A stretch of 64,000 nucleotides of DNA, from assembly GCA_021234155.1 (NCBI GenBank), contig JAJEKV010000011.1:21466677-21530676 (forward strand). Direction: 5' to 3'. A program made the translations under genes and the position numbers. This stretch comes from Isoetes taiwanensis (Eukaryota > Streptophyta > Lycopodiopsida > Isoetales > Isoetaceae). The notes beneath the pieces were generated by a model. That model was given only the letters and a program-made list of their open reading frames with translations. It was not told the DNA's origin and did not search any database. This document shows positions 1 through 64,000 of this stretch, one piece after another. Position 1 is the stretch's first letter. The number at the start of each line of letters is the position of its first letter.

Positions 1-2466
1 CGGTCCCGCCACCTAATGGGTCCATATACCTATTTATGTATGTATATACATATTCATGGCATATATGCAGCATGAGATTAGGGTTTTATCTCTTTGGAGA
101 AAGGATTGTTGCAGAGCATGAAGGTAGGGAGCAATTCTGGGCAGTTTTGGAGCCCGAAATTTGAAGCATCATATCTCGGCAACCCGAGATCCTTTTCAGG
201 TGATTTTTCTTTTGTTGGAAAGGTCTTTAAGTAAGCTTTCCGGAATGGGTCTGATCAAGCCAAAACTCATCCGTATGCAAAAGTTATGACAGAAATAGTG
301 ATGCTGAGTCAGAATTGACTGCACTATGCCTATTCTTCTGCAGTTTGCCTCTTGGAGCTAGAAGACGATCTTTGGAGGCGCAATCAATTACAAGGGGTCC
401 AGAGGTCTATGTGGAAAGAAATTATCAGGTGGGGTTTTGCTTTTGATCAATTGAGGTGTGCTATGAGCTGCCATGATTAGTTTGCACATGATTTTTGCAT
501 GCAAATATGATAGATTATGAATTTGTTGGAGACTCATAAGGCTAGAGAAGAAAATCAATGATTGGAAACATCCCTGTAAGGCTGATTTTAAGTCAAGAAT
601 GGCTGAATATTACATGAAGAGCACTGATTCAGCATGGAAACTTAAAAAAAAAGGCAGAATTAGATTGGATCCGGCGCCGCAAGAGCTCTCCAACGCCATT
701 TTGTGTTCATGTTATGTTTTTGTCATTTTGGTTTTGTGCTTTATTTTGTTGGTCTTGTATTTGCTGCCTTTCTCAATTTATTTGCATGTCCTAGTATGAA
801 GCTAAGTCCTCATAGATGGAATTGGGTTGCATTCGAGCTTAGCAGCAGAGGAGATCGGAGCATGAAAAGTGGCGAGCGAATAATCATAATAGTAAGAATA
901 TGCATTGTTTGATAATTGTCTAACTATGGTAAAATTCTAAGGTTTGGGATAAAGTATCTTTCTTAGCTCATGGAGATGGGGCTAATGCTGAGAAGTAGTC
1001 TAGCACAGATGTAGAGCGTCAACGATCCCTCGGCATCAAGGATTTCAGCATCAAGTTCGCATGTGGATCTTGAAATAGGAATAAGCGGTCATCTGACATC
1101 AAGGATTATTGAGATTGAGACGGGTCCACATTGGTACAAGGAGAGTCATGTGAAGCTTGGGGGTTACTAAATGTGACTATAGCATGAAGTGACTAGTTAG
1201 TCCGAAAAGCGAACTGTAAGTTTTCAAGTTGTTGCATTGTATTTTTATCAAGAGCATCATAGCTAATGGATTCAAAGTATAAACGTTATGGAACGTTGTA
1301 TTCCTCATGGGAAGATGGTTTCGAGGTAAGTTTTGCATTATAGAAGATGTTAGTATCTTTCCTTGATCGAGAACGTATATAGGTATTGAAGCCACATCAA
1401 TGACGGTCGGGGCTCGTAACTTCCTCCACATGTTTGTATTGTGATCATGATCTTCACCAATGAGTTAGCTACTTCGGCATGGTTAGGTTGTATGGGCAAC
1501 CTCGACAAGGGCTAAGAGTATGATCTAGGCACATGTTTAATAAATATTGTAATGAACTTCACATGTCATGGTCTTTGCATTGCTCTCTTTGTTGTCTTGG
1601 TATTTGATTATGTCTATTGGAACCTCCTGGGTCGGGCTTCTAGGTTGGGTGGCCTAGGTTGCTCGGCATGCTCATGTTCATCTGTGATTCTCTGTGGTTC
1701 TTGTGCTCTGTGACACCGGGCGTTAGTTTCTCTGGCGGGGATTGCTACGTCAGTCAACTCTTGTGAAACCCCATGGTAAGAGGTCCTCGGTGCGGGCGTG
1801 GGGTGAGAGGGTATGCGATATCTGAGGTTCACCCCACCACCTGCTAGGGCTTGGAATGTAAGTCGGCTGGGCAACATCTTCGCTAATGGGGGCTGTATGT
1901 AGGCTGGCTGAGCTACCCATTGTCGGGAGTTTGTTTATGATGGTTTGATACTCCGGTTATGTTCTTTGCTCTTGATGTTCATGATGTTTTCTTTATTGTC
2001 ATAGTCTAGCGTTGCACCATAGGTTCTTGTGTCTTTGAATTGTTATATGTTTGCTATCCAAGATTCCGAGTATTTCCATGCATGCAGAGGCAGCCGGGGA
2101 TCCCCACTTAGTCACGAGGACTAACCCCGGTGAGTGCATGTGCAATTGAAAGAGCAAGGCGATGGCACCAAGTATTTGTTGTGGCTCATGGATGGGCAAG
2201 AAGCTTCTAGGATTGAGTTGCTAACATGGATGCTGTAACCATTGGGAATATGGATTCTTTGGATGTTAATGTTATTTGATTATATTGAGATATCAAGTAT
2301 TTGCTCATTGAGTTTTGAGTGTGCAATTTAGCTGTGCAAGAGGAAGATTCAATTCTTCACCATATTCAATTGTTTGTCATACCAACCTAGAATTAGCGTA
2401 GTATTGACAAGATCCCGAGTTGCCTAGAGGGTCAACTCGGCAGGCTCGTCACAATAACCTACTTCA
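1..2466 (+). other. Non-coding DNA upstream of the gypsy gag ORF
   Basis: I find no convincing coding region here. The block at 140-310 reads like the non-coding leader seen inside plant LTR elements, and a comparable leader follows the related LTR at 62130-62450. The stretch at 1600-2460 does not match the 3' LTR at 7913-9557, so it is not the 5' LTR of that element. Either the 5' LTR lies left of the window behind a leader longer than 2.4 kb, or another repeat is nested here. Short ORFs in this stretch look like chance readings. Confidence 0.45.
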
Positions 2467-4335
2467 GTGGGCAACCCCATTGATGAATGCTCAGGAATAC
2501 GGACCTCCACCACCACCTCCACCTCCGGTATTGACGAGGCTCCACAGCCGGAAGGGGAAGAGAATCAAGGAAATGTCAGGGACAGGAAGAAAAAAAGGAG
2601 AAGCAGAAAGAGCCGAACACCATCCAGCTCTAGTGTATCAGACACCCCTGGCACCCAGACCGGTAGCAGTTACGAGGATGAGTCAGATGCATCACAGGGT
2701 GGGAAAAAGAACAAGAAAGCAAATGATTATCAGAAGAAAGTGGACAGTGCCATGAGTAATGTTTGGAAGACAAGGAAGCTTAGTCAGTTTTCAGGCAAAG
2801 ACAGGTCAGGCATGGAAGCAGAGGCTTGGCTTGATGAGATGGAGGAATTTGGCAATTCCTATGGCATGAAAGACAAGGACATAGGCAAGGTTGCATCAGC
2901 CAATCTGATAGGAGCAGCCAGGATATGGTGGAAAGGGTATGCTAAGTCTAATAAGTTGAGACGAAACAACTGCAGATTCAAGACCTTCAGTAAAGCTTTC
3001 CGCAAACATTACGTGCCGAGATCACACATTAGCAGGCAGATCCAGCAATTCTACAGGCTAGACCAGGGGAATCTATCAGTAGCCAAGTACACAGAGGAAT
3101 TTATGAGGTTAAGACTCAATGTGCCCAGGATCACAGAGAGGCAAGCGGTCGAAGGTTACATTGAAGGGCTCAACAGCAACATCAAAAGGTTAGTTCGAGC
3201 AATTAACCCAAGAACAGTCGGGGAGGCCGAAGACAAGGCCTTAAGTTTGGAAGAAGCCCCAGTAACTCCAGGGCAGAAGCAGTTACCCTTCAAAGGTAAG
3301 ATGGCAGGGCAGTATCAGAATAAGCAAGCAGCAAACACGCCAGCCGGAGGCCAACAACAAGGGAAAGCTCAGGGAAAGAACTTTGGAGACCGCAGGCCAC
3401 AGGATGGATCAGGGGGCAGTTCACTCAAGCGCCTTTTAGACAGCATCCCTAAGGAGAAGAGACAGGAGTGCATTGAAAAGAAGTTGTGCTTTAGGTGCTT
3501 CCAGCCAGGGCACAGAACACACAACTGCCCATTCGTCATGCAGGCAGCGTTGGCAGAACTTACAGATTGGGAATCTCCAATCGAAGGTGATGATGAAGAT
3601 GATGACCAACAGGAAGGCCAAGATTTTATAGAAGGTGAGTGCAAAATCTGCGCAGCTCTTGAGTCAGGTGATGTTGAAAATCAATCTACAGTCATCTCGA
3701 CTGAGGGAATCATAGATAGCAGTCCATACCTCGTCTTGATAGATACAGGTAGCTCTCACAACTTTGCCTCTCCTAGGCTTGCTGCCCTAATGAAGAGCAA
3801 GGTCTTGAAGTCAAAGCCAAGGCCAGTTAGCATGGCAAGTGGTGCCATTCGCCACATCAAGGGTAGGAGGATCACGTTCGACATAGACCTTAGTGGAAAC
3901 AAGTGGCCGATGGGGGCAGAAGTCATGGATATTGGAAAGTATGATCTGATAGTAGGAATGGAGTTCCTCAAGCCAGCTAAAGCGATGATTGACTGCGAGC
4001 GCAACGAGATCTCCATGACGGCGCCGGACGGCAATAGATTCATAGTAAAAGGTAAGAAGGTAGCTTCTCCTATGCAGTGCATTTCTATGAAGCAGCTAAG
4101 AAAGAGTATAGAAAGAAACAAGGTGGATTATATCCTGAGGTTAGAGGCAATTGAACCAAGTAAAGAGAAGGGAAGTGACCTGAATGGGAATCAGTTGCCC
4201 AAGCCAGTAGCAAGGCTAATTAGGGAGTTCAATGATGTATTTCCAGATGAAATCCGTCAGCTACCACCTTATAGGGGTGTAGAATCACATTGGCTCCAGA
4301 TGCTAAGCCTACCAGCAAGGCACCTTACAGAATGA
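2467..4335 (+). pseudogene. gag-pro: Ty3/gypsy gag-protease and start of RT
   Basis: This 622-codon reading frame encodes the capsid and nucleocapsid part of the polyprotein followed by the protease. The N-terminus is Ser/Lys-rich and low-complexity (about residues 1-95). The retrotransposon gag domain follows (about 105-270, with IWWKGY and YTEEFMRLR). A CCHC zinc knuckle lies near residue 342 (CFRCFQPGHRTHNC). An aspartic protease active site lies near residue 425 (LIDTGSSHNFAS), with the later protease motif YDLIVGMEFL. The ORF runs into the start of RT (FNDVFPDE) and is lost by a frameshift at about 4288, where the next frame takes over. I chose the ATG at 2467 because the frame is open from there. 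An overlapping reading at 2420 is only a shadow. Confidence 0.9.
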
Positions 4336-4911
4336 ACACCCCAGAGTTGATAGAGCTCAAGAAGCAGCTGCAGGAATTGCTTGACCTTGGATTTATAAGA
4401 GCAAGTGTGTCTCCCTTTGGGGCACCCATACTCTTCGTCAAGAAGAAAGACGAGAGCCTAAGAATGTGTATAGACTATCGCCAGCTTAACAAGCAGACGA
4501 TAAAGAATAAGTATGCTCTGCCAAGGGCAGATGCTTCAAGGAGTGAAAGTTTTCTCTAAGATTGACTTAAGGTCAGGTTATCACCAAATAAGGATAAGGG
4601 AAGAAGATATCCATAAGACCGCCTTTAGAATGCGGTACGGGCATTTCGAGTTTACAGTAATGCCTTTTGGCTTATCGAGTGCCCCGGTAACCTTCATGCG
4701 TCTCATGAACGACATCTTCAGGGAGTTCTTGGACGAGTTTGTCATTGTATTCGTCGACGACATCTTAGTCTACAGCAAGTCAATTGAAGAGCATTGTCAA
4801 CATTTGAAAAGAGTGTTAGAGAAGTTGAGACGACATCGGTTGTATGGAAAGCTCTTCAAATGCCACTTTGCAACAGGTCGAGTGGAGTATTTGGGGCACG
4901 GTAACAGCTGA
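4290..4911 (+). pseudogene. Ty3/gypsy reverse transcriptase, frameshifted
   Basis: Reverse transcriptase is spread over two frames. Positions 4290-4559 carry the fingers region ([25 protein letters not shown]). A small deletion at about 4530-4550 removes the residues that normally join this to the next block and shifts the frame. Positions 4513-4911 continue with [15 protein letters not shown] and the catalytic box FVDDIL, where the two aspartates are kept and the usual tyrosine is phenylalanine. The thumb region LGHGNS ends in a stop where the frame shifts again near 4890. The family assignment is clear and the copy is non-functional. Confidence 0.92.
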
Positions 4912-5590
4912 AGGGATTTCTACAGATCTGTCAAAGATTGAAGCAATAGTTGATTGGCCAACTCCAAGGAACGTGGCAGAAGTGAGAAGTTTTCTCAGTC
5001 TGGCAGGATACTATAAGAAGTTCGTAAAGGACTTCGCTAGGTGGGCATCCCCCTTATCGGACCTCACCAAGAGCAATAAGATAAAGGATTGGGCAAAGTT
5101 TTGGCTTGAGAATGTCCAAGCCTCCTTTGAAAAGCTCAAAAAGGCTCTAACGACAGCCCCAGTCCTTGTCCTCCCAGATCCGAGCAAAGATAAGCTAGTG
5201 GCCACGGATGCGAGCAAGATAGCAACAGGTGCAGTTTTGATGCAAGAGGGAAGGGTAGTCGCCTACGACTCGAAGAAGATGAGCAACCCTGAGCAACGCT
5301 ACCCGACCCATGATCAGGAGTTATTAGCCATTGTCAGGGCATTAAGGATTTGGAGGTATTATTTGTTGAGGAGGAAGTTTCAGTTAGATACTGATCACCA
5401 GAGCCTTCAATATCTTTTCACCCAACTACTCCTCAACCTAAGGCAAAGGAGGTGGATGGAATTCCTTGAGGAATATGATTTCGACATAGTGTATAAGCCC
5501 GACAAGCTTAATGTTGTTGCAGATGCCCTCTCCAGGAGACCATTCGAGACGCGTCTCCAGGAGACCATTCGAGACGAGAACGCATTGTAA
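4844..5590 (+). pseudogene. Ty3/gypsy RT connection and RNase H
   Basis: This frame continues RT ([28 protein letters not shown]) into RNase H. RNase H marks are [14 protein letters not shown], the central glutamate region [25 protein letters not shown], and the C-terminal [15 protein letters not shown]. At about 5535-5580 a tandem duplication of roughly 25 bp (unit around GGAGACCATTCGAGACG) was inserted just after RNase H. It throws the frame into a stop at 5588-5590 and the integrase frame takes over. The duplication resembles the many short tandem duplications elsewhere in the window. Confidence 0.9.
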
Positions 5591-6550
5591 TGCTATATCA
5601 ACTCTTTCGAGTGGGTATGGCAAGAAAATTGAGGAGACATTGCCATCTGATGATGATTTCAAGGAGGTATGGGCAAGCCTCTCTAAGGAGGCTAGAACAG
5701 ATAAAGAACGGGAGGCCTTCAAACATTATAGGAAGGAAGGCAACCTGTTGTATCATAAAGATAAATTGTGTGTGCCCGAATCGTCAGGAGTAAGGAAGTT
5801 AATTCTTCATGACACACACAACAGCCCAATAGCCGGGCACGCAGGATTTATGAAGACGTATTTCAAGATTCGAAGTAGCTATTCCTGGCCAGGAATGAAG
5901 AAACAGATAGCCAGATATATTCGGGAATGCCAGTTGTGCCAGCAGACTAAGGCAGAGCAGCTTCGGATTCCGGGAGCTTTGGAACCTTTGGCAATGCCAA
6001 ATGCAAAGTGGGAAGTAATAAGCATGGATTTTATTACAGGACTTCCTAGGACTCTTCGAGGCAAAGATGCACTAATGGTGGTCGTAGATAAATTATCTAA
6101 GATGGCACACTTCGTGCCTTGCAAAACTACGGACACAGCCTTAGACACTGCCGTTCTATTCGCAAAGGAGATTTTTAGACTCCACGACATGCCTCGAGAG
6201 ATAATATCAGATAGGGATTCTAAGTTCATGAGTGCATTCTGGCAAGATCTTTTTGCCACGATCCAGACCAAGCTCTCGATGAGCATGGCTTACTATCCTC
6301 AGACGGATGGCCAGACGGAGGACGAACCGCATCATCGAAGATATGCTCAGAAGTTATGTATGGAATAAGCAATCCAAGTGGGATGATTTCATCCAACTTG
6401 GTAGAATTCGCCTACAATAGTACGAAGCAGGAGTCATCGCAGATGTCTCCCTTCATGATCAACTACGGGTACCAATGCCTCACCCCGTATACTTGGCACA
6501 ATCCTGTGTCAAAGGTCGAAGTATCCCAGCAAATGCTAGGAGATATGTAG
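5511..6550 (+). pseudogene. Ty3/gypsy integrase, frameshifted
   Basis: The N-terminal zinc-binding region (H-H-C-C) is visible as GHAGFMKTYFKIR followed by CQLCQQTK. The catalytic core shows the first aspartate in SMDFITGLP, the second in SDRDSKFMS, and the glutamate in YYPQTDGQTE, so the D,D,E triad is present in the DNA. The frame breaks right after the glutamate (about 6330) and resumes at 6356-6550 (LVEFAYNSTKQESSQMSPF). A further stop follows at 6548-6550. Downstream GPFKILE and the SLLKRHDP stretch at 6720-6850 belong to the integrase C-terminal domain. Confidence 0.9.
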
Positions 6551-7058
6551 CAGCTGGTGGAAGAAGTAAGGGGGTACCTTTTAGCAGCAAGAAGTCGGTA
6601 GAAGAGTGTAGCCGACAGGCACAGGACCATAAGGGAGTTCAAGGTGGGTGACAAGGTATGGTTGAAGATCAAGGTGAAGCAAGCTAAGCTTCGTATTGGG
6701 AATTGCAAGAAGCTCGCCCCTAGGTGGGCCGGTCCGTTCAAGATCTTGGAGAGAGTGGGTCTCAAGCCTACAAGTTGGATCTTCCGGCGCACCTCAAAGT
6801 TCACAAGGTCTTCCATGTGAGTTTATTGAAAAGGCACGATCCTAACCCTGATGAGGTTCTGGATACTCCAACTTTGTTGGAAATGACTGAAGAGCAAGTT
6901 GAAATTGTGCCTGAATTGCTTCTTGATAAGTCATTCAAGAAGACTTGCCCGTGGAAGACGCGACATGGGTATTGAAGCAGGATTTGGAGAAACAATACCC
7001 AGAATTCATGAAGGAGTTTGATGGGCGAGTCGTCTCCGAGCTCGTCGACGCCGACTAG
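6551..7058 (+). pseudogene. Integrase C-terminus and chromodomain remnant
   Basis: The 6724-6975 frame contains SAYKLDLP-like and VHKVFHVSLLKRHDP sequence, typical of the gypsy integrase C-terminal domain. It is followed by a region where chromoviruses carry a chromodomain. The chromodomain is recognisable but split: one frame ends near 6975 and another continues with DATWVLKQDLEKQYPEF and ends at a stop about 7056-7058. A chromodomain would place the element among chromoviruses, whose chromodomain directs integration to marked chromatin. The call rests on position and the tail motif, since the central aromatic cage cannot be read cleanly. Confidence 0.65.
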
Positions 7059-7899
7059 CCAGGAGGTTAGCTTAGTATGTTTCTTAGTTAGCCTCAGCTC
7101 TGGCATATGTATTCTAGTTAGTAGAGTGCATGTGCCAGAATCTTGGAATGTGTAAGCGATGATGAGATACGCCTTTAAGGCATTCTCTAGGCCAACACGC
7201 ACCAAGAGGTGCGCATGACCAGTAGGGTCATGCGAGAGAGGAAGTAAGGCATGGTTGGCGATGATGGGACATATGTCGGATGCTCTCTATGCCACGATGC
7301 AGGGCTCGCGCACCTGACCATAGGGGGGTCATGGTGAAGGTCAAAGTGATCATGTGCGATGATGGGATCGTGAGACGTTCCCTAGCTTGAAACCCTTGGG
7401 GCATGAGGCACTGGGAGTACTCAACACCGGATAATCGAGTACAAGGTAGCACTTGATCATGGGCAATGATAGGAGCATCTTAAATGTTCCTTAAGCTCAA
7501 ATCCTTAGGGGCCATGATCGGGTGCAAGGTAGTAACCTTGAGCTGGTAGTTCGGCTCAAAGGAGGTAGGTAAGGGGGGTGGTCCCCTGAAACCACATTTA
7601 TTAATTTAACTAATGTAATGTGCTACTCGTGCAGGGCGAGCATAGGGGAGCACCGACGGGAGCACATTACGTGGAGGCGGGGAAGTATAATTTAGACTTA
7701 GAAATTATGAACCCTAATGTTATGTGCTAATGTTTTGACTTACTATAGCATTACTGTTGTTAAGGCTGTATAATTTTGTATAAGTATAAATATAGCCCAT
7801 ATTATATGTTGATTGAATAATAGAAATTGCATGTATCTTGTTTTTGCAGGAAAGTGTAGTGTAGTTACCTTAGCGTAATGCTGAGGATAGCATTATCCT
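7059..7899 (+). other. 3' internal non-coding region of gypsy element
   Basis: No coding region is visible between the end of pol and the polypurine tract. The stretch contains loosely repeated blocks around 'gcgatgatggga' and 'catgaggcac/catgatcggg' at about 7215-7520. These look like degenerate tandem repeats of 60-120 bp, which are common in the 3' untranslated part of plant gypsy elements. Confidence 0.6.
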
Positions 7900-7912
7900 A
7901 AGGGGGGGAGAA
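7900..7912 (+). promoter_or_regulatory. Polypurine tract
   Basis: AAGGGGGGGAGAA lies immediately before the TGTGACG start of the LTR. This is the expected primer site for plus-strand DNA synthesis and fixes the internal/LTR boundary at 7912/7913. Confidence 0.9.
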
Positions 7913-9557
7913 TGTGACGTTCCAGGGGAATATACGCTATAAATACGTATATTCCTGGACCCGTCACTATACAAGTCTACCCTTGTAGTCTTGTATACCT
8001 TAGGAAGTGGCAATGGGTGCACATCTAAGTTAAATGCTTAACTTAGATAACCTTAGGATAAGGCCCATTTCCACATGGCCTTATCCCATTGGGCAACCGC
8101 CACACGGCCCCCACCCCATTGGTGCCACGTGGCATCCCATGTGGACCCTAACTTATATTAGCACAAACCCTAACCCTAGACCTCTTTTCCTGACCCTAGC
8201 ACCCTGAGACTCATCTACGCACTCGAAACTCTGTTTCGAGCACCGTTTGTTGTGGCATAGGCTAGTGCAGCAGCCCCCGGAGAGTGGATTCGATCTTGGA
8301 GCAAGTGCAGCTTCGATCAATTCGAAGACCATGGAGACACCAGGGTTTGGAGGGAGTGCTTCTGGAGCAGGTATGTGGAGTAGTGCTCTTGGTAGATCAT
8401 CTGGAAGTTAGCACTCCAGATGGGTTAATATTTCGTAGCTAGAGTAGAGCCATCCTAGAACCCTTATTCAATGTCTTAAACCCTAATCAAGGAACCCTAA
8501 CTGTAAGTTAGATGTGTATGATTAGGTTAAAATGTTCTTACTATGATTATCATGATATGATACTATTTGATGTTGGTTGATCATGTTTGCTCCTCTTGTA
8601 TTGGGAAAGGGGGTAGAGACCTAGGGCCATATGTAGCATGCTCCTAGTTTAGATCCCTTAGTTCCTATTAGTTGCGGCCTGTGCATAAGAGCCCGCCGGG
8701 CTATTGGGACTATGATGCGACTCAACACTACACAAGGGGGCTAGAGGCAATACGGATGGGGGATCCCTGCTGAGCGTGGCTACTGGGGATCCCATAGCGG
8801 GCTAGGCCTATGGTCGGTCACTTTGTGTGGGCCGGGCATGGGTCCGACACCTCTTGGAGCAATGGTGTTGCCCTGCCTCTCAAGAGTTGCAAGTGTTGGC
8901 TTGGCTCCTGTTTTGGGGGATTAAGTCGGGTACGAATCGTGTGTCGCCACGATTCTCTAGCCGCCCGTGGAACCTCTAGACTCCGGGAAGGGGAGATGCA
9001 ACCCTTCCTGCCTCGATGGACTGGGGAGATGCAACCTGGAGTAGTCCCGATGGGTGATACCATAGGATTGCGTATCCGGAAGGCTAGAGTCATGCCAGAG
9101 CCCGATCTAGCTCATTCTGCAAAGTATGCACAGGAGGGACGGATGGAGTGGTCAACCCTAGCCATTGTCTATAGTCAGCCCCGCCATTGTTATGACTCGG
9201 TCTGCTCTATCTTGAGGCCTAGCCAGTCAGTCACCTTCCTTATGAGTCGAAGCCATGGGTAGGAGCTCTCATGTTTTATGGCATATGATTATCTTCTTTG
9301 TAGTTGTGGATATCTGGATGTGCTACCCTTCGAGGTAGTATGATGTATTGTTATTGCTAGTTCTGATGTTGTTATGCTTCCGTTGTGATAGGAGCCCATA
9401 GGGGGAAGGGCACGCAAGACACCTTCGTGTCCCCTTCCCGCACTAGAGTCATCTCAGAGTGCGAGATAGACGGAGGGCCCGTGCGGTCGAGGACCGGATG
9501 GGGGATTTCCTGCGGAGTGTACGACCGAGTGCCGTATATTTAGCAGGGAGCGTCACA
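7913..9557 (+). repeat. 3' LTR of gypsy element
   Basis: The LTR is 1645 bp. It starts TGTGACGTTCC and ends GAGCGTCACA, so the terminal TG...CA sits in a short inverted repeat (TGTGACG/CGTCACA). A truncated copy with the same start lies at 9765-10136 and a diverged full-length relative at 60571-62117. The 'accctaaccctag' stretch near 8168 is telomere-like but is shared by the other copy, so it is part of the LTR and not a telomere remnant. An ORF at 8810-9262 is judged spurious. Confidence 0.9.
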
Positions 9558-9764
9558 AGCCCAGTGCATAGGTCCTGGATTACTCAAGAATTGACTCAGA
9601 AAACTGACCGCGTGAGCAATGTCAGGTCTTGTACATATAGCGACTTGAGAAAGTTGTCAATCCGTTGATACCATGCTCGTGGAGACTGCTTGAGGCCATA
9701 TAAAGACTTATGTAACTTGCATACTAAAGTCTCTTGTCCAGGTTGAACATAACCTTCGGGTTGT
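9558..9764 (-). pseudogene. Ty1/copia reverse transcriptase scrap
   Basis: Read on the minus strand, this 207-bp piece encodes PEGYVQPGQETLVCKLHKSL then YGLKQSPRAWYQRIDNF, the conserved copia RT block. After an abrupt junction near 9636 another frame gives RPDIAHAVSFLSQFLSN, a copia motif normally more than 100 residues further on. An internal deletion therefore joined the two blocks and removed the catalytic YVDD region. The scrap sits between two LTRs of the gypsy family: the 3' LTR ends at 9557 and a truncated LTR starts at 9765, so the gypsy elements inserted into copia DNA. Confidence 0.88.
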
Positions 9765-10136
9765 TGTGACGTTCCAGGGAAATATACGCCATAAATACGT
9801 ATATTTCCAGGACCGTCACTATACAAGTCTATCTTCATAGCCTTGTATACCATAGATTGTGGCACTTGGGGGGCATGACTAAGTTATTCATATAACTTAG
9901 CTAACCTTAGGTTAAGACCATTTCCACGTGGCCTTAACCTATTGGGCACCCGCCACACGGACTTACCCTATTGGAGCCACATGGCATAACATGTGAACCC
10001 TAACCTATAAAGGCCTAAACCCTAACCCTAGGCCTCTTTTCTGGCTCCAACAGTCTGGGAACCTTCTTCGCGCTCGAAACTCCGTTTCGAGAACCGTCTG
10101 CTGTGGCACAGCATAGCGTGGCAGCCCCCAGAGCGT
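9765..10136 (+). repeat. Truncated LTR of the same gypsy family
   Basis: This stretch matches the first ~370 bp of the LTR at 7913 (same TGTGACGTTCC start, same 'cgtatattt' block, same 'cgaaactccgtttcgag' block). It stops matching at about 10136, where the DNA of the ParB-methyltransferase locus begins. The remaining ~1.27 kb of the LTR is not found on the far side of that locus (16060-16200), so simple insertion into the LTR is not supported. Confidence 0.85.
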
Positions 10137-10648
10137 GAGCATATCAGCAGGAGTAAGCACGATTTAATTAATTAGAGAATTTCGGAATTCTCGTTTAGCA
10201 TGAAATAGGTTCTTGGTTGTCTATAAAACACCGTAAATGGTTGCAGCAGAGTAAAAGTTGACGTTTTTTCCGCTGTTTTTTGGTCACAACCAGCGATGTA
10301 TCCGACTTTGACATGTATAAGGCTATCCCAAGCTCCTTTGTGAGTAAGAGCGGTCCACAAGAAAGAGTGAAAATACTCAGCAGGATCGCCACGGCGAAGA
10401 TTTGAAGCTGCCTAACTAGCCCATGGATGTAATATCACAATTCCGTTAAGCTCTACACATGGATAAAAAGAAATGAAATTGATAATGAGGATCGCGATGG
10501 CGAACATTCTGAGCTGTCGTGTCAAGGAAAGTTTAGACAAAAAATAAAACTGAAATAGTAAGAAAACTCAAAGATTGGAAAACTTCAAAGCATTGTAATT
10601 TTTATTCCTCAAACATTTTCAATGTACATTACTTTGCCATAGGGGCAG
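10137..10648. other. 3' flank of ParB-methyltransferase locus with two GC motifs
   Basis: This non-coding stretch holds two degenerate copies of the motif arrayed in intron 1 of the neighbouring gene: 'caggatcgccacggcgaag' at about 10382 and 'gaggatcgcgatggcgaac' at about 10484. Each is followed by a GAGCTG-like or AAGCTG end resembling the intron units. A perfect 'gaatttcggaattc'-type palindrome lies at about 10175-10190. No polyadenylation signal or gene was identified with confidence. Confidence 0.5.
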
Positions 10649-13600
10649 AAATTAGTCCATCTGGGTTTCCGATACTGACTCAGGTACAACACCTATCTCA
10701 GCAGCTATCCTAGCTACATGGTCCTGGCCCCTTTGTAGAAGATCTTCTGTGTCCATCTCAGTATAGCCTGTTACTTCTGGGATTTCTACAGACATGGCCT
10801 GCGCAAGGAGTTGGACATGTGGATCCGGTCCTTCAGTCTCAGTATCCATGGGGTTGCCTTCGACAGATGCGCCACTCTGCTCAGCACAGGCGATATCGGG
10901 TGCATGGAAGAGTTTGGTTTTTTTCTTTGCTGGAACCTGATGCTCTTGTGTACCTGATGGCTCACCCTCTTGAGCGGCAGGGTCCACGTCCATGCCTACA
11001 TATTGAAACTTCGACCACTTTGTCAAGAAAGGCATGTAGGCATCAAATGTTTTGTTTAAAGCCCCCAATTTTTGAAACACGGGCTCTAGCGCAATAATAC
11101 CTTTCTCAGTAGCCTCCAGAAGTCTTTTCGTTTCCTGCATTCGTTCCTCATAGCTTTTCTCATCCATTTGATCCAAGATTGTATCAATGTTAGATATATC
11201 TGTTCTCTGGGTTATGTTTAAATTGATCGCCTGGGGATCATTCACAGGCTCTGCCTTATCCTCTTCAAATGTCTCCCCAAATACTGTCGACCGTTTTTTT
11301 CGAGCTTATCCGGAAAGCCCCCCTCGAAATCGGCATACTTTACCCCGGCTTTTGAAAGCAATACTTTTCTTTCCCCCGCAGTAAAGGCGACACGGAAGCG
11401 ATTACCTGGCGAGAAGAAATCAAGAACACAACCATCCTTGGGCACAAGCTTGTCAACTAGGTAGTAAGCATATGATGTCTTCAACTGGCACTTGAGCACG
11501 TGGTCACCTTCCATTCCGACAAACTTGTACCTGGGTTTACCCGTGAAATAAGTCTGCCATTTTTTCTTCATTTTCTCATCAGTATCTTCGTCACCACCGG
11601 CGGGCATTGGTGGCAAGGGCGTTGTTCTTTGGTGCAGTGCTCACCTGTGTCAAACGAAGCTCCAGCTCCGGCATTATCGCGTTGACCCTGGAGTCGCTTC
11701 TGTTAATGCACATATGGGTGATGTAATACTGATATTCCTTCACCCTTTTCTTCTTCACCCATCCTGGCTCATCATATGTACCTACAGAAATATGGGACCC
11801 GCCTTGAATCTGTTTCTGGATGTACAAGCAATCTGGCAAGTTCGCAGACCGCATCAGAATCACAAGGTAATAAATGTTAGCAGTTGTCATGCTGGATATT
11901 CTTGTGAAGAGTTCCATGTATTTCTTGCACGTCCATAATGCAGAGAATCCTCTAATGTCTATGAACACCATAGTTGCATTCTCGGATCTTTGGAGTGGAG
12001 TGGGAATCCCTTCCTTCGTTCTAAAGATGTACAACATTTTTCTTCTCCTTGATTTTGATAGCCTCTTCAGGTTTCAAAATCGATCTAATGGGTTCTAGAA
12101 ATGCAACGGGAAAATTACCCACAACATGTTCCTTATTATAATTGGCTTTCACGTACTCTGTATCGGAATCAGATATATCCAGAATCCGCTGTTCCGTGAA
12201 AGCAGGAAATTCAGAAAGCAATTCTTCCCAAAAAGTGTATTCTTTCTGGAGCGGCGTGGAAGCGTATCACAAAATCTCTTTCCGCATGAAGCTCAGGCTT
12301 CTAATATCAATGGCGCGCTGCTGGCAATTAAACCTGCCATGATATCCGCTTTGCACCTTAACGTATGTCTTTCCTTCCAAAATCTCATCGAGAAGCTGAG
12401 AAACCTCTGCATTAGACATGCCTCGAAGGTATCTTAACCAGGTTTTGTTGAAGAAGTCCTTCGAGGGCTTATCAGGAAAATCTCCATGCTCGTCCTGGAT
12501 CTTTTTTGTTGACCCATCCATTTGGCCACTTCCATTAACTTTCTCGAACACCGGCTCCTCCATAAAAATAAATTGCTTTCGTCCTTTAGCTCCTTCACCT
12601 TCAACGTTGTGGTAGCTATCTCGTGGAAGTCCTACAAAACAAATGGTCGTGAAATCGCGGTGACGCGATGTCATTGAGCTGGGCTAATAAAAATACCTTC
12701 CATGCTGAGGTGGTGGCAGTGCCAATGGGACCTTGAGGAGGACATCCATACGCTTTATGTTGATGCCGCAGCTGTTGAAGCTTCTCTAACAATGGCTCTC
12801 TGTATACAGTGTTAGCGATGACTTCATTGCTTTGAATGCTCAACTCAATATATTCTCTATCGTCAAGTTTCCATTAAGCACTCTTGTTCTTCTCCTCGCG
12901 TAGGCTTTAGCAAACTCCGCCATTTGTTCCGGCTCTCCAACAACACCGCGAAAGCAACCGAAGCCGCACATATCGTGGTTACCAGATATTATCCAAAATT
13001 TCTTGCCCTTCAAGTCAGCCACTGTATTCCACGTGATCTTTTTCCTGAAATAATGTGCACTTGTAAGTTAGGAAGCCACAAACCAGAAATCATTAACAAT
13101 AACAATCACCTGGTAATGGGGTCGAAGGGGACAACATCGGCCGGTGTGAGCACCTCCGTAGGATACGTCTTGAAACTCTTCACGAGAGTCTGCACGTGGT
13201 CGGTTGAACGCATTCGATGCGTGAGGTTAGCAGGAGCTGGCTCACAATCAAATATGGAGACCTTCATAAACCAGTTCACACCAAGCGGATAGAACCGTTT
13301 GAATTGTTCAAGCTTCTGTGCAGTTTGTTCTGCCAATTTGCGTTCTTCCTCAGGATTGAATTTGAGCTCGGTCGGCAGTTCAGAAGCAAGAGAAAATGCT
13401 AAGCTCTTGGACGATGGAACACCTGAGACGGAAGGGGGGGTGTTGGAAGAAGAAGGTTCTCCGATATCAGAAGTATTGAGTTTGCGGAGGCTGATTGTGA
13501 ACTTCGATATCTTGTTTGGGACAGTAGTATCTTTCGGCATAATAGGGGGAGCACAAATAGCCAAAGGCTGAGAAGGATCTATAATAGCAGAAGGTTGGGC

Positions 13601-14676
13601 AGTGGAAACAGGCTCCACAGACAGGGCTCTGGGCTGGGCAGAGTCTTCTGCTAGAGATACGGGCTTCACATGTTTTTTCTTCGCCTGAGCTCTTAACCAG
13701 TTAGTGTCCATTACAGAAGGCATCTTGTCATCTCGTTTAGCTTTCAATGCAATGTTGGGTGGTTTCTTATCTGTCTGCAAATCTTTTCTGCATGTCGAGA
13801 AGCCAGACAATATATCCCTATTGCCAGTTATTCCGGACAGAGACAGAGATTCATAGGACTGCAGTTCCCAGCCGTATCCTTTCGCACTGGTTGGAACATT
13901 CTTTCCAGTGGCGGGCTTGTTTAACTTGCTAGCTGTCATGAGCGAGGGATCATAGTTTGTCCATTTAAGGACGTACTCAACGAACTGCAAATTTTGTGTG
14001 TCCTCCACGCTGCATATAATAGCGTCTTGGACATTGTTTTTTGTTCCTTCCCACATAGCAATTGCAATTCCTATCTGCTGTATGTCATCGGCTTTTTTGC
14101 CAGTCCTGAGGAACAAGCAGAGGTCTTTACGTCGGTCGCCTTTCGTCTGTGGAATTGCTTGTGCAATTTCAATGCACCACTTTCTTTCATTGGAAGGTGT
14201 GATGATCTTAGAAGGCTCAACGTCTGGACCGCGAAACAAATCCAGAGCTGCAAGCAAGTTGTGAATTCAGTATACCCTAATGTACACATTCTTCCGTAAA
14301 GTCAAGAGCATCGCGGGCGCGATCTTCATCAGAGCTCACGACGATCGCGACCGCGATCTTCTTGAGTGCTGTACAAGATCGCGGCCGCACACGTCGTGAG
14401 CTCTCATGAAGATCGCGCCCGCGATGTAGTTGAGCACTCAACAGGATCGCGGCCGCGATGCTACCGAGCAGTCAGCAGGATCGCGGACGCGATCCGTCCG
14501 AGCACTCAGCAGGATCGCAGCCGCGATCCTATTGAGTTCCAGACCTTCTCATGACTACATTACGAAAAGCTGAACAATAGAATTAAACATGCATTATCGA
14601 AAGAAATCGCGTCCGCGATCTTCTTGAGCTGAGGGGGTTAGAACTAACCTTCTCTGAGATGGGCTTTTGGTGCCAT
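10649..14676 (-). pseudogene. ParB/Srx-like and DNA methyltransferase-like fusion gene, decayed
   Basis: Four exons can be modelled: 14649-14676 (ATG, nine codons), 13110-14247, 12697-13044 and 12631-10649. Junctions are GT-AG and the first two keep frame, giving about 1160 residues. Residues ~10-310 are unrecognised, with a Pro/Ser-rich linker. A ParB/sulfiredoxin-like region follows (PANLTHRMRSTDHVQTLVKS, then KKFWIISGNHDMCGF, where GNH replaces the usual GQH/GNR). The C-terminal half follows beta-class N4/N6 DNA methyltransferase order: a degenerate motif IV (FIDIRGFSALW for D/N/S-PP-Y/F), YYLVILM, KEYQYYITH, then a motif X/I region (KTSYAYYLVDKL, CVLDFFSPGNRF for VLDxFxGxG). Key catalytic residues are therefore altered. 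Lesions: frameshifts near 12862, 12570, 12040, 11628 and 11297 (A7 run), and an in-frame TGA at 12264-12266. The exon structure is seen; the domain calls are inferred from motifs. Confidence 0.6.
14312..14620. repeat. Array of 16-bp palindromes in intron 1
   Basis: Eight copies of a palindrome with consensus GATCGCGNCCGCGATC lie at about 14312, 14345, 14377, 14410, 14443, 14479, 14512 and 14605. The first seven are spaced 32-36 bp apart. Between them runs a partly conserved linker, roughly TGAGCACTCAACAG. The array sits inside the 401-bp first intron (14248-14648) of the ParB-methyltransferase-like gene. Regular spacing plus dyad symmetry suggests binding sites for a dimeric DNA-binding protein. 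Each palindrome contains GATC at its ends and several CpG. Confidence 0.85.
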
Positions 14677-16160
14677 GGATTGCCGACGCCGAAAGAATTC
14701 GAAAAATGGCTTCTGTACGCCTGCGGCGGAAGGCGCTCGGAGGAGGTGAAGGCGCGAGAATCGCGGAAGGCGCTCGTCGAAGGCGCTGGGCGGAAGAAGC
14801 AGAAATTCTCAGAATCGCGAAATTAAATACTGCTATAACAGACGGAATAATTTAATACGGCACGTGCGGGACCTGCCGCGCCATAAATGCCTGCCATTAA
14901 TACGGCCGGCATTCATAATTACACACCATTAATGCAGCCGCCCTTATTTATGGAGACCCAACAACTTTATTGTAAATGTGGCATTTTCCGGACAAGAGGT
15001 ACTTTTTGTCCTGGACCTCTAAATTCAAAATGTGTACGTAAAGTGAGAGATATAACCTTCCCCCCGTGCCAACAGACCGCGCAATAAAAGCACCACGGAA
15101 CCAAAATGTACACGCCTCTGGAGCGCGGTTGAAGGACTGAAAAAGACAACTGAATTTAAATTTTGAACCCGAATTTCGCGCTCCGTCTTGAAGGCGGGAT
15201 TGCCATTTTGTAATCGAGCAGGGTGTTCTTCTCGTGTGGGCGCTCGTTCTGTTCCTCGAGGCGCTCGATCTGTTCTTCAGGGCTCTAGGTCTCATCTTGA
15301 AGGCGCTCGCCTAACTTAAGCTACCGGGGTACAAAATCCTAATGCCTTACTGTTTATCCAGCTAGAAATTATCCAACTCGGGACTGATTTTCGATTTGTT
15401 GTAAATGCGTGGTTATAATAGTGTTTTCACAACCATAATGTAATTCACTGTATTGACACCATCTCTTTCTTGGTATATGTTGTTCACGGATCTGTATAAT
15501 CTGGTAAGCGAGGCCCAATTCAATTGTTTATTTCTCGGACTAATTGATAGTGAGGGGATATCACAGTAACATAATGGTTCTGCTAATGGTTCTGCTCCCA
15601 TGTGTACAATTCACGACAGATCTCCATTGTAATTAACAGAAAGGCTTAGAATCGTTGTGGAAATAACAGTTGCAATTAGTATTCACGTAAACATTTGATT
15701 TGCGAGAGTTACTCAAATATCTCTTTGTTGCTCAGTTGGACCTGTTCGGATCTCTGCCTAAAAGAATCGCGACTGCGTTCATTCGGAGCATAGCAGTTAT
15801 AACGCGACGCAATATTACATCGAGTCTATCGCGATTGCGATCTTGTCGAGGTAAGTCCAGTAGGAAAGTGTTTTTTCAATGGTCAGAGAAAATAGTTTGA
15901 GCTGAAGAAGGTTAGTTAGATGAGAAAGATTCTAGGTAGATTTGAAGGATTCAAGTTGTCCGAAGGATCGCACTCGCGATATCCCCGACCCCTCTGTGTC
16001 TTGTGCTTGTTTGATTCATACCTATGTGGTCAAGCGGATCGCCCTCGCGATCTTCCTGAGGTTTTATGTCGTCCCTTGTGGCCTTTAGTAATGTGCATTG
16101 TTCATAGGGTTTGCATGCCTGTTCATAGGGTTTGTATCAGTTACCATGCATGTTAAAAAA
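14677..16160. other. 5' flank of ParB-methyltransferase gene, repeat-rich
   Basis: Upstream of the ATG (minus strand) there is no convincing gene. At 14725-14790 and 15180-15310 the octamer GGCGCTCG recurs with small variations at least six times. Four more degenerate copies of the palindrome occur at about 15770, 15824, 15964 and 16037, the last followed by 'cttcctgag' like the intron linker. A short direct repeat 'catagggtttg' occurs at about 16103 and 16124. The minus-strand ORF at 14948-15295 overlaps this and has no recognisable domain. Confidence 0.5.
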
Positions 16161-16509
16161 GGCGGATTTTTGCTACGTTTTTAAGAAACCTTCTTCTTTA
16201 CCTGAAGTGAGAACATGCTGAACCCTATGTAGACAATAGATGCCTCCGTATTTCTCGATCCATATGCAGCATACATTAATTTAATGCACAACTTCAGCCA
16301 AGAAAAGGACTGCTTAATTATGAAGCAAGGCACCATACAAATGAAGAGCTTTGCAGACTGCCATTTATACCCAACTATATGAACTAAACAAAAACATGTA
16401 GAACTGAATTTGATTTTGGCATGAAGAATAGTTGAACAATAGCTTTTCTCATGTTAGACTAACCTCACGAAGATGACGATCTTAGACTAAACAGAAATCA
16501 CAGTGCAAC
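16161..16509. other. No feature recognised
   Basis: AT-rich sequence between the palindrome-bearing flank and the RecQ remnant. I see no ORF, repeat or motif worth naming. Confidence 0.5.
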
Positions 16510-17058
16510 AACTAGAAACTTTACGCAAATTTGTAGCTCAAATGCAGTCTCCCCATCTGTCTGCATATCAATGTCAAAGCATGAAATTGCTTGGTTTATG
16601 AGATCCTGTGCATACCTGTAATTTTTGAAGCTCCCTCTGTATGTCAATCGGTTCCACTTCGTTATTAACAAAAAATCTCCCATTTTTCGTCAAATCACCA
16701 AGAATATTGTCATACTTCCAGTCAACCAATCTGTGGGAGCAACACACAATGGTAGGATGTGTTTTGCCTCTTCCCGGATGTCTAGGTCCCGTGCCATGCT
16801 ATGTATTGTCAAACATGAGATATTTCCAGGTGCTAGTTTATCATGGAACACTTGTAGAAAAGCTTGTTAACTGCATATTCATCCACTCCATCACTAACAA
16901 ATAGAATATTGTTAGTTCATCACTTCAGGACAAATTTACTATATGATATACCAAACACAGATGGTGCCCAAACTGTAAACAAGGCTCCGGAGTTTTAGGT
17001 AATCATCACAAAGAGGTGACAAAAAGCAGGGTTTCCATCACGCCCTGCACGACCTGTT
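16510..17058 (-). pseudogene. RecQ4/5-like DNA helicase fragment
   Basis: Read on the minus strand, the first exon follows an ACACAG acceptor near 17059. It encodes ETGRAGRDGNPAFCHLF, helicase motif VI of RecQ enzymes, then DYLKLRSLVYS after a one-base deletion. The next exon (from about 16906) encodes DGVDEYAVNKLFY and, after a second one-base deletion, VFHDK then ARDLDIREE, which matches the region after the helicase core in plant RecQ5/RecQ4-type proteins. Further pieces are VEPIDIQRELQKLQ (about 16625-16680) and GETAFELQ (about 16540). Upstream helicase motifs I-V were not found in the window. RecQ helicases unwind DNA during repair; this fragment cannot do so because of the two frameshifts and the missing ATPase motifs. 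Confidence 0.8.
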
Positions 17059-17374
17059 TCCTGTGTTCAAGAAGTCTGAAATGAGAGAACAACCTTGCTA
17101 CAAGTAAGAAGCAAGCACACTACCACTACAGTTATTCTGTTTCAAGTAAGCTTCCATTTAGAGCTAAAGCATCAATTAAGCACAGAGTCACATTTATTAT
17201 CTTGCGTGGGTGACTCAGATATTGACCCAAAAATGCAAAGTTGTTTCCTTATCTAACTACAAGGGCGTTTACTTGAACATAATGCTCAAGACTTTCTGAT
17301 AAGCTGTACTGTATAATCTGTTCAAAGCACAACTCATAGAAATTTAGGACAACTCTTCCAAATGCTACTTAACA
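17059..17374. other. Probable intron DNA of RecQ remnant
   Basis: No ORF or repeat is recognised. The stretch precedes the RecQ exon on the minus strand and ends where the duplicated block begins. Confidence 0.35.
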
Positions 17375-17946
17375 AACTCATAAACTATTTGCCTGCACAA
17401 CATGCATAAAAGTTTCTAGGTTCCATAAATAAATAATGGAAGGTGACAAGAATTAACCAAATATTGCAATGTGAAGTCAGATTCCTTCAACTAAATCTTA
17501 TAACAGGCATTTTGATCTAACAGCGCGTGGACAGATGAAAGAACAAAGTTGAATGACAAACTGCAAAACACTTTTAAGGGTGATGTTTTTAAGCAATTTT
17601 GTGTTAAGCACTAATGCATTTGACCTGAGGCAGAATTAAAAATATAAGAAAGCTCAAACCCGTGCCTATCCAGATAAGCAATACCTTGCGACAAATTTCA
17701 CCTTGCATTCTCAAGTCCATCCTTGATCAGGCCTCCTTGTGTAGCACCTTCTACCTGTGTACTCAACCATGTACAACCGAAGCATAAAATACCGAGAGTT
17801 GCAATCTGCAGATTTTTACCTTTCTGTGCTGCTTTCCGGGCTTCAAAACGCTATCATCCTGCTTCTTGCCTCAATTCGATAGCTTCTGTAAATTATCCTC
17901 GTTCTGTGATCATTTGGGTCCTGCAAACTTTTGGGGTTTCCCTCAA
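17375..17946. repeat. Duplicated block, copy A
   Basis: This ~570-bp block starts AACTCATAAACTATTTGCC and ends GGGGTTTCCCTCAA. It is repeated in the same orientation at 21311-21964 with high identity and a few indels. The two copies flank gene copy 1, a MITE and a LINE. No coding function is evident; the ORFs inside are short. Confidence 0.9.
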
Positions 17947-18157
17947 AAAATAAAAAACAAATAAATATTTGCGGACGTGGAATATGTTTGGCTCACGTGT
18001 AACAAAGGCATAAATTTCCTCCTCTTGTACAATTCGATTTCGAATGCGCTGTTCGATTTCGAATGCGCTGTTCTTGTAGAGCCGATTTCTGAGCCAAGAA
18101 TGCCGATCTGATCAGACAACTCAGTCGTTATATAAATTTTCGAAGTTTTGCAGCATA

Positions 18158-19056
18158 ATGGCGCCTTCCGGCAGCATTCTAAGCTGTTTTGGAAGAAAAA
18201 AGGAGCCACAAACATCAAACAGGTTGAATAAGCCATTCCGGTCCCTAAAACAGTTCTGTTGCATTGGAAAGATCCCTACCCAATCTTCCGACCCAATCAT
18301 CCAATCTTCCAACCCAATCTTCCAATCAGCAAATATTGAGTTATCAGCCTCAGCAAATATTGAACCATCGGCCTCAGAAAATATTGAAGCATCGGCCTCA
18401 GAAAATATTGAGTTATCGGCCTCGGCAAATATTGAACCATCGGCCTCAGAAAATATTGAACCATCGGCCTCAGCAAATATTGAGTTATCGGCCTCAGCAA
18501 ATATTGAACCATCGGCCTCAGCAGATGATCCGGCACACTTGATTCATCCATACGGCCCAGAAATTGTCGCCAACAGAGAAAACTCTGTAATAAGACTTCC
18601 AAATGGGAGAGGCTTTCCAAATTTCACAGACCCAGAAATTGCAAGTCTATTATCAAGCCAATTCTGGAGAGTGCTGGGCGAAAATGTTCCGAATGAATTG
18701 GGAATTATAAGATCTACGCTCTTCAATTTCGGAAGTTCATTCCTTCGGCTTTTTTACATGGCTGGTCTTGTTCCACCGGAGAGAGAGAGAGGATGTCGCG
18801 CTGTATTATTGGATACAAATGGAATGAGATGGCGTGCAAGGCTCCGGAATTTGCCGCCTGAGGAATTGGGGTGGATTATGAGAATTTTGCAATCCTCTAC
18901 GATCTCATTGCGCAGGATTATGTGTATCTTATGGAGACTGCGAGTCCGAACAGGATGATGCTGGTGTTCATGCGAAGGAATTCTATGACTAATTCTTTAG
19001 CAGCTTGGCTGGTGCCTTGCTTCGAAGTTGGGTTTCCTTCGTTTGCTCCTCCTTAA
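18158..19056 (+). pseudogene. Unknown plant protein, copy 1, frameshifted
   Basis: The frame starts at the ATG at 18158 (MAPSGSILSCFGRKK) and matches the intact paralogue at 39776 residue for residue over long stretches. A one-base deletion at about 18859 (CCTGAGG where copy 2 has CCTCGAGG) shifts the frame. The correct continuation is at 18871-19056 (YENFAILYDLIAQDYVYLME through SFAPP). The middle holds eight 8-residue repeats, mostly ANIELSAS or ENIEPSAS. The C-terminal ~160 residues look globular. The pattern RAVLFD..W.ARLRN....F.....QDYVYLLE faintly resembles a B3-type DNA-binding fold, but I cannot confirm that. No known family is claimed. Confidence 0.8.
18329..18520 (+). repeat. 24-bp coding minisatellite, 8 units
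   Basis: Eight tandem 24-bp units (for example GCAAATATTGAACCATCGGC plus CTCA) encode the 8-residue repeat. Copy 2 at 39910-39950 has only one or two degenerate units, so the array expanded in copy 1. Units alternate between A/E at position 1 and L/P/A at position 5. Confidence 0.95.
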
Positions 19057-19391
19057 GTTATGGCTGACCAAATTTTTCTCCGAAACCCAGAATTGCAGAG
19101 AATTGCAGGCTTATGGTTTGAATTGAATGAATCTTATGTCTTTGTGGCTGATCTTTGCTTGCACCAAATTTTTGTCTGAAACCCAGAATTAATCAGAATT
19201 GCAGGCTTATGGTTTGAATTGATTATGTCTTTGTGGGTGATCTTTGCACCAATTTTTTCTCCAAAACCCAGAATTGCAGAGAATTGGGTCTGAATTGAAA
19301 TTGTCTCAAGTTGTTCTTTCTGTAATCTGGATATGCCTACGTGGACATTTTATCTCCTTTTTCATATTTGCATAGAATTGAATTGAATTTG

Positions 19392-19745
19392 AGTCCATCT
19401 GCTATTTGCAAAATGATGCTGTGCCTAACTATTAAATTCTAGTGTCTCAATCAACTGATTTCAACATTGTAGCAAGTCAAAATACTTGTGTAGTGTGTTA
19501 GATCTTATTTCAATACCTTCATTTAATAGGCAATTAACATAAATCAGTAATTTTTGTGGTTGCTTCTAGAGAATCCCATCACGAGGGCTCATAGCACCCA
19601 GATATTTCCATTGTATGTAGATGGCGAAGTATCTATGCAAGACTCTATTGATGTGCAAGACTCTATTGATGTCGCGGACTTGATACAAGTACACGAGGAT
19701 GGAAATCAAAGAGTTGTCGCATTTACACATCAAAAGAGAACTAAA
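19392..19745. other. No gene; short tandem duplication
   Basis: AT-rich spacer. It contains an exact tandem duplication of GACTCTATTGATGT at about 19640-19675, which encodes DSIDVQDSIDV in a short 65-codon ORF of no recognised family. Confidence 0.5.
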
Positions 19746-20067
19746 GGGTGAAAGCATGCTAGGGTGTACCATCTAAAGTTCTTTTTAGGGAGTGCGAAAC
19801 TACCCAGAAAAGTACCCAACACTGGGTACTGGGAACTTGCATTAATGTCTCAATAAACAATAAGTTTGAGAGTTTATTTATCCATTTTAGTCTCTAATAG
19901 TATTGTCATCCTCTAATACTATAGATTGACATGTTATTGATATTCAACTCAAAATTTTTGGATTGATTTTAATGGAAAGAAAAAATAGAAAGTATCAGTT
20001 TTAAAAGTACCCAGTGTAGGTACTTTTGAGGGTTCCAAAAGTGGTACGCCGTAGCATGCTTTCACCC
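19746..20067. mobile_element. MITE family M1, copy 1 (322 bp)
   Basis: Terminal inverted repeats of about 25 bp: the left end GGGTGAAAGCATGCTAGGGT mirrors the right end, which reads GTAGCATGCTTTCACCC. It is flanked by TAAA on both sides (19742-19745 and 20068-20071). The interior is AT-rich with repeated 'agtaccca' blocks. A second member lies at 44733-45055. No coding capacity. The superfamily is uncertain; a 3-4 bp duplication containing TAA would fit PIF/Harbinger-type MITEs. Confidence 0.88.
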
Positions 20068-20220
20068 TAAAGCAATACATCGATCTATACTCACTTGTGA
20101 GTTGAAGGCACAATGGACGATGTGAGCGCAATGCTTAAAGGGACATACTTAAATTTTGGTTAAGCTATGCTATTGCTAAAAGTCAAATCACGACGACAAA
20201 TATACTATCAATGTGAAGAA

Positions 20221-20460
20221 TATGTAGGTGCATTTCCTACTCGGTAGGTGCATTTCCTACTCGGATGCCAAAGAGATTCCTATGTATCTATTTGATACTA
20301 AGCTTATCTCAATAGAACGCATGACATGAGGGCGAGCAAGCTCAACTACTTGTGGAGAATGTGTTTGAGGTGTTGAGCACTATGATCAGAATGCATGACA
20401 TGAGGGCGACAAGCTCAACTACTTGTGGAGAATGTGTGTGAGTGTGTTGAGCACTATTAT
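20221..20460. repeat. Short tandem duplications
   Basis: GTGCATTTCCTACTCGGTAG is doubled at about 20229-20264. An ~80-bp unit beginning GCATGACATGAGGGCGA and ending GTTGAGCACTAT is doubled at about 20318-20380 and 20392-20456. No gene is present. Confidence 0.85.
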
Positions 20461-20485
20461 AGACACCTGAGATCCTATCATATAG

Positions 20486-21310
20486 TTTTTTTTTTTGAAC
20501 GACGTGAGAAACTTTTTATTGACAAGAACAAAGGCGCAATACACAATGCACAGACAGGACTAAAACCCTAGTGGACAGGCTGACCCAACTAGGCACAAAC
20601 ACCCGTCTATGCATAAGAAGAACAACGTAAATATGTCTACCAAATTATCTCTTTTTTATCATCCGCTAGAGATGAGCAGCGATAAGCTTTAGTGATCTTC
20701 TGCTGAGCACAATGAAGAATCTGCTGATCAGAGATGTGTGCACCTTGGAAAAAACGTCGCCTCTGCCAGATAGACTACAAAATCCAACTAGAAGCAAGAT
20801 GAAATGCTTGCTTACGCAAGTTAGGCCAAACAGGGGGATAAAGTGCAAGTAGAATCTCCTGGCTAGTGAGAGACACACTGAAAAGAGTGAACAACCATGT
20901 CCAAACAAGCCATAGATGATCGCAGAAGAAGAAGCAGTGTTCAATAGTTTCAACACGTTGGCCACAGAGAGGGCAACGATCTGAGACTCTAGGGTTCATC
21001 TTGTGAACCAAGACATTCACTCGAACGCATCTATGGAGAATTTGCCACCGCAGCGTTGACACTTTAGGGTAGAGCAGTTTATCCCATATCCACATCCAAA
21101 ACACTTTTCCACTGTGGTTGAGGAACCTGAAGATGCTAGTGCCCGGATGGAGGGAGAGGCTCACAATCCAAAAGTAGCCTGTACGTAGAAGAAACAAACT
21201 TTTCTGGCTTAACACGTGCATCACATATCCAAATAGGCCCCAGAACAGAAAGTACATGATTATGCAATCTTTGCAGGTTGTGATTTGGCCATGTTCTCAC
21301 CACAGCCCGC
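20486..21310 (-). mobile_element. LINE 3' end
   Basis: The minus strand runs 21310 to 20486 and ends in a poly(A) tail (seen as 11 T at 20486-20496). The ORF at 20775-21257 encodes the reverse-transcriptase zinc-binding domain typical of plant LINEs: WDKLLYPKVSTLRWQILHRC, then CPLCGQRVETIEHCFFFC. The RT itself is missing, so this is a 5'-truncated insertion of about 0.8 kb. Its 5' end abuts duplicated block B at 21311. The 3' untranslated part resembles that of the LINE remnant at 59272. Confidence 0.88.
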
Positions 21311-21964
21311 AACTCATAAACTATTTGCCTGCACAACATGTATAAAAGTTTCTAGGTTCCATAAATAAATAATGGAAGGTGACAAGAATTAACTAAATAT
21401 TGCAATGTGAAGTCAGATTCCTTCAACTAAATCTTATAACAAGCATTTTGATCTAACAGCGCGTGGACAGATGAAAGAACAAAGTTGAATGAAGCAAACC
21501 TCAAACTGCAAAACACTTTTAAGGGTGACGTTTTTGGGCAATTTTGTGTTAAGCACTAATGCATTTGACCTGAGGCAGAATTAAAAATATAAGAAAGCTC
21601 AAACCCGTGCCTATCCGAATAAGCAATACCTTGCGACAAATTTCATCTTAGGTGCATTCTCAAGTCCATCCTTGATCAGGCCTCCTTGTGTAGCACCTTC
21701 TCCCTGTGTACTCAAACATGTCACAAGCGTTGCAAATACAACCTAAGCATAAAATATCGAGAGTTGCAATCTGCAGATTTTCGGATTGGTGCTTACCTTC
21801 CTGTGCTGCTTTCCAGGCAGAAAATTTATCATGTCATTTCATCAAAACGCTTGCTCCTGCTTTCTGATTTCTTTGGTTTTGCTTCTTGCCTGAATTCGAT
21901 AGCTTCTGTAAATTTTTCTCATTCTGATCATTTGGGTCCTGCAAACTTTTGGGGTTTCCCTCAA
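21311..21964. repeat. Duplicated block, copy B
   Basis: Direct repeat of 17375-17946. It is slightly longer because it keeps segments missing from copy A, for example AAGCAAACCTC near 21490 and GCAGAAAATTTATCATG near 21817. Its left edge coincides with the LINE 5' end. Confidence 0.9.
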
Positions 21965-23112
21965 GAAGTGGAAAAGGGTAACTAGCAGAAATGCAGGTTG
22001 GGGTAAGGAGAAAGTAGGACTTTCAAGCGTGGGCACCATGGGAATAATTGCTATGAGATGAAAGTATGGCTTACAACTTTGATGAAGTTGTCCATCATGC
22101 AAGAGTTCCCATAGGTAAACAATCTCCAGTTATCTGAAAGTCTATATGAAAAGAACATGTATACATATCAATTATGGGTAATAAGATATGTTTGTTAAAC
22201 TACAACAGTTAAGAAGAGGTTTATACGGTGTATGGAGCATAACGAATGAACCCCTTCCCCTTTGCCGCCGTAGTGTGATGTAATGTATTAGCATGAAGTT
22301 AAGGTGAATAATATGAGGTGTGCATAAACGACGCAATATGATAGCAACATTCCTCTTTCTATTAAACAATTTTAATGACGAATGACATTGCTCCAAGTGA
22401 TAAGACCAACTCAAACTTGTTTAACTCATAGTTAGTACAAACAATGCATGTAGAGACAACGTGGGAAAAAAGAGCGCAATTCTAATTACTTGATACTACT
22501 AGACATTATCACGATTGATGAGCGCACTAAACTGTAAACTTATGCCAATTTGATGAAGTAAGAAGACATTGATATACGACGCACATCCATTTTGTAGCAG
22601 ATGTGTTGAACCCCTTGTATTTTTGTGTGGATTTGAATCCTGCTTTTGGTTAAGAATAATAACAACAATGTTGGGTTAAGATACCAATAACCTGCACGAC
22701 TGCATTACAAAACAATTTTAATAAATGATAGTACACCTCACCTTATGTCCTGTTGCATTTTCTCAAAATATTCTACAACAATGATATTCTCGAGATGTCA
22801 CCTCTTGATAATGCAGGCCTTTGAAGATTTTGCATGCTCCCTCCACCTGCAATACTTATAATCATTATGATGTAACGTCCTCTAGCAACTAACATCCACC
22901 TTCAATGGCATCTGCATAACAAAGCAACGAAAGAGTTATCAATGCTAAATATATGAAAAGCTCATACTATAACAATTTTGAGAAAAATGCAGCAGTACAT
23001 TTTTAGATGCTTATGGACTGTTGAAATTGCCACTAATCAAGGTAAGTAGACTAAACAGTATAAACTAAAATCATAGCTGAGATACTTATAGTTTATTTAA
23101 ATCTAAACTTAA
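21965..23112. other. No gene recognised
   Basis: AT-rich DNA between block B and the Helitron 3' end. Short ORFs on both strands have no recognisable content and I see no structured repeat. Confidence 0.5.
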
Positions 23113-23124
23113 CTAGTAATGGGT

Positions 23125-23141
23125 GCCCGGCGTTGCCGGGC
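23125..23141 (-). repeat. Helitron A 3' hairpin
   Basis: A 7-bp perfect stem with 3-base loop, GCCCGGCGTTGCCGGGC, just upstream of the CTAG terminus. It is the rolling-circle termination structure of Helitrons. Confidence 0.9.
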
Positions 23142-25010
23142 ATAGATACGGTTCTATTGCAAAGATATAAAGTTGTTAAATCTATGCATCCCTAGCAAGG
23201 AGCTGTCTAAAGCCTCGCATGTTGTGTATTCTTAGGAAGAAGTTGCCCAATGCGTTGAATAGTGCAGTATATGATTTAGTAACTTTTTCCTTATTTGGGA
23301 GGGGGGAGAGGAATTTGGTTTTAAGCTGAGATTCCTTACATCTGCTGATTCCTTACATCTGCTGATGATGTTGCCTCTTGTTGCATTTGTGTGTAGAGTT
23401 GAATTTGCAGTTTTTTGTATTCAATATGCTAAGAAAGAAAGGAGGGGAGCATAAGGCTCATTAATACATGACAAATGTTCGAACAACACGTCTAGCATAC
23501 TTCATCGATTTAATGAAGGTTTTGATTGAAGTAGTGAAATGCATGCCCCTAGCACTCTCCATCCCTTGATTGAGGCCTATTTAAATCCATCATTATGACA
23601 ACATATGTGTAGGATATCATGAAATCTAAATTACTAAATGATGACTTGCTGCTTGCTGCTTATTGATGTCTAGCTTGCAAATGGATTGTAACAGAAGGCT
23701 GAGACGTTTTTTATTTTTGTAAACAATTAGGGTATGAAGGTGATCATTGTTGTCAGGGATTGAACGTGAATTTGTAAAAGTTCAAATTCAAATCATCGCT
23801 CAAAATCTACCTGAACATGTGCATAAAATAAGTTGCTTTCTATTCACAAAGCTTGGAGTTTGCAATTTTCTAAAGGTCACCCATAGATATTGTTCATCAT
23901 TTGACCATCCTCTACACATTTGCTATTTGTCTATTTTGTAATTCACAACATTGACCACAAAGAGGTATATTATCCACAAGGGAGAGTTTGAAATATTTAA
24001 TGAGGATTTGATGTGGCACTTTTTGCTCTTAAAGATTGTGCTCGGGTGCTTGGTTTGCATAAAACATTGATGGGTGTTGAAAACTTGGAAATTGGACAAC
24101 CTTGGATAACCCAAGCACAATTTGAAGTTAAAAAACTATGATAGTATGGAGACCAATTGTTTGTTTTTTATTTGTTCAAACTCACAAAGCGAATGTACAG
24201 ATTCATTGTTGCCCACAGCAGTTGCAAGCCTAATTGCAATCTAATGATTACCTACTTGCATGTATCTGCTTTTCACAGTTCTTCGAAATTTTGATTTCTA
24301 TCTTAGATATACCTAGAAGGTCCAGTAAAGAATGCATACATATAGGCCTAGGCCTTCTCCATCTCACCTTGTACAAAGGGCCACAAAACAAACTGAATAC
24401 TGGGAAAATTCAAGCAGGGAAGACTTTTCAAATATTCATGGGTCTCTGGACCTGCAATCTGCAACCAGCATAAAAAATACAGTTGATGCATCTTACTAAA
24501 GCAACGTCTCCCATATGCTGCAACTTCTATAGTCCCAACATGGCATTCAGCCTTCAAGATGTAGAAAGGCTTCTGAGGCTGGCCTTTACATCTTCTAAAG
24601 CATTGACTGCATCTGCACATTTACTGGAATACAACTGCACCAATTATGGTTACAGTGGTTATGTGAATTAGGGTGTACGCGGGACCTGAATATATATTTT
24701 GCTCAAATTTGAGGCTTACATAGAGCAATACAAAGATTGATGTGAGAAGATAGAAAACTGCCATACAAAAACAGGAAAAACTTACTTGCTTCCATATTTA
24801 CTGCAGTGCCAAATGCATTTTGCTCCAGTCCAAGGCCCAATGTTATATCAACAACTCACTATATAGATTCTTTAGGTAATTTTAGCAGTTTCCTTTGATA
24901 AATTATGTTAGATCATCGATATATCTTTCTTACATGCAACTACGCCTTAATTTCAATGCATGGAATGTGCCATGAATTGCATTTTTGAGAGGCCAACTTG
25001 CAAAAACAAA

Positions 25011-25108
25011 ATAACAAAGGAATTTTACGTAAAAGGTATAGGGTAGTTGAGCAAGCTTGAATCCTTATACGTAAAAGGTATAGGGTAGTTGAGCAAGCTT
25101 GAATCCTT
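25011..25108. repeat. Exact ~52-bp tandem duplication
   Basis: The unit beginning ACGTAAAAGGTATAGGGTAG and ending CAAGCTTGAATCCTT is repeated side by side inside Helitron A. The two copies are nearly identical, so the duplication is recent. Confidence 0.9.
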
Positions 25109-25701
25109 TTTATCAAAACTGAGCTTGTTATTAAGAGCAAAAGGAACGTTCTTATTATGCTTCTCATTACTATATTCTATGCAGATAGGATATTGATGCC
25201 ATTATCATACAGAGATCTCATATATTTTGACAAGACTGAAACTCACTTAAATGCATACCATCCAGTTATTTGCATATGGCATATGCAGAAGCACTGGTAC
25301 TGTTTGGACAGAACAGACAAGTAGTTGCTTAGGAATGCAGGCTCATTATAAGCAGTTTTCAAGTGTGCAAGGGAAATAGATAGAGAAAGAGCGGGAGAAC
25401 CATACCTAAGCAATAAAGACATGAGATTGTGAAACCTTGGTTCCTGTCAGATAAGTATAAGCATCAGCAACAAATCTAGATACGATTAGGAAAAGTTGCA
25501 TGCAATAATAATGCACGATCCAATTTGAAGGCTATGCTAAAACTTAATAAAAATAATGAAAGATTCAGCAACTTGAAAAAGCTTGCAAAGGCAAGGTGAA
25601 AAAGCTTGCATAGCTTCCAAGGACATAGTGTCTTGTTCTTATAAACTTAAGAAAAGGGCCATGCCATACCCTTACCTATGCTTGAAGCAGAAATCTAATT
25701 G

Positions 25702-26676
25702 TTAAAGCAGTAGATAAGAAATGCATAAGAGAGGTAGAAATTTGTGATTGAGCTGCGTAAAGATCATGAAACACTCATCAAGATTTGTAAATGAAGGTTT
25801 ATCACCGTATTCTGTTTCATGTGTGTCGCGTGAGATTGGTTGTGGCAGTACCCATTTTTCATTACGGCCCAACTTGTTTGATCTCCAACGATTATCTATA
25901 TTCTGCAAATGGTCCAAACCTTCAGACTCAGTGTAATCTGCCCACTTCGATGACTGTTGAAGCACCCTAGTATGCCCAACTGATGGTTTAGTTTCAACCT
26001 TGGCTGCAAGATTATTTTTATAGGAATTTGGGACTGTCTTAGATTCCTTCAGAAAATATCGGTCTATAGAATTTTGATGCAATTTACATCCACTCTGCAG
26101 GTTGCTCACAACTGTACCTTTCCTTACATGCTCGGTCTGTTTGACATTTCTTGAGTGAAATGTTTTTGAGCTTCCTGCATCTGCCACACTGTTGGCCTCC
26201 TCAATTTTACCTTTGCGCCTTTGAACTTCTGGGATTGAAGTAACATACTTAAGATCATCATCACATACCTCCAACATTGAAAACGATGAGCTTGCATTTT
26301 CCTACATAGTCCAAAACATAAGATTGTTAATGCCATGATGTTGTCTATCCAGTTCTACAGATAACCAGTTAAACTAACAAACATTAATCAATTGTACCTG
26401 ATCTTCGCAGTATTCAGCCCATTTGCTGTGTAATGTCCGAGGATATACATATGGTGATGCCTTATCTTCATCTGTTACTGGATAATGATTCTTAACTTTG
26501 TCAGACACATTAACCAAAGCTTCCCTTTCTGCGGCACCATGGCTGAGATTCAGATCTTGAACTATCTTCCTCACATCCTTGGCACTAAAGGACCTGGCCA
26601 CAACCTGTCTGACGGACTGCTTCTCATTGCAAATGGCGCAGACCCACTTGTTACTGGATTTTTTTTCCTGTTTAAC
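25702..26676 (-). CDS. MRNIP/UPF0544-like protein, partial, inside Helitron A
   Basis: Two exons are clear: 26398-26676 and 25702-26301, joined in phase 0 across a ~96-bp GT-AG intron. The first exon starts after a TTCTTAG acceptor with VKQEKKSSNKWVCAICNEKQ, the second half of the zinc-ribbon of the MRN complex-interacting protein family, then VRQVVARSFSAKDVRKIVQD. Later come two SKWA-type motifs (LHSKWAEYCEDQ and SSKWADYTESEG), a pattern also present in MRNIP proteins. In animals MRNIP supports the MRE11-RAD50-NBS1 DNA-break response in the nucleus. The first exon, with the initial CxxC and ATG, was not found. The acidic C-terminal end is not obvious. It lies in the same orientation as the Helitron, so I read it as a captured, incomplete copy. 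The frame shows no stop over ~290 codons. Confidence 0.75.
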
Positions 26677-27075
26677 CTAAGAATCGGCAGCATTGTAATG
26701 CCAAGCAGAAACTTGAATGCCAAGCTTGGATCTTCGTGCATCTAAAGACTATTGATGACAATTCAATACACATCTGCTTTCTATTTCAAACATTCTTAAA
26801 TAGCACCCTGACATTTCTGTCCAATGTGGGCTGCAATAGGACCATGACTCCTTTCAATCATTCATCTTGTTTCCAGTTCAACTTCAACTTATGGATCCTC
26901 TTTCTGTTGATAACCTTAATTTTGCTGAAATTTTAGAGTTTAAAATCTGCGATGTAGAATCTCTGATAAGAAATGAGGCGATCTTCAAAACAAAATAAAT
27001 GCTAAATAGAAAAGGATGAAGAGCTTAAAGCGCAAGGGCATGGAGTATCAAAAGCCCTATGAAAGATTGCATAAC

Positions 27076-27862
27076 CTCCTGAATTACGTGGCCTTTCTGT
27101 CAATGGAGAACTTGGCTTCGCTTCACTGTTGGAACATAACAAATGGATATGGAAATGCATCGACATGAAAATGAATATAGGATACTGAAATGCCTTCCTA
27201 CAGAAGAAATGTCAATGCCAAAGCCAAGATCAACAACTAATTCTTGCCTCTAACCATAAGTATTGGTTTGCTTATCCTTTAGCTTTACGATATCCTTACT
27301 CTTGGATCTACAAAAAGCATCTAGACAACAAAGGATGCTTGACATTACTGTAAAATTTATGTGGCAATGTCAAAAAATTGATAATCAATTCAAGATATAT
27401 GTTACAAACTTTTCTCAAAATGATATTATTTTGGAACAATAAGCTTTAACAAAAGCTAAAGGGATAAAGTACACAATTGCATTGGCTGTAAAATTTTTGG
27501 CATTCATGGGGAAATTAAAGTATAAGGTGCAGATTTCTAATCTGATGCTTATAATTTATCCACTGACTTAGACGCTATAAAACTCTTATAAATGGTACGC
27601 TAAAGATAAGTATCAAAGCATCAACTTCTCTTTGCTGTAAATTGCCAAAACTCAAGAGAACTGTGGACAGAAAGGGTTTATGATTGATACCTATGTGTCA
27701 ATCTGTTCTCACTGCGAAAAAACATCCAGAATCATAGATATCGGCCATTTCAAACAATAAAAAACAGGTTCAAAAGAAACACACCTGTATCAGAGCATTC
27801 GACCATATCATACTTATAACAGCCGAATTTGCATGCAGCCGAAACTTGCCAGCATCTCTATC
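27076..27862 (-). other. Two exon-like fragments in Helitron A
   Basis: On the minus strand, 27785-27862 is bounded by a CTAG acceptor and CAG/GTGTG donor. It is open in phase 0 for 26 codons (DRDAGKFRLHANSAVISMIW and six more). 27076-27125 lies between an AACAG acceptor and GGAG/GTTAT donor and encodes EAKPSSPLTERPRNSG. I do not recognise the protein. They lie upstream of the MRNIP-like exons in the same orientation, so they may be exons of a second captured gene or the 5' part of a chimeric transcript. Confidence 0.35.
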
Positions 27863-28256
27863 CTAGGCAGCCGGCCAGATCTTGTATGCTATAACCAAAT
27901 CACATGCATGGGCCGTGAATCAGGGTAACGAAGCCAGGCTTGAGAAGACCGCCAGAAGACAAATAGACACTGAGCTCGGCAATCGTGGCATGGCATGCGC
28001 CGATCCTCCTCGCCAGCAATCGAGCACAAAGAGGAAACGTACTCAGAAATAATACTCAGAAATAGAAACCTAACTAAAATCGTACGGATAAGAGAAAATT
28101 AGACCCTAAAAAAAACTTGTTTCGATTTTTGGATAGCCGGAATTTTTTACCGGTAGCTAAAATCTTTAAAACCTTTGAAAATCAACCTGAAAAAAAATCC
28201 AAAAAGTTTTCTACTTGACGGAAAAACCGAATTTAAACAATAGGACTAGTTATGGT

Positions 28257-28273
28257 GCCCGGCGTTGCCGGGC
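28257..28273 (-). repeat. Helitron B 3' hairpin
   Basis: Identical 17-bp hairpin GCCCGGCGTTGCCGGGC before the CTAG end at 28246. Confidence 0.9.
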
Positions 28274-28639
28274 TTTAGTAACATTTTGAAGGGGTGATTG
28301 TTTCATTGCTGCATTGTCTTTGTTCAAGTGGTAATTTTTACGAAGATGATTTTGTGGTTAGGTCTGGCTCGGCTTTAGGATGTGTTATAATGTTAAAGCG
28401 ACGAACATTTTTGAAATTAGAACTATCTCTACGATGTGCCATGCTTGTTCCTTGATGTTCTTGGCAACGATTTTGATTAATTGAAATAGTGATCTAAAAT
28501 AATTTAAGTGCATAACAATGAAGTTGGAAAAGGAATTGAATGGGGAGTTGGAAAAACCCCTAAATGCATAAAGAATATGCCATTGCAATGAAATGGGTTT
28601 CAAAAAATAACTTAGAAGTATTGTTTTGAATGATTAAAA

Positions 28640-28790
28640 GCAGATGGTATAATTGTTTTTAACAAAGTTGTGATTGTTAACCAAAGAAAGAGTGGACATA
28701 TTAAGAGCATGATTAAAATCAATAGTATAATTATTTTTAACAAAGTTGTGATTGTTAACCAAACAAATACTGGATATATGTAAGAGTATG
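28640..28790. repeat. ~95-bp tandem duplication in Helitron B
   Basis: The block containing TTTTTAACAAAGTTGTGATT and GTTAACCAAA occurs twice, about 75-95 bp apart, with surrounding similarity. Confidence 0.8.
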
Positions 28791-31700
28791 AAATATTTGT
28801 AGTTCCTAACGAAACAAAGGGAGGATGTAAAATGCACCCTTTTACCTATGTCAATATTGCTTTATTTGAATTAAGCCTCTAAAAGATATCAGAATCCTAC
28901 ATAATTCTCTTCATATAAGGGATTTAATAAGTCGTCAATAATTCACTTCATATGTGATTTATAATATGAAGATGTGATTTTGCACGTGAAGTAGGCTGAA
29001 GTTCTAAATGTGTGACCAATAACTTTCCTCTCCAAAAGGTCCATGTATATACTTCTGCAAGCCTACAACAGTGGCAAAAGATATGGCATCTATTTGCCAA
29101 AATGAGGAGAGTAAATACCCTACGAAAGCATAGCGAAAGCATAGCAAATAGTTCAGATGGGAAAAATGATGTCAAATGCCACATTACTGTTCTACTTAAC
29201 TACATAATGTATCGTTGGCCATAATTATGCCTATTTCATTTTATAGATCTCTCTTGCATAATCCAGATGCTACTCTCATTCGCCCATCCTTGAGCCCATT
29301 TGCCCATCCTTGAGCCCAACTGAGAAGATCCTCTTTGTTTCATCATCTTTCAAGCTAATTCTGCAGTGCACAAAACATACTTCATAGCATTGGTGAAATG
29401 GAAATCAATACTATTCTGATTCTAGAGACTAAACTGCTTTGTAACCTCCATTAGATGTATCTTAAACGATGGAACTTGACCATAATGTCAGAAGCTATTA
29501 AAAACCTTAGATTTCCAATAAAGCTTCCATGTGCTGTTAGCATTCATATAAATATGAAGGACGGGGCATATATTGAATGCCCAATATATACCATAGGATC
29601 CCCATTATTCCCAAGTTGACCTGTGAAAGGAAGATGGAAAGAAAAGCCTTTACTATGATGAAATGTTTTCCATGGTCTTATCTTGTATGATTTATTCCAA
29701 TACCAATATGTGTTCCTGCTGCAGCAGAGAACAACCACTTAGGGCAAAAGGGTCAGAATGTGAAAAAGCAAATCACATATTTTAGAGCAGAAAATGACAG
29801 AGATATATTGCCTGGGACTTACCTGCAATAATAAGCATCAGCCTATGATGCAAGCTTTGGTCATCCCAAACATAAGGAAGAAATGAATTTAACTTTAGTA
29901 TTTCTGAGGTTTTCTGATTCTGAGGCTATTAATTGCTTCACATAATCACAAAACTAACAAATATTCAACAATAAAAATGACAACACTCTTGAATGGAATT
30001 CACATGTTTCTATTTGAGACCTTCTGATAAAAAATAAATGCTAATGATTGAAATTTATTTACAATTTGATATGGTACGGCTCTCGCTAACTGAAGATGGA
30101 TCCACAGAACTAATGAAGAGACTTCCTCCTGTATGTCTAGCAACCCCAAAGTAAACTTCTTCATGCTCTCATTTGCCAAGGACCACAGATGATGGCTTTG
30201 AGCTTTTTATTTTCAAGGAAAAAGAAACTAATGCAACAGCATGTACATCACCATGTGGTTTAACAGTAATATTGTCGTTGTTCTCAAGCAGCACATTGAC
30301 AGAGTGTCCGCTTGCTCCCATTTGCCTAAGCTGTAGAAGTTATGTAAGGGAAAGTTTGCATTTTAAACATGACCATCTCCAGCTAGAATGTTTGTCTTCT
30401 TTATGCCTTGCATTTGAACAACTGACCTTCGATTTAAAGTGAATCCTCCTTTGCAATGTTCCCTATATCTATAAAATCTAAAGCAACATTTCCTTGCCAA
30501 CATGCTCGCTATGACGTTGGCTTGTTACGATGATTGACCATATGATTTAATAAACTAAAAACACAGCACATTCTTCATCAATATAGCAGATAAAGAAAAA
30601 GCATGAAATAGATTAGGATAGAAATTTATGATACTTTGTTGTAGAGTCTAGTTGAGGAGCACTATCTAAGAAACAAAAAAACTTGTAACAACGAAAGTAA
30701 AGGGCAAGAAAATATAAGGCATGCACAGCACCATAAATTCATAACCAAGAGACTACTTTACAAATTACCAAGATGGAAAGAAAGGAGAAAGAGCAGTATC
30801 GAAAAAAGAAACTCACGAAAAAAATCAGTGTGGTTGCTGCCACTCTCGCCCATGAGCAAGACTTTCCGCATTCCAAACTCCTTCGCCTACATGTTATCTT
30901 TCATTTGAAAGTAGAATACTTCAGCGAGAAAACATCTAAATCAATGAGGCATGTCCATCCAAATTTTATATTTGTGAATCCTGCCATTACATGCAAATTT
31001 TAAAATCTCTTGTGGATCTTGTAATGAAACCCATTGCATACTTCATTCCAATAATAGTATGATAATCATAAAACAAATGTTTATTTTGTAAACAAAGTGC
31101 AAAAGAACTGAAATAAAGGCTTTTGTACTTTACTCTAGTATTGATGGTGAAGGACACTAAAGAATCCAAAGTTCAGAAGCAGATGCACCAGTTCCGTTAA
31201 ATTGGTTCAACTCATCTACCTAAGATTTTCTTCCAGCAAAGCTTGCTTGTAAGATTCTGCAAAAACATTGTAGAAATTGAACATCAAGCAGAGGCAAAAG
31301 ATGTGATGTCAGCATTATCTGGCCTTGCAATTTTACAAATCAAAACTGTTATAAGAAGGAAAAACTCTATTAGTATATTTTCCTGTTCATACCCGAGAAG
31401 CCCCTGTGTGTTTTCCTATTCATATCCGAGAAAGAAAGGGGCTTCAAGTTGCAAGGCATGTATGCTATAGCTCAACCTGCAACCTGCAAAAACATGATTT
31501 GAAGAATGGAGTATAGATGTAGACCATGTTTCATCCACTTATTTAATGATTGACAGAGATGTTCGTAATCAAAGAATTACTATGGTAGACCAGCCCTAGA
31601 TGCCAAAACTCTCTAGTTTATGCAATGCGAAATCTTCTTTTGTTCTATAGCTTGAATAATAACATGAAATTGTCACCTGGCTATTCAATATTGACAGACA

Positions 31701-32771
31701 TTTCACATGCATGATCACTTCAACTAAACACATTAGTTCATTATTGAACGATAGATACTTACCTGGTGAACAAACCATGACTTTTGATGGCCTATCTTCA
31801 TCAATTTGTCCCGTACATTAAAAATCTGCATCTTTCAACATGTCAATGTTCATAATATGGCAGAGCAAAATCTTTCCAAAATCTTACTCTCAGGTGACAG
31901 CCTTTTTGAGTATGACAATATTGCTCTCTACTTTGCCCCTTCCATCCTGTACAGACCAATAAGTAAACCTTTATAAGAAACTTATAGCTAGCTGTGCTTC
32001 CTAACAGACCAAAACATATGGAGCTACATATTCATGTCTATTCTATTCACTAATTTCACAGATTTCAAAAGTTGCAATTATCATTGCAAGTACAGAAACC
32101 AAATGAAGCTAACAGCATACATGCCATAACCTTCAAAATAGAAAAAACTTGAGAAAATACGTAACAAATGATGTTTTAACCCAACATGGAAAGAAAAATG
32201 ATCTTGAGCTGTCGTTTACAAAATGGGTCTGCCTGAAGCTAAACCTGAGATGCAAAATCGTCTAAAATATTTTCTCTCAGATTTTTTTCATGTAATACAG
32301 ACAGAAATAAGAATACCTTCAGAATTCGCTGCCTCTTGATGCAATTTCGGCTCCAGGATCTAGGTGAAAAGCTCCAGCTCAAGTTGCAGGTGGAAGCTCC
32401 AGCAGACGATTTCGCTCTCTTATAAACCTAAAAGCCTAAGGGGTATGGTGCAAGGCAAAAATCTAACGCTGCCATAACCATAATCACTGTGAGATCCACC
32501 GCCCCGCTGGTCCGCCTAAAACCTAAAGGGGGCAAATCGATGCCCTGAAAATCGAAAGGCAAACCGATTTTTTGTATATCGGGGGTTTTTTTTTTTTCGG
32601 GCAACAAAAATCCCCAAAATAAAAAATCATAGGCAAAAGCTTCTACTACTTTTTGGGAACTCGGAAATTTTTTCCGGCCTCCAGAAACCCCAAAATCTTA
32701 GGAAATTGGATTAAAAAAAATTCCAAAAACATTTTCTGCCAGGCCGGATAATCCCAAATTAACAAAGTAGA

Positions 32772-34177
32772 TTTACAGAGCTCATGCATTGATGAAGCAT
32801 TATGACATGTAATGCCCATTATAACATGCAAAACACAAGGAAATAAAATTGAATTGGACATCTATAAGGGCACCCAGGGAATGTCCTTATGGGCTAGATT
32901 TCAATAGCCCAACACGCTGTCATGAAGCATTTGAAAGTAAAATATATTGCTATAGAATTGCACATTTCCCAAGCTCCGAACTGCCATTATTACAATTCTA
33001 TATATAATAGCTGAAATGGCATTTACTAGCGAAATCTTCAACCAACAGAACTGATGCATACCATTTCAAAACAACTGACGTCGTCACCAAGGCATCGACA
33101 TCTAATAGCTGGATGGCTCAGCCACGATGTTTAGCTCCAGATTCAGATCCAGTTATCCCTATAACCCAGGGCATTTTGGCCTTCCCATAACTCAAAACAA
33201 GGCATATGAGCGAAGCACTGGAGAGGTTTTCTAATGCAGATTCAACAATATCTAAAGTTATATTTACCTCATCCTCATCCAATCATTTTCTAAGTTCTGA
33301 TTCCCAGTTTATGATCCAACTTAAATGAAAACAGAGCAATTGATAATTATAAGCATATGAATCGAAAATTATCTGAAGTAGCCGCCCATGATACATGGGT
33401 TCTTTATATGAGTTGGGGGCTACCCATCCAACCTATGTTTGGATAGGTATACAAACCTTATATTCTAGCTCAAGATCTTCTTGAAAACTTGAGAATGGGC
33501 TTCAGGACGGCATCCAGATCATTTTGTGCTCTAGATCATGCAAAACTGAATTTATTCAAGACTGCTCAGGCCCCAGCATAGAACAATCTTTGATTCTTCT
33601 GTAAAACAACCTCTTCCTTTCTGCATTCTGATTCTCCACGCACAAGGAAACTAAAGAAGGAAAGAAAATGGTGCTGACATCACCTTAAACTCAGCCTTGC
33701 TCAAGCTTCACAGCCAGTAACGATTAGATAAACAACAATTAGGCAGACATATTCGACATTGTTGGAGCAGACGTTTGGCAATTTTTGACATACTCTCATC
33801 TTGGAACAAAGTTTGTCTTAGGCCATGATATGTCTCCATTTTTGTAGCCAAGTAAAGATCCTCTGTTTCAGATAATCTAGAGGCTTGTCTTCACCAAGAA
33901 ATAAAAAATCTGAAGAGTCACTTGAATCGCAAAAATGTGGCATACAATACAGAACCTGATTCAACTGTTTCCATGGCCGGATGATGCTGTTGGAGCTGCA
34001 TGCCGGGTGTAGAAGGAAAGAATTACCTGGAATTTTTAGAATATTCATGACCGTTAGATTGCTAAATATGAAATCCGACGGCTGTTAATTATTTTGGTTT
34101 ACGTGGCATGACACGTGAACACTTTAGAATTGCAGCAAAAGTTGCACCTGAGGTTAGGCAACCCTGCTAAAAAACAA
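32772..34177. other. Unassigned DNA between Helitron B and the split locus
   Basis: No recognised gene. A minus-strand ORF at 33818-34048 (contains SDSSDFLFLGEDKPLDYLKQ) has a natural-looking composition and may be an exon, but I cannot assign it. Confidence 0.4.
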
Positions 34178-34327
34178 ATAAAATATTAGAATGCGGACGT
34201 GGAATATTTTTGGCTCACGTGTAAGAAAAGCATAAATTTCCTCCTCTTTTACAATTCGATTTCAAATGCGCTGTTCTTGTAGCGCTTATTTCTGAGCCAA
34301 GACTGCCAATCTGATCAGAGAACTCAG
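34178..34327 (+). promoter_or_regulatory. Detached upstream region of gene copy 2
   Basis: This 150-bp stretch (GCGGACGTGGAATATTTTTG, CTCACGTGTAAG, and the 'gcgctgttcttgtag' block) matches the DNA directly upstream of gene copy 1 at 17966-18123. It contains CACGTG, a G-box-type element, as does copy 1. In copy 2 it ends at CTCAG (34323-34327) and the coding side resumes 5.4 kb away at 39738. Confidence 0.85.
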
Positions 34328-34432
34328 ACCCTTTTCCCATGGAAGTCGTATTTCTAACAGTCATATATTTTTATCAAATGATGATGCTTGGCCACTTATT
34401 GTCTTAAAAGAAAATCATTTTTCCACTACGAA

Positions 34433-34541
34433 AATAAGACATGTCTTATTTAAGTTCAGAATAGGTTTGGATTATAAATGGAGTCTTACTTTATTCCGGG
34501 GGATTTCCCCCGCAATAAAATAAGACACTAGTCTTATTTGA
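34433..34541. repeat. Cluster of hairpins and palindromes
   Basis: A 20-bp-arm hairpin (34483-34503 with 34506-34526: GTCTTACTTTATTCCGGGGG against its near-complement) is flanked by two palindromes built from the same AATAAGAC/GTCTTATT words (34433-34452 and 34518-34540). It would fold into a compact cruciform. It may be the end of a foldback-type element. Confidence 0.8.
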
Positions 34542-34601
34542 ATATATAACTAAAAATATTTTTTCACGGTTTATCATATTCATTATTTATCATTCCTTAT
34601 C

Positions 34602-34680
34602 CTTACAAGAAATTTATCGCGGCGGCCAAGGTCGCCGCGAACATTTCTCTTTGCAAACATTTCTCTTAGCTGCCATATTT
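34602..34680. repeat. CACTA-like terminal remnant with GC hairpin
   Basis: CTTACAAGAAATTTATCGCG resembles the CACTACAAGAAA-type end of plant CACTA (EnSpm) elements. It is followed by the near-palindrome CGCGGCGGCCAAGGTCGCCG at 34618-34639 and 'aacatttctctt'. A second copy lacking the hairpin loop is at 53479-53516. The CACTA label is inferred from the terminus. Confidence 0.5.
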
Positions 34681-35016
34681 GCCATATTTGTGGATTTGAA
34701 ACTACTAATGATTTCCAAAGTATCTCAAATGATGTTTCCAGGACAACCATAATTTAAAAGACCACTATGCAATGATGATTTCACAAGCAATTCCATTTGT
34801 AACGACCTAATCATAGCTAAATATCAGAATATGCATGTAAACTCCTCTGGCACATTATCCAAGCATTCATTATCAAATACTTTGGATCAACTCGCTGAGA
34901 TTTGTCTAAGTTGCCTCTTGAGGAGCAATATGTAGACAAAATATCAAATGTCAATGGAGGCAACTCAGAAAGTGGCCTCTTGAAATTCAAAGAAGAATTT
35001 ATTGGATTTTATTTTT

Positions 35017-35193
35017 GGGAAAAACTACAATATACCCCTAACTTTTTGCAAAATTTACAACATACCCCTAACTTTTAGAAAATTCATGAAATACCCCTAC
35101 ATATAGGTTTTTAGGGGCATTTTGTGAATTTTTAGAATTTTAGGGTATACTGTGAATTTTGCAAAAAGTTAGGGGTATTTTGTAGTTTTTCCC
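35017..35193. mobile_element. Mutator-type MITE (177 bp)
   Basis: Long terminal inverted repeats (about 50 bp, starting GGGAAAAACTACAA at both ends) occupy most of the element, with the 'tacccctaacttttt' block repeated inside each arm. A perfect 9-bp duplication TTTATTTTT flanks it (35008-35016 and 35194-35202). A 9-bp duplication with a GGG...CCC end is characteristic of Mutator-like elements. Confidence 0.93.
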
Positions 35194-35289
35194 TTTATTT
35201 TTCCATTATCTTGTTGTTAAAGGTCGTTATTTGGAGGTTCAACAAGAAACATCTTATTTTTGTTACATAATTTGTTCCGGCAATTGCAT

Positions 35290-36095
35290 TAGAGTATTTT
35301 TGACATATTATGTTCAACCTCCTATCTTTCCTTGGATTATAATAGGATATGTCAGTCTGTGCATATGCGTAGTATAGTAGGATACATCTGCATAGTCGTT
35401 TAAACTAGTGACTAGATGGAGTATTATAGTTTGGCAGCTTCCCAATTCCGACAATTGCATCAGAATATATTTGTCATGTTTAGGGTTGTGCATGCATATG
35501 CTAACTTAATAGGATACCTCTGCATAGACGTCTTCTAAGCTAGTGACTGGACGAAGTATTATGGTTTGGCAGCTTCCCAAGGAGTAAAGATGCAATAGAA
35601 TAGACAATTCCTGTTTTGAACAGTTCACACCCATCATCTCAATGTAGGTTGAGGGATCCTTGATTGTGTCCTTAAATGGGTCCTCCATTCTGCCTCTGTT
35701 GTGTATTGTGGTAAGTATTTCCACTGGAACTGCCCATCATGTCAATGTAGGGTGAGGGATCCTGCACTATTTCCTTGAATGGGTCCTCCATTGTGGCCAT
35801 GTTGTTGTATTGTGGTAAGTATTACGACCAAGGTCAGTTATCATGTAAATTGGTTTGAAGGGGTCAAATATATATGTGCCATTTATTATGAAAACCATTT
35901 AGCTTATATGTAGTTACAATCTTTTTCTTGACAGAAGTAACTGCCATTAGCTTGGGACACTGCCTATCAGTTAAATTACACATACAACATTCCATCATAC
36001 ATTTATGAACTTTGTGCCAATGTCCATCGTACATATACCGATAAATTACATATACAACATTCCATCGTACATTTCTAAGCTTTGTGCCAATGTCC
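35290..36095. repeat. Three consecutive tandem duplications
   Basis: A ~140-bp unit (sharing AGTATTATGGTTTGGCAGCT-like sequence) is doubled at about 35290-35580. A ~105-bp unit (GGGATCC...TGGGTCCTCCATT...TATTGTGGTAAGTATT) is doubled at 35644-35823. A ~75-bp unit (ACAACATTCCATC...CTTTGTGCCAATGTCC) is doubled at 35985-36083. Each pair is diverged by point changes. Confidence 0.85.
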
Positions 36096-38894
36096 CGCTG
36101 CCAATAACTACTGTAAATTCTGCAAATCGATCAACAAACAGACCTCTAATATCTGGTTAATAGCTATAAATATTTAAATGCTTAAGCTTGTTTATTTAGA
36201 TAGATAAGAGATCTATAGTTAATGGAGTTGATTTTGGCAGAAGCTCACAATATCACTATTCTAGATAACTTGGTATATCTTTTCTTCCAAAAGTCTTGCA
36301 GAAAGGCAACAGTGCATCAAGCTCTATTAGCCTCAAATGAAAATTGGCCTCAAATGAAAATGGTGGCTATGCAATGCTTGCCACATTTCCATTATTGACC
36401 TTTTCTTTTGTTGGCTGAGGATTTTTCTTTTTTTGCTGCGCTCCTTATGGGCCTCAGTGGACGATAAAAAATCATTCTCATTCTCATTCAATAATAATTT
36501 CCACTTGCCATGGAGCATTTCAGAAACTGCTACATAAGTTGGAAGGAGTCCCAAGGTGCTTGACCATTCTGCCACCAGAAACTCACAATGTCTTTGTTTT
36601 CTTAGCACTCCACCAACCATCTTCCGAACAATTCCTCTAGGTAAATGACGTCTTCAGCTAGTGGAACAATCCCAGTAGATAAAAGACGTTCTCATAAAAG
36701 ACGTTCTCAGCTAGTGCCCTTGCTGCAAGGAAGTTGAAACTCTGACCGGGAAAGGAAAAATGAAAAATTCGAAATTTTTCATTTCCTAGGGAACACAAAT
36801 CCAATTGGTTGTTCTTGCAAATTCCAATGAGTATGGTAATTGGCTGGGTTAAATTGGAATTGACTTATTTCTACTGCCTATGAATTAATCACCATTCCAA
36901 ATGTTGCGTAATAATTAATGACCATTCCAAACGTGCAAAGTACAACAGTGTAGATACAATTGTCTAGAACTAGCTTTCCTTTAGCATTATATAAAACAAT
37001 CTGAGCTCTCTGTACCATTGTAAACATCAATCCTGCATCTGGATCACAAAAGAAATTAATTCTTCTTCAGACATGGGAGGGAAGAACCTGTGTTATTAGA
37101 ATTTAATTTGAGGGGAGTTATGCGTCTGGCTCCTATGGTGTATGAATTTTTTGAAAGGGAAACCATTTATCGCAAATCTGAATTAGAGATCCAAGTTTCC
37201 AGAATGGCAATGATGGAATGTGTAGAACTGGGAGGATCAAGGGACACCGTATTACGAGTCTACATAGAGAACAGGATTTAGCCAAGGAAAGCATCTTGAG
37301 ATAATTATGACAGTTAGTAATCAATGCATTGTTTCCTGAACAACTTGGCAGTCTCCTCTATGTCAGTGGATGTTAAATCACCAATTAAATGGGTGGAATT
37401 GTGTGATCTATAGTGCAATGTGTTCTTGTCTGCTCAATACCAGTACTAACAGTATGAAATAGGCATTGGCACCAATTTTCTCCCTCTTATTCTAACAAAA
37501 GGCATAAAGCTTCTCTCACCTGCAATGAATCATGAAAGGGCCAGCATCAACATTTAAATATTTTGCAAATGAAGGATAATCTGTAAAGGCTCTCCCTGTG
37601 TACAATCATAAGAAAGGAGCTTAGAACAATATAATCACATGACAATCACATCACATGCTTTTGTGAACTGCGAACTGTAAGGCAATAAGTAGAGAAACAT
37701 TTCTTCAAATTTGTATATAATGCAGATCAAACTGAAGGAAGTAAATAATGCTTGATGTAATATCTAGTAATGCATAAACATTTTTTATAAGAGGAGCTTG
37801 CTTACTATGGAGCAAAGCTGCACCCCTTTTTCGCTTACCAGATATGACGTCATTGCAACAAAAAGAGAAAGAATGCAAAACCTGTTGAATTTGAGCAAAT
37901 GCAATGGCTTAAACTCTATATCTTCCAGGGCCAACTAATCCATCCATAAAGCGAATATTGCAGATCGCTTATTTATATGGTGTGGTTATACACTCTATTG
38001 CAGCAACTATCTGCTAGCTGGCCATGGGGAAACATACTCTCAATGAGTAAAGGCCAGGTTCAGAAGATTTTTTAAACAAAATTTGAAAAAAGAGGATCCA
38101 TCATAAAGCGTACCTCTGGAAACATACCTCTGGAACTACCCTAGATGCTACAACGCAAACCAGCTATGGTGGATAGCTCCGAAAGACGCATGAGCAGTTG
38201 GGTATGGCCGACCCAATGGTTGCGCCCTTGCAACCGATTGTAGAGGCCGCACAGGAATCCCTGTGGTTGTAGAGCCAATTGTAGAGGCTGTCTTGTGGCA
38301 GAGAAACTCCAAAATAGTCATTGGCTGGGCGATATCCTACTCAAACTCCTGAAGCAAGCAATATGTTCGCCCCCATAGCTTCTTCTGCCGCCATACTCAA
38401 AACAGAGAATAAAAAAAATCTAACTTGCTCAAGGGTTGATTGCTGTGGTTCCAATTTGATCGCTTTTCATCTCCTTTCTGTGATTTCTAGAGTAGCATGC
38501 ATCGATCTGGGTGTTCAAAATCAGGATGGCAAGCGCATAGCACCTGAGTTTTCTACAACAGGTAGAGATTGTGCCGAAATTCTCACGACCATGGCTATGG
38601 CGGCCGACGGTGAAGGGGGCATCATTTTTTTTCTTTTCTTTTCTTATTGCAAAAAATGTCCGGGAAAAACATGCGTTAACGTTAGAATGCATGGCTTGCT
38701 GCCACGTGGGCGTCCCTATCGGACATAATACATTATATATGTGTAGATGGGTTTTTTTTGTATCTTTCATTTCTGGCCATTGATGGAATATTCTGTGTTT
38801 TATGCCACATCAAAGGCCATTAAACTTTTGATGAAAAACCTGCCCTGCCACTTCCAATGGTGCAAAACACATCAATGGTCCGATACTTCCAGAT

Positions 38895-39035
38895 CCCTCC
38901 ACCTGTGTGCTACTCGGCTCTGCTACCAGTTGTGCTACTCGGCCGAATCGGCTGTAATGGTACAAGAACTAGATCCCTCCACCTATGTGCTACTCGGCTC
39001 TGCTACCTGTTGTGCTACTCGGCTGATGCAACAAG
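38895..39035. repeat. ~79-bp tandem duplication
   Basis: GATCCCTCCACCTRTGTGCT followed by ACTCGGCTCTGCTACC and TTGTGCTACTCGGC occurs twice in a row. No gene is present. Confidence 0.85.
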
Positions 39036-39775
39036 CTACTCGGCAGAATTGGAACAAGCTCTAAACACAGTCAATGCATTTTCAGTCTGGCAGGCCTTTT
39101 CAATCGCCCGCCTGCATCTCTGCATCTCTTCATACTCATACAATCCGATTTTCAACTCCCACCTGCACCACAGGCAGATTTCTATCGCCATAATGGATCC
39201 TGGGCTACTGCCCTAACCAACCCTGAGCTAACCCTCTTCCTCGACACCAAAGCTGTAGGATTTGAATTTCATCTTAACGATTATGCCAACTGCCATCGAC
39301 CATAGCCGATCTCGGAACCCCTGCCTCCAAGCCTGCCCCATTGGGATCCGTTCCCACCTCTGCTGAAAAAAGAAAGGAACGTGCATTCGTATCCTTCCAT
39401 TCTGAAACCATGCATAGAAACCAGAAAAAAAACCATCCCAGAGACGATTTTGGAATGCTGCTTTGACTAGCCAACAAGCAGCTCAAATCACTCAAAAAAT
39501 ACAATTTAACTGCGTTTTCGCATACAATACAGGGGCGAAATCTTGGCCAAAACATGCCAGAAATACCGCCCCTCAAATACAAAACGAAATAATTAGATAT
39601 TTAGAAGGTTATTAGTGGTGTATATTTTATGGTTTAAATTTGTGTCTCTCGCTCATTTTTAGCCCTGGAGTCACAAATAGTGTCATAAAATAGTGTCATA
39701 TATGGAAGTCTTATTGCAACTATGGTGGAAAAAGGGCCTCAGTAGTTGCATAAATTTTCGAAGTTTTGCAACGTA

Positions 39776-40492
39776 ATGGCGCCTTCCGGCATCATTCTAA
39801 GCTGTTTTGGAAGAAAAAAGCAGCAGCAGAAGGAGCCACAAACATCAAACAGGTTGAATAAGCTATGTCGGTGCATTGGAAAGATCCCTACCCAATCTTC
39901 CGACCCATCGGCCTCAGCAAGTATTGATTCAGCAAATAATGAATTATCGGCCCCAGCAGATGATCCGGCACACTTGATTCATCCATACGGCCCAGAAATT
40001 GTCGCCAACAGAGAAAATTCTGTTATAAGACTTCCAAATCCGAGAGGCTTTCCAAGATTCACAGACCCAGAAATTGCAAGTCTATTATCAAGCCAAATCT
40101 GGAGAGTGCTGGGCAAAAATGTTCCGAATGAATTGGGAATTATAAGATCTACGCACTTCAATTTCCGAAATTCATTCCTTCGGCTTTTTTACATGGCTGG
40201 TCTTGTTCCACCGGAGAGAGAGAGGGGATTTCGCGCTGTATTATTCGATGCAAATAGAATGACCTGGGCTGCAAGGCTCCGGAATTTGCCGCCTCGAGGA
40301 ATTGGGGTGGATTATGAGGATTTTGCAATCCACTACAGTCTCTTTGCGCAGGATTATGTGTATCTTTTGGAGACTGAGAATCCACACAAGATGATGCTGG
40401 TGTTCATGCGAAGGAATTCTATGGCTAATTCTTTAGCAGCTTGGCTGGTGCCTTGCTTCGAAGTTGGGTTTCCTTCGTTTGCTCCTCCTTAA
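39776..40492 (+). CDS. Unknown plant protein, copy 2, intact ORF
   Basis: An open frame of 238 codons starts at the ATG at 39776 (MAPSGIILSCFGRKK) and ends with SFAPP. The same start is conserved in copy 1, which supports it. The N-terminus is basic (KKQQQKEPQTS) and could suggest nuclear targeting, though that is a guess. A Ser/Ala linker follows (residues ~50-70) and a globular C-terminal part begins at HLIHPYGPEIVANRENSVIR. RAVLFDANRMTWAARLRN and FAIHYSLFAQDYVYLLE have a spacing vaguely like a B3 domain; this is unproven. There is no signal peptide or membrane segment. The upstream region was displaced by a 5.4-kb insertion ending 38 bp before the ATG, so this copy has lost its ancestral promoter even though its frame is intact. 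Confidence 0.7.
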   Translation: MAPSGIILSCFGRKKQQQKEPQTSNRLNKLCRCIGKIPTQSSDPSASASIDSANNELSAPADDPAHLIHPYGPEIVANRENSVIRLPNPRGFPRFTDPEIASLLSSQIWRVLGKNVPNELGIIRSTHFNFRNSFLRLFYMAGLVPPERERGFRAVLFDANRMTWAARLRNLPPRGIGVDYEDFAIHYSLFAQDYVYLLETENPHKMMLVFMRRNSMANSLAAWLVPCFEVGFPSFAPP

Positions 40493-40852
40493 GTTATGGC
40501 TCTTCTTTGCACCAAATTTTTCTCCGAAACCCAGAATTGCAGGCTTATGGTTTGAATCGAATCTTATGTCTTTGTGGCTGGTTTTTGCACCAAATTTTTG
40601 TCCGAAACCCAATGATCAGAATTGCAGGCTTATGGCTTGAATTGAATATGTCTTTGTGGCTGATCTTTGCACCAAATTTCTCTCCAAAACCCAGAATTGC
40701 AGAGAATTAGGTTTGAATTGAAATTGCCTTTGTGGCATCCACGTATCTCCAGTTGTTCTTTCTGTAATCTGGATATGCCTACGTGGACATGTACCTGTCA
40801 ATTTGGACCATTTCTAGCTCCTTTTTCATATTTGCATAGAATTGAATTGAAT
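40493..40852 (+). other. 3' flank shared by gene copies 1 and 2
   Basis: Both copies share a 3' region built from three diverged repeats of a ~70-bp unit (CACCAAATTTTTCTCCGAAA, CCCAGAATTGCAG, TTTGAATTGAAT). This repeated 3' region makes transcripts of the two copies distinguishable from unrelated DNA. Homology ends near 40852. Confidence 0.75.
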
Positions 40853-40960
40853 TTGATTTGGGTTTGCCAAATAATCTGTATTTATATTGAACAACATGAA
40901 CGATGAGAGAATGAGCTTTAAGCTATGCTGAATAAGTGTTGCTGAAGAAGAACAATGTAA

Positions 40961-41350
40961 GCATTGATGGAAGGACTGCATTTGGTTCAACTGCACTTCA
41001 TATAGCAACATGGAGGAATCATGTTTCCATTGTCAAACGCCTGTTTGCAGCAGGGGCAGATCCAAATGCCAGGGTATGAGTTTATTGTAGTTTGTTTTTA
41101 ATGCTTATCAATTGTAGTTTGTTTTTAATGCTTATCAAAATATCTTTATAGCTTCTCTCTTTCATATAAATGCGTAGGTCAAACATGGGATGGAAATACA
41201 TTGCTGATATGTATACAGTCCTGTTATTGGTTGTTGCTCTCTTTTGTAGGATGGCGAGTCAGGATGGAGTGCTTTGCATAAAGCTTTGCACTTTGAACAT
41301 CTTGCTGTAGCAGGCGCTTCACATGTTTTGGAGGATTCGCTTATCTGATT
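40961..41350 (+). pseudogene. Ankyrin repeat exons of an ankyrin-RCC1 gene
   Basis: The first exon (about 40961-41073, ending at an AGG/GTATGAG donor) encodes GRTAFGSTALHIATWRNHVS and LFAAGADPNAR, a textbook ankyrin repeat. The second (from 41250, after a TTTTGTAG acceptor) encodes DGESGWSALHKALHFEHLAV followed, after a small deletion, by GASHVLEDS and a stop. The DGESGWSALH-type sequence is characteristic of plant ankyrin-RCC1 proteins of the AT3G03790 type. The RCC1 half of the same gene lies on the same strand at 46724-49560, after a 5.4-kb interruption. The internal deletion and stop make this a pseudogene. Confidence 0.8.
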
Positions 41351-44300
41351 TTGTGCTTAAACTGTAACCAAATCCATTGTCATCGGTCGGATTTATGCTG
41401 AAATCTATTTTTCGGCTTCATTGCAAGCAAATCGGTGTTCATTCTTTCAGATTTTTGCTGTTAGAGCTCCAGTCCGCAGATTTTCACTGTTCAAAATAAA
41501 AAAAAAAAATCAATCTTTGACTTCATTGCAAGGCAAATCGACCTGTTCGGATTTTTGTTCCTCGCTCCAACTTGAAATCTGATGCCGACAGGCTTCAATC
41601 GATCCTTAAATCGATACTCTTTGCAGGTATAAGAACCCTAAACTTACCCGGTTCGATCTTTTACACTTTTGTCTTTCTTGCTAGCCATGATCTTAAAGGG
41701 GGGTATTCCACGGCCGGGGAACATTACGGGTGCCGGGAATTTTTGTGTTTTGGGCACCCCGGTGTGATAGGAGGTGCGCCCAAATTTGAGAAACAAGCTT
41801 TGTGATTGGTTGAAGCTTTTTTTTTTTAATCTTGAGGCGTGACAGGTGTGATTCCACCCTTACTTCCAAAGGGGACATTTATTCTTGGGGTTTTGGTGGG
41901 GTGGGCGACTTGGGCATTCCCCGAGTTTGATATTCATAGGTAACACACTTTCCATCGAGTCGATATTCATAGGTAATATGGTTTTATGCAATCAACAAAT
42001 ATCTAGAAGCGGTATGTTGCTTGAAAAACTCTCATCAAGATGTATCTCGGTGGTCAAATGGCGATAATTACTCAAGGAAAATCACAAGTGGACTAGGAGG
42101 TTGTCGCATTGGTGTAGTTGCTGTGTGAAACATCATCTTGTTGTTGCTACAAAAGCGTGATATATACGGGGTTCAAATAGAGGTTTGCAAGTTTAGCGGT
42201 GTTTTTATCTCTTTGTCATTATTAAATTTATCACTTATGTGTTAAGTTCTTTGCGGAGGCGGTTTGGTTATCCATTTGTTGATTTGACCCACACCTCGGC
42301 GTTGGTTCTTTGTGTCCGCACTCCGAACAAAAATAGTCTTTGCAATTTCGGGCCGGTGAAGTGTATACATGGGGCTGCAATAAAGAGGTAGTTAGGCTAT
42401 GGTACCTCAAATTACGCATCTAATTGCATTCCCGTTACGTGGGTATTTTAAAGGGAAGGCACTTGTTGCCATCAAAGTATCATACAGTTGCACTTGGATC
42501 AGAAGGAGAGGTGAGCATGTAGGAACTTTTGCTTAGACTTCTCTTGATGGATTTACCGCATGAATATGTAGCATTATAACGGGGTTTTTTTGTTTTTTTA
42601 TGCGGCTTTTTGGCATGGTTTTCCTATGATTTGGTCTTTGTATTCATTGGGCCATACTAAATAGTATTTCTAGAGTGCGGCTTTTACGGGCGTTGATGTG
42701 GATTAGCTTTAACAATCTAACGGTTCTTATGCCGAGCTCCTTATTCATATGCATGAACCCAGCAAAGCTCTGTTCTCTCAGAAGCTCTTGTGGTGGTTTT
42801 ATCCGTCGTGCCGTCGCGCCGATCCGTCTCCCTCTATCCTCATCCAACGGTTGTGGTATGGAAGTTTGTGCTTTTTTCATGACGGACAATCTTCCATGGA
42901 GATGGAACAATGCATGATCACGGTGTTTTTTCTGTTTTTCTTTGTTCTTTGCTTTTTATGCTACATATTGCATTCATCTTTTTTAAACATTCATGAGAAA
43001 GTGTTGTGTTACTTGGTTTTGGTTCTCAAGATTGTAGCGTCTGCGGGGAGATTTCTAGCATGGTGAAGTGGAGATGGAAAAAGATCGGGCTATAACAACC
43101 TTAACTTCCCCTCAGCTTAGCATCGTGCCTTAAATGCGGGGCGAAGCCCAGAATCTGCATGCCAAACCCAAACTGTTGCCTTTGTTTTAATCAGAAAACG
43201 CATGGCGGGGCCAAATCGAAACCTAGCAATGCACCTAGCATTAGAAATGCATGCGGTTCAATCCTTTCCTTGAATCCAAAACATTCCCCTTGTATTCATC
43301 TTCTTTAAAGATTTTACAGAAAGTCTTGTGTTATTTGCTCTTGGTTCACAGGATTCTTGGTTCACAGGATTCAAACGTGCAGGGAGATTTCTGAAATGGT
43401 AAAGTGGAGATGGAAAAAGTTCTGGCTAAAACATCCTCAACTCCCCTACGCTTACCATTTTGTGCCTTATGCGGATCTGCGACCCGAGAATGCATGCGGA
43501 CCCAAACTTGTTGCTTATTCCGGTTCAATCAGGGAGCGAAAGTGCATGGCGAGCCAAAGCAGGGACCTTGCATTATTTTCTTGAATCAAACCCTGCATAA
43601 ACCTGCATGGCAGCGTGAATCCGAAGCTGCAATCCACTGTGTTACTCTTGAAACCGAGACTCTTGCACGATTCACCATGCCAGAACCGAAACCCTAACAA
43701 CAGAAACTTGGATGATACCTGGCGGCAAAGCGCAAAGCGCAATCCATGGCATGGCCAATCCGAAAACCCTAACCTCTGCAAGCGCAACTCCAAAGGAAAC
43801 CCTAACCCGCCCCAACAAATCTGCCTCCATCTCTCCCAATCTCGTAAGCTCCCTATTCTCGAGTTCTTGCCTTAAACCACATGCCGGGAAGCCCTAGCGT
43901 TTTCGTATTTGCTTATATGTTTTATATGTTTCTGAGAATCATTTTTGGACATAAAAAAGTGTTTCTGTTTTAGAGATTAATATATATCCAATTACAATTA
44001 CAAGCTTGTGTTATTCTTGCTATAATGCTATATATTCCTTCTAACCTTGTGTTGTCTAGCGTGACCAACCATTGCTTAGGTTAATATCAATTACAATTAC
44101 AAGCTTGTGTTATTCTTATTATAATGCTATATGAAACTTTTAACCTTGTGTTGTTTTTAATGATGTGACTATTACAATGAGGCGAATGGCGCGAAGCAGG
44201 CGAGGCTCAACCTCAACATCACGAATGGGAGTTATACAAGCGAAGGCATCGCGTCACGAGGTAAACCATCTGCACAAAGAAGATGTCATTTGAAGCTCAA

Positions 44301-44410
44301 GAGGCACAAATCAGCGAGCAGCGTTGAGGTATTTTGCAATACATTACATGTAAACAAGTCTCGCCCCGTCAAGATCACGGACCATCTAGCCCTATTAGAG
44401 ATCCTAGTCT
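41351..44410. other. Interrupting DNA within the ankyrin-RCC1 gene, no gene recognised
   Basis: No protein family is recognised. The stretch includes exact small tandem duplications (for example TTGTAGTTTGTTTTTAATGC at 41088 and 41113, just upstream). A diverged ~340-bp tandem repeat lies at about 42950-43240 versus 43290-43580 (shared GGAGATTTCT and AAGTGGAGATGGAAAAAG blocks). A ~105-bp tandem repeat lies at 43985-44155 (ATTACAATTACAAGCTTGTG). It may include the 5' part of the HUH element. Confidence 0.5.
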
Positions 44411-45510
44411 GTTAGGCAAACAAGGAAAGGAAAACAAACCCTCGTAGAAGATGATGATACAGATTTGATTAGCATCCATACATCTAGTCCAAGTGACACA
44501 GATTGCTCTGAGAATAACCAAAAGAAAAAAAGAAGAAAAAGAACGAGGAAGCAGGGGAAGAACAAGCTACAACGCAAAACTAAAGGCCCAGTTGGTGGAG
44601 ATGTATCCATAACGATAGGAATCGGGGGCATGAGATGTTGATCAAAGCTAATAGACAACATCTTGGAGTTTTTATTGAGCATTGTCATGCGGGGATTAGT
44701 TACCTTGAGGCGTGGGTCAAATCTAGATCGGGGGGTAAAAGCATGTTAGGGTGTCCCTTAAAAAGTATTATTTAGTGACTAAAAAGGTACCTAAAAAGGT
44801 AGCCAGGAATGGGTACTGGGTACCTGTATAATATCTCAATATAAGGTATGTTTTAGAACTTTATATATATATATATTGGTCTCCGATAGCATTATCTTTA
44901 CCTTAACTTTGAATATTACCATGTCCTTGACTTTTATTTTGGATTTTTGTATTAGTTTTAATGAAAAGAAAAATGAGAAAGTACCCAGTTCGAAGTACCT
45001 AGTGTATGTACTTTTTGCGGGTTCAAAAGTGGTACACCCTAACATGCTTTTACCCATCACTTGCACTTTCAAAGCCACGGCCGGTGAAGGCGGTAGAGAT
45101 GCATTGGTGCGGCGGCATTGCTCAAAGTAGCCATGAGATGGAACACCACAAAGCCAGCTGGGGCCAAAATTATGTGCAGGACACTAAAGGACACAAAGCT
45201 GCATTGCTTTGAAGGTATGTTAGGTTATTGTATGAAGGATTTTGGAAAGCCCCATTTTAGTGTACGCATGCATAATGTCTCATCGGAAAAGAAGCTGATG
45301 AGAGGAAAAAAAAGATATGCGATGTATGGGGCGGGAGAAATAAAAAGATCTGATCGCCTAGATCCTAAGAACTTGCTCGAAAGTACGTCACTTTGCAAAT
45401 TATCCGAATGTCCAATCGTAAGTAAGCCACCCTTGACATTCACAATCCGCGGAGATGATCAAGGCGGTAAATTCTATCTCGATTACACAATGGGCTATAC
45501 CTACTAATGG
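44411..45510 (+). pseudogene. HUH Rep-like endonuclease (replitron-like), split by a MITE
   Basis: The upstream part (44411-44732) reads LVEDDDTDLISIHTSSPSD, a strongly basic stretch, then ITIGIGGM, a stop, and RGLVTLRRGSN. The downstream part (after the MITE, from 45056) reads KAVEMHW in one frame and MRWNTTKPAGAKIMCR, FEGMLGYCMKDFGKPHF and KKRYAMYGAGEIK in another (45118-45507). YCMKD fits the Tyr-x2-Lys catalytic motif III of HUH replication initiators. The segment where the His-x-His motif II is expected, between RRGSN and KAVEMHW, is exactly where the MITE sits. I recall the same layout in eukaryotic HUH proteins of the replitron type; that assignment is from memory and family-level. An in-frame stop, the MITE and a frameshift inactivate the copy. 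Confidence 0.6.
44733..45055. mobile_element. MITE family M1, copy 2 (323 bp)
   Basis: The left end GGGTAAAAGCATGTTAGGGT and right end ACCCTAACATGCTTTTACCC form terminal inverted repeats of the same family as the MITE at 19746-20067. The interior shares the 'gggtactggg' and 'agtaccyagtgtaggtact' blocks. The target-site duplication is not clear here because a G run precedes the left end. It interrupts the HUH Rep-like gene. Confidence 0.9.
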
Positions 45511-46390
45511 CCAAAATGTAAACCAAAGAAGAGTTGAAGCTGCATATGATCTAATGATGAACCCATTTCAAGCAACAGGTGAGAAAGTATCCTTAGTTCT
45601 ATGGGGACCAGGATAATGATCCAAAGACGCCCGTCAAGAGCTCGTGCGATAATCCATTTGCTAATCCACCAAAGGTACTTTGGCGAGCACCAAACTGTTA
45701 ATGAAGATCGGGACGAGATCATCGAGGCGCATATTGCGGGACGAGTTCAAAACACAATTGTAGTTGGAGATTTGGGTGATAACGAAATCATGCTCACCAA
45801 GCTGGAACTCATCCTTTCTTGTGAGAATGACACTTTTCGGGTATTGAATGGAATACTATAGTAATTGTCATCAAGTTAAAAATCTAGTTTAATATTATAT
45901 TTTTCCATTACATTCTTACTTGCTCAACCTCATGAAATTGTTTGGTTAACATGCGGGTTATAGAAGGCGAATGAATCACCTCCACTTGACACGTAATCAT
46001 TTCTGAAATAAGCAATAATGTGGGCCGAAATTATCGTAGTACCGAGAAAGCCCAGCGGTTGAAGTTCAAGTTCGGTTAGTTCCTCGCCATCGGCACAACC
46101 ACCACCTCCACATGGCGAGGATCCTATTGGCGTTATGTCGTTATGGATAGTTGGATACATCAATGACATGCGATCGTCTATGCAACAAATCCGTAGCGGC
46201 GAGCTCAATTGAGAACTTCATGCTTGATGCACATATCCGTTTGGACATAGATCAGCAAAAGGCAATTCGTGCGCCAAATAAGCGGGCTATTTGCTCTCTG
46301 CGGAGACTATTTGATAGGCAAATCAACCAAGATTTGTATCATTATCTTAAACCACTATCCACTTTAAGTGCTCCAAAACTATTATAATAC
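45511..46390 (+). other. Possible 3' remnant of the HUH-encoding element
   Basis: Short plus-strand frames (45601-45861 and 46151-46387) have coding-like composition (EDRDEIIEAHIAGRVQNTIV; SAASSIENFM-type stretches), but no domain is recognised. In one frame AAYDLMMNPFQATGEKVSLV at about 45540-45600 also looks protein-like. They may be the C-terminal part of the HUH protein or a second protein of that element, both frameshifted. Confidence 0.3.
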
Positions 46391-46723
46391 CTTGGCTATT
46401 TTCAATAACTCAATAAATTTCTAAATAAAATGCTTTTATAGCATATATAATTATATTACATTATGCTTTGATATTATAGTTAGTCATGTTTCATTTTACT
46501 ATATTCCCTTTTTTTTTTCTTAATGCTGCATATTACATAACACATATTGCTACATGTTTTAGATGTCTTTTATATTCTCACGTCCGTTTTTTTTTTATGG
46601 CGAGAAGGATAAAAATTTTAGTATAATAACCAACACATAACTACCATTGACATTAATTAATATAACCATTGAATCCAACACAATTAAATTAAAATCCCCC
46701 TTAAACCCCCTTTGGTTTGGGTG
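46391..46723. other. AT-rich spacer
   Basis: Low-complexity AT-rich DNA with poly-T runs at about 46508 and 46587. No gene. The right border of the element interrupting the ankyrin-RCC1 gene is probably within this stretch. Confidence 0.4.
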
Positions 46724-49560
46724 CATAGCACTGCTGTATCTGATGATGGCTCAGTGTTTTACTGGGGCTCAGCAGATCCACATCCTCATGCCCATCAGCT
46801 ATCTCCTATTTTTTTCTTCCACTTCACATTTGAGGTTGTTGTGGCAAGTGTAACTTGAATATGTCTCATTTTATTATGCTATTCATATATATAAGATTTG
46901 ACTATTTCTTTGTATGGTTGAAATTTTATTGACTGGCGGGAAATGGTCTAAACAACTCGGCAATTCACAAATACCAAATGCATCTTTCATTTTAGGAGTT
47001 TTTCAATAATTTTACATTTTCCAGATGTACGTCCATGAAGATCCTTTCTCATGTGCCCTTTGCTTAAATTACTATTAAAACTTATGAGGTTGGCATTGAG
47101 AATTGAAAGATGAGTTGGCATGGAGGCTTTGAATTACATGTTCGTGTTATCTCGAATATAGTTGTAGGAAATAAGCCAATATTAATTTCAAAAATTATGG
47201 CTGTGCAATACCTTAAGAAATGCTTATGCTGAGGCCCATTATTCTAGTAGTAATCATTGCCAGCTTTTGGATTATGTGCTTTTTATCCTATACATTAGCC
47301 TGTATTTCTAGTTTCTTTTTATGCAATTCTCGAGCTTTACATGGTCTTTTCTATTGGCTTGCATTTCCAGTTGTTAGCGTTCAGTAGGCATAAAATAGTA
47401 TCGGTCGCTGCTGGGAAGTATAGAACTGTTGTTGCCACGAATACAGGAGATATATACATTTGGGATGCCGAGAAGTGCATAAAAGAATTTCTTCCCATTC
47501 CTGCTCGTTTACATGGTTTAGAACATATCGCATGCTTGTCAGTGGGGGAAACATATTCGCTGGCAGTATCATGTTTATACATGCCATCCTATCTGGCGAA
47601 ACCTATGGTTGAAGTACCTTCAATGATCAATCCAGTTCATGGGTTAGATAATGACGATGACAATGATGAAATACACAATCTTAGTTTTTCACCAGGATCA
47701 GAAAGAAGCAACATGGATGTCTCTGTGCCTCCTATTCAAAGCTTAAAGGACATGTGTCAAAGAGTTATTGCGGAAACAATTGTTGAACCTAGTAATGCAC
47801 TGCAGCTACTTGAAGTTTCAGATGCACTAGATGCGGATCATTTGAGAAAATATTGTGAGGTACATTTTGTGATTAAATATGCATATGTATCTTTTTCTAT
47901 TCTGTTATATAATAGTACTGTTAGATCAAGCTCTCATTTAATTGCTCTTTGAAAGAGTTCACATTTTTTACTTCTCATCCTGATTTTTGTATTTCCTGAT
48001 GTTCTCGCAGGATATGGTTCTTCGGAACTTACCTTATATTTTAACGACATCAGTTACAATGTTTGGACATTTAAGGTCATTGGTACTGGCAGCATTGGAA
48101 AGTAGCGGGTGTGTTGCCTCTTCTGAGCCATGGAGTCATAGACGTCTACCGACTCCAAGTGCACTTCTCTTGCCATTTGAAACTCCAAGGGTCCATCCCC
48201 ATGATTTTGACCCAGGGGTTTCACCTACTATAAAGGGGATACGCCACGTGCGTTAATGGGGTCAGCAAAAAACCCTCCGTATATGCCTTGTCCAACCTTC
48301 TAAACACCCCTTCCCGTATACATATTACATTGGATCCACTCCAGAAGACCCCATAGCCAAGCCCCTATCCGTATGTATACATACAGTTTAGGATAAGAAA
48401 AAATCCACCCCATTCACTCACATGTTATATACGCCTTAAACTATGTGACATCCCCGGGGACTTTGAAGCAGTTGGAATCATGTATGATGGCCAAGTTGCA
48501 TCAGAAAAATTCCTACATGAAGATCTGGGTGATAAAGCTGTTGTGAAGCATGTTAGGGCCCTTAAGAAGAAGTTACAACACATTGAAACTTTGGAATTTA
48601 AATTAACTGAGGGTCATTTCCTTGACGATCAACAACTTGCAAAGCTTCAAACAAAAGTGATAATTGTGAAGGAGCTTGAGATGCTCGAGTCTAAAAGTGT
48701 GCCACCACTAAGGCAGGAGGACAGTGTTGACAACTCCCGAAGGGAACAGGTGGGAGGAATAAATGGCTCAGGGCGCCAGCGCATAACAACAAGAAGAAAG
48801 GTTAAAGGCAAGGGCACTCAAAAGACTCAAGAAAGTGAATATAAGAAATCTAAGCCTGAGCAAGCATCGCCCTTGCCACAAAAGAATGAGAAGACTGAAG
48901 ACTATCAGGACTTGCATGATAATTATGTAGGCTGGGCGGATGTCCTATAGACATGGGGCCATCTTCGACAATTAAGAGCAAAGTACCAATAAGCTTCCAT
49001 AATTGAAGCAAGTTGTACTTTCAAATATTCATAGTTTTAATGGGTTTGCATTTTTTTGAAATAATGTTTCATCTTCTCATCCATGAGGAGGACCCTATAT
49101 GGTCGTAATGAGTTCAAGCTGTCAATTGCACATCACGGGAGTTTGGCTGCCATTTCATTCACGAAGACAAGTTCTTCATCTTGTGTTGATGCTTTCGAAA
49201 AGCGGTCACGAGTCCTAGCGGTTGTCAAAAGTATGCAAAATCAAAAGGCGAGAAGGGTGGGCTTTCTATGTTTATGAATGGGACTTTAGATGCTTGTCCA
49301 CAACCCCTTGAGCATAAAGTCTCACCTCAATTGTTGTGGCCTGAAGGTCTGCTGAGGTGGATTGAGAATGTCAAGGGGATCGTCATCACTTCTTGAAATC
49401 CAGAGTTCGCAAATTATAGAATCTAACAACCAGGTGGCATTTCATGCAAGGATAAAGAAAAGCTTGTTGGTCATGGAGACAAGGAAATGGAGAAGGTTGA
49501 TGCAAGGCTGCGGACCCCCTTAAGCAAATTTCTTCGTTCATCTCCTATTGCAATGGCACC
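46724..49560 (+). pseudogene. RCC1 and C-terminal part of the ankyrin-RCC1 gene
   Basis: Exons in order: 46724-46808 (HSTAVSDDGSVFYWGSADPH, an RCC1 blade); about 47371-47859 (AAGKYRTVVATNTGDIYIWD, HIACLSVGETYSLAV, then DALDADHLRKYCE before a GAG/GTACAT donor); 48011-~48200 (DMVLRNLPYILTTSV, SSEPWSHRRLPTP); 48480-48950 (VRALKKKLQHIETLE, LDDQQLAKLQTK, then a basic Lys-rich stretch); and about 49240-49560 (GGLSMFMNGTLDACP, KFLRSSPIAMAPPK). These match the order in plant ankyrin-RCC1 proteins of the AT3G03790 type. Reading frames break at ~48200 and after 48950, and ~250 bp at 48200-48450 do not look coding. With the ankyrin half 5.4 kb away and damaged, I call it a pseudogene, although conservation is good. 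Confidence 0.8.
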
Positions 49561-52500
49561 TCCGAAACAAAGCTCGGCTATCTCAGCGACCTATCGGCTT
49601 TTTGTCTTGTTAGCGAGTTGGAAGAAGTAAACAAGCTGCTGATCCAGTTACATGCAAAATGCTGGAAGAGGATTTTAATAAATTTAGCCCATGCAGAAAC
49701 TGCAGAGATTGTATGAAAAGGGAGGCAGGACGTTTAAGGTTTTGGTCTTTCTGCTGGAGGATGTGATCATATGCTAGAAGGTGTATTGGGTACTAAATTG
49801 TTTTCTGATTGATCGTAATCATTGCTTCAAGCCTCACAACCACATATGTAGGCTTTACAATAAATCCTTTGAAGCACAAGATAGCCAAAGCCAAAGAAGA
49901 GATTAAGTAACTTTATTATAAGTTGACATTTATGAGGCTTAGCGAGATCGCCGAAAATTCAAATCTTTTTGGTTGTTTCTATTACTCTTGAGATTAACAT
50001 CTTATTTCAACCATCTTCACTAGTATGACATTTGCGGGGATTTACTATGGAGGGTGTTATGTTGTGAAGAAATGGATATTACAACCATCGATTGCAAACA
50101 TGCAATAGTCTTAATATGCCTTTTAATCTAAATTTCCATATTAGTTTTGATGGTTTGCATTTCATAGAAGTCTTCAACAGACAAGCAACTAAGTATTCCG
50201 TAAAAACACCTATTTCTAAAGGAAAACTATAGAACCTATATCTTTGGGATTGACCAACAATGGAACCAAGGGTTTTGTTGATTCTATTCTGTTATACTAA
50301 ATACATAAGTACTAACTACACAAAAGGCTTTAGATGAATTGCCTAGTTATCTTTATCGATGTACCTCCTATTATATTTCGTTTTGTTAATAAAATTACTC
50401 CCTCAATTTTTTTGGGATAATAAAATTTATTCACTTTTGCTTTTTAGCATTTTCTTTTAGTACATTATGTTCAAGTTGGTTTGTACTATAGATGTTGGGG
50501 AATAATCCAACACATGTATACAGATCAATATAATATATATGCATAATAGATTTGCAAATATCATAGCTGAAACTGTGCTAAAGACTTACCATGTCCCCTG
50601 AGGACGTGAATTTGCTTCACAAATATAGCTGCAGCCGATATTAAACGAAAGAAGGATAGGCAAATACATAAACTTACAGTCCATAATAAACCAACCCAAC
50701 AAACCGATGCCCTCAAGATAGATTTCCTTTCCAAGACCTAAAATACTTGCAGTACTAACTTAGAAAAATAAATTATTTGCAAGAGAAACGTAAGGCATCT
50801 TACCTAAATGGCATGGTATGGCATGATTGTTAACCTCTCCACTCTAAGAATCCCAATCCAGAACGCTATCGATAATGGAAATTACACAGCTAGCTCTCCG
50901 AATTTAAGTTTTCTCAACGGCATCCTAGTATACAGTGCGCGTGAAACAAACTGCTGAATCCAAAGGACCAAAAAAAAAAAAGAAAAATTTCAACGACTAA
51001 GATCATGCACAAACTATCAATTATATACAGCTAGATAGATGTTCAAGTTGGTTTGTACTGTAGATGTTGGACTTTACAATGTAATCAAATGTGTTTCTAG
51101 TTTGGAGCATTATGCATCATGGACTATGCAAACATGCCCTCGGAGCGGTGAAAATGACTTATTTGAGAGCATGCTGCAACAGCTTCAACCAACAAATCAC
51201 CTTCGCTAGATTCAGAACCTCAAGACGAACACTACGATTTTCTTTTTTAAGCGGTGCATTTTGCAGCAGAGCATGAGCTAGAGGAGTCGGCTCCTTTTCA
51301 TAATATCTTGGAGTCCAACCTCTGGTGAAGTGTGCTTTCACAAATAAAGTTACAAGAATGGGTATTTTGTTTTGAAGCTTCTTAGATTATTTGGTATAGG
51401 CAAAGTGGGGGTTGCAAGATTCCTTGAGTTAGTTTTAAGGCAAGACCTATTGGTGAAGGCCCAGTTCTGGGTGAAGTTATCAATACTTTCCCCTTCCTCC
51501 TCACTTGTATGAATTAATCTCCACAATTTATGAAATAAACAAAAGAACTTTTGGGCGAAGAAAACGAATCTCTGCGTTTATACATTAATAAGGCTCGACA
51601 TTAAATAAAGAAGATTCAATATGAAACGACCAAACAAAAAACATAAAAGCACACTCTCGGGCAACTAGAGGGCAACCCTCCGTGCGCAGCACCTTGTTAA
51701 CTCTTGTTGATTTTTACTAATTTTATTAGCCTATTTTAATAAACAATATAATAGATATTAAATTTAAAATTGATTTAGACAAATTTTCATTTTGGTCTAT
51801 TCAAAATCAATTTTTCATATAAGAAGGAAATTATAAATATCTAATTTCTCTTTTTTAAAATTTTCAAAGAAAGTTTGAGATTGAAAATAATTTTAATTTC
51901 ATCTCCAATTAAAAGAAGAATATTCTTCAAGTAATGTTTTTCAAAATATTTATGTTTTATATTGTAATATAAAAGAATTGAATATTAAATATTTTAAAAG
52001 AAATTGAATTCTAATTCAAAAAAATATTTTCAAAAATATTAGTTTTATGTTTTAATGAAAAAGAAAATTGAAATTATCACAGAAATGCGGCAAATGGGTT
52101 AAAATCTAGTTTCGATCTCATATTGCTTATTGCAGGCAATGTACCGGTGCCAAGGCTTTATGAACTTCCAATATCAAAGGATATACATTATTCAAACCGG
52201 CACAAGTGCATGTTCCATTTGTCTAACCTAGTAGAATTATAACAAAGTTACATATAAAACTTTATAGACTATTTGTGGGCATCCTTGCAAAAATGAGAGT
52301 TGAAATTGGTAAGTGATTAGTGGATAAATAGCAACAATTAAAAGATCCATTATAAAGATAAAATTTTGGTTGTATGATCGTTGAATCTCGGCTCTTTGAA
52401 AGCACATCCACAGAATAATACCTTGAATACTGTAGTTTATTTGCTTGAATTACAGTGATGTCATTTTGGTGCTGCCCCTCTGCTACTCTATGTATTAAAC

Positions 52501-53440
52501 TCTATGTTGCAATATACAGGGCACCTCTTTCCAACAAGGGGAAGCATTGGGCTATTTAGCTAGACAATGGTATTATGCCGGTAAATAATTCTATGGATGT
52601 TTATACTAAAGCAGGGATGTTGCATAAGCTTCCGATGAGATCCAAGAGACTGGAGAAGGTCATCTTTGTGGAGTGATTCAAGATGCTGATCATGATCTCA
52701 TTCTGTTGCACTGATCCACCAACAAACTGTGGTGGAAAGCGACGAATGGAACTGCCAGAATTGGATGATGGAGGCTATTCAAACTATTGCTCAAGATAGA
52801 TGCTTAGTGTTGATGCCAAGAGTGATGGATAAACTGTTGGGGTTGCATACAGTTAGGTGACTACTGTAAACGATTAAGCCATTTTGCCGAATCAAAATCT
52901 TATTTATTTTTTAATATGTTTCTCCATATCAATGGATCCATTGTGTGCAATACTTAACTAATAGTTTTGGTTATTCTTTAAAAAGTCAATCAAGCAGTTG
53001 AGAATGATACAAGGAGATTGCCTATCGATTTGCTAATTTGATGTCAAGCACTTTTAATTCTTTATCACTACCATTGTACATGCACATAGCTGACCGAAGA
53101 ATCAAAATAGGAATAAAGGAGACAATTTTTAGCATTTTATTCTTGATTTTGAAGCTTTATGAAGAGTTGTTCTTTCTGCTAATTATCAGAAACCATAGAA
53201 TATTGTTTGTTCTTGAGCCTTGAAGCTAAAATCCTCAAAAACTGCATATGTGATTTGCATGTCCATCTTTAGACATAAAACTTAACTGAGGCTAAGTTTC
53301 AACTTTTACATTATGACATATTAAAAAAACTTTGACTTATTCAGATTTAACAGATAGCACTACAAAAGTGCTATTATGAGATTATATGTTATTATAAGAT
53401 TATATGTATTGTTTCACTCTTCTTAATTTTATTAGTTTTT
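49561..53440. other. AT-rich DNA, no gene recognised
   Basis: No credible ORF. 51700-52080 is extremely AT-rich with repeated AAATATTTT-like words. 52630-52860 on the plus strand has a protein-like reading (GVIQDADHDLILLH; CQNWMMEAIQTIAQD), but it is unassigned. A ~20-bp repeat (ATGTTCAAGTTGGTTTGTAC) occurs at 50467 and 51039, followed by 'tagatgttgg' in both. Confidence 0.5.
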
Positions 53441-53478
53441 ATGAGTTTTGATTATATAAGTATCTTTAAATTAAAAGT

Positions 53479-53516
53479 ACAAGAATTTATTTATCGCGGC
53501 GCGAACATTTCTCTTT
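53479..53516. repeat. Second copy of the CACTA-like terminus
   Basis: ACAAGAATTTATTTATCGCG then GCGCGAACATTTCTCTTT matches 34604-34651, with the hairpin loop reduced to GGCG. A CACTACAAAAG word lies ~120 bp upstream at about 53360, flanked by GC to form a small palindrome. Confidence 0.5.
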
Positions 53517-53699
53517 ACTTGCTTGGTGTGAGTTCCAGGCATATTAGGACTGCTATAGTTGTATGTATCAATTTAAGAATACAAGTAGAGAACATTTGGG
53601 AGTTGAACCCGTATTATTACCGTGTGTTTCTGTGCTCGTATGAGATGGGTGCTATGATCGATGACCATGAGATTCCCACTATTAGACTGCTATGATTTG

Positions 53700-54900
53700 G
53701 ATTTCTTTTATTTTTTGTCATTATTTTTAATCATTCGATGATAATCAATGGGTTTTTGGCCTGGGTGGGGGTCGCCCATAACCAATGGCTTGACCACTAG
53801 ACTTCCATCGCGATGGACATTCCCAATGGGGTTACTTAGCAGAAATGTAGTTCATAGTTGTCTATGTATGGAGTGCATATCTAGTTCAATGTGCCTGACT
53901 TTGCAACGGGGTTAGTTGGCAGCCCTGGTTCCTAATTTTGTTTTTCCTTAAATTGGCTTTTGCTTTGAGCCTCCTTAAGTTGCAAAATCAAGTTCTTTAT
54001 TTCGCTTGCTTCTTGAAGGCTCTTCATTCTTTCATTGAGTTGCAAAGGTGCTTCGCTTTGACAGCTGCTTTCGTCGTTTGTTCCTTTGTTTTGTTGCAAA
54101 GGTGCTTCGCTTTGATAGCTGCTTTCGTTCTTTGTTCCTTTGTCCAACGATCCTTTGTTTTGCTCTACTTCAACCTCTTTTGTTTTTGGAGTGCAAGAAG
54201 GGCAATTCCCATTGTGGATGCATAAGAAGCATGGAGGTCTATCTGAGCTCTTTAGTTATCGTGGCTCATGTCTTTGAACTCCGAACATCTATCATGAACC
54301 CTTTTCATGTGATAAGTATAAAACGATAAGCTAAGGGTATTCTACTGCATTAAACAAATGTTGCAAATTCACTCACTCCATGGATGAAATTGGTAAGATA
54401 TACAAAACATGGTATTTTGGTAAGTAGGCCGCATATTAATTAATGAGGCTAAGAGGCTAATGGTAAGTAGGTCAAAAATATATGGTTAAGACTATGCCAC
54501 AACTTTTACTCCCATATTTCCAGCTATGGCGGATGAGGAATCGTCTGTTATGCCCAACCCCCTCGCTACGGTAACCATCTCTACCTAAAACATGGTCTAC
54601 AATCACTCCATCTCCTCAGAACTCTTCTTTGTTTTATGTCTGAGCTTGATTTACATTCTTTGCAAAATCCAACCCACAAACCATTAGATCGATCAATATC
54701 TTGTTCAATCCGGCAATCAATGCTTTGAATCGGAAAAACTTGATTCAATCTGCAATTTAAGCAATAGGAAAAAGGGAACGACCGGATGCAAATCCGCTCT
54801 TACTTTAGCTTCGCCATATGTTAGCGAGTTAATCCGGCTGGATATTGGCCGTGCGTTTCAAATAATGGCCGGAATAATGGGGGGATATTGGCGTCTTTGG
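53700..54900. repeat. Spacer with a ~51-bp coding-like minisatellite
   Basis: At 54035-54150 a ~51-bp unit (TTGCAAAGGTGCTTCGCTTT, AGCTGCTTTCGT, TTTGTTCCTTTGT) is present twice. On the minus strand this reads ESSYQSEAPLQQNKGTNDES in an ORF at 53932-54147 with a coiled-coil-like end (IKNLILQLKEAQ). I do not recognise the protein. Outside the repeat nothing is recognised. Confidence 0.5.
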
Positions 54901-54960
54901 AGTTTCGCCGGCCGGAATAACGGGGGAATATTGGCCGTGCGTTTCAAATAACGACCTATA
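54836..54960. repeat. Tandem duplication in GC-richer block
   Basis: ATATTGGCCGTGCGTTTCAA occurs at about 54841 and 54929, with GGCCGGAATAA between. The unit is about 88 bp. Confidence 0.85.
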
Positions 54961-55479
54961 TTTGTCTTGGCCTCTCTGCACAAAGCGTGCCCATGTCCTC
55001 GAGCTATCCGGAGGTATGGTTTCTTATCTACATTTTTCGTCTATTCTAAGTCAAAAGAGCTCCAAAACTTTCAATTTGTTTCTTTGGCGATTGGTAAAGG
55101 CAAAGGAAAATCGAACAACGATAGGCATTGCTCAAAAAAAAAAAGCCAAAACTTGAGGCGGATGGGTTTGCGGCGGCAAAGGCGAGGAAGCGAGGGATTC
55201 GATTCTTCTACGCTAAATATTTTCATTCTTCATGCATTAGCTAAGTAGAACATTCAAGGCCTACGGATTTTTCCATCAAAATGAGGCGGAATGAGGCTGA
55301 GCTTCGGATCGAGAACCCAATCTAAAGCAATCATTCAAAATGAGTTCAGAAAGCCTTACCTGAAAGTGAAGCCCGAACAACGCCAAAACTGCACAAAACC
55401 CCACAGTAGATTAGCTCGTCTTATATAGACGGGGCAACACCGAACAATGGGTCTAAAATGCCCATCTGTCAAACAATGA

Positions 55480-55625
55480 TGAGCACAGGCGATGAAAGCA
55501 TCGGATCTAGACATCTTGCATAAGGAGATAAGACGACCAAACAACGATGAGCAGATGGCGACGAGCAGATGGCGACGAAAGCATCGGATTCAGACATGTT
55601 GCTAAAGGAGATAAGATGACCAGCT
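55480..55625. repeat. Nested tandem duplications
   Basis: A unit of about 90-105 bp (GATGAAAGCATCGGAT, AGACAT, TTGC, GGAGATAAGA, GACC) is present twice. Inside it CAGATGGCGACGAG is itself doubled at 55551-55578. Confidence 0.85.
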
Positions 55626-55699
55626 GATTCAAGCATCTGGCTGAAGCAGATCACATGAATCTCTCATAGTCAGTACCCCAAATATCTGACGGTGAAGCC

Positions 55700-58600
55700 T
55701 GCATCTTATCTATCTGACGGTCGAGATGAATGCCTCGACGTCGAAGGTATAGGCATTATATATGTTAAGATAATGGTTATCAAAGCATAAAATTGCTTTC
55801 TAAACTAATTTTCACTTAAAAAATTAGATACTGTGAATATAAAACTTTAATTTTCAGTCATCTAGAAAACTTTAAAATTTGACAATTGAGATAGTTTATG
55901 AATGAGACTTGATGGTTTGATAAGCAATTGACTTAAAACTATTATAAGGATTGTGATGCAAAAAGCAGCGCCCAAATCTTGTTTTTGAAGTCATTTGGAG
56001 CATATTTGGCATGATAATGAGTATTATGTTATTCAATATTAAGGGAATGCACAATTATGGACCTATTTGGCTAATATCGGAAGACCCGTAGATTTCATGT
56101 TCTCAAGGTTATTATTATTTTTTATTGCGCTGCAAATTGTTTGAAGAAAGCACCAATGAATGTGATTGGTAGAGATTGAAGATCAGGATCGCATAGGTGT
56201 CAGAATCTTGGAAACCAAGAAAGTTCCCCTAAATTTTGATTCTCACCTTTTGTGCCACATGCATGGCAAAGATTAAATAATTTTTAATGGTTCAGATTTG
56301 GATGAAAATGTACGAAAGAAATGGACGTGAATAGAAAACACCTTTTTGTGCCTATTCATGACTGCTTCCTGCTTTCGGCCTGAGCGTCCTTGATACAGAT
56401 TCGGTCCATCGATGTTGTGCATGATGTTTTCTTTTGTTTATAGATTAGATGATGATAATAATTGTGAGAGTGAATAATTCCTATTTGTGTGTGTGGTAAT
56501 GAAATTCCATTAAAACAAATCATGATTGTGTGTTTGGAAGCTAGTTTCTAACAGGACTTTTTAGACCCTCTAGAATATATACAAATATGCCAAATCATAA
56601 CTTGCTCTTGGGTGTATATCCTAATTGAACATCATGTCCATTAATATACCACTTGGGATGGTGTTTGCCACCTTTACATAGGACTTTGAATATTTAATTG
56701 CTCTCTTTGGTCTTTGATCAATTACATAGGCAAGTCATCTCCATTTAGCTCCACTCTAGTAGTTTTTTATCAAGCTTTAATCCTCTATCCCTGCACTTTT
56801 CAATCTTACCACATTTTCACATTTCTAAATGGTTACAATGTCTCCCTAGCTGCACATGGTCTGAATAATAATTGTCTCATACACCCAAGCAGTTTCTCAC
56901 AGATGTTAATCTTGTTGTGACTCATCAGCACACAGACTTTCACATTGTATCTAGTAGACTATGATTTCCGATATACCCATACAACATCCGTATATCAACA
57001 CTATAAAAAAAATCAGCATAATTACTTATACTTGGATACTCTTTATAGAAATCTAGTGCCCCAGCAGTAAATGTTAGCCCCAATACGCATGCCTGCAAAT
57101 GGAGACAACTATTTTACATCAAGAACGAGATGTATAGTAATGATAGAAATGTCAGCCTCATGATTCTATAGCAGTAAAAATCAATCTTTTCATCGACAAT
57201 AGATAGATGGGTACATTTACATCATAAGATAATATGTTTTTGATAGTCAAGTGGTGTGAATCATTCTTTGTTAATCAAGGTAAAAACAAGTTATCCTGCC
57301 ATTGGTCTTGACAAGTTAGTTAAGCCTAGATTAAAAATAAAAGATGAACTCATGTGGTTTGCAAATTTGGCCATATAATTGATATACCTTAGTAAGATGT
57401 GCAACATGAATGAAAACAGTCTGAGTAGTTGGCTTGGGCAAATCAGAGACTACTATATGGAGTGCTCTTACATCCTCCTCGAGGGCCTTCACAGTTAAGA
57501 AGAATAAATCTATTAACTAGCTACACAAAGTGTCTTGAAGATCATCTGGAGAGTGTTCCAAAGGATTGCAATTTGCAGTGCATTTAAACATTTGACAACT
57601 TGTGTTATGTATACTCTGTAAACAACTACATACAAATCCTCCCTGTGCTCTATTACAGGACAATGCGCCTAAACTATAGAGTATCAATCGTGGAGTAATA
57701 ATCCAAAAAGTGGAAGCATGAATATGGTATATCCACATGACTACTACATTCGGGGAATGAGAACTTGGAACAAATGCTCAATTTATTTTTGGACTTAGCT
57801 TAGCATCTCTGAGTATCAGTTTTTACTTAAAGGTGAGTAGCCTGGCTGTTTGAGTTTTAGTTCTAGATAAAATAACTGGTATTTAGTCTATCATGCCAGG
57901 ATAGAAGCTCTAGTTCCACGAGGGGAGTCATTGGCGATCTCATAAAAGATAGAGATAATGGGTAAGGAATTGACTTGTCACCTTGTAATGTGTTCGGCCC
58001 TAACTCAATGTGAACTATCGGATGGAAAAAAGATTTCAAAGAGGACCACGTTTTGGCTTGTCATTGTTGTTGGCCCCTTCTATTTCTGCACATAGCCTTA
58101 TTGCAGTTTTTGAGATGGAGAACAAAAACTTCTATTCGAGGGGAGCTTTCTATACCAAGACTTCAGCTGTTTTTACTTATCCTCTCTCTTCCATGCTTAT
58201 GCCAGACTTCTGCATTTGTCATTAGAGGTATGAAAGTTCGTGGTTTCCAACATCTTTTTCACTTGTCTAATGTTTTAGTTTGCCTTTTATTTCCCTTTGT
58301 AACTGGCATAATCATCGGTGTACTCCTCCTCGCAATTCCTACAGCTTTCTTGCTATCTCTCATTCTCTTCCTCTTTATCGTTGTTTTGGATCTGCCTTAG
58401 AACCTTTTGTTAGCTGACCTTATAGAAATAACATTGATTTCCAATATCTCAAAGCAATGCAGCAGTGGCAAACACTACTCCTGAGCTTGTGGTGTTTCTT
58501 AACCGTGAAGCATAACTCCCACCGAGGACCTAATCCTAAATCCAGTACTCGCAGAAGCCAATGAGAATAGAAGTAGACAAATCTATGCTTGTGGCTGTCA

Positions 58601-58740
58601 TCATTTGCTTAGAAAATCTGATCTGCCATTCACCAGAACTATAGAATACGTGAACCATTACCCAAATGAAGGAAAGGGCGAAAGAAGATGGAAGCCGACA
58701 TGGCAATAGAAGAACACAATGTTTTCATCAGATTATTGGT
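55700..58740. other. AT-rich DNA, no gene recognised
   Basis: No supported gene. The plus-strand ORF at 58053-58400 (115 codons) is unusually hydrophobic (NVLVCLLFPFVTGIIIGVLL, LSLILFLFIVVLDL) and would form two membrane helices. It overlaps another frame and has no recognised relatives, so I leave it unassigned. Confidence 0.45.
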
Positions 58741-58754
58741 AGCTTTCTATTTTG

Positions 58755-59190
58755 GCAATTAATATTTAATAAACAAGACAACGTCGTCGGAGGGTTGTCA
58801 TTTTCTATTTTTTGCGGCCCGGTTAATATTTAATAAACAAGACACTGACGCATCATAGGGTTGTCGTCTTTGTCTACTGAGAAGTTCTAGTTGCTTGTGA
58901 TGATTTGGGACATGTATTGCGTAACTGTGTACAACGGTGTCTAGAGTTGTTGTTTGGTGGAGCATCAAGTAGGCTTGTCGATCTTAAAGTCTGCATTTGT
59001 CAAAATTAACAGCATGCAATACTTGTGGAGTGAGAGTGAGTGAGGGTTTTAAATCATTATTGATTCTTTTGTCCGGCCAATCGGCTCATCGATCTTAAAG
59101 TCTGCATTTGTCAAACTTAACAACGTGCAATACTTGTAGACTAAGGGAGAGTGAGGGTTTCAAATCATTATTGATTTTTTGCTTGGCCCA
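58755..59190. repeat. Two tandem duplications
   Basis: A ~70-bp unit containing TTAATATTTAATAAACAAGA and GGGTTGTC is doubled at 58757-58873. A ~110-bp unit containing ATCTTAAAGTCTGCATTTGT, CAATACTTGT and AAATCATTATTGATT is doubled at 58978-59178. Confidence 0.88.
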
Positions 59191-59271
59191 TTTTATCCAT
59201 TGTGGTCGGTGGTTAAATAAGCATGCGTCAATATGAGGAGATTAGGCACATTGCTATCAAACATCAAGTTG

Positions 59272-59860
59272 TTTTTTTTTTTTTGAAGAGCGACAATTTA
59301 TTATCAAGGAAAATCAAGATACATACAAGAGACCTCTGACATGGGACTCAAAACCTAGAGGACGAAATAGTCCACTAAGCAAAACCACCCAAACACAGAG
59401 TATAATCATAATCCTTGTGCCACCTTGAGGCGTTTAATGGCCTCATCACAGTCATCATGTTCTACGTCATCGAGATGATCATCAACGGACATCAAATTCT
59501 CATGCCATTGAATAGTGCGAGGCAGGATAGCCTCATGAGATGATATCACAGACTTCTTCCTCGTTGCCTTCTTCCAATTGACCTGTTGCCATGACTCTTT
59601 AGCGCATTGAAGATTAGGACCATCAGTCATAACAACCTCAGAAGCATGAGAGGCAGAAGCAGCAACGTGGAGAGTAGTAGGAACTATAATTGCAGCTGAT
59701 GGTGCTAAGGATGACACCATCGGAACTGTATCTAGAGCATCTTCCACAGCCGAGGAATGCAAAGCAACCGGCAAAGGTTGATCATGTATAGATGAAGAAA
59801 TAACAATGGGAGCTTGAACTTGGGAAGAATGTTGAACAAGCCGCTCCAAATTTGGGACTC
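59272..59860 (-). mobile_element. LINE remnant with poly(A) tail
   Basis: A 13-base T run at 59272-59284 is the poly(A) tail of a minus-strand insertion. The DNA after it (ACAATTTATTATCAAGGAAA, then ACTCAAAACCTAGAGGAC) resembles the 3' end of the LINE at 20486. The ORF at 59406-59849 (147 codons) ends EAIKRLKVAQGL and has ESWQQVNWKKATRKK, similar in style to plant LINE ORF1 tails; no RT is present. If it is ORF1, the element has lost everything between ORF1 and the 3' UTR. The 5' edge near 59860 is approximate. Confidence 0.6.
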
Positions 59861-60570
59861 AATAGTATTTTATTTACCCTATTGTAAATGATATGATGAC
59901 TCTTTCTTCATGGCTGTTAGAGAGTTGGTTATATGTGGATATACTGCTACTACTTGATGGCATTTTTAGAGGAAGTTAATGTGGTAAGTTAATTCTTCAC
60001 TGGAAGCATATCAGATGATTTAATTCTGTTGTGTTTTCTGAATCCTTTGTTTTATGCTAATTTTTGGATAGTGCGACCACATGCACATCTATGTAAGCCA
60101 TTTTCATTTTGTAAATCCTTTGCTTTATGTAGATTAACCTTGGGTTTTAAGGTGTCTATCATTACCACATGTAATTCTACAATAGGGGGTTATGATTCTA
60201 CCATTCGGTAGCTATATCCAAAGATCACCTTCACCGCCTCAGGCTCCACGGGTTCTTCCATGGATCTACAACACTGATGGGGCATTGTGGCTTTGGAGGA
60301 TGCATGAGATAGGACCTTGTCACAATGGTAAGAGTCTTGCATTTTATTTCTTATTGGGATCATCTTTCGCTAAACGTTATCTAACGAAAGCCAAGTTCTG
60401 TATAGATCTATTATTTTCATCTTGAAGGAACCTCTAGCTCTGTAAGGCCCAATGCAGGAGTTTGGAGGCACATTTATTGGACAAGTTTATGTGGCATACC
60501 CCTTTCCGTGGATGTTAAAATATACTTCCTTCCTTCCTTCCTTTAAAAAGTAAAATCTCGACTTTATTTG
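59861..60570. other. No gene recognised
   Basis: Spacer between the LINE remnant and the LTR. A (TTCC)n microsatellite lies at about 60526-60543. The ORF at 60192-60425 has no recognised content. Confidence 0.5.
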
Positions 60571-62117
60571 TGTGGCGTTCCGCATTATTTATATGGTATC
60601 ACGTATAAATATCTTACGACCGTCACGTAGTAGGAATATCGCCACCATGGGGTATGTTAACCTAGGGGTTGACCTAAAGGGATTATTTTAGCTATGCTAA
60701 ATTAATAGAACCTAATTAAGTGTATTTTTGTCTTAATTAACCTAATTAAGCAATTAGTTAATTAATGACATGCCACCTGCCCAAATCGATTGGGCAAGGC
60801 GGGGTTTCCAATATAGGACACCCAAATTGGGGCTTTTTGCCCCAATTCGAATAGGAAGCGATTGGAGATGGAGGAGGGAAGCGGCAGCCGGGCACCCTTG
60901 GTTAGTGAGATGGAGCATCCCAAGACCCGATTTGTGGTTAGTCGTTAGGTTTCTTTGTTGATCTATAGCATGGCGCCTCTACGTGGTGTGTTCTCTCTCG
61001 TGTGTGTTTCTCTGTGGTTTACTGCTAGGCTAACCCTTGTTTGATATGGTGAGTATTCTTATCTCTAGTTTACGTATGTGCTTTGGTTGATGGTTTAGTA
61101 GTTCTTTGCCTAGTTAGCACTCAGAGTCGGGGGATTCTGGGTAGAGACCTCACGAGCCCATGTATTGTAGTATGCTCCTAGATAGAGCCTGTATTATCCC
61201 ATTAGATGCGGCACATTGTGTACAAGATCCCACCCATTTTGTGGAATCTATGGCATCATTGAAGCACCGGACAAGGGGCCGTAGTGATGAAGTGTGGGGT
61301 GGGGTCTACTTTGAGCATAAAGGCTACGGGGACTCCTTTGGTGAGCTAGGCCTAATATTTTGGACTTGCGTGGGGGCGGGTATGGGTCGACACTCCACGG
61401 GTGCAGTGGTGTGATCATCACGTACTTTGAAAGATAAAGTTAGGGAGTAGGTCGAGATGCGGATGCGGGGGTGCTGATGCGGCCGTATTATCTAGCTCAC
61501 CCATGGATTCTTTGCGACTACGGGAAGGGACACTTCGACCTGCCTCATCCGGACCCGGGGAGATGTAACCCGAGTAGTATACGAAGGGTGATTCCTTGGG
61601 ATTGCGTCTCACGGGAAGGCCACAATGGCGCCATAGCGATTCAGCTCATCTGCAAAGTGTGCCTGGGAGGCCCGGATGGAGTGGACAACCCTAGCCTTTG
61701 TTCTATGCCGATAGCGCCCGGAGTTATACCTCTGTCTGCTGATCTCTTGAGGCCCGAGCCGTCGGTCCATCCTCGCAGTGCGAGGCGAGGGGGTAGAACA
61801 CTGGGGTTTGGGGTGTTTTCCTTAGGACTAGATGCATCTTCTTTTGCCGTTAGTACTTGGATGGATGTGCCACCCGCCATTGGTGGTTATTTATGTATGA
61901 TTTATGATGTATGCTAACATGTATTCGGCTTCCAGCGACTTAGGAGTCCCATTGAAGGCGTGGGCGAATGACACCTCAGGTGTCCTTCACCGGGCATCTT
62001 TCTATGGATGGTCGAGGAGTTAGGCGGAGGGGCCCTGCTCATGGTGAGCTGATTGCCATGGGAGGGGAAGTCCCTGTATGTATCGTCCGGGCCGTATATA
62101 TTCGGGGGGCGTCCTGA
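60571..62117 (+). repeat. LTR related to the gypsy LTR at 7913
   Basis: It starts TGTGGCGTTCC (compare TGTGACGTTCC). It shares the ATAAATA-TATCTTACGACCGTCAC block near the start and the 'gccgtatatattcggggggcgtc' block at its end. The middle is alignable in pieces (for example TGGGTAGAGACC near 61138 with GGGTAGAGACCT near 8613, and GGGGAGATG blocks). Length is about 1.55 kb. It is followed by a primer-binding-site-like stretch, so it is more likely a 5' LTR than a solo LTR. The ORFs at 61160-61414 and 61471-61917 lie inside the LTR and are judged spurious. Confidence 0.8.
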
Positions 62118-62129
62118 TGGTACCGAGCC
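62118..62129 (+). promoter_or_regulatory. Primer-binding-site-like stretch
   Basis: TGGTACCGAGCC directly follows the LTR and resembles the initiator-methionine tRNA primer site TGGTATCAGAGC with one deletion and a substitution. Its position supports a 5' LTR reading. Confidence 0.6.
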
Positions 62130-62550
62130 ATGGTATTTGGTTGATCGAAATCATAGCATTGACCAAATCTCTAACACGTTAGTTCGGTAGTTGAGCGGGA
62201 GTTTAAGCTAGTTGGACTGCCTAACTTTTCGGTGGTTTAGTCTTGTGCTAGGTTGATGTAACAAATTGTTTGAGATTTAGGAATTTTAGGGTGATTTTGG
62301 AGGGAAAAAGGTGTAGTTGGAGGACCCAGTTTTAGATGGGCTATAACTTTTAATAGGTAACTCGGATGAAGGCGAAAATGGCTCCAACGGCTCGTGCACA
62401 TCGCAAATACCCTAGGGGCACATTTCCCGAGGTCAAAATGGCGACCCAAGGCTAGAATCAAAGGTCGTTACTGCTTGGGTTGGGTGTTTAGAATCGAAAA
62501 TTAGGGACGTATTTTGCACTTAGCGCACCTATACGGTCCGCCGTATAAAA
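62130..62550 (+). other. Internal leader of the second gypsy element
   Basis: Non-coding DNA after the primer site, similar in style to the leader at 140-310. No gag ORF is seen before the SINE or before the window ends, so the element is either long-leadered, truncated or interrupted. Confidence 0.5.
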
Positions 62551-62726
62551 TTTTTTTTTTTTTTAAGTTCTCTCTTTATGTTCTATCCCTTTGTTATACA
62601 TATTTAATGTTCTGTTTTATCCAGTTAGCAGTTCTTTTAAGCAAAAGGTACATCATGGGATTGAACCCCTGACCTTCTGCACCCAAGCGAACACCTTCAA
62701 CGATAAGCCAATTTCTTTCTTAAAGG
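62551..62726 (-). mobile_element. tRNA-derived SINE
   Basis: On the minus strand the head reads TGGCTTATCGTTGAAGG (box A-like) and GGGTTCAATCCC (box B-like), 30-40 bp apart as in a tRNA-type polymerase III promoter. A ~110-bp AT-rich body ends in 14 A (T run 62551-62564). It is not a functional tRNA: the cloverleaf cannot be completed from this sequence. Target-site duplication was not established. Confidence 0.6.
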
Positions 62727-64000
62727 GATATAACCCTTTTTCCAGTATTTATAGTACATCTATTCCATATTTAAATACGAGGGCTTGCCTTTGGTAAACC
62801 CATGTTGTGGAGGCAACAACTCCCGGAGCAAGCCCTCTCGTCACAACTCCGCTAGGAACAAGCTCTCGCCATAGCGGCTGGAGTAAGTAGTCTTCCATAT
62901 GCGGAGTCGACCTCTCTGCGCCATGGCCGACCTCCGTAGGCCGGCTCTGCACTATCGTTTTTCTTCCTGCATGGCGCCTTTCAATGCTTACATCGACATG
63001 GCCAAGTTCGATGTTAATCTCATAACGTGGCGAGCGGACCAGCGATTCGAGGAAGGGGCCGAATTCCTCATTTCAGCGCTGACCGGAGGCTGCGTCGTGG
63101 AACTTTGCAAGTGGGCATAAACCAATATCTTATCCCGCACACCTAGAATGCAACCTTGTCCTTTTATTACGCCCCATTCATTACGATGAGGAAATGCTTC
63201 CTCTATGTATTCAATGGATATAATAACCCATCTCTTTACTATTCAATAGTAGCTTTGTCTTTTTAATGTAAACCATTCGAGTCTAAAAATTCTTCGTCCT
63301 TAATTTTAATTAAACTTGAGCCGCCACATGACTCTGCCTATTGTTATCTCAACTTGCAGTACATCTTCACTCGTTTCAATTCTACACAAGGATATTCTAC
63401 CATACTGGAATTCCGTTTAGTTGTTCTCTTACAATTATACTAATATATCAATCTAATAGAAACCAACCATTATTTTAGCATTAAGTTCCACAAATGAACT
63501 TACAAATTCAAAAGGGATTATGTGAATATCCCAAAGGGCGATTACCACCCAAATACCTCTCAAGATAGGCCTCTTCTATTAAAAAGGATCTTGGTGAATT
63601 CAACTCACCATGTTGTCCTAAGACATGGAGTCTTCTTCTCTAAGCCATGCACCAAATCTTTTAAATAACCTTTTTTAGTTCTTACGCCTTTCAAGCGAAA
63701 TCTATCTTTGCATGTTAGCAAAGACCATCCTTCATGTTAGGTAATAACCTTCCTATCCAGATCGCTAGATATCATCAATAAGGGTTCTTCATTCCTTTTT
63801 TTTAATATGTTTTATATGTTTATGATCGATTTTTTAATATCCGGCCCTTCGCGGCACGCAGTAGACAATTCACCGTTGGTTTGTGACCTTTATTGGTAGA
63901 GTCACCAATCCATTTACTCCTTCGTCTTCGTTAACGTTAGTCTTGTGGCCTCTAAGCGCTATTATATAGCCCCTTATATTTGTCAACCCACCTATCATTG
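62727..64000. other. No gene recognised to end of window
   Basis: 62780-63120 is GC-richer and has a 73-codon plus-strand ORF (62899-63120, YIDMAKFDVNLITWRADQRF) without a recognised family. After 63120 the DNA is AT-rich and featureless. Confidence 0.45.

Follow-up and report, generated by a model that had tools for sequence, protein, structure and literature searches.

A decayed accessory gene inside a DNA transposon

The window, a stretch of 64,000 nucleotides from Isoetes taiwanensis, contains a decayed copy of the accessory gene of a two-gene DNA transposon. The gene lies on the minus strand at 10652-14676, and its model of four exons and three introns with GT-AG boundaries is real. The features of the locus are as follows.

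10155..16102, minus strand: DNA transposon remnant, with the 3' terminus at 10155 (..AATTAATTAAATCGTGCTT) and homology ending at 16099-16102
14649..14676, minus strand: exon 1 of the accessory gene (MAPKAHLRE..), placed by splice marks across copies
14248..14648, minus strand: intron 1, with seven copies of the palindromic iteron ATCGCGNNCGCGAT (no more than 1 mismatch, mostly at 34-bp spacing)
13110..14247, minus strand: exon 2, with the conserved N-terminal region, a Pro/Ser linker and the beginning of the ParB-like part
12697..13044, minus strand: exon 3, with the remainder of the ParB-like part, including the GNH box
12960-13004, minus strand: GNH box KKFWIISGNHDMCGF, decayed in the window copy (SGNHDMCGF versus SGNHSICAAQLL in relatives)
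10652..12631, minus strand: exon 4, with the middle region, the methyltransferase-like part and the C-terminal tail; its frame is broken in the window copy, and the intact counterpart is P0003 in locus L019
11933..11965, minus strand: motif IV position, where FIDIRGFSALW replaces (D/S/N)PP(Y/F); FIDIRGF itself lies at 11945-11965
11392..11481, minus strand: motif X-like helix followed by a motif I-like stretch (KTSYAYYLVDKL..CVLDFFSPGNRF; CVLDFFSAGTASRVAL.QGK in relatives)

All six splice marks are present in 18 of 19 copies, and strict GT-AG is kept at the three introns in 14 of 18. The minus-strand gene model of an earlier sequence-only reading, its coordinates and its quoted peptides prove correct on re-check. 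The motifs it quoted are rightly placed, but the window copy is broken, its spliced frame running for 456 codons before it meets a stop, and two of these motifs are decayed where relatives have SGNHSICAAQLL and DFFSAGTASRVAL.

The complete element

The 3' terminus is identical in 14 of the 18 fetched copies, and other copies continue further upstream. Homology to the window copy ends at 16099-16102, since the 5' half of the element, which carries a gene on the opposite strand, is missing there. Both element ends were found in two of the five copies extended upstream: C1105 is a complete element of 10285 bp with the target duplication TAAG, and C918 is a complete element of 10376 bp with the target duplication TAAT. 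Their terminal inverted repeats are about 25 bp long; over the first 25 bases they match at 23 positions in C1105 and at 21 in C918. A DUF7869 gene (PF25273, E=3.6e-37) with QLDNC and GHTHDD stretches lies on the opposite strand, and we infer that its product is probably the transposase. DUF7869 gave 150 scored matches in the host genome versus none in 14 prokaryote controls. The element thus has inverted repeats, 4-bp target duplications and a putative transposase gene, as is characteristic of a DNA transposon with terminal inverted repeats. A LINE or a Helitron, which the fixed 3' end and truncated 5' ends had suggested, was discarded on seeing the inverted repeats and target duplications.

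The Sola superfamily is described as having 4-bp target duplications and terminal inverted repeats, with some elements longer than 15 kb, and is reported in the moss Physcomitrella (PMC10741241, PMC3627910). By this description the Isoetes element resembles Sola in its inverted repeats and in its 4-bp target duplication, present in both complete elements; the likeness concerns the element ends.

A multi-copy family under purifying selection

The family comprises at least 36 loci including the window, each matching over at least 2.5 kb at 84-100% identity, a recurrence that exceeds chance. This number is a lower bound, as 36 of 1349 candidates were scored in the first look and all 36 matched. 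A wider search, in which 67 candidates were scored, gave 75 matches, the most distant at about 55% identity. Relatives with 54-68% protein identity retain long open frames, and exon 4 is free of stops in five copies. The spliced frame of L019 is unbroken and encodes 1157 residues, and L032, 61% identical to L019, is open from exon 2 onward. Comparison of this pair shows purifying selection, with pN/pS of 0.21 in the ParB-like part and 0.32 in the methylase-like part, synonymous sites being saturated. The proposed intron-bearing, mobile and multi-copy family is borne out.

Outside the host genome, no relatives turned up among the 5074 and 7997 candidates scored from the large protein database, and none were found in phages. 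Scans of IMG/VR and GTDB contigs with two short peptide patterns each were likewise negative.

Palindromic iterons

The iteron ATCGCGNNCGCGAT is a 14-bp CpG-rich palindrome, often 34 bp apart from the next, which occurs close to the starts of the two genes as well as within introns. Intron 1 of the window copy holds seven iterons, versus a mean of 0.13 and a maximum of 2 in 500 simulations under a first-order Markov null, and each of the seven contains at least one GATC. With up to 2 mismatches, there are 7 iterons in C1105 and 14 in C918, and none in 9616 and 9523 bp of their flanks. Iterons are found in intron 1 of all 18 copies (1-10 each, with just one in L019, the copy with the unbroken frame) and 13 of the 18 also carry them in intron 3. 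Intron 3 has iterons in the diverged loci too (L032, L033 and L034). Besides introns 1 and 3 of the accessory gene, they are located just upstream of opposite-strand open frames. Intron 1 carries the densest array. The DUF7869 frame and the 5' inverted repeat both fall within the initial 4.3 kb of the complete elements, a section in which neither C1105 nor C918 showed an iteron. We found no earlier description of these repeats in the literature searched.

The methylase-like part

The sequence-only reading noticed that the DPPY motif is replaced and suggested that the loss might be family-wide. This is confirmed for the subfamily, as FID[FIM]R stands at the DPPY position in all four aligned members; a loss specific to the window copy is rejected. 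The motif I block DFFSAGTAS is invariant in the same four members, with one glycine kept and the GxG of FxGxG lost. None of the four retains DPPY/SPPY or FxGxG, for which a check among paralogues had been proposed. The beta-class motif order IV-X-I is indeed present, and the distance from the motif X lysine to the motif I aspartate is 20 residues versus 21 in phage phiNJ3.

Neither the window copy nor the intact paralogues match PF01555 (beta-class N6/N4 DNA methyltransferase) significantly. By hhalign against phage methylases, the lowest-E match is in register on motif I, with an E of 0.036 and a probability of 1.4%. Column shuffles equal or exceed the real score in 9 of 300 cases (local) and 6 of 300 (global). 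With the full phage profile, 14 of 300 shuffles do as well as the real methylase part, and the reversed alignment (29.65) beats the real one (20.91). Statistical support for the methylase-like part is thus weak, at 2-5% in shuffle tests.

The DIRGF stretch of the window copy has a sub-threshold match to the class III nucleotide cyclase family PF00211 (E=0.017). The intact paralogues show no such match at E<=1 (P0003) or E<=10 (L033 and L034), and the cyclase reading of this stretch was rejected.

The ParB-like part and tests of ancestry

SGNHSICAAQ is present in 12 of 19 copies (the window copy and 18 others), and L032 has SGNHSIFAAQ. The segments around the ParB GNH box are colinear in order, yet do not exceed shuffles. 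Intact paralogues do not match PF02195 (ParB_N), which has no match across the host genome at E<=1. This negative is weak evidence, since two genuine phage fusions also score below the cut-off of the Pfam profile. Searches of Pfam, PHROGs, NCBIfam, PDB sequences and the large protein database gave no significant ParB or methyltransferase match. The profile searches proposed with the sequence-only reading thus give it no support even with intact paralogues included, a test that is weak for ParB.

When phage-derived profiles of ParB and the methylase are run with hmmsearch, the family scores inside its shuffle range, a null in which no more than 1334 and 1446 of 2000 shuffles returned any score. 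By hhalign, the ParB-like region does no better than shuffles, of which 147 and 246 of 300 reach the real score, and the N-terminal 320 residues, taken as a control, give an E of 0.067 against the ParB profile. Other weak matches are PF16595 on L033 (E=0.012) and a construct of cytochrome c, with a profile E of 0.006 although no single stretch passes alone.

The interpretation of the sequence-only reading as a whole is upheld in part. As for the ParB-methyltransferase fusion, the motif order and a published algal parallel agree with it, but the profiles and the ParB shuffle tests do not. We regard ParB/methylase ancestry as suggestive, not proven, on these alignments.

Comparison with known systems

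The main outside support for the ParB/methylase reading comes from that algal parallel. Sola1-1_Ec32 of Ectocarpus is described as a transposon with an accessory gene of 1104 residues that combines ParB-like and DNA methyltransferase domains and has a proposed function (PMC12477816). Going by the published description, both are DNA transposons of at least 10 kb, with the gene opposite the transposase strand, similar protein lengths (1104 versus 1157 residues) and a ParB/methylase resemblance. They differ in size (about 10.3 kb in Isoetes versus 21.5 kb), and it is for the Isoetes element that iterons are described. In Isoetes, unlike Sola1-1_Ec32, profiles detect neither domain, and the four aligned members have all lost motif IV. 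No land-plant case of a transposon ParB-methylase gene appeared among the matches listed, judged by titles and the starts of abstracts in a mostly open-access body of literature.

Phage ParB-N6_N4 methyltransferase fusions (phiNJ3, FP_Epona and nine more) share the domain order, the IV-X-I arrangement and the X-to-I spacing. DPPY is kept in all 11 phage proteins, whereas the Isoetes family has FIDxR. By our region bounds, the Isoetes protein is also longer, by about 330 residues at the N-terminus, 190 at the C-terminus and another 200 or so between the ParB-like and methylase-like parts. Pfam finds N6_N4_Mtase strongly and ParB_N marginally in two phage proteins, and neither profile matches the Isoetes family. 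The phage reference alignment used nine of ten fetched loci, leaving out TPWB-09 (L060). From an earlier set of 15 phage loci, L049 and L050 were used, and L036, L037, L039 and L043 gave no ParB match when tested.

VANC proteins of Arabidopsis VANDAL transposons are anti-silencing factors. The motif of VANC21 is YAGTATTAY, in one orientation, and VANC motif arrays include those in accessory gene introns, as reported for these elements (PMC5735166). To the extent of that report, the Isoetes element has the same type of arrangement: a transposon-encoded accessory protein, with tandem arrays of short, element-specific motifs in non-coding parts, including accessory gene introns. The Isoetes motif is a 14-bp CpG-rich palindrome, in contrast to that of VANC21, and the Isoetes case is known from sequence. 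Pfam revealed no sequence family link to VANC.

A possible reader of the element's own repeats

We tentatively propose, at somewhat less than an even chance, that the accessory protein of about 1157 residues in this two-gene transposon is ParB/methylase-derived and a candidate iteron binder that acts as a reader. It would bind the element's own repeats, a form of 'self' recognition, and at the iterons it would read rather than write. The likeliest effect would be to shield CpG-rich control regions from host silencing, or to regulate both genes, in a manner likened to that of the VANC proteins. The accessory protein may be a self-recognition, probably anti-silencing, factor. A more specific version, which we consider unlikely, derives it from a bacterial-type ParB-guided methyltransferase turned catalytically dead reader. 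The protein would spread over parS-like CGCG palindromes in introns and gene starts, shielding them from host cytosine methylation in a VANC-like way of separate, prokaryote-derived origin.

There is a considerable chance that the accessory protein has no ancestry in ParB or methyltransferases but is a DNA-binding or structural protein specific to the transposon, in which the GNH and LDFFSAGT stretches are chance look-alikes. Every profile search fails, the ParB part is inseparable from shuffles, both catalytic motifs are absent, and the weak matches go to unrelated families (PF00211, PF16595 and the cytochrome c construct). However, the two look-alikes are ordered as in bacterial fusions, with IV-X-I and a near-equal X-to-I spacing, and two of three shuffle tests place the methylase part at 2-3%. 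The brown-algal counterpart, as described, also has both domains, the opposite-strand position and a length of 1104 versus 1157 residues (PMC12477816). The iterons could instead be sites for the DUF7869 transposase or a host factor, with the accessory protein playing another role in transposition; we consider this rather doubtful. Iterons adjoin opposite-strand open frames as well as the accessory gene, and one such frame has a weak helix-turn-helix match below the cut-off (PF13384, E=0.017). The region around the DUF7869 frame is nevertheless free of them in the first 4.3 kb of C1105 and C918, and the densest array is in intron 1 of the accessory gene, a location where VANC target motifs are also reported (PMC5735166).

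In beta-class enzymes, the PPY of motif IV contacts the target base. Its replacement by [FIM]R[GS] in all four members, together with the loss of GxG from motif I, makes an active methyltransferase improbable, one that would use an unusual motif IV to methylate the GATC/CGCG-rich palindromes of the element and so mark or protect them. Such an enzyme would fit the purifying selection on the methylase-like part, the retained motif IV aspartate (FIDxR), the invariant motif I block and the GATC in each of the seven intron 1 palindromes, and the published account predicts that the algal relative produces 4mC or 6mA (PMC12477816). It is highly improbable that the gene is a host gene captured by the transposon (Pack-type) and not the transposon's own. 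Its three spliced introns are host-like, but every one of the 18 close copies that were fetched sits within the same repeat, and 14 share the 3' terminus. The 75 matches among 67 scored candidates, which reach down to about 55% identity, and the purifying selection between diverged subfamilies also argue against capture.

Transposon ParB-methylase accessory genes are already in print for algae, according to the account of the Ectocarpus element (PMC12477816). The Isoetes family is large and still partly intact, and it combines the loss of the catalytic motif with a clear candidate DNA target. The role of such proteins for the transposon is therefore directly testable. The reader proposed here may represent a possible second origin of sequence-specific anti-silencing.

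Structure of the element and its copies

The sequence-only reading proposed a minus-strand gene with introns, possibly mobile. We confirm four exons and three GT-AG introns at 10652–14676, and all peptides quoted in that reading are located in this gene. The copy is broken, with a stop after 456 codons of the spliced frame. Where relatives read SGNHSICAAQLL in the GNH box and DFFSAGTASRVAL in motif I, it has degenerate versions of both. The window also contains the following features:

2458–6368, plus strand: coding parts of a Ty3/Gypsy-type LTR retrotransposon (gag, aspartyl protease, RT RNase H, integrase H2C2, rve)
9596–9883, minus strand: fragment with KSLYGLKQSPRAWYQRI near the element 3' end, presumably a piece of a Copia-type reverse transcriptase
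39746–40492, plus strand: open frame of 248 aa, no Pfam match at E ≤ 0.001
47299–47952, plus strand: open frame of 217 aa, no Pfam match at E ≤ 0.001

The suspected mobility proved correct: the gene belongs to a multi-copy DNA transposon family of at least 36 loci, with inverted termini and 4-bp target duplications seen in two copies. In a DNA search of the 1.66-Gb host genome, 36 of 1349 candidates were scored, so this count is a lower bound; all 36, the window's own among them, showed 84–100% identity over at least 2.5 kb. The size of this genome and its retrotransposons are consistent with the plant host named in the sequence-only reading. Eighteen of the remaining 35 loci were retrieved with flanks. 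The 3' repeat end is the base equivalent to window position 10155 in 14 of these 18 copies, another base in one (L013), and unlocated in three. Upstream, the homology of the window copy stops at 16099–16102, while other copies continue. Extending five copies by 10 kb upstream located the second end in two, C1105 (10285 bp) and C918 (10376 bp), whose inverted termini match at 23/25 and 21/25 of the first bases and whose target duplications are TAAG/TAAG and TAAT/TAAT. The element is a transposon carrying a second, accessory gene. At locus L027 (C1025), a polyprotein that we take to be Copia-like occupies 5784–8659, shortly upstream of the homology start at 9311, so some 5' truncations may stem from nested retrotransposons. 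Passages in PMC10741241 and PMC3627910 describe 4-bp target duplications made by Sola transposons; a Sola-type element is therefore plausible here, judged by the target duplication rather than by the transposase protein.

On the opposite strand, open frame P0001 carries a DUF7869 domain (PF25273, E=3.6e-37), and the gene contains QLDNC and GHTHDD stretches. We presume that it encodes the transposase. P0002, a more upstream frame without a significant Pfam match of its own, appears to be an earlier exon of this gene. DUF7869 has at least 150 scored matches in the host genome (of 9903 candidates) and none among 14 prokaryote control genomes. Such very numerous genes point to several, perhaps young, families of such transposons. 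We notice that some of the host matches sit in open frames longer than 500 aa.

Selection on the accessory protein

All six splice marks are present in 18 of 19 copies (the window and the 18 retrieved), the exception being L022, and all three introns are strictly GT-AG in 14 of those 18. Only L019 among the 19 reads through to a natural stop (1157 aa). Its exon 4 as query gave at least 75 matches (67 of 5859 candidates scored), with identities down to 55%, save one short 48% piece. Five matches are full-length and stop-free (C1105, C908, C1041, C1019 and C1067). At the C1067 locus (L032), an unbroken 1154-aa reading starting at exon 2 shares 61% identity with L019. Comparing the two, with synonymous sites saturated, gives a pN/pS of 0.32 for the whole protein and likewise for its methylase-like region, and 0.21 for the ParB-like one. 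The accessory protein is maintained by selection.

Lost catalytic motifs and ancestry

The loss of DPPY, earlier noted in the window copy, is not confined to it: motif IV reads FID[FIM]R[GS] in all four aligned members, and GxG is missing from their motif I. The FIDxR form occurs in 15 of 19 close copies; the remaining four lack this pattern, the only one sought, in any frame.

The ParB-like part reads IFDCEPAPANLTHR..DHVQTL..SF, then KK(F/Y)xIISGNHSIxAAQ, similar to the N-P-R..I..S...G..IxGHxR of phage ParB-methylases. The C-terminal part runs from FID[FIM]R through a K-T-S-Y helix to [VI][LI]DFFSAGTASRVALxQGK, and the beta-class order IV-X-I proposed before is present in the aligned family members. 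The Lys-to-Asp (X to I) spacing is 20 residues, versus 21 in phage phiNJ3. As a passage of PMC12477816 describes, a protein of 1104 aa that combines a ParB-like domain with an N4/N6 methylase domain is encoded opposite the transposase in an Ectocarpus Sola1 transposon, a parallel that we count in favor of a ParB/methylase ancestry.

Profile searches did not recover the proposed domains: Pfam, PHROGs and NCBIfam gave no ParB or methyltransferase match, even with intact paralogues, and neither did PDB sequences or 5.8 billion proteins searched. Our reference alignment holds 11 phage ParB-methylases (phiNJ3, FP_Epona and nine of 442 phage records matching the phiNJ3 protein); in phiNJ3 and FP_Epona, the two run against Pfam, ParB_N fell below its own cut-off. 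In hmmsearch with two phage-derived domain profiles, family scores lay within the range of shuffles. By hhalign, the methylase part aligned in register on motif I with the lowest E of 18 region-by-target comparisons (0.036; probability only 1.4%), and the ParB profile matched a control region, the N-terminal one, at E 0.067. Column shuffles equalled or exceeded the real methylase score in 9/300 (local), 14/300 (full profile) and 6/300 (global) cases, and the reversed alignment outscored the real one in the full-profile comparison. For the ParB part, shuffles equalled or exceeded the real score in 147/300 and 246/300.

The weak matches lead to other families. The window FIDIRGF stretch matched the nucleotide cyclase family PF00211 at E=0.017, below cut-off, and FIDIRGFSALW (11933–11965, minus strand) resembles the segment with which class III nucleotide cyclases make their first metal contact; the match was not reported for the intact paralogues tested. 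L033, a diverged locus, gave a weak PF16595 match (E=0.012), and a two-member profile reached E=0.006 against a cytochrome c construct, with no single stretch passing by itself. The cyclase match and the near-equal N-terminal control lowered our confidence in the ancestry and in the whole mechanism below. We consider a ParB/methylase ancestry of the accessory protein somewhat more probable than not.

Iterons and a possible mechanism

Intron 1 of the window copy contains seven ATCGCGNNCGCGAT palindromes with no more than one mismatch, usually at 34-bp spacing; 500 first-order Markov simulations gave 0.13 on average and never more than 2. The 64-kb window has 12 GATCGCG/CGCGATC half-sites, every one of them within the element (10490–16046). 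Allowing up to two mismatches, each of the 18 copies whose intron 1 could be delimited, the window's included, has 1–10 sites there, 13 of 18 have one at the intron 3 position, and the complete elements C1105 and C918 hold 7 and 14. In these two, sites lie immediately upstream of the frames on the opposite strand (element positions 4393–4826), in introns 1 and 3 and downstream of the accessory gene stop; exon 2 of C918 holds one more. Their flanks (9616 and 9523 bp) contain no palindromes, and that of C1105 has one half-site. The intron 3 site is kept in the diverged loci L032, L033 and L034 with 0, 2 and 0 mismatches. We also notice that L019, with its unbroken frame, has one intron 1 iteron, versus up to ten in decayed copies.

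According to passages of PMC5735166, the transposon family of Arabidopsis VANC21 has accumulated tandem arrays of a short motif in its non-coding parts, including VANC introns; VANC21 binds this motif, and the binding is accompanied by methylation loss. The iteron layout closely parallels these arrays; the function proposed below is putative.

Transposon-borne ParB-methylase proteins have already been published for algae, as indicated by PMC12477816, whose text also cites its references 50 and 51 for them; among the literature matches listed, neither a land-plant nor a dead-motif version is described, nor are the iterons. The transposon, its second gene, the selection, the lost motifs and the iterons are established. 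The step from iterons to accessory protein is the weakest in the chain built on them, which as a whole we offer tentatively, as a possibility slightly short of even: the accessory protein would bind the iterons via its ParB-like part, would not methylate, and, by sitting where each of the two genes begins, may counter silencing or tune expression.
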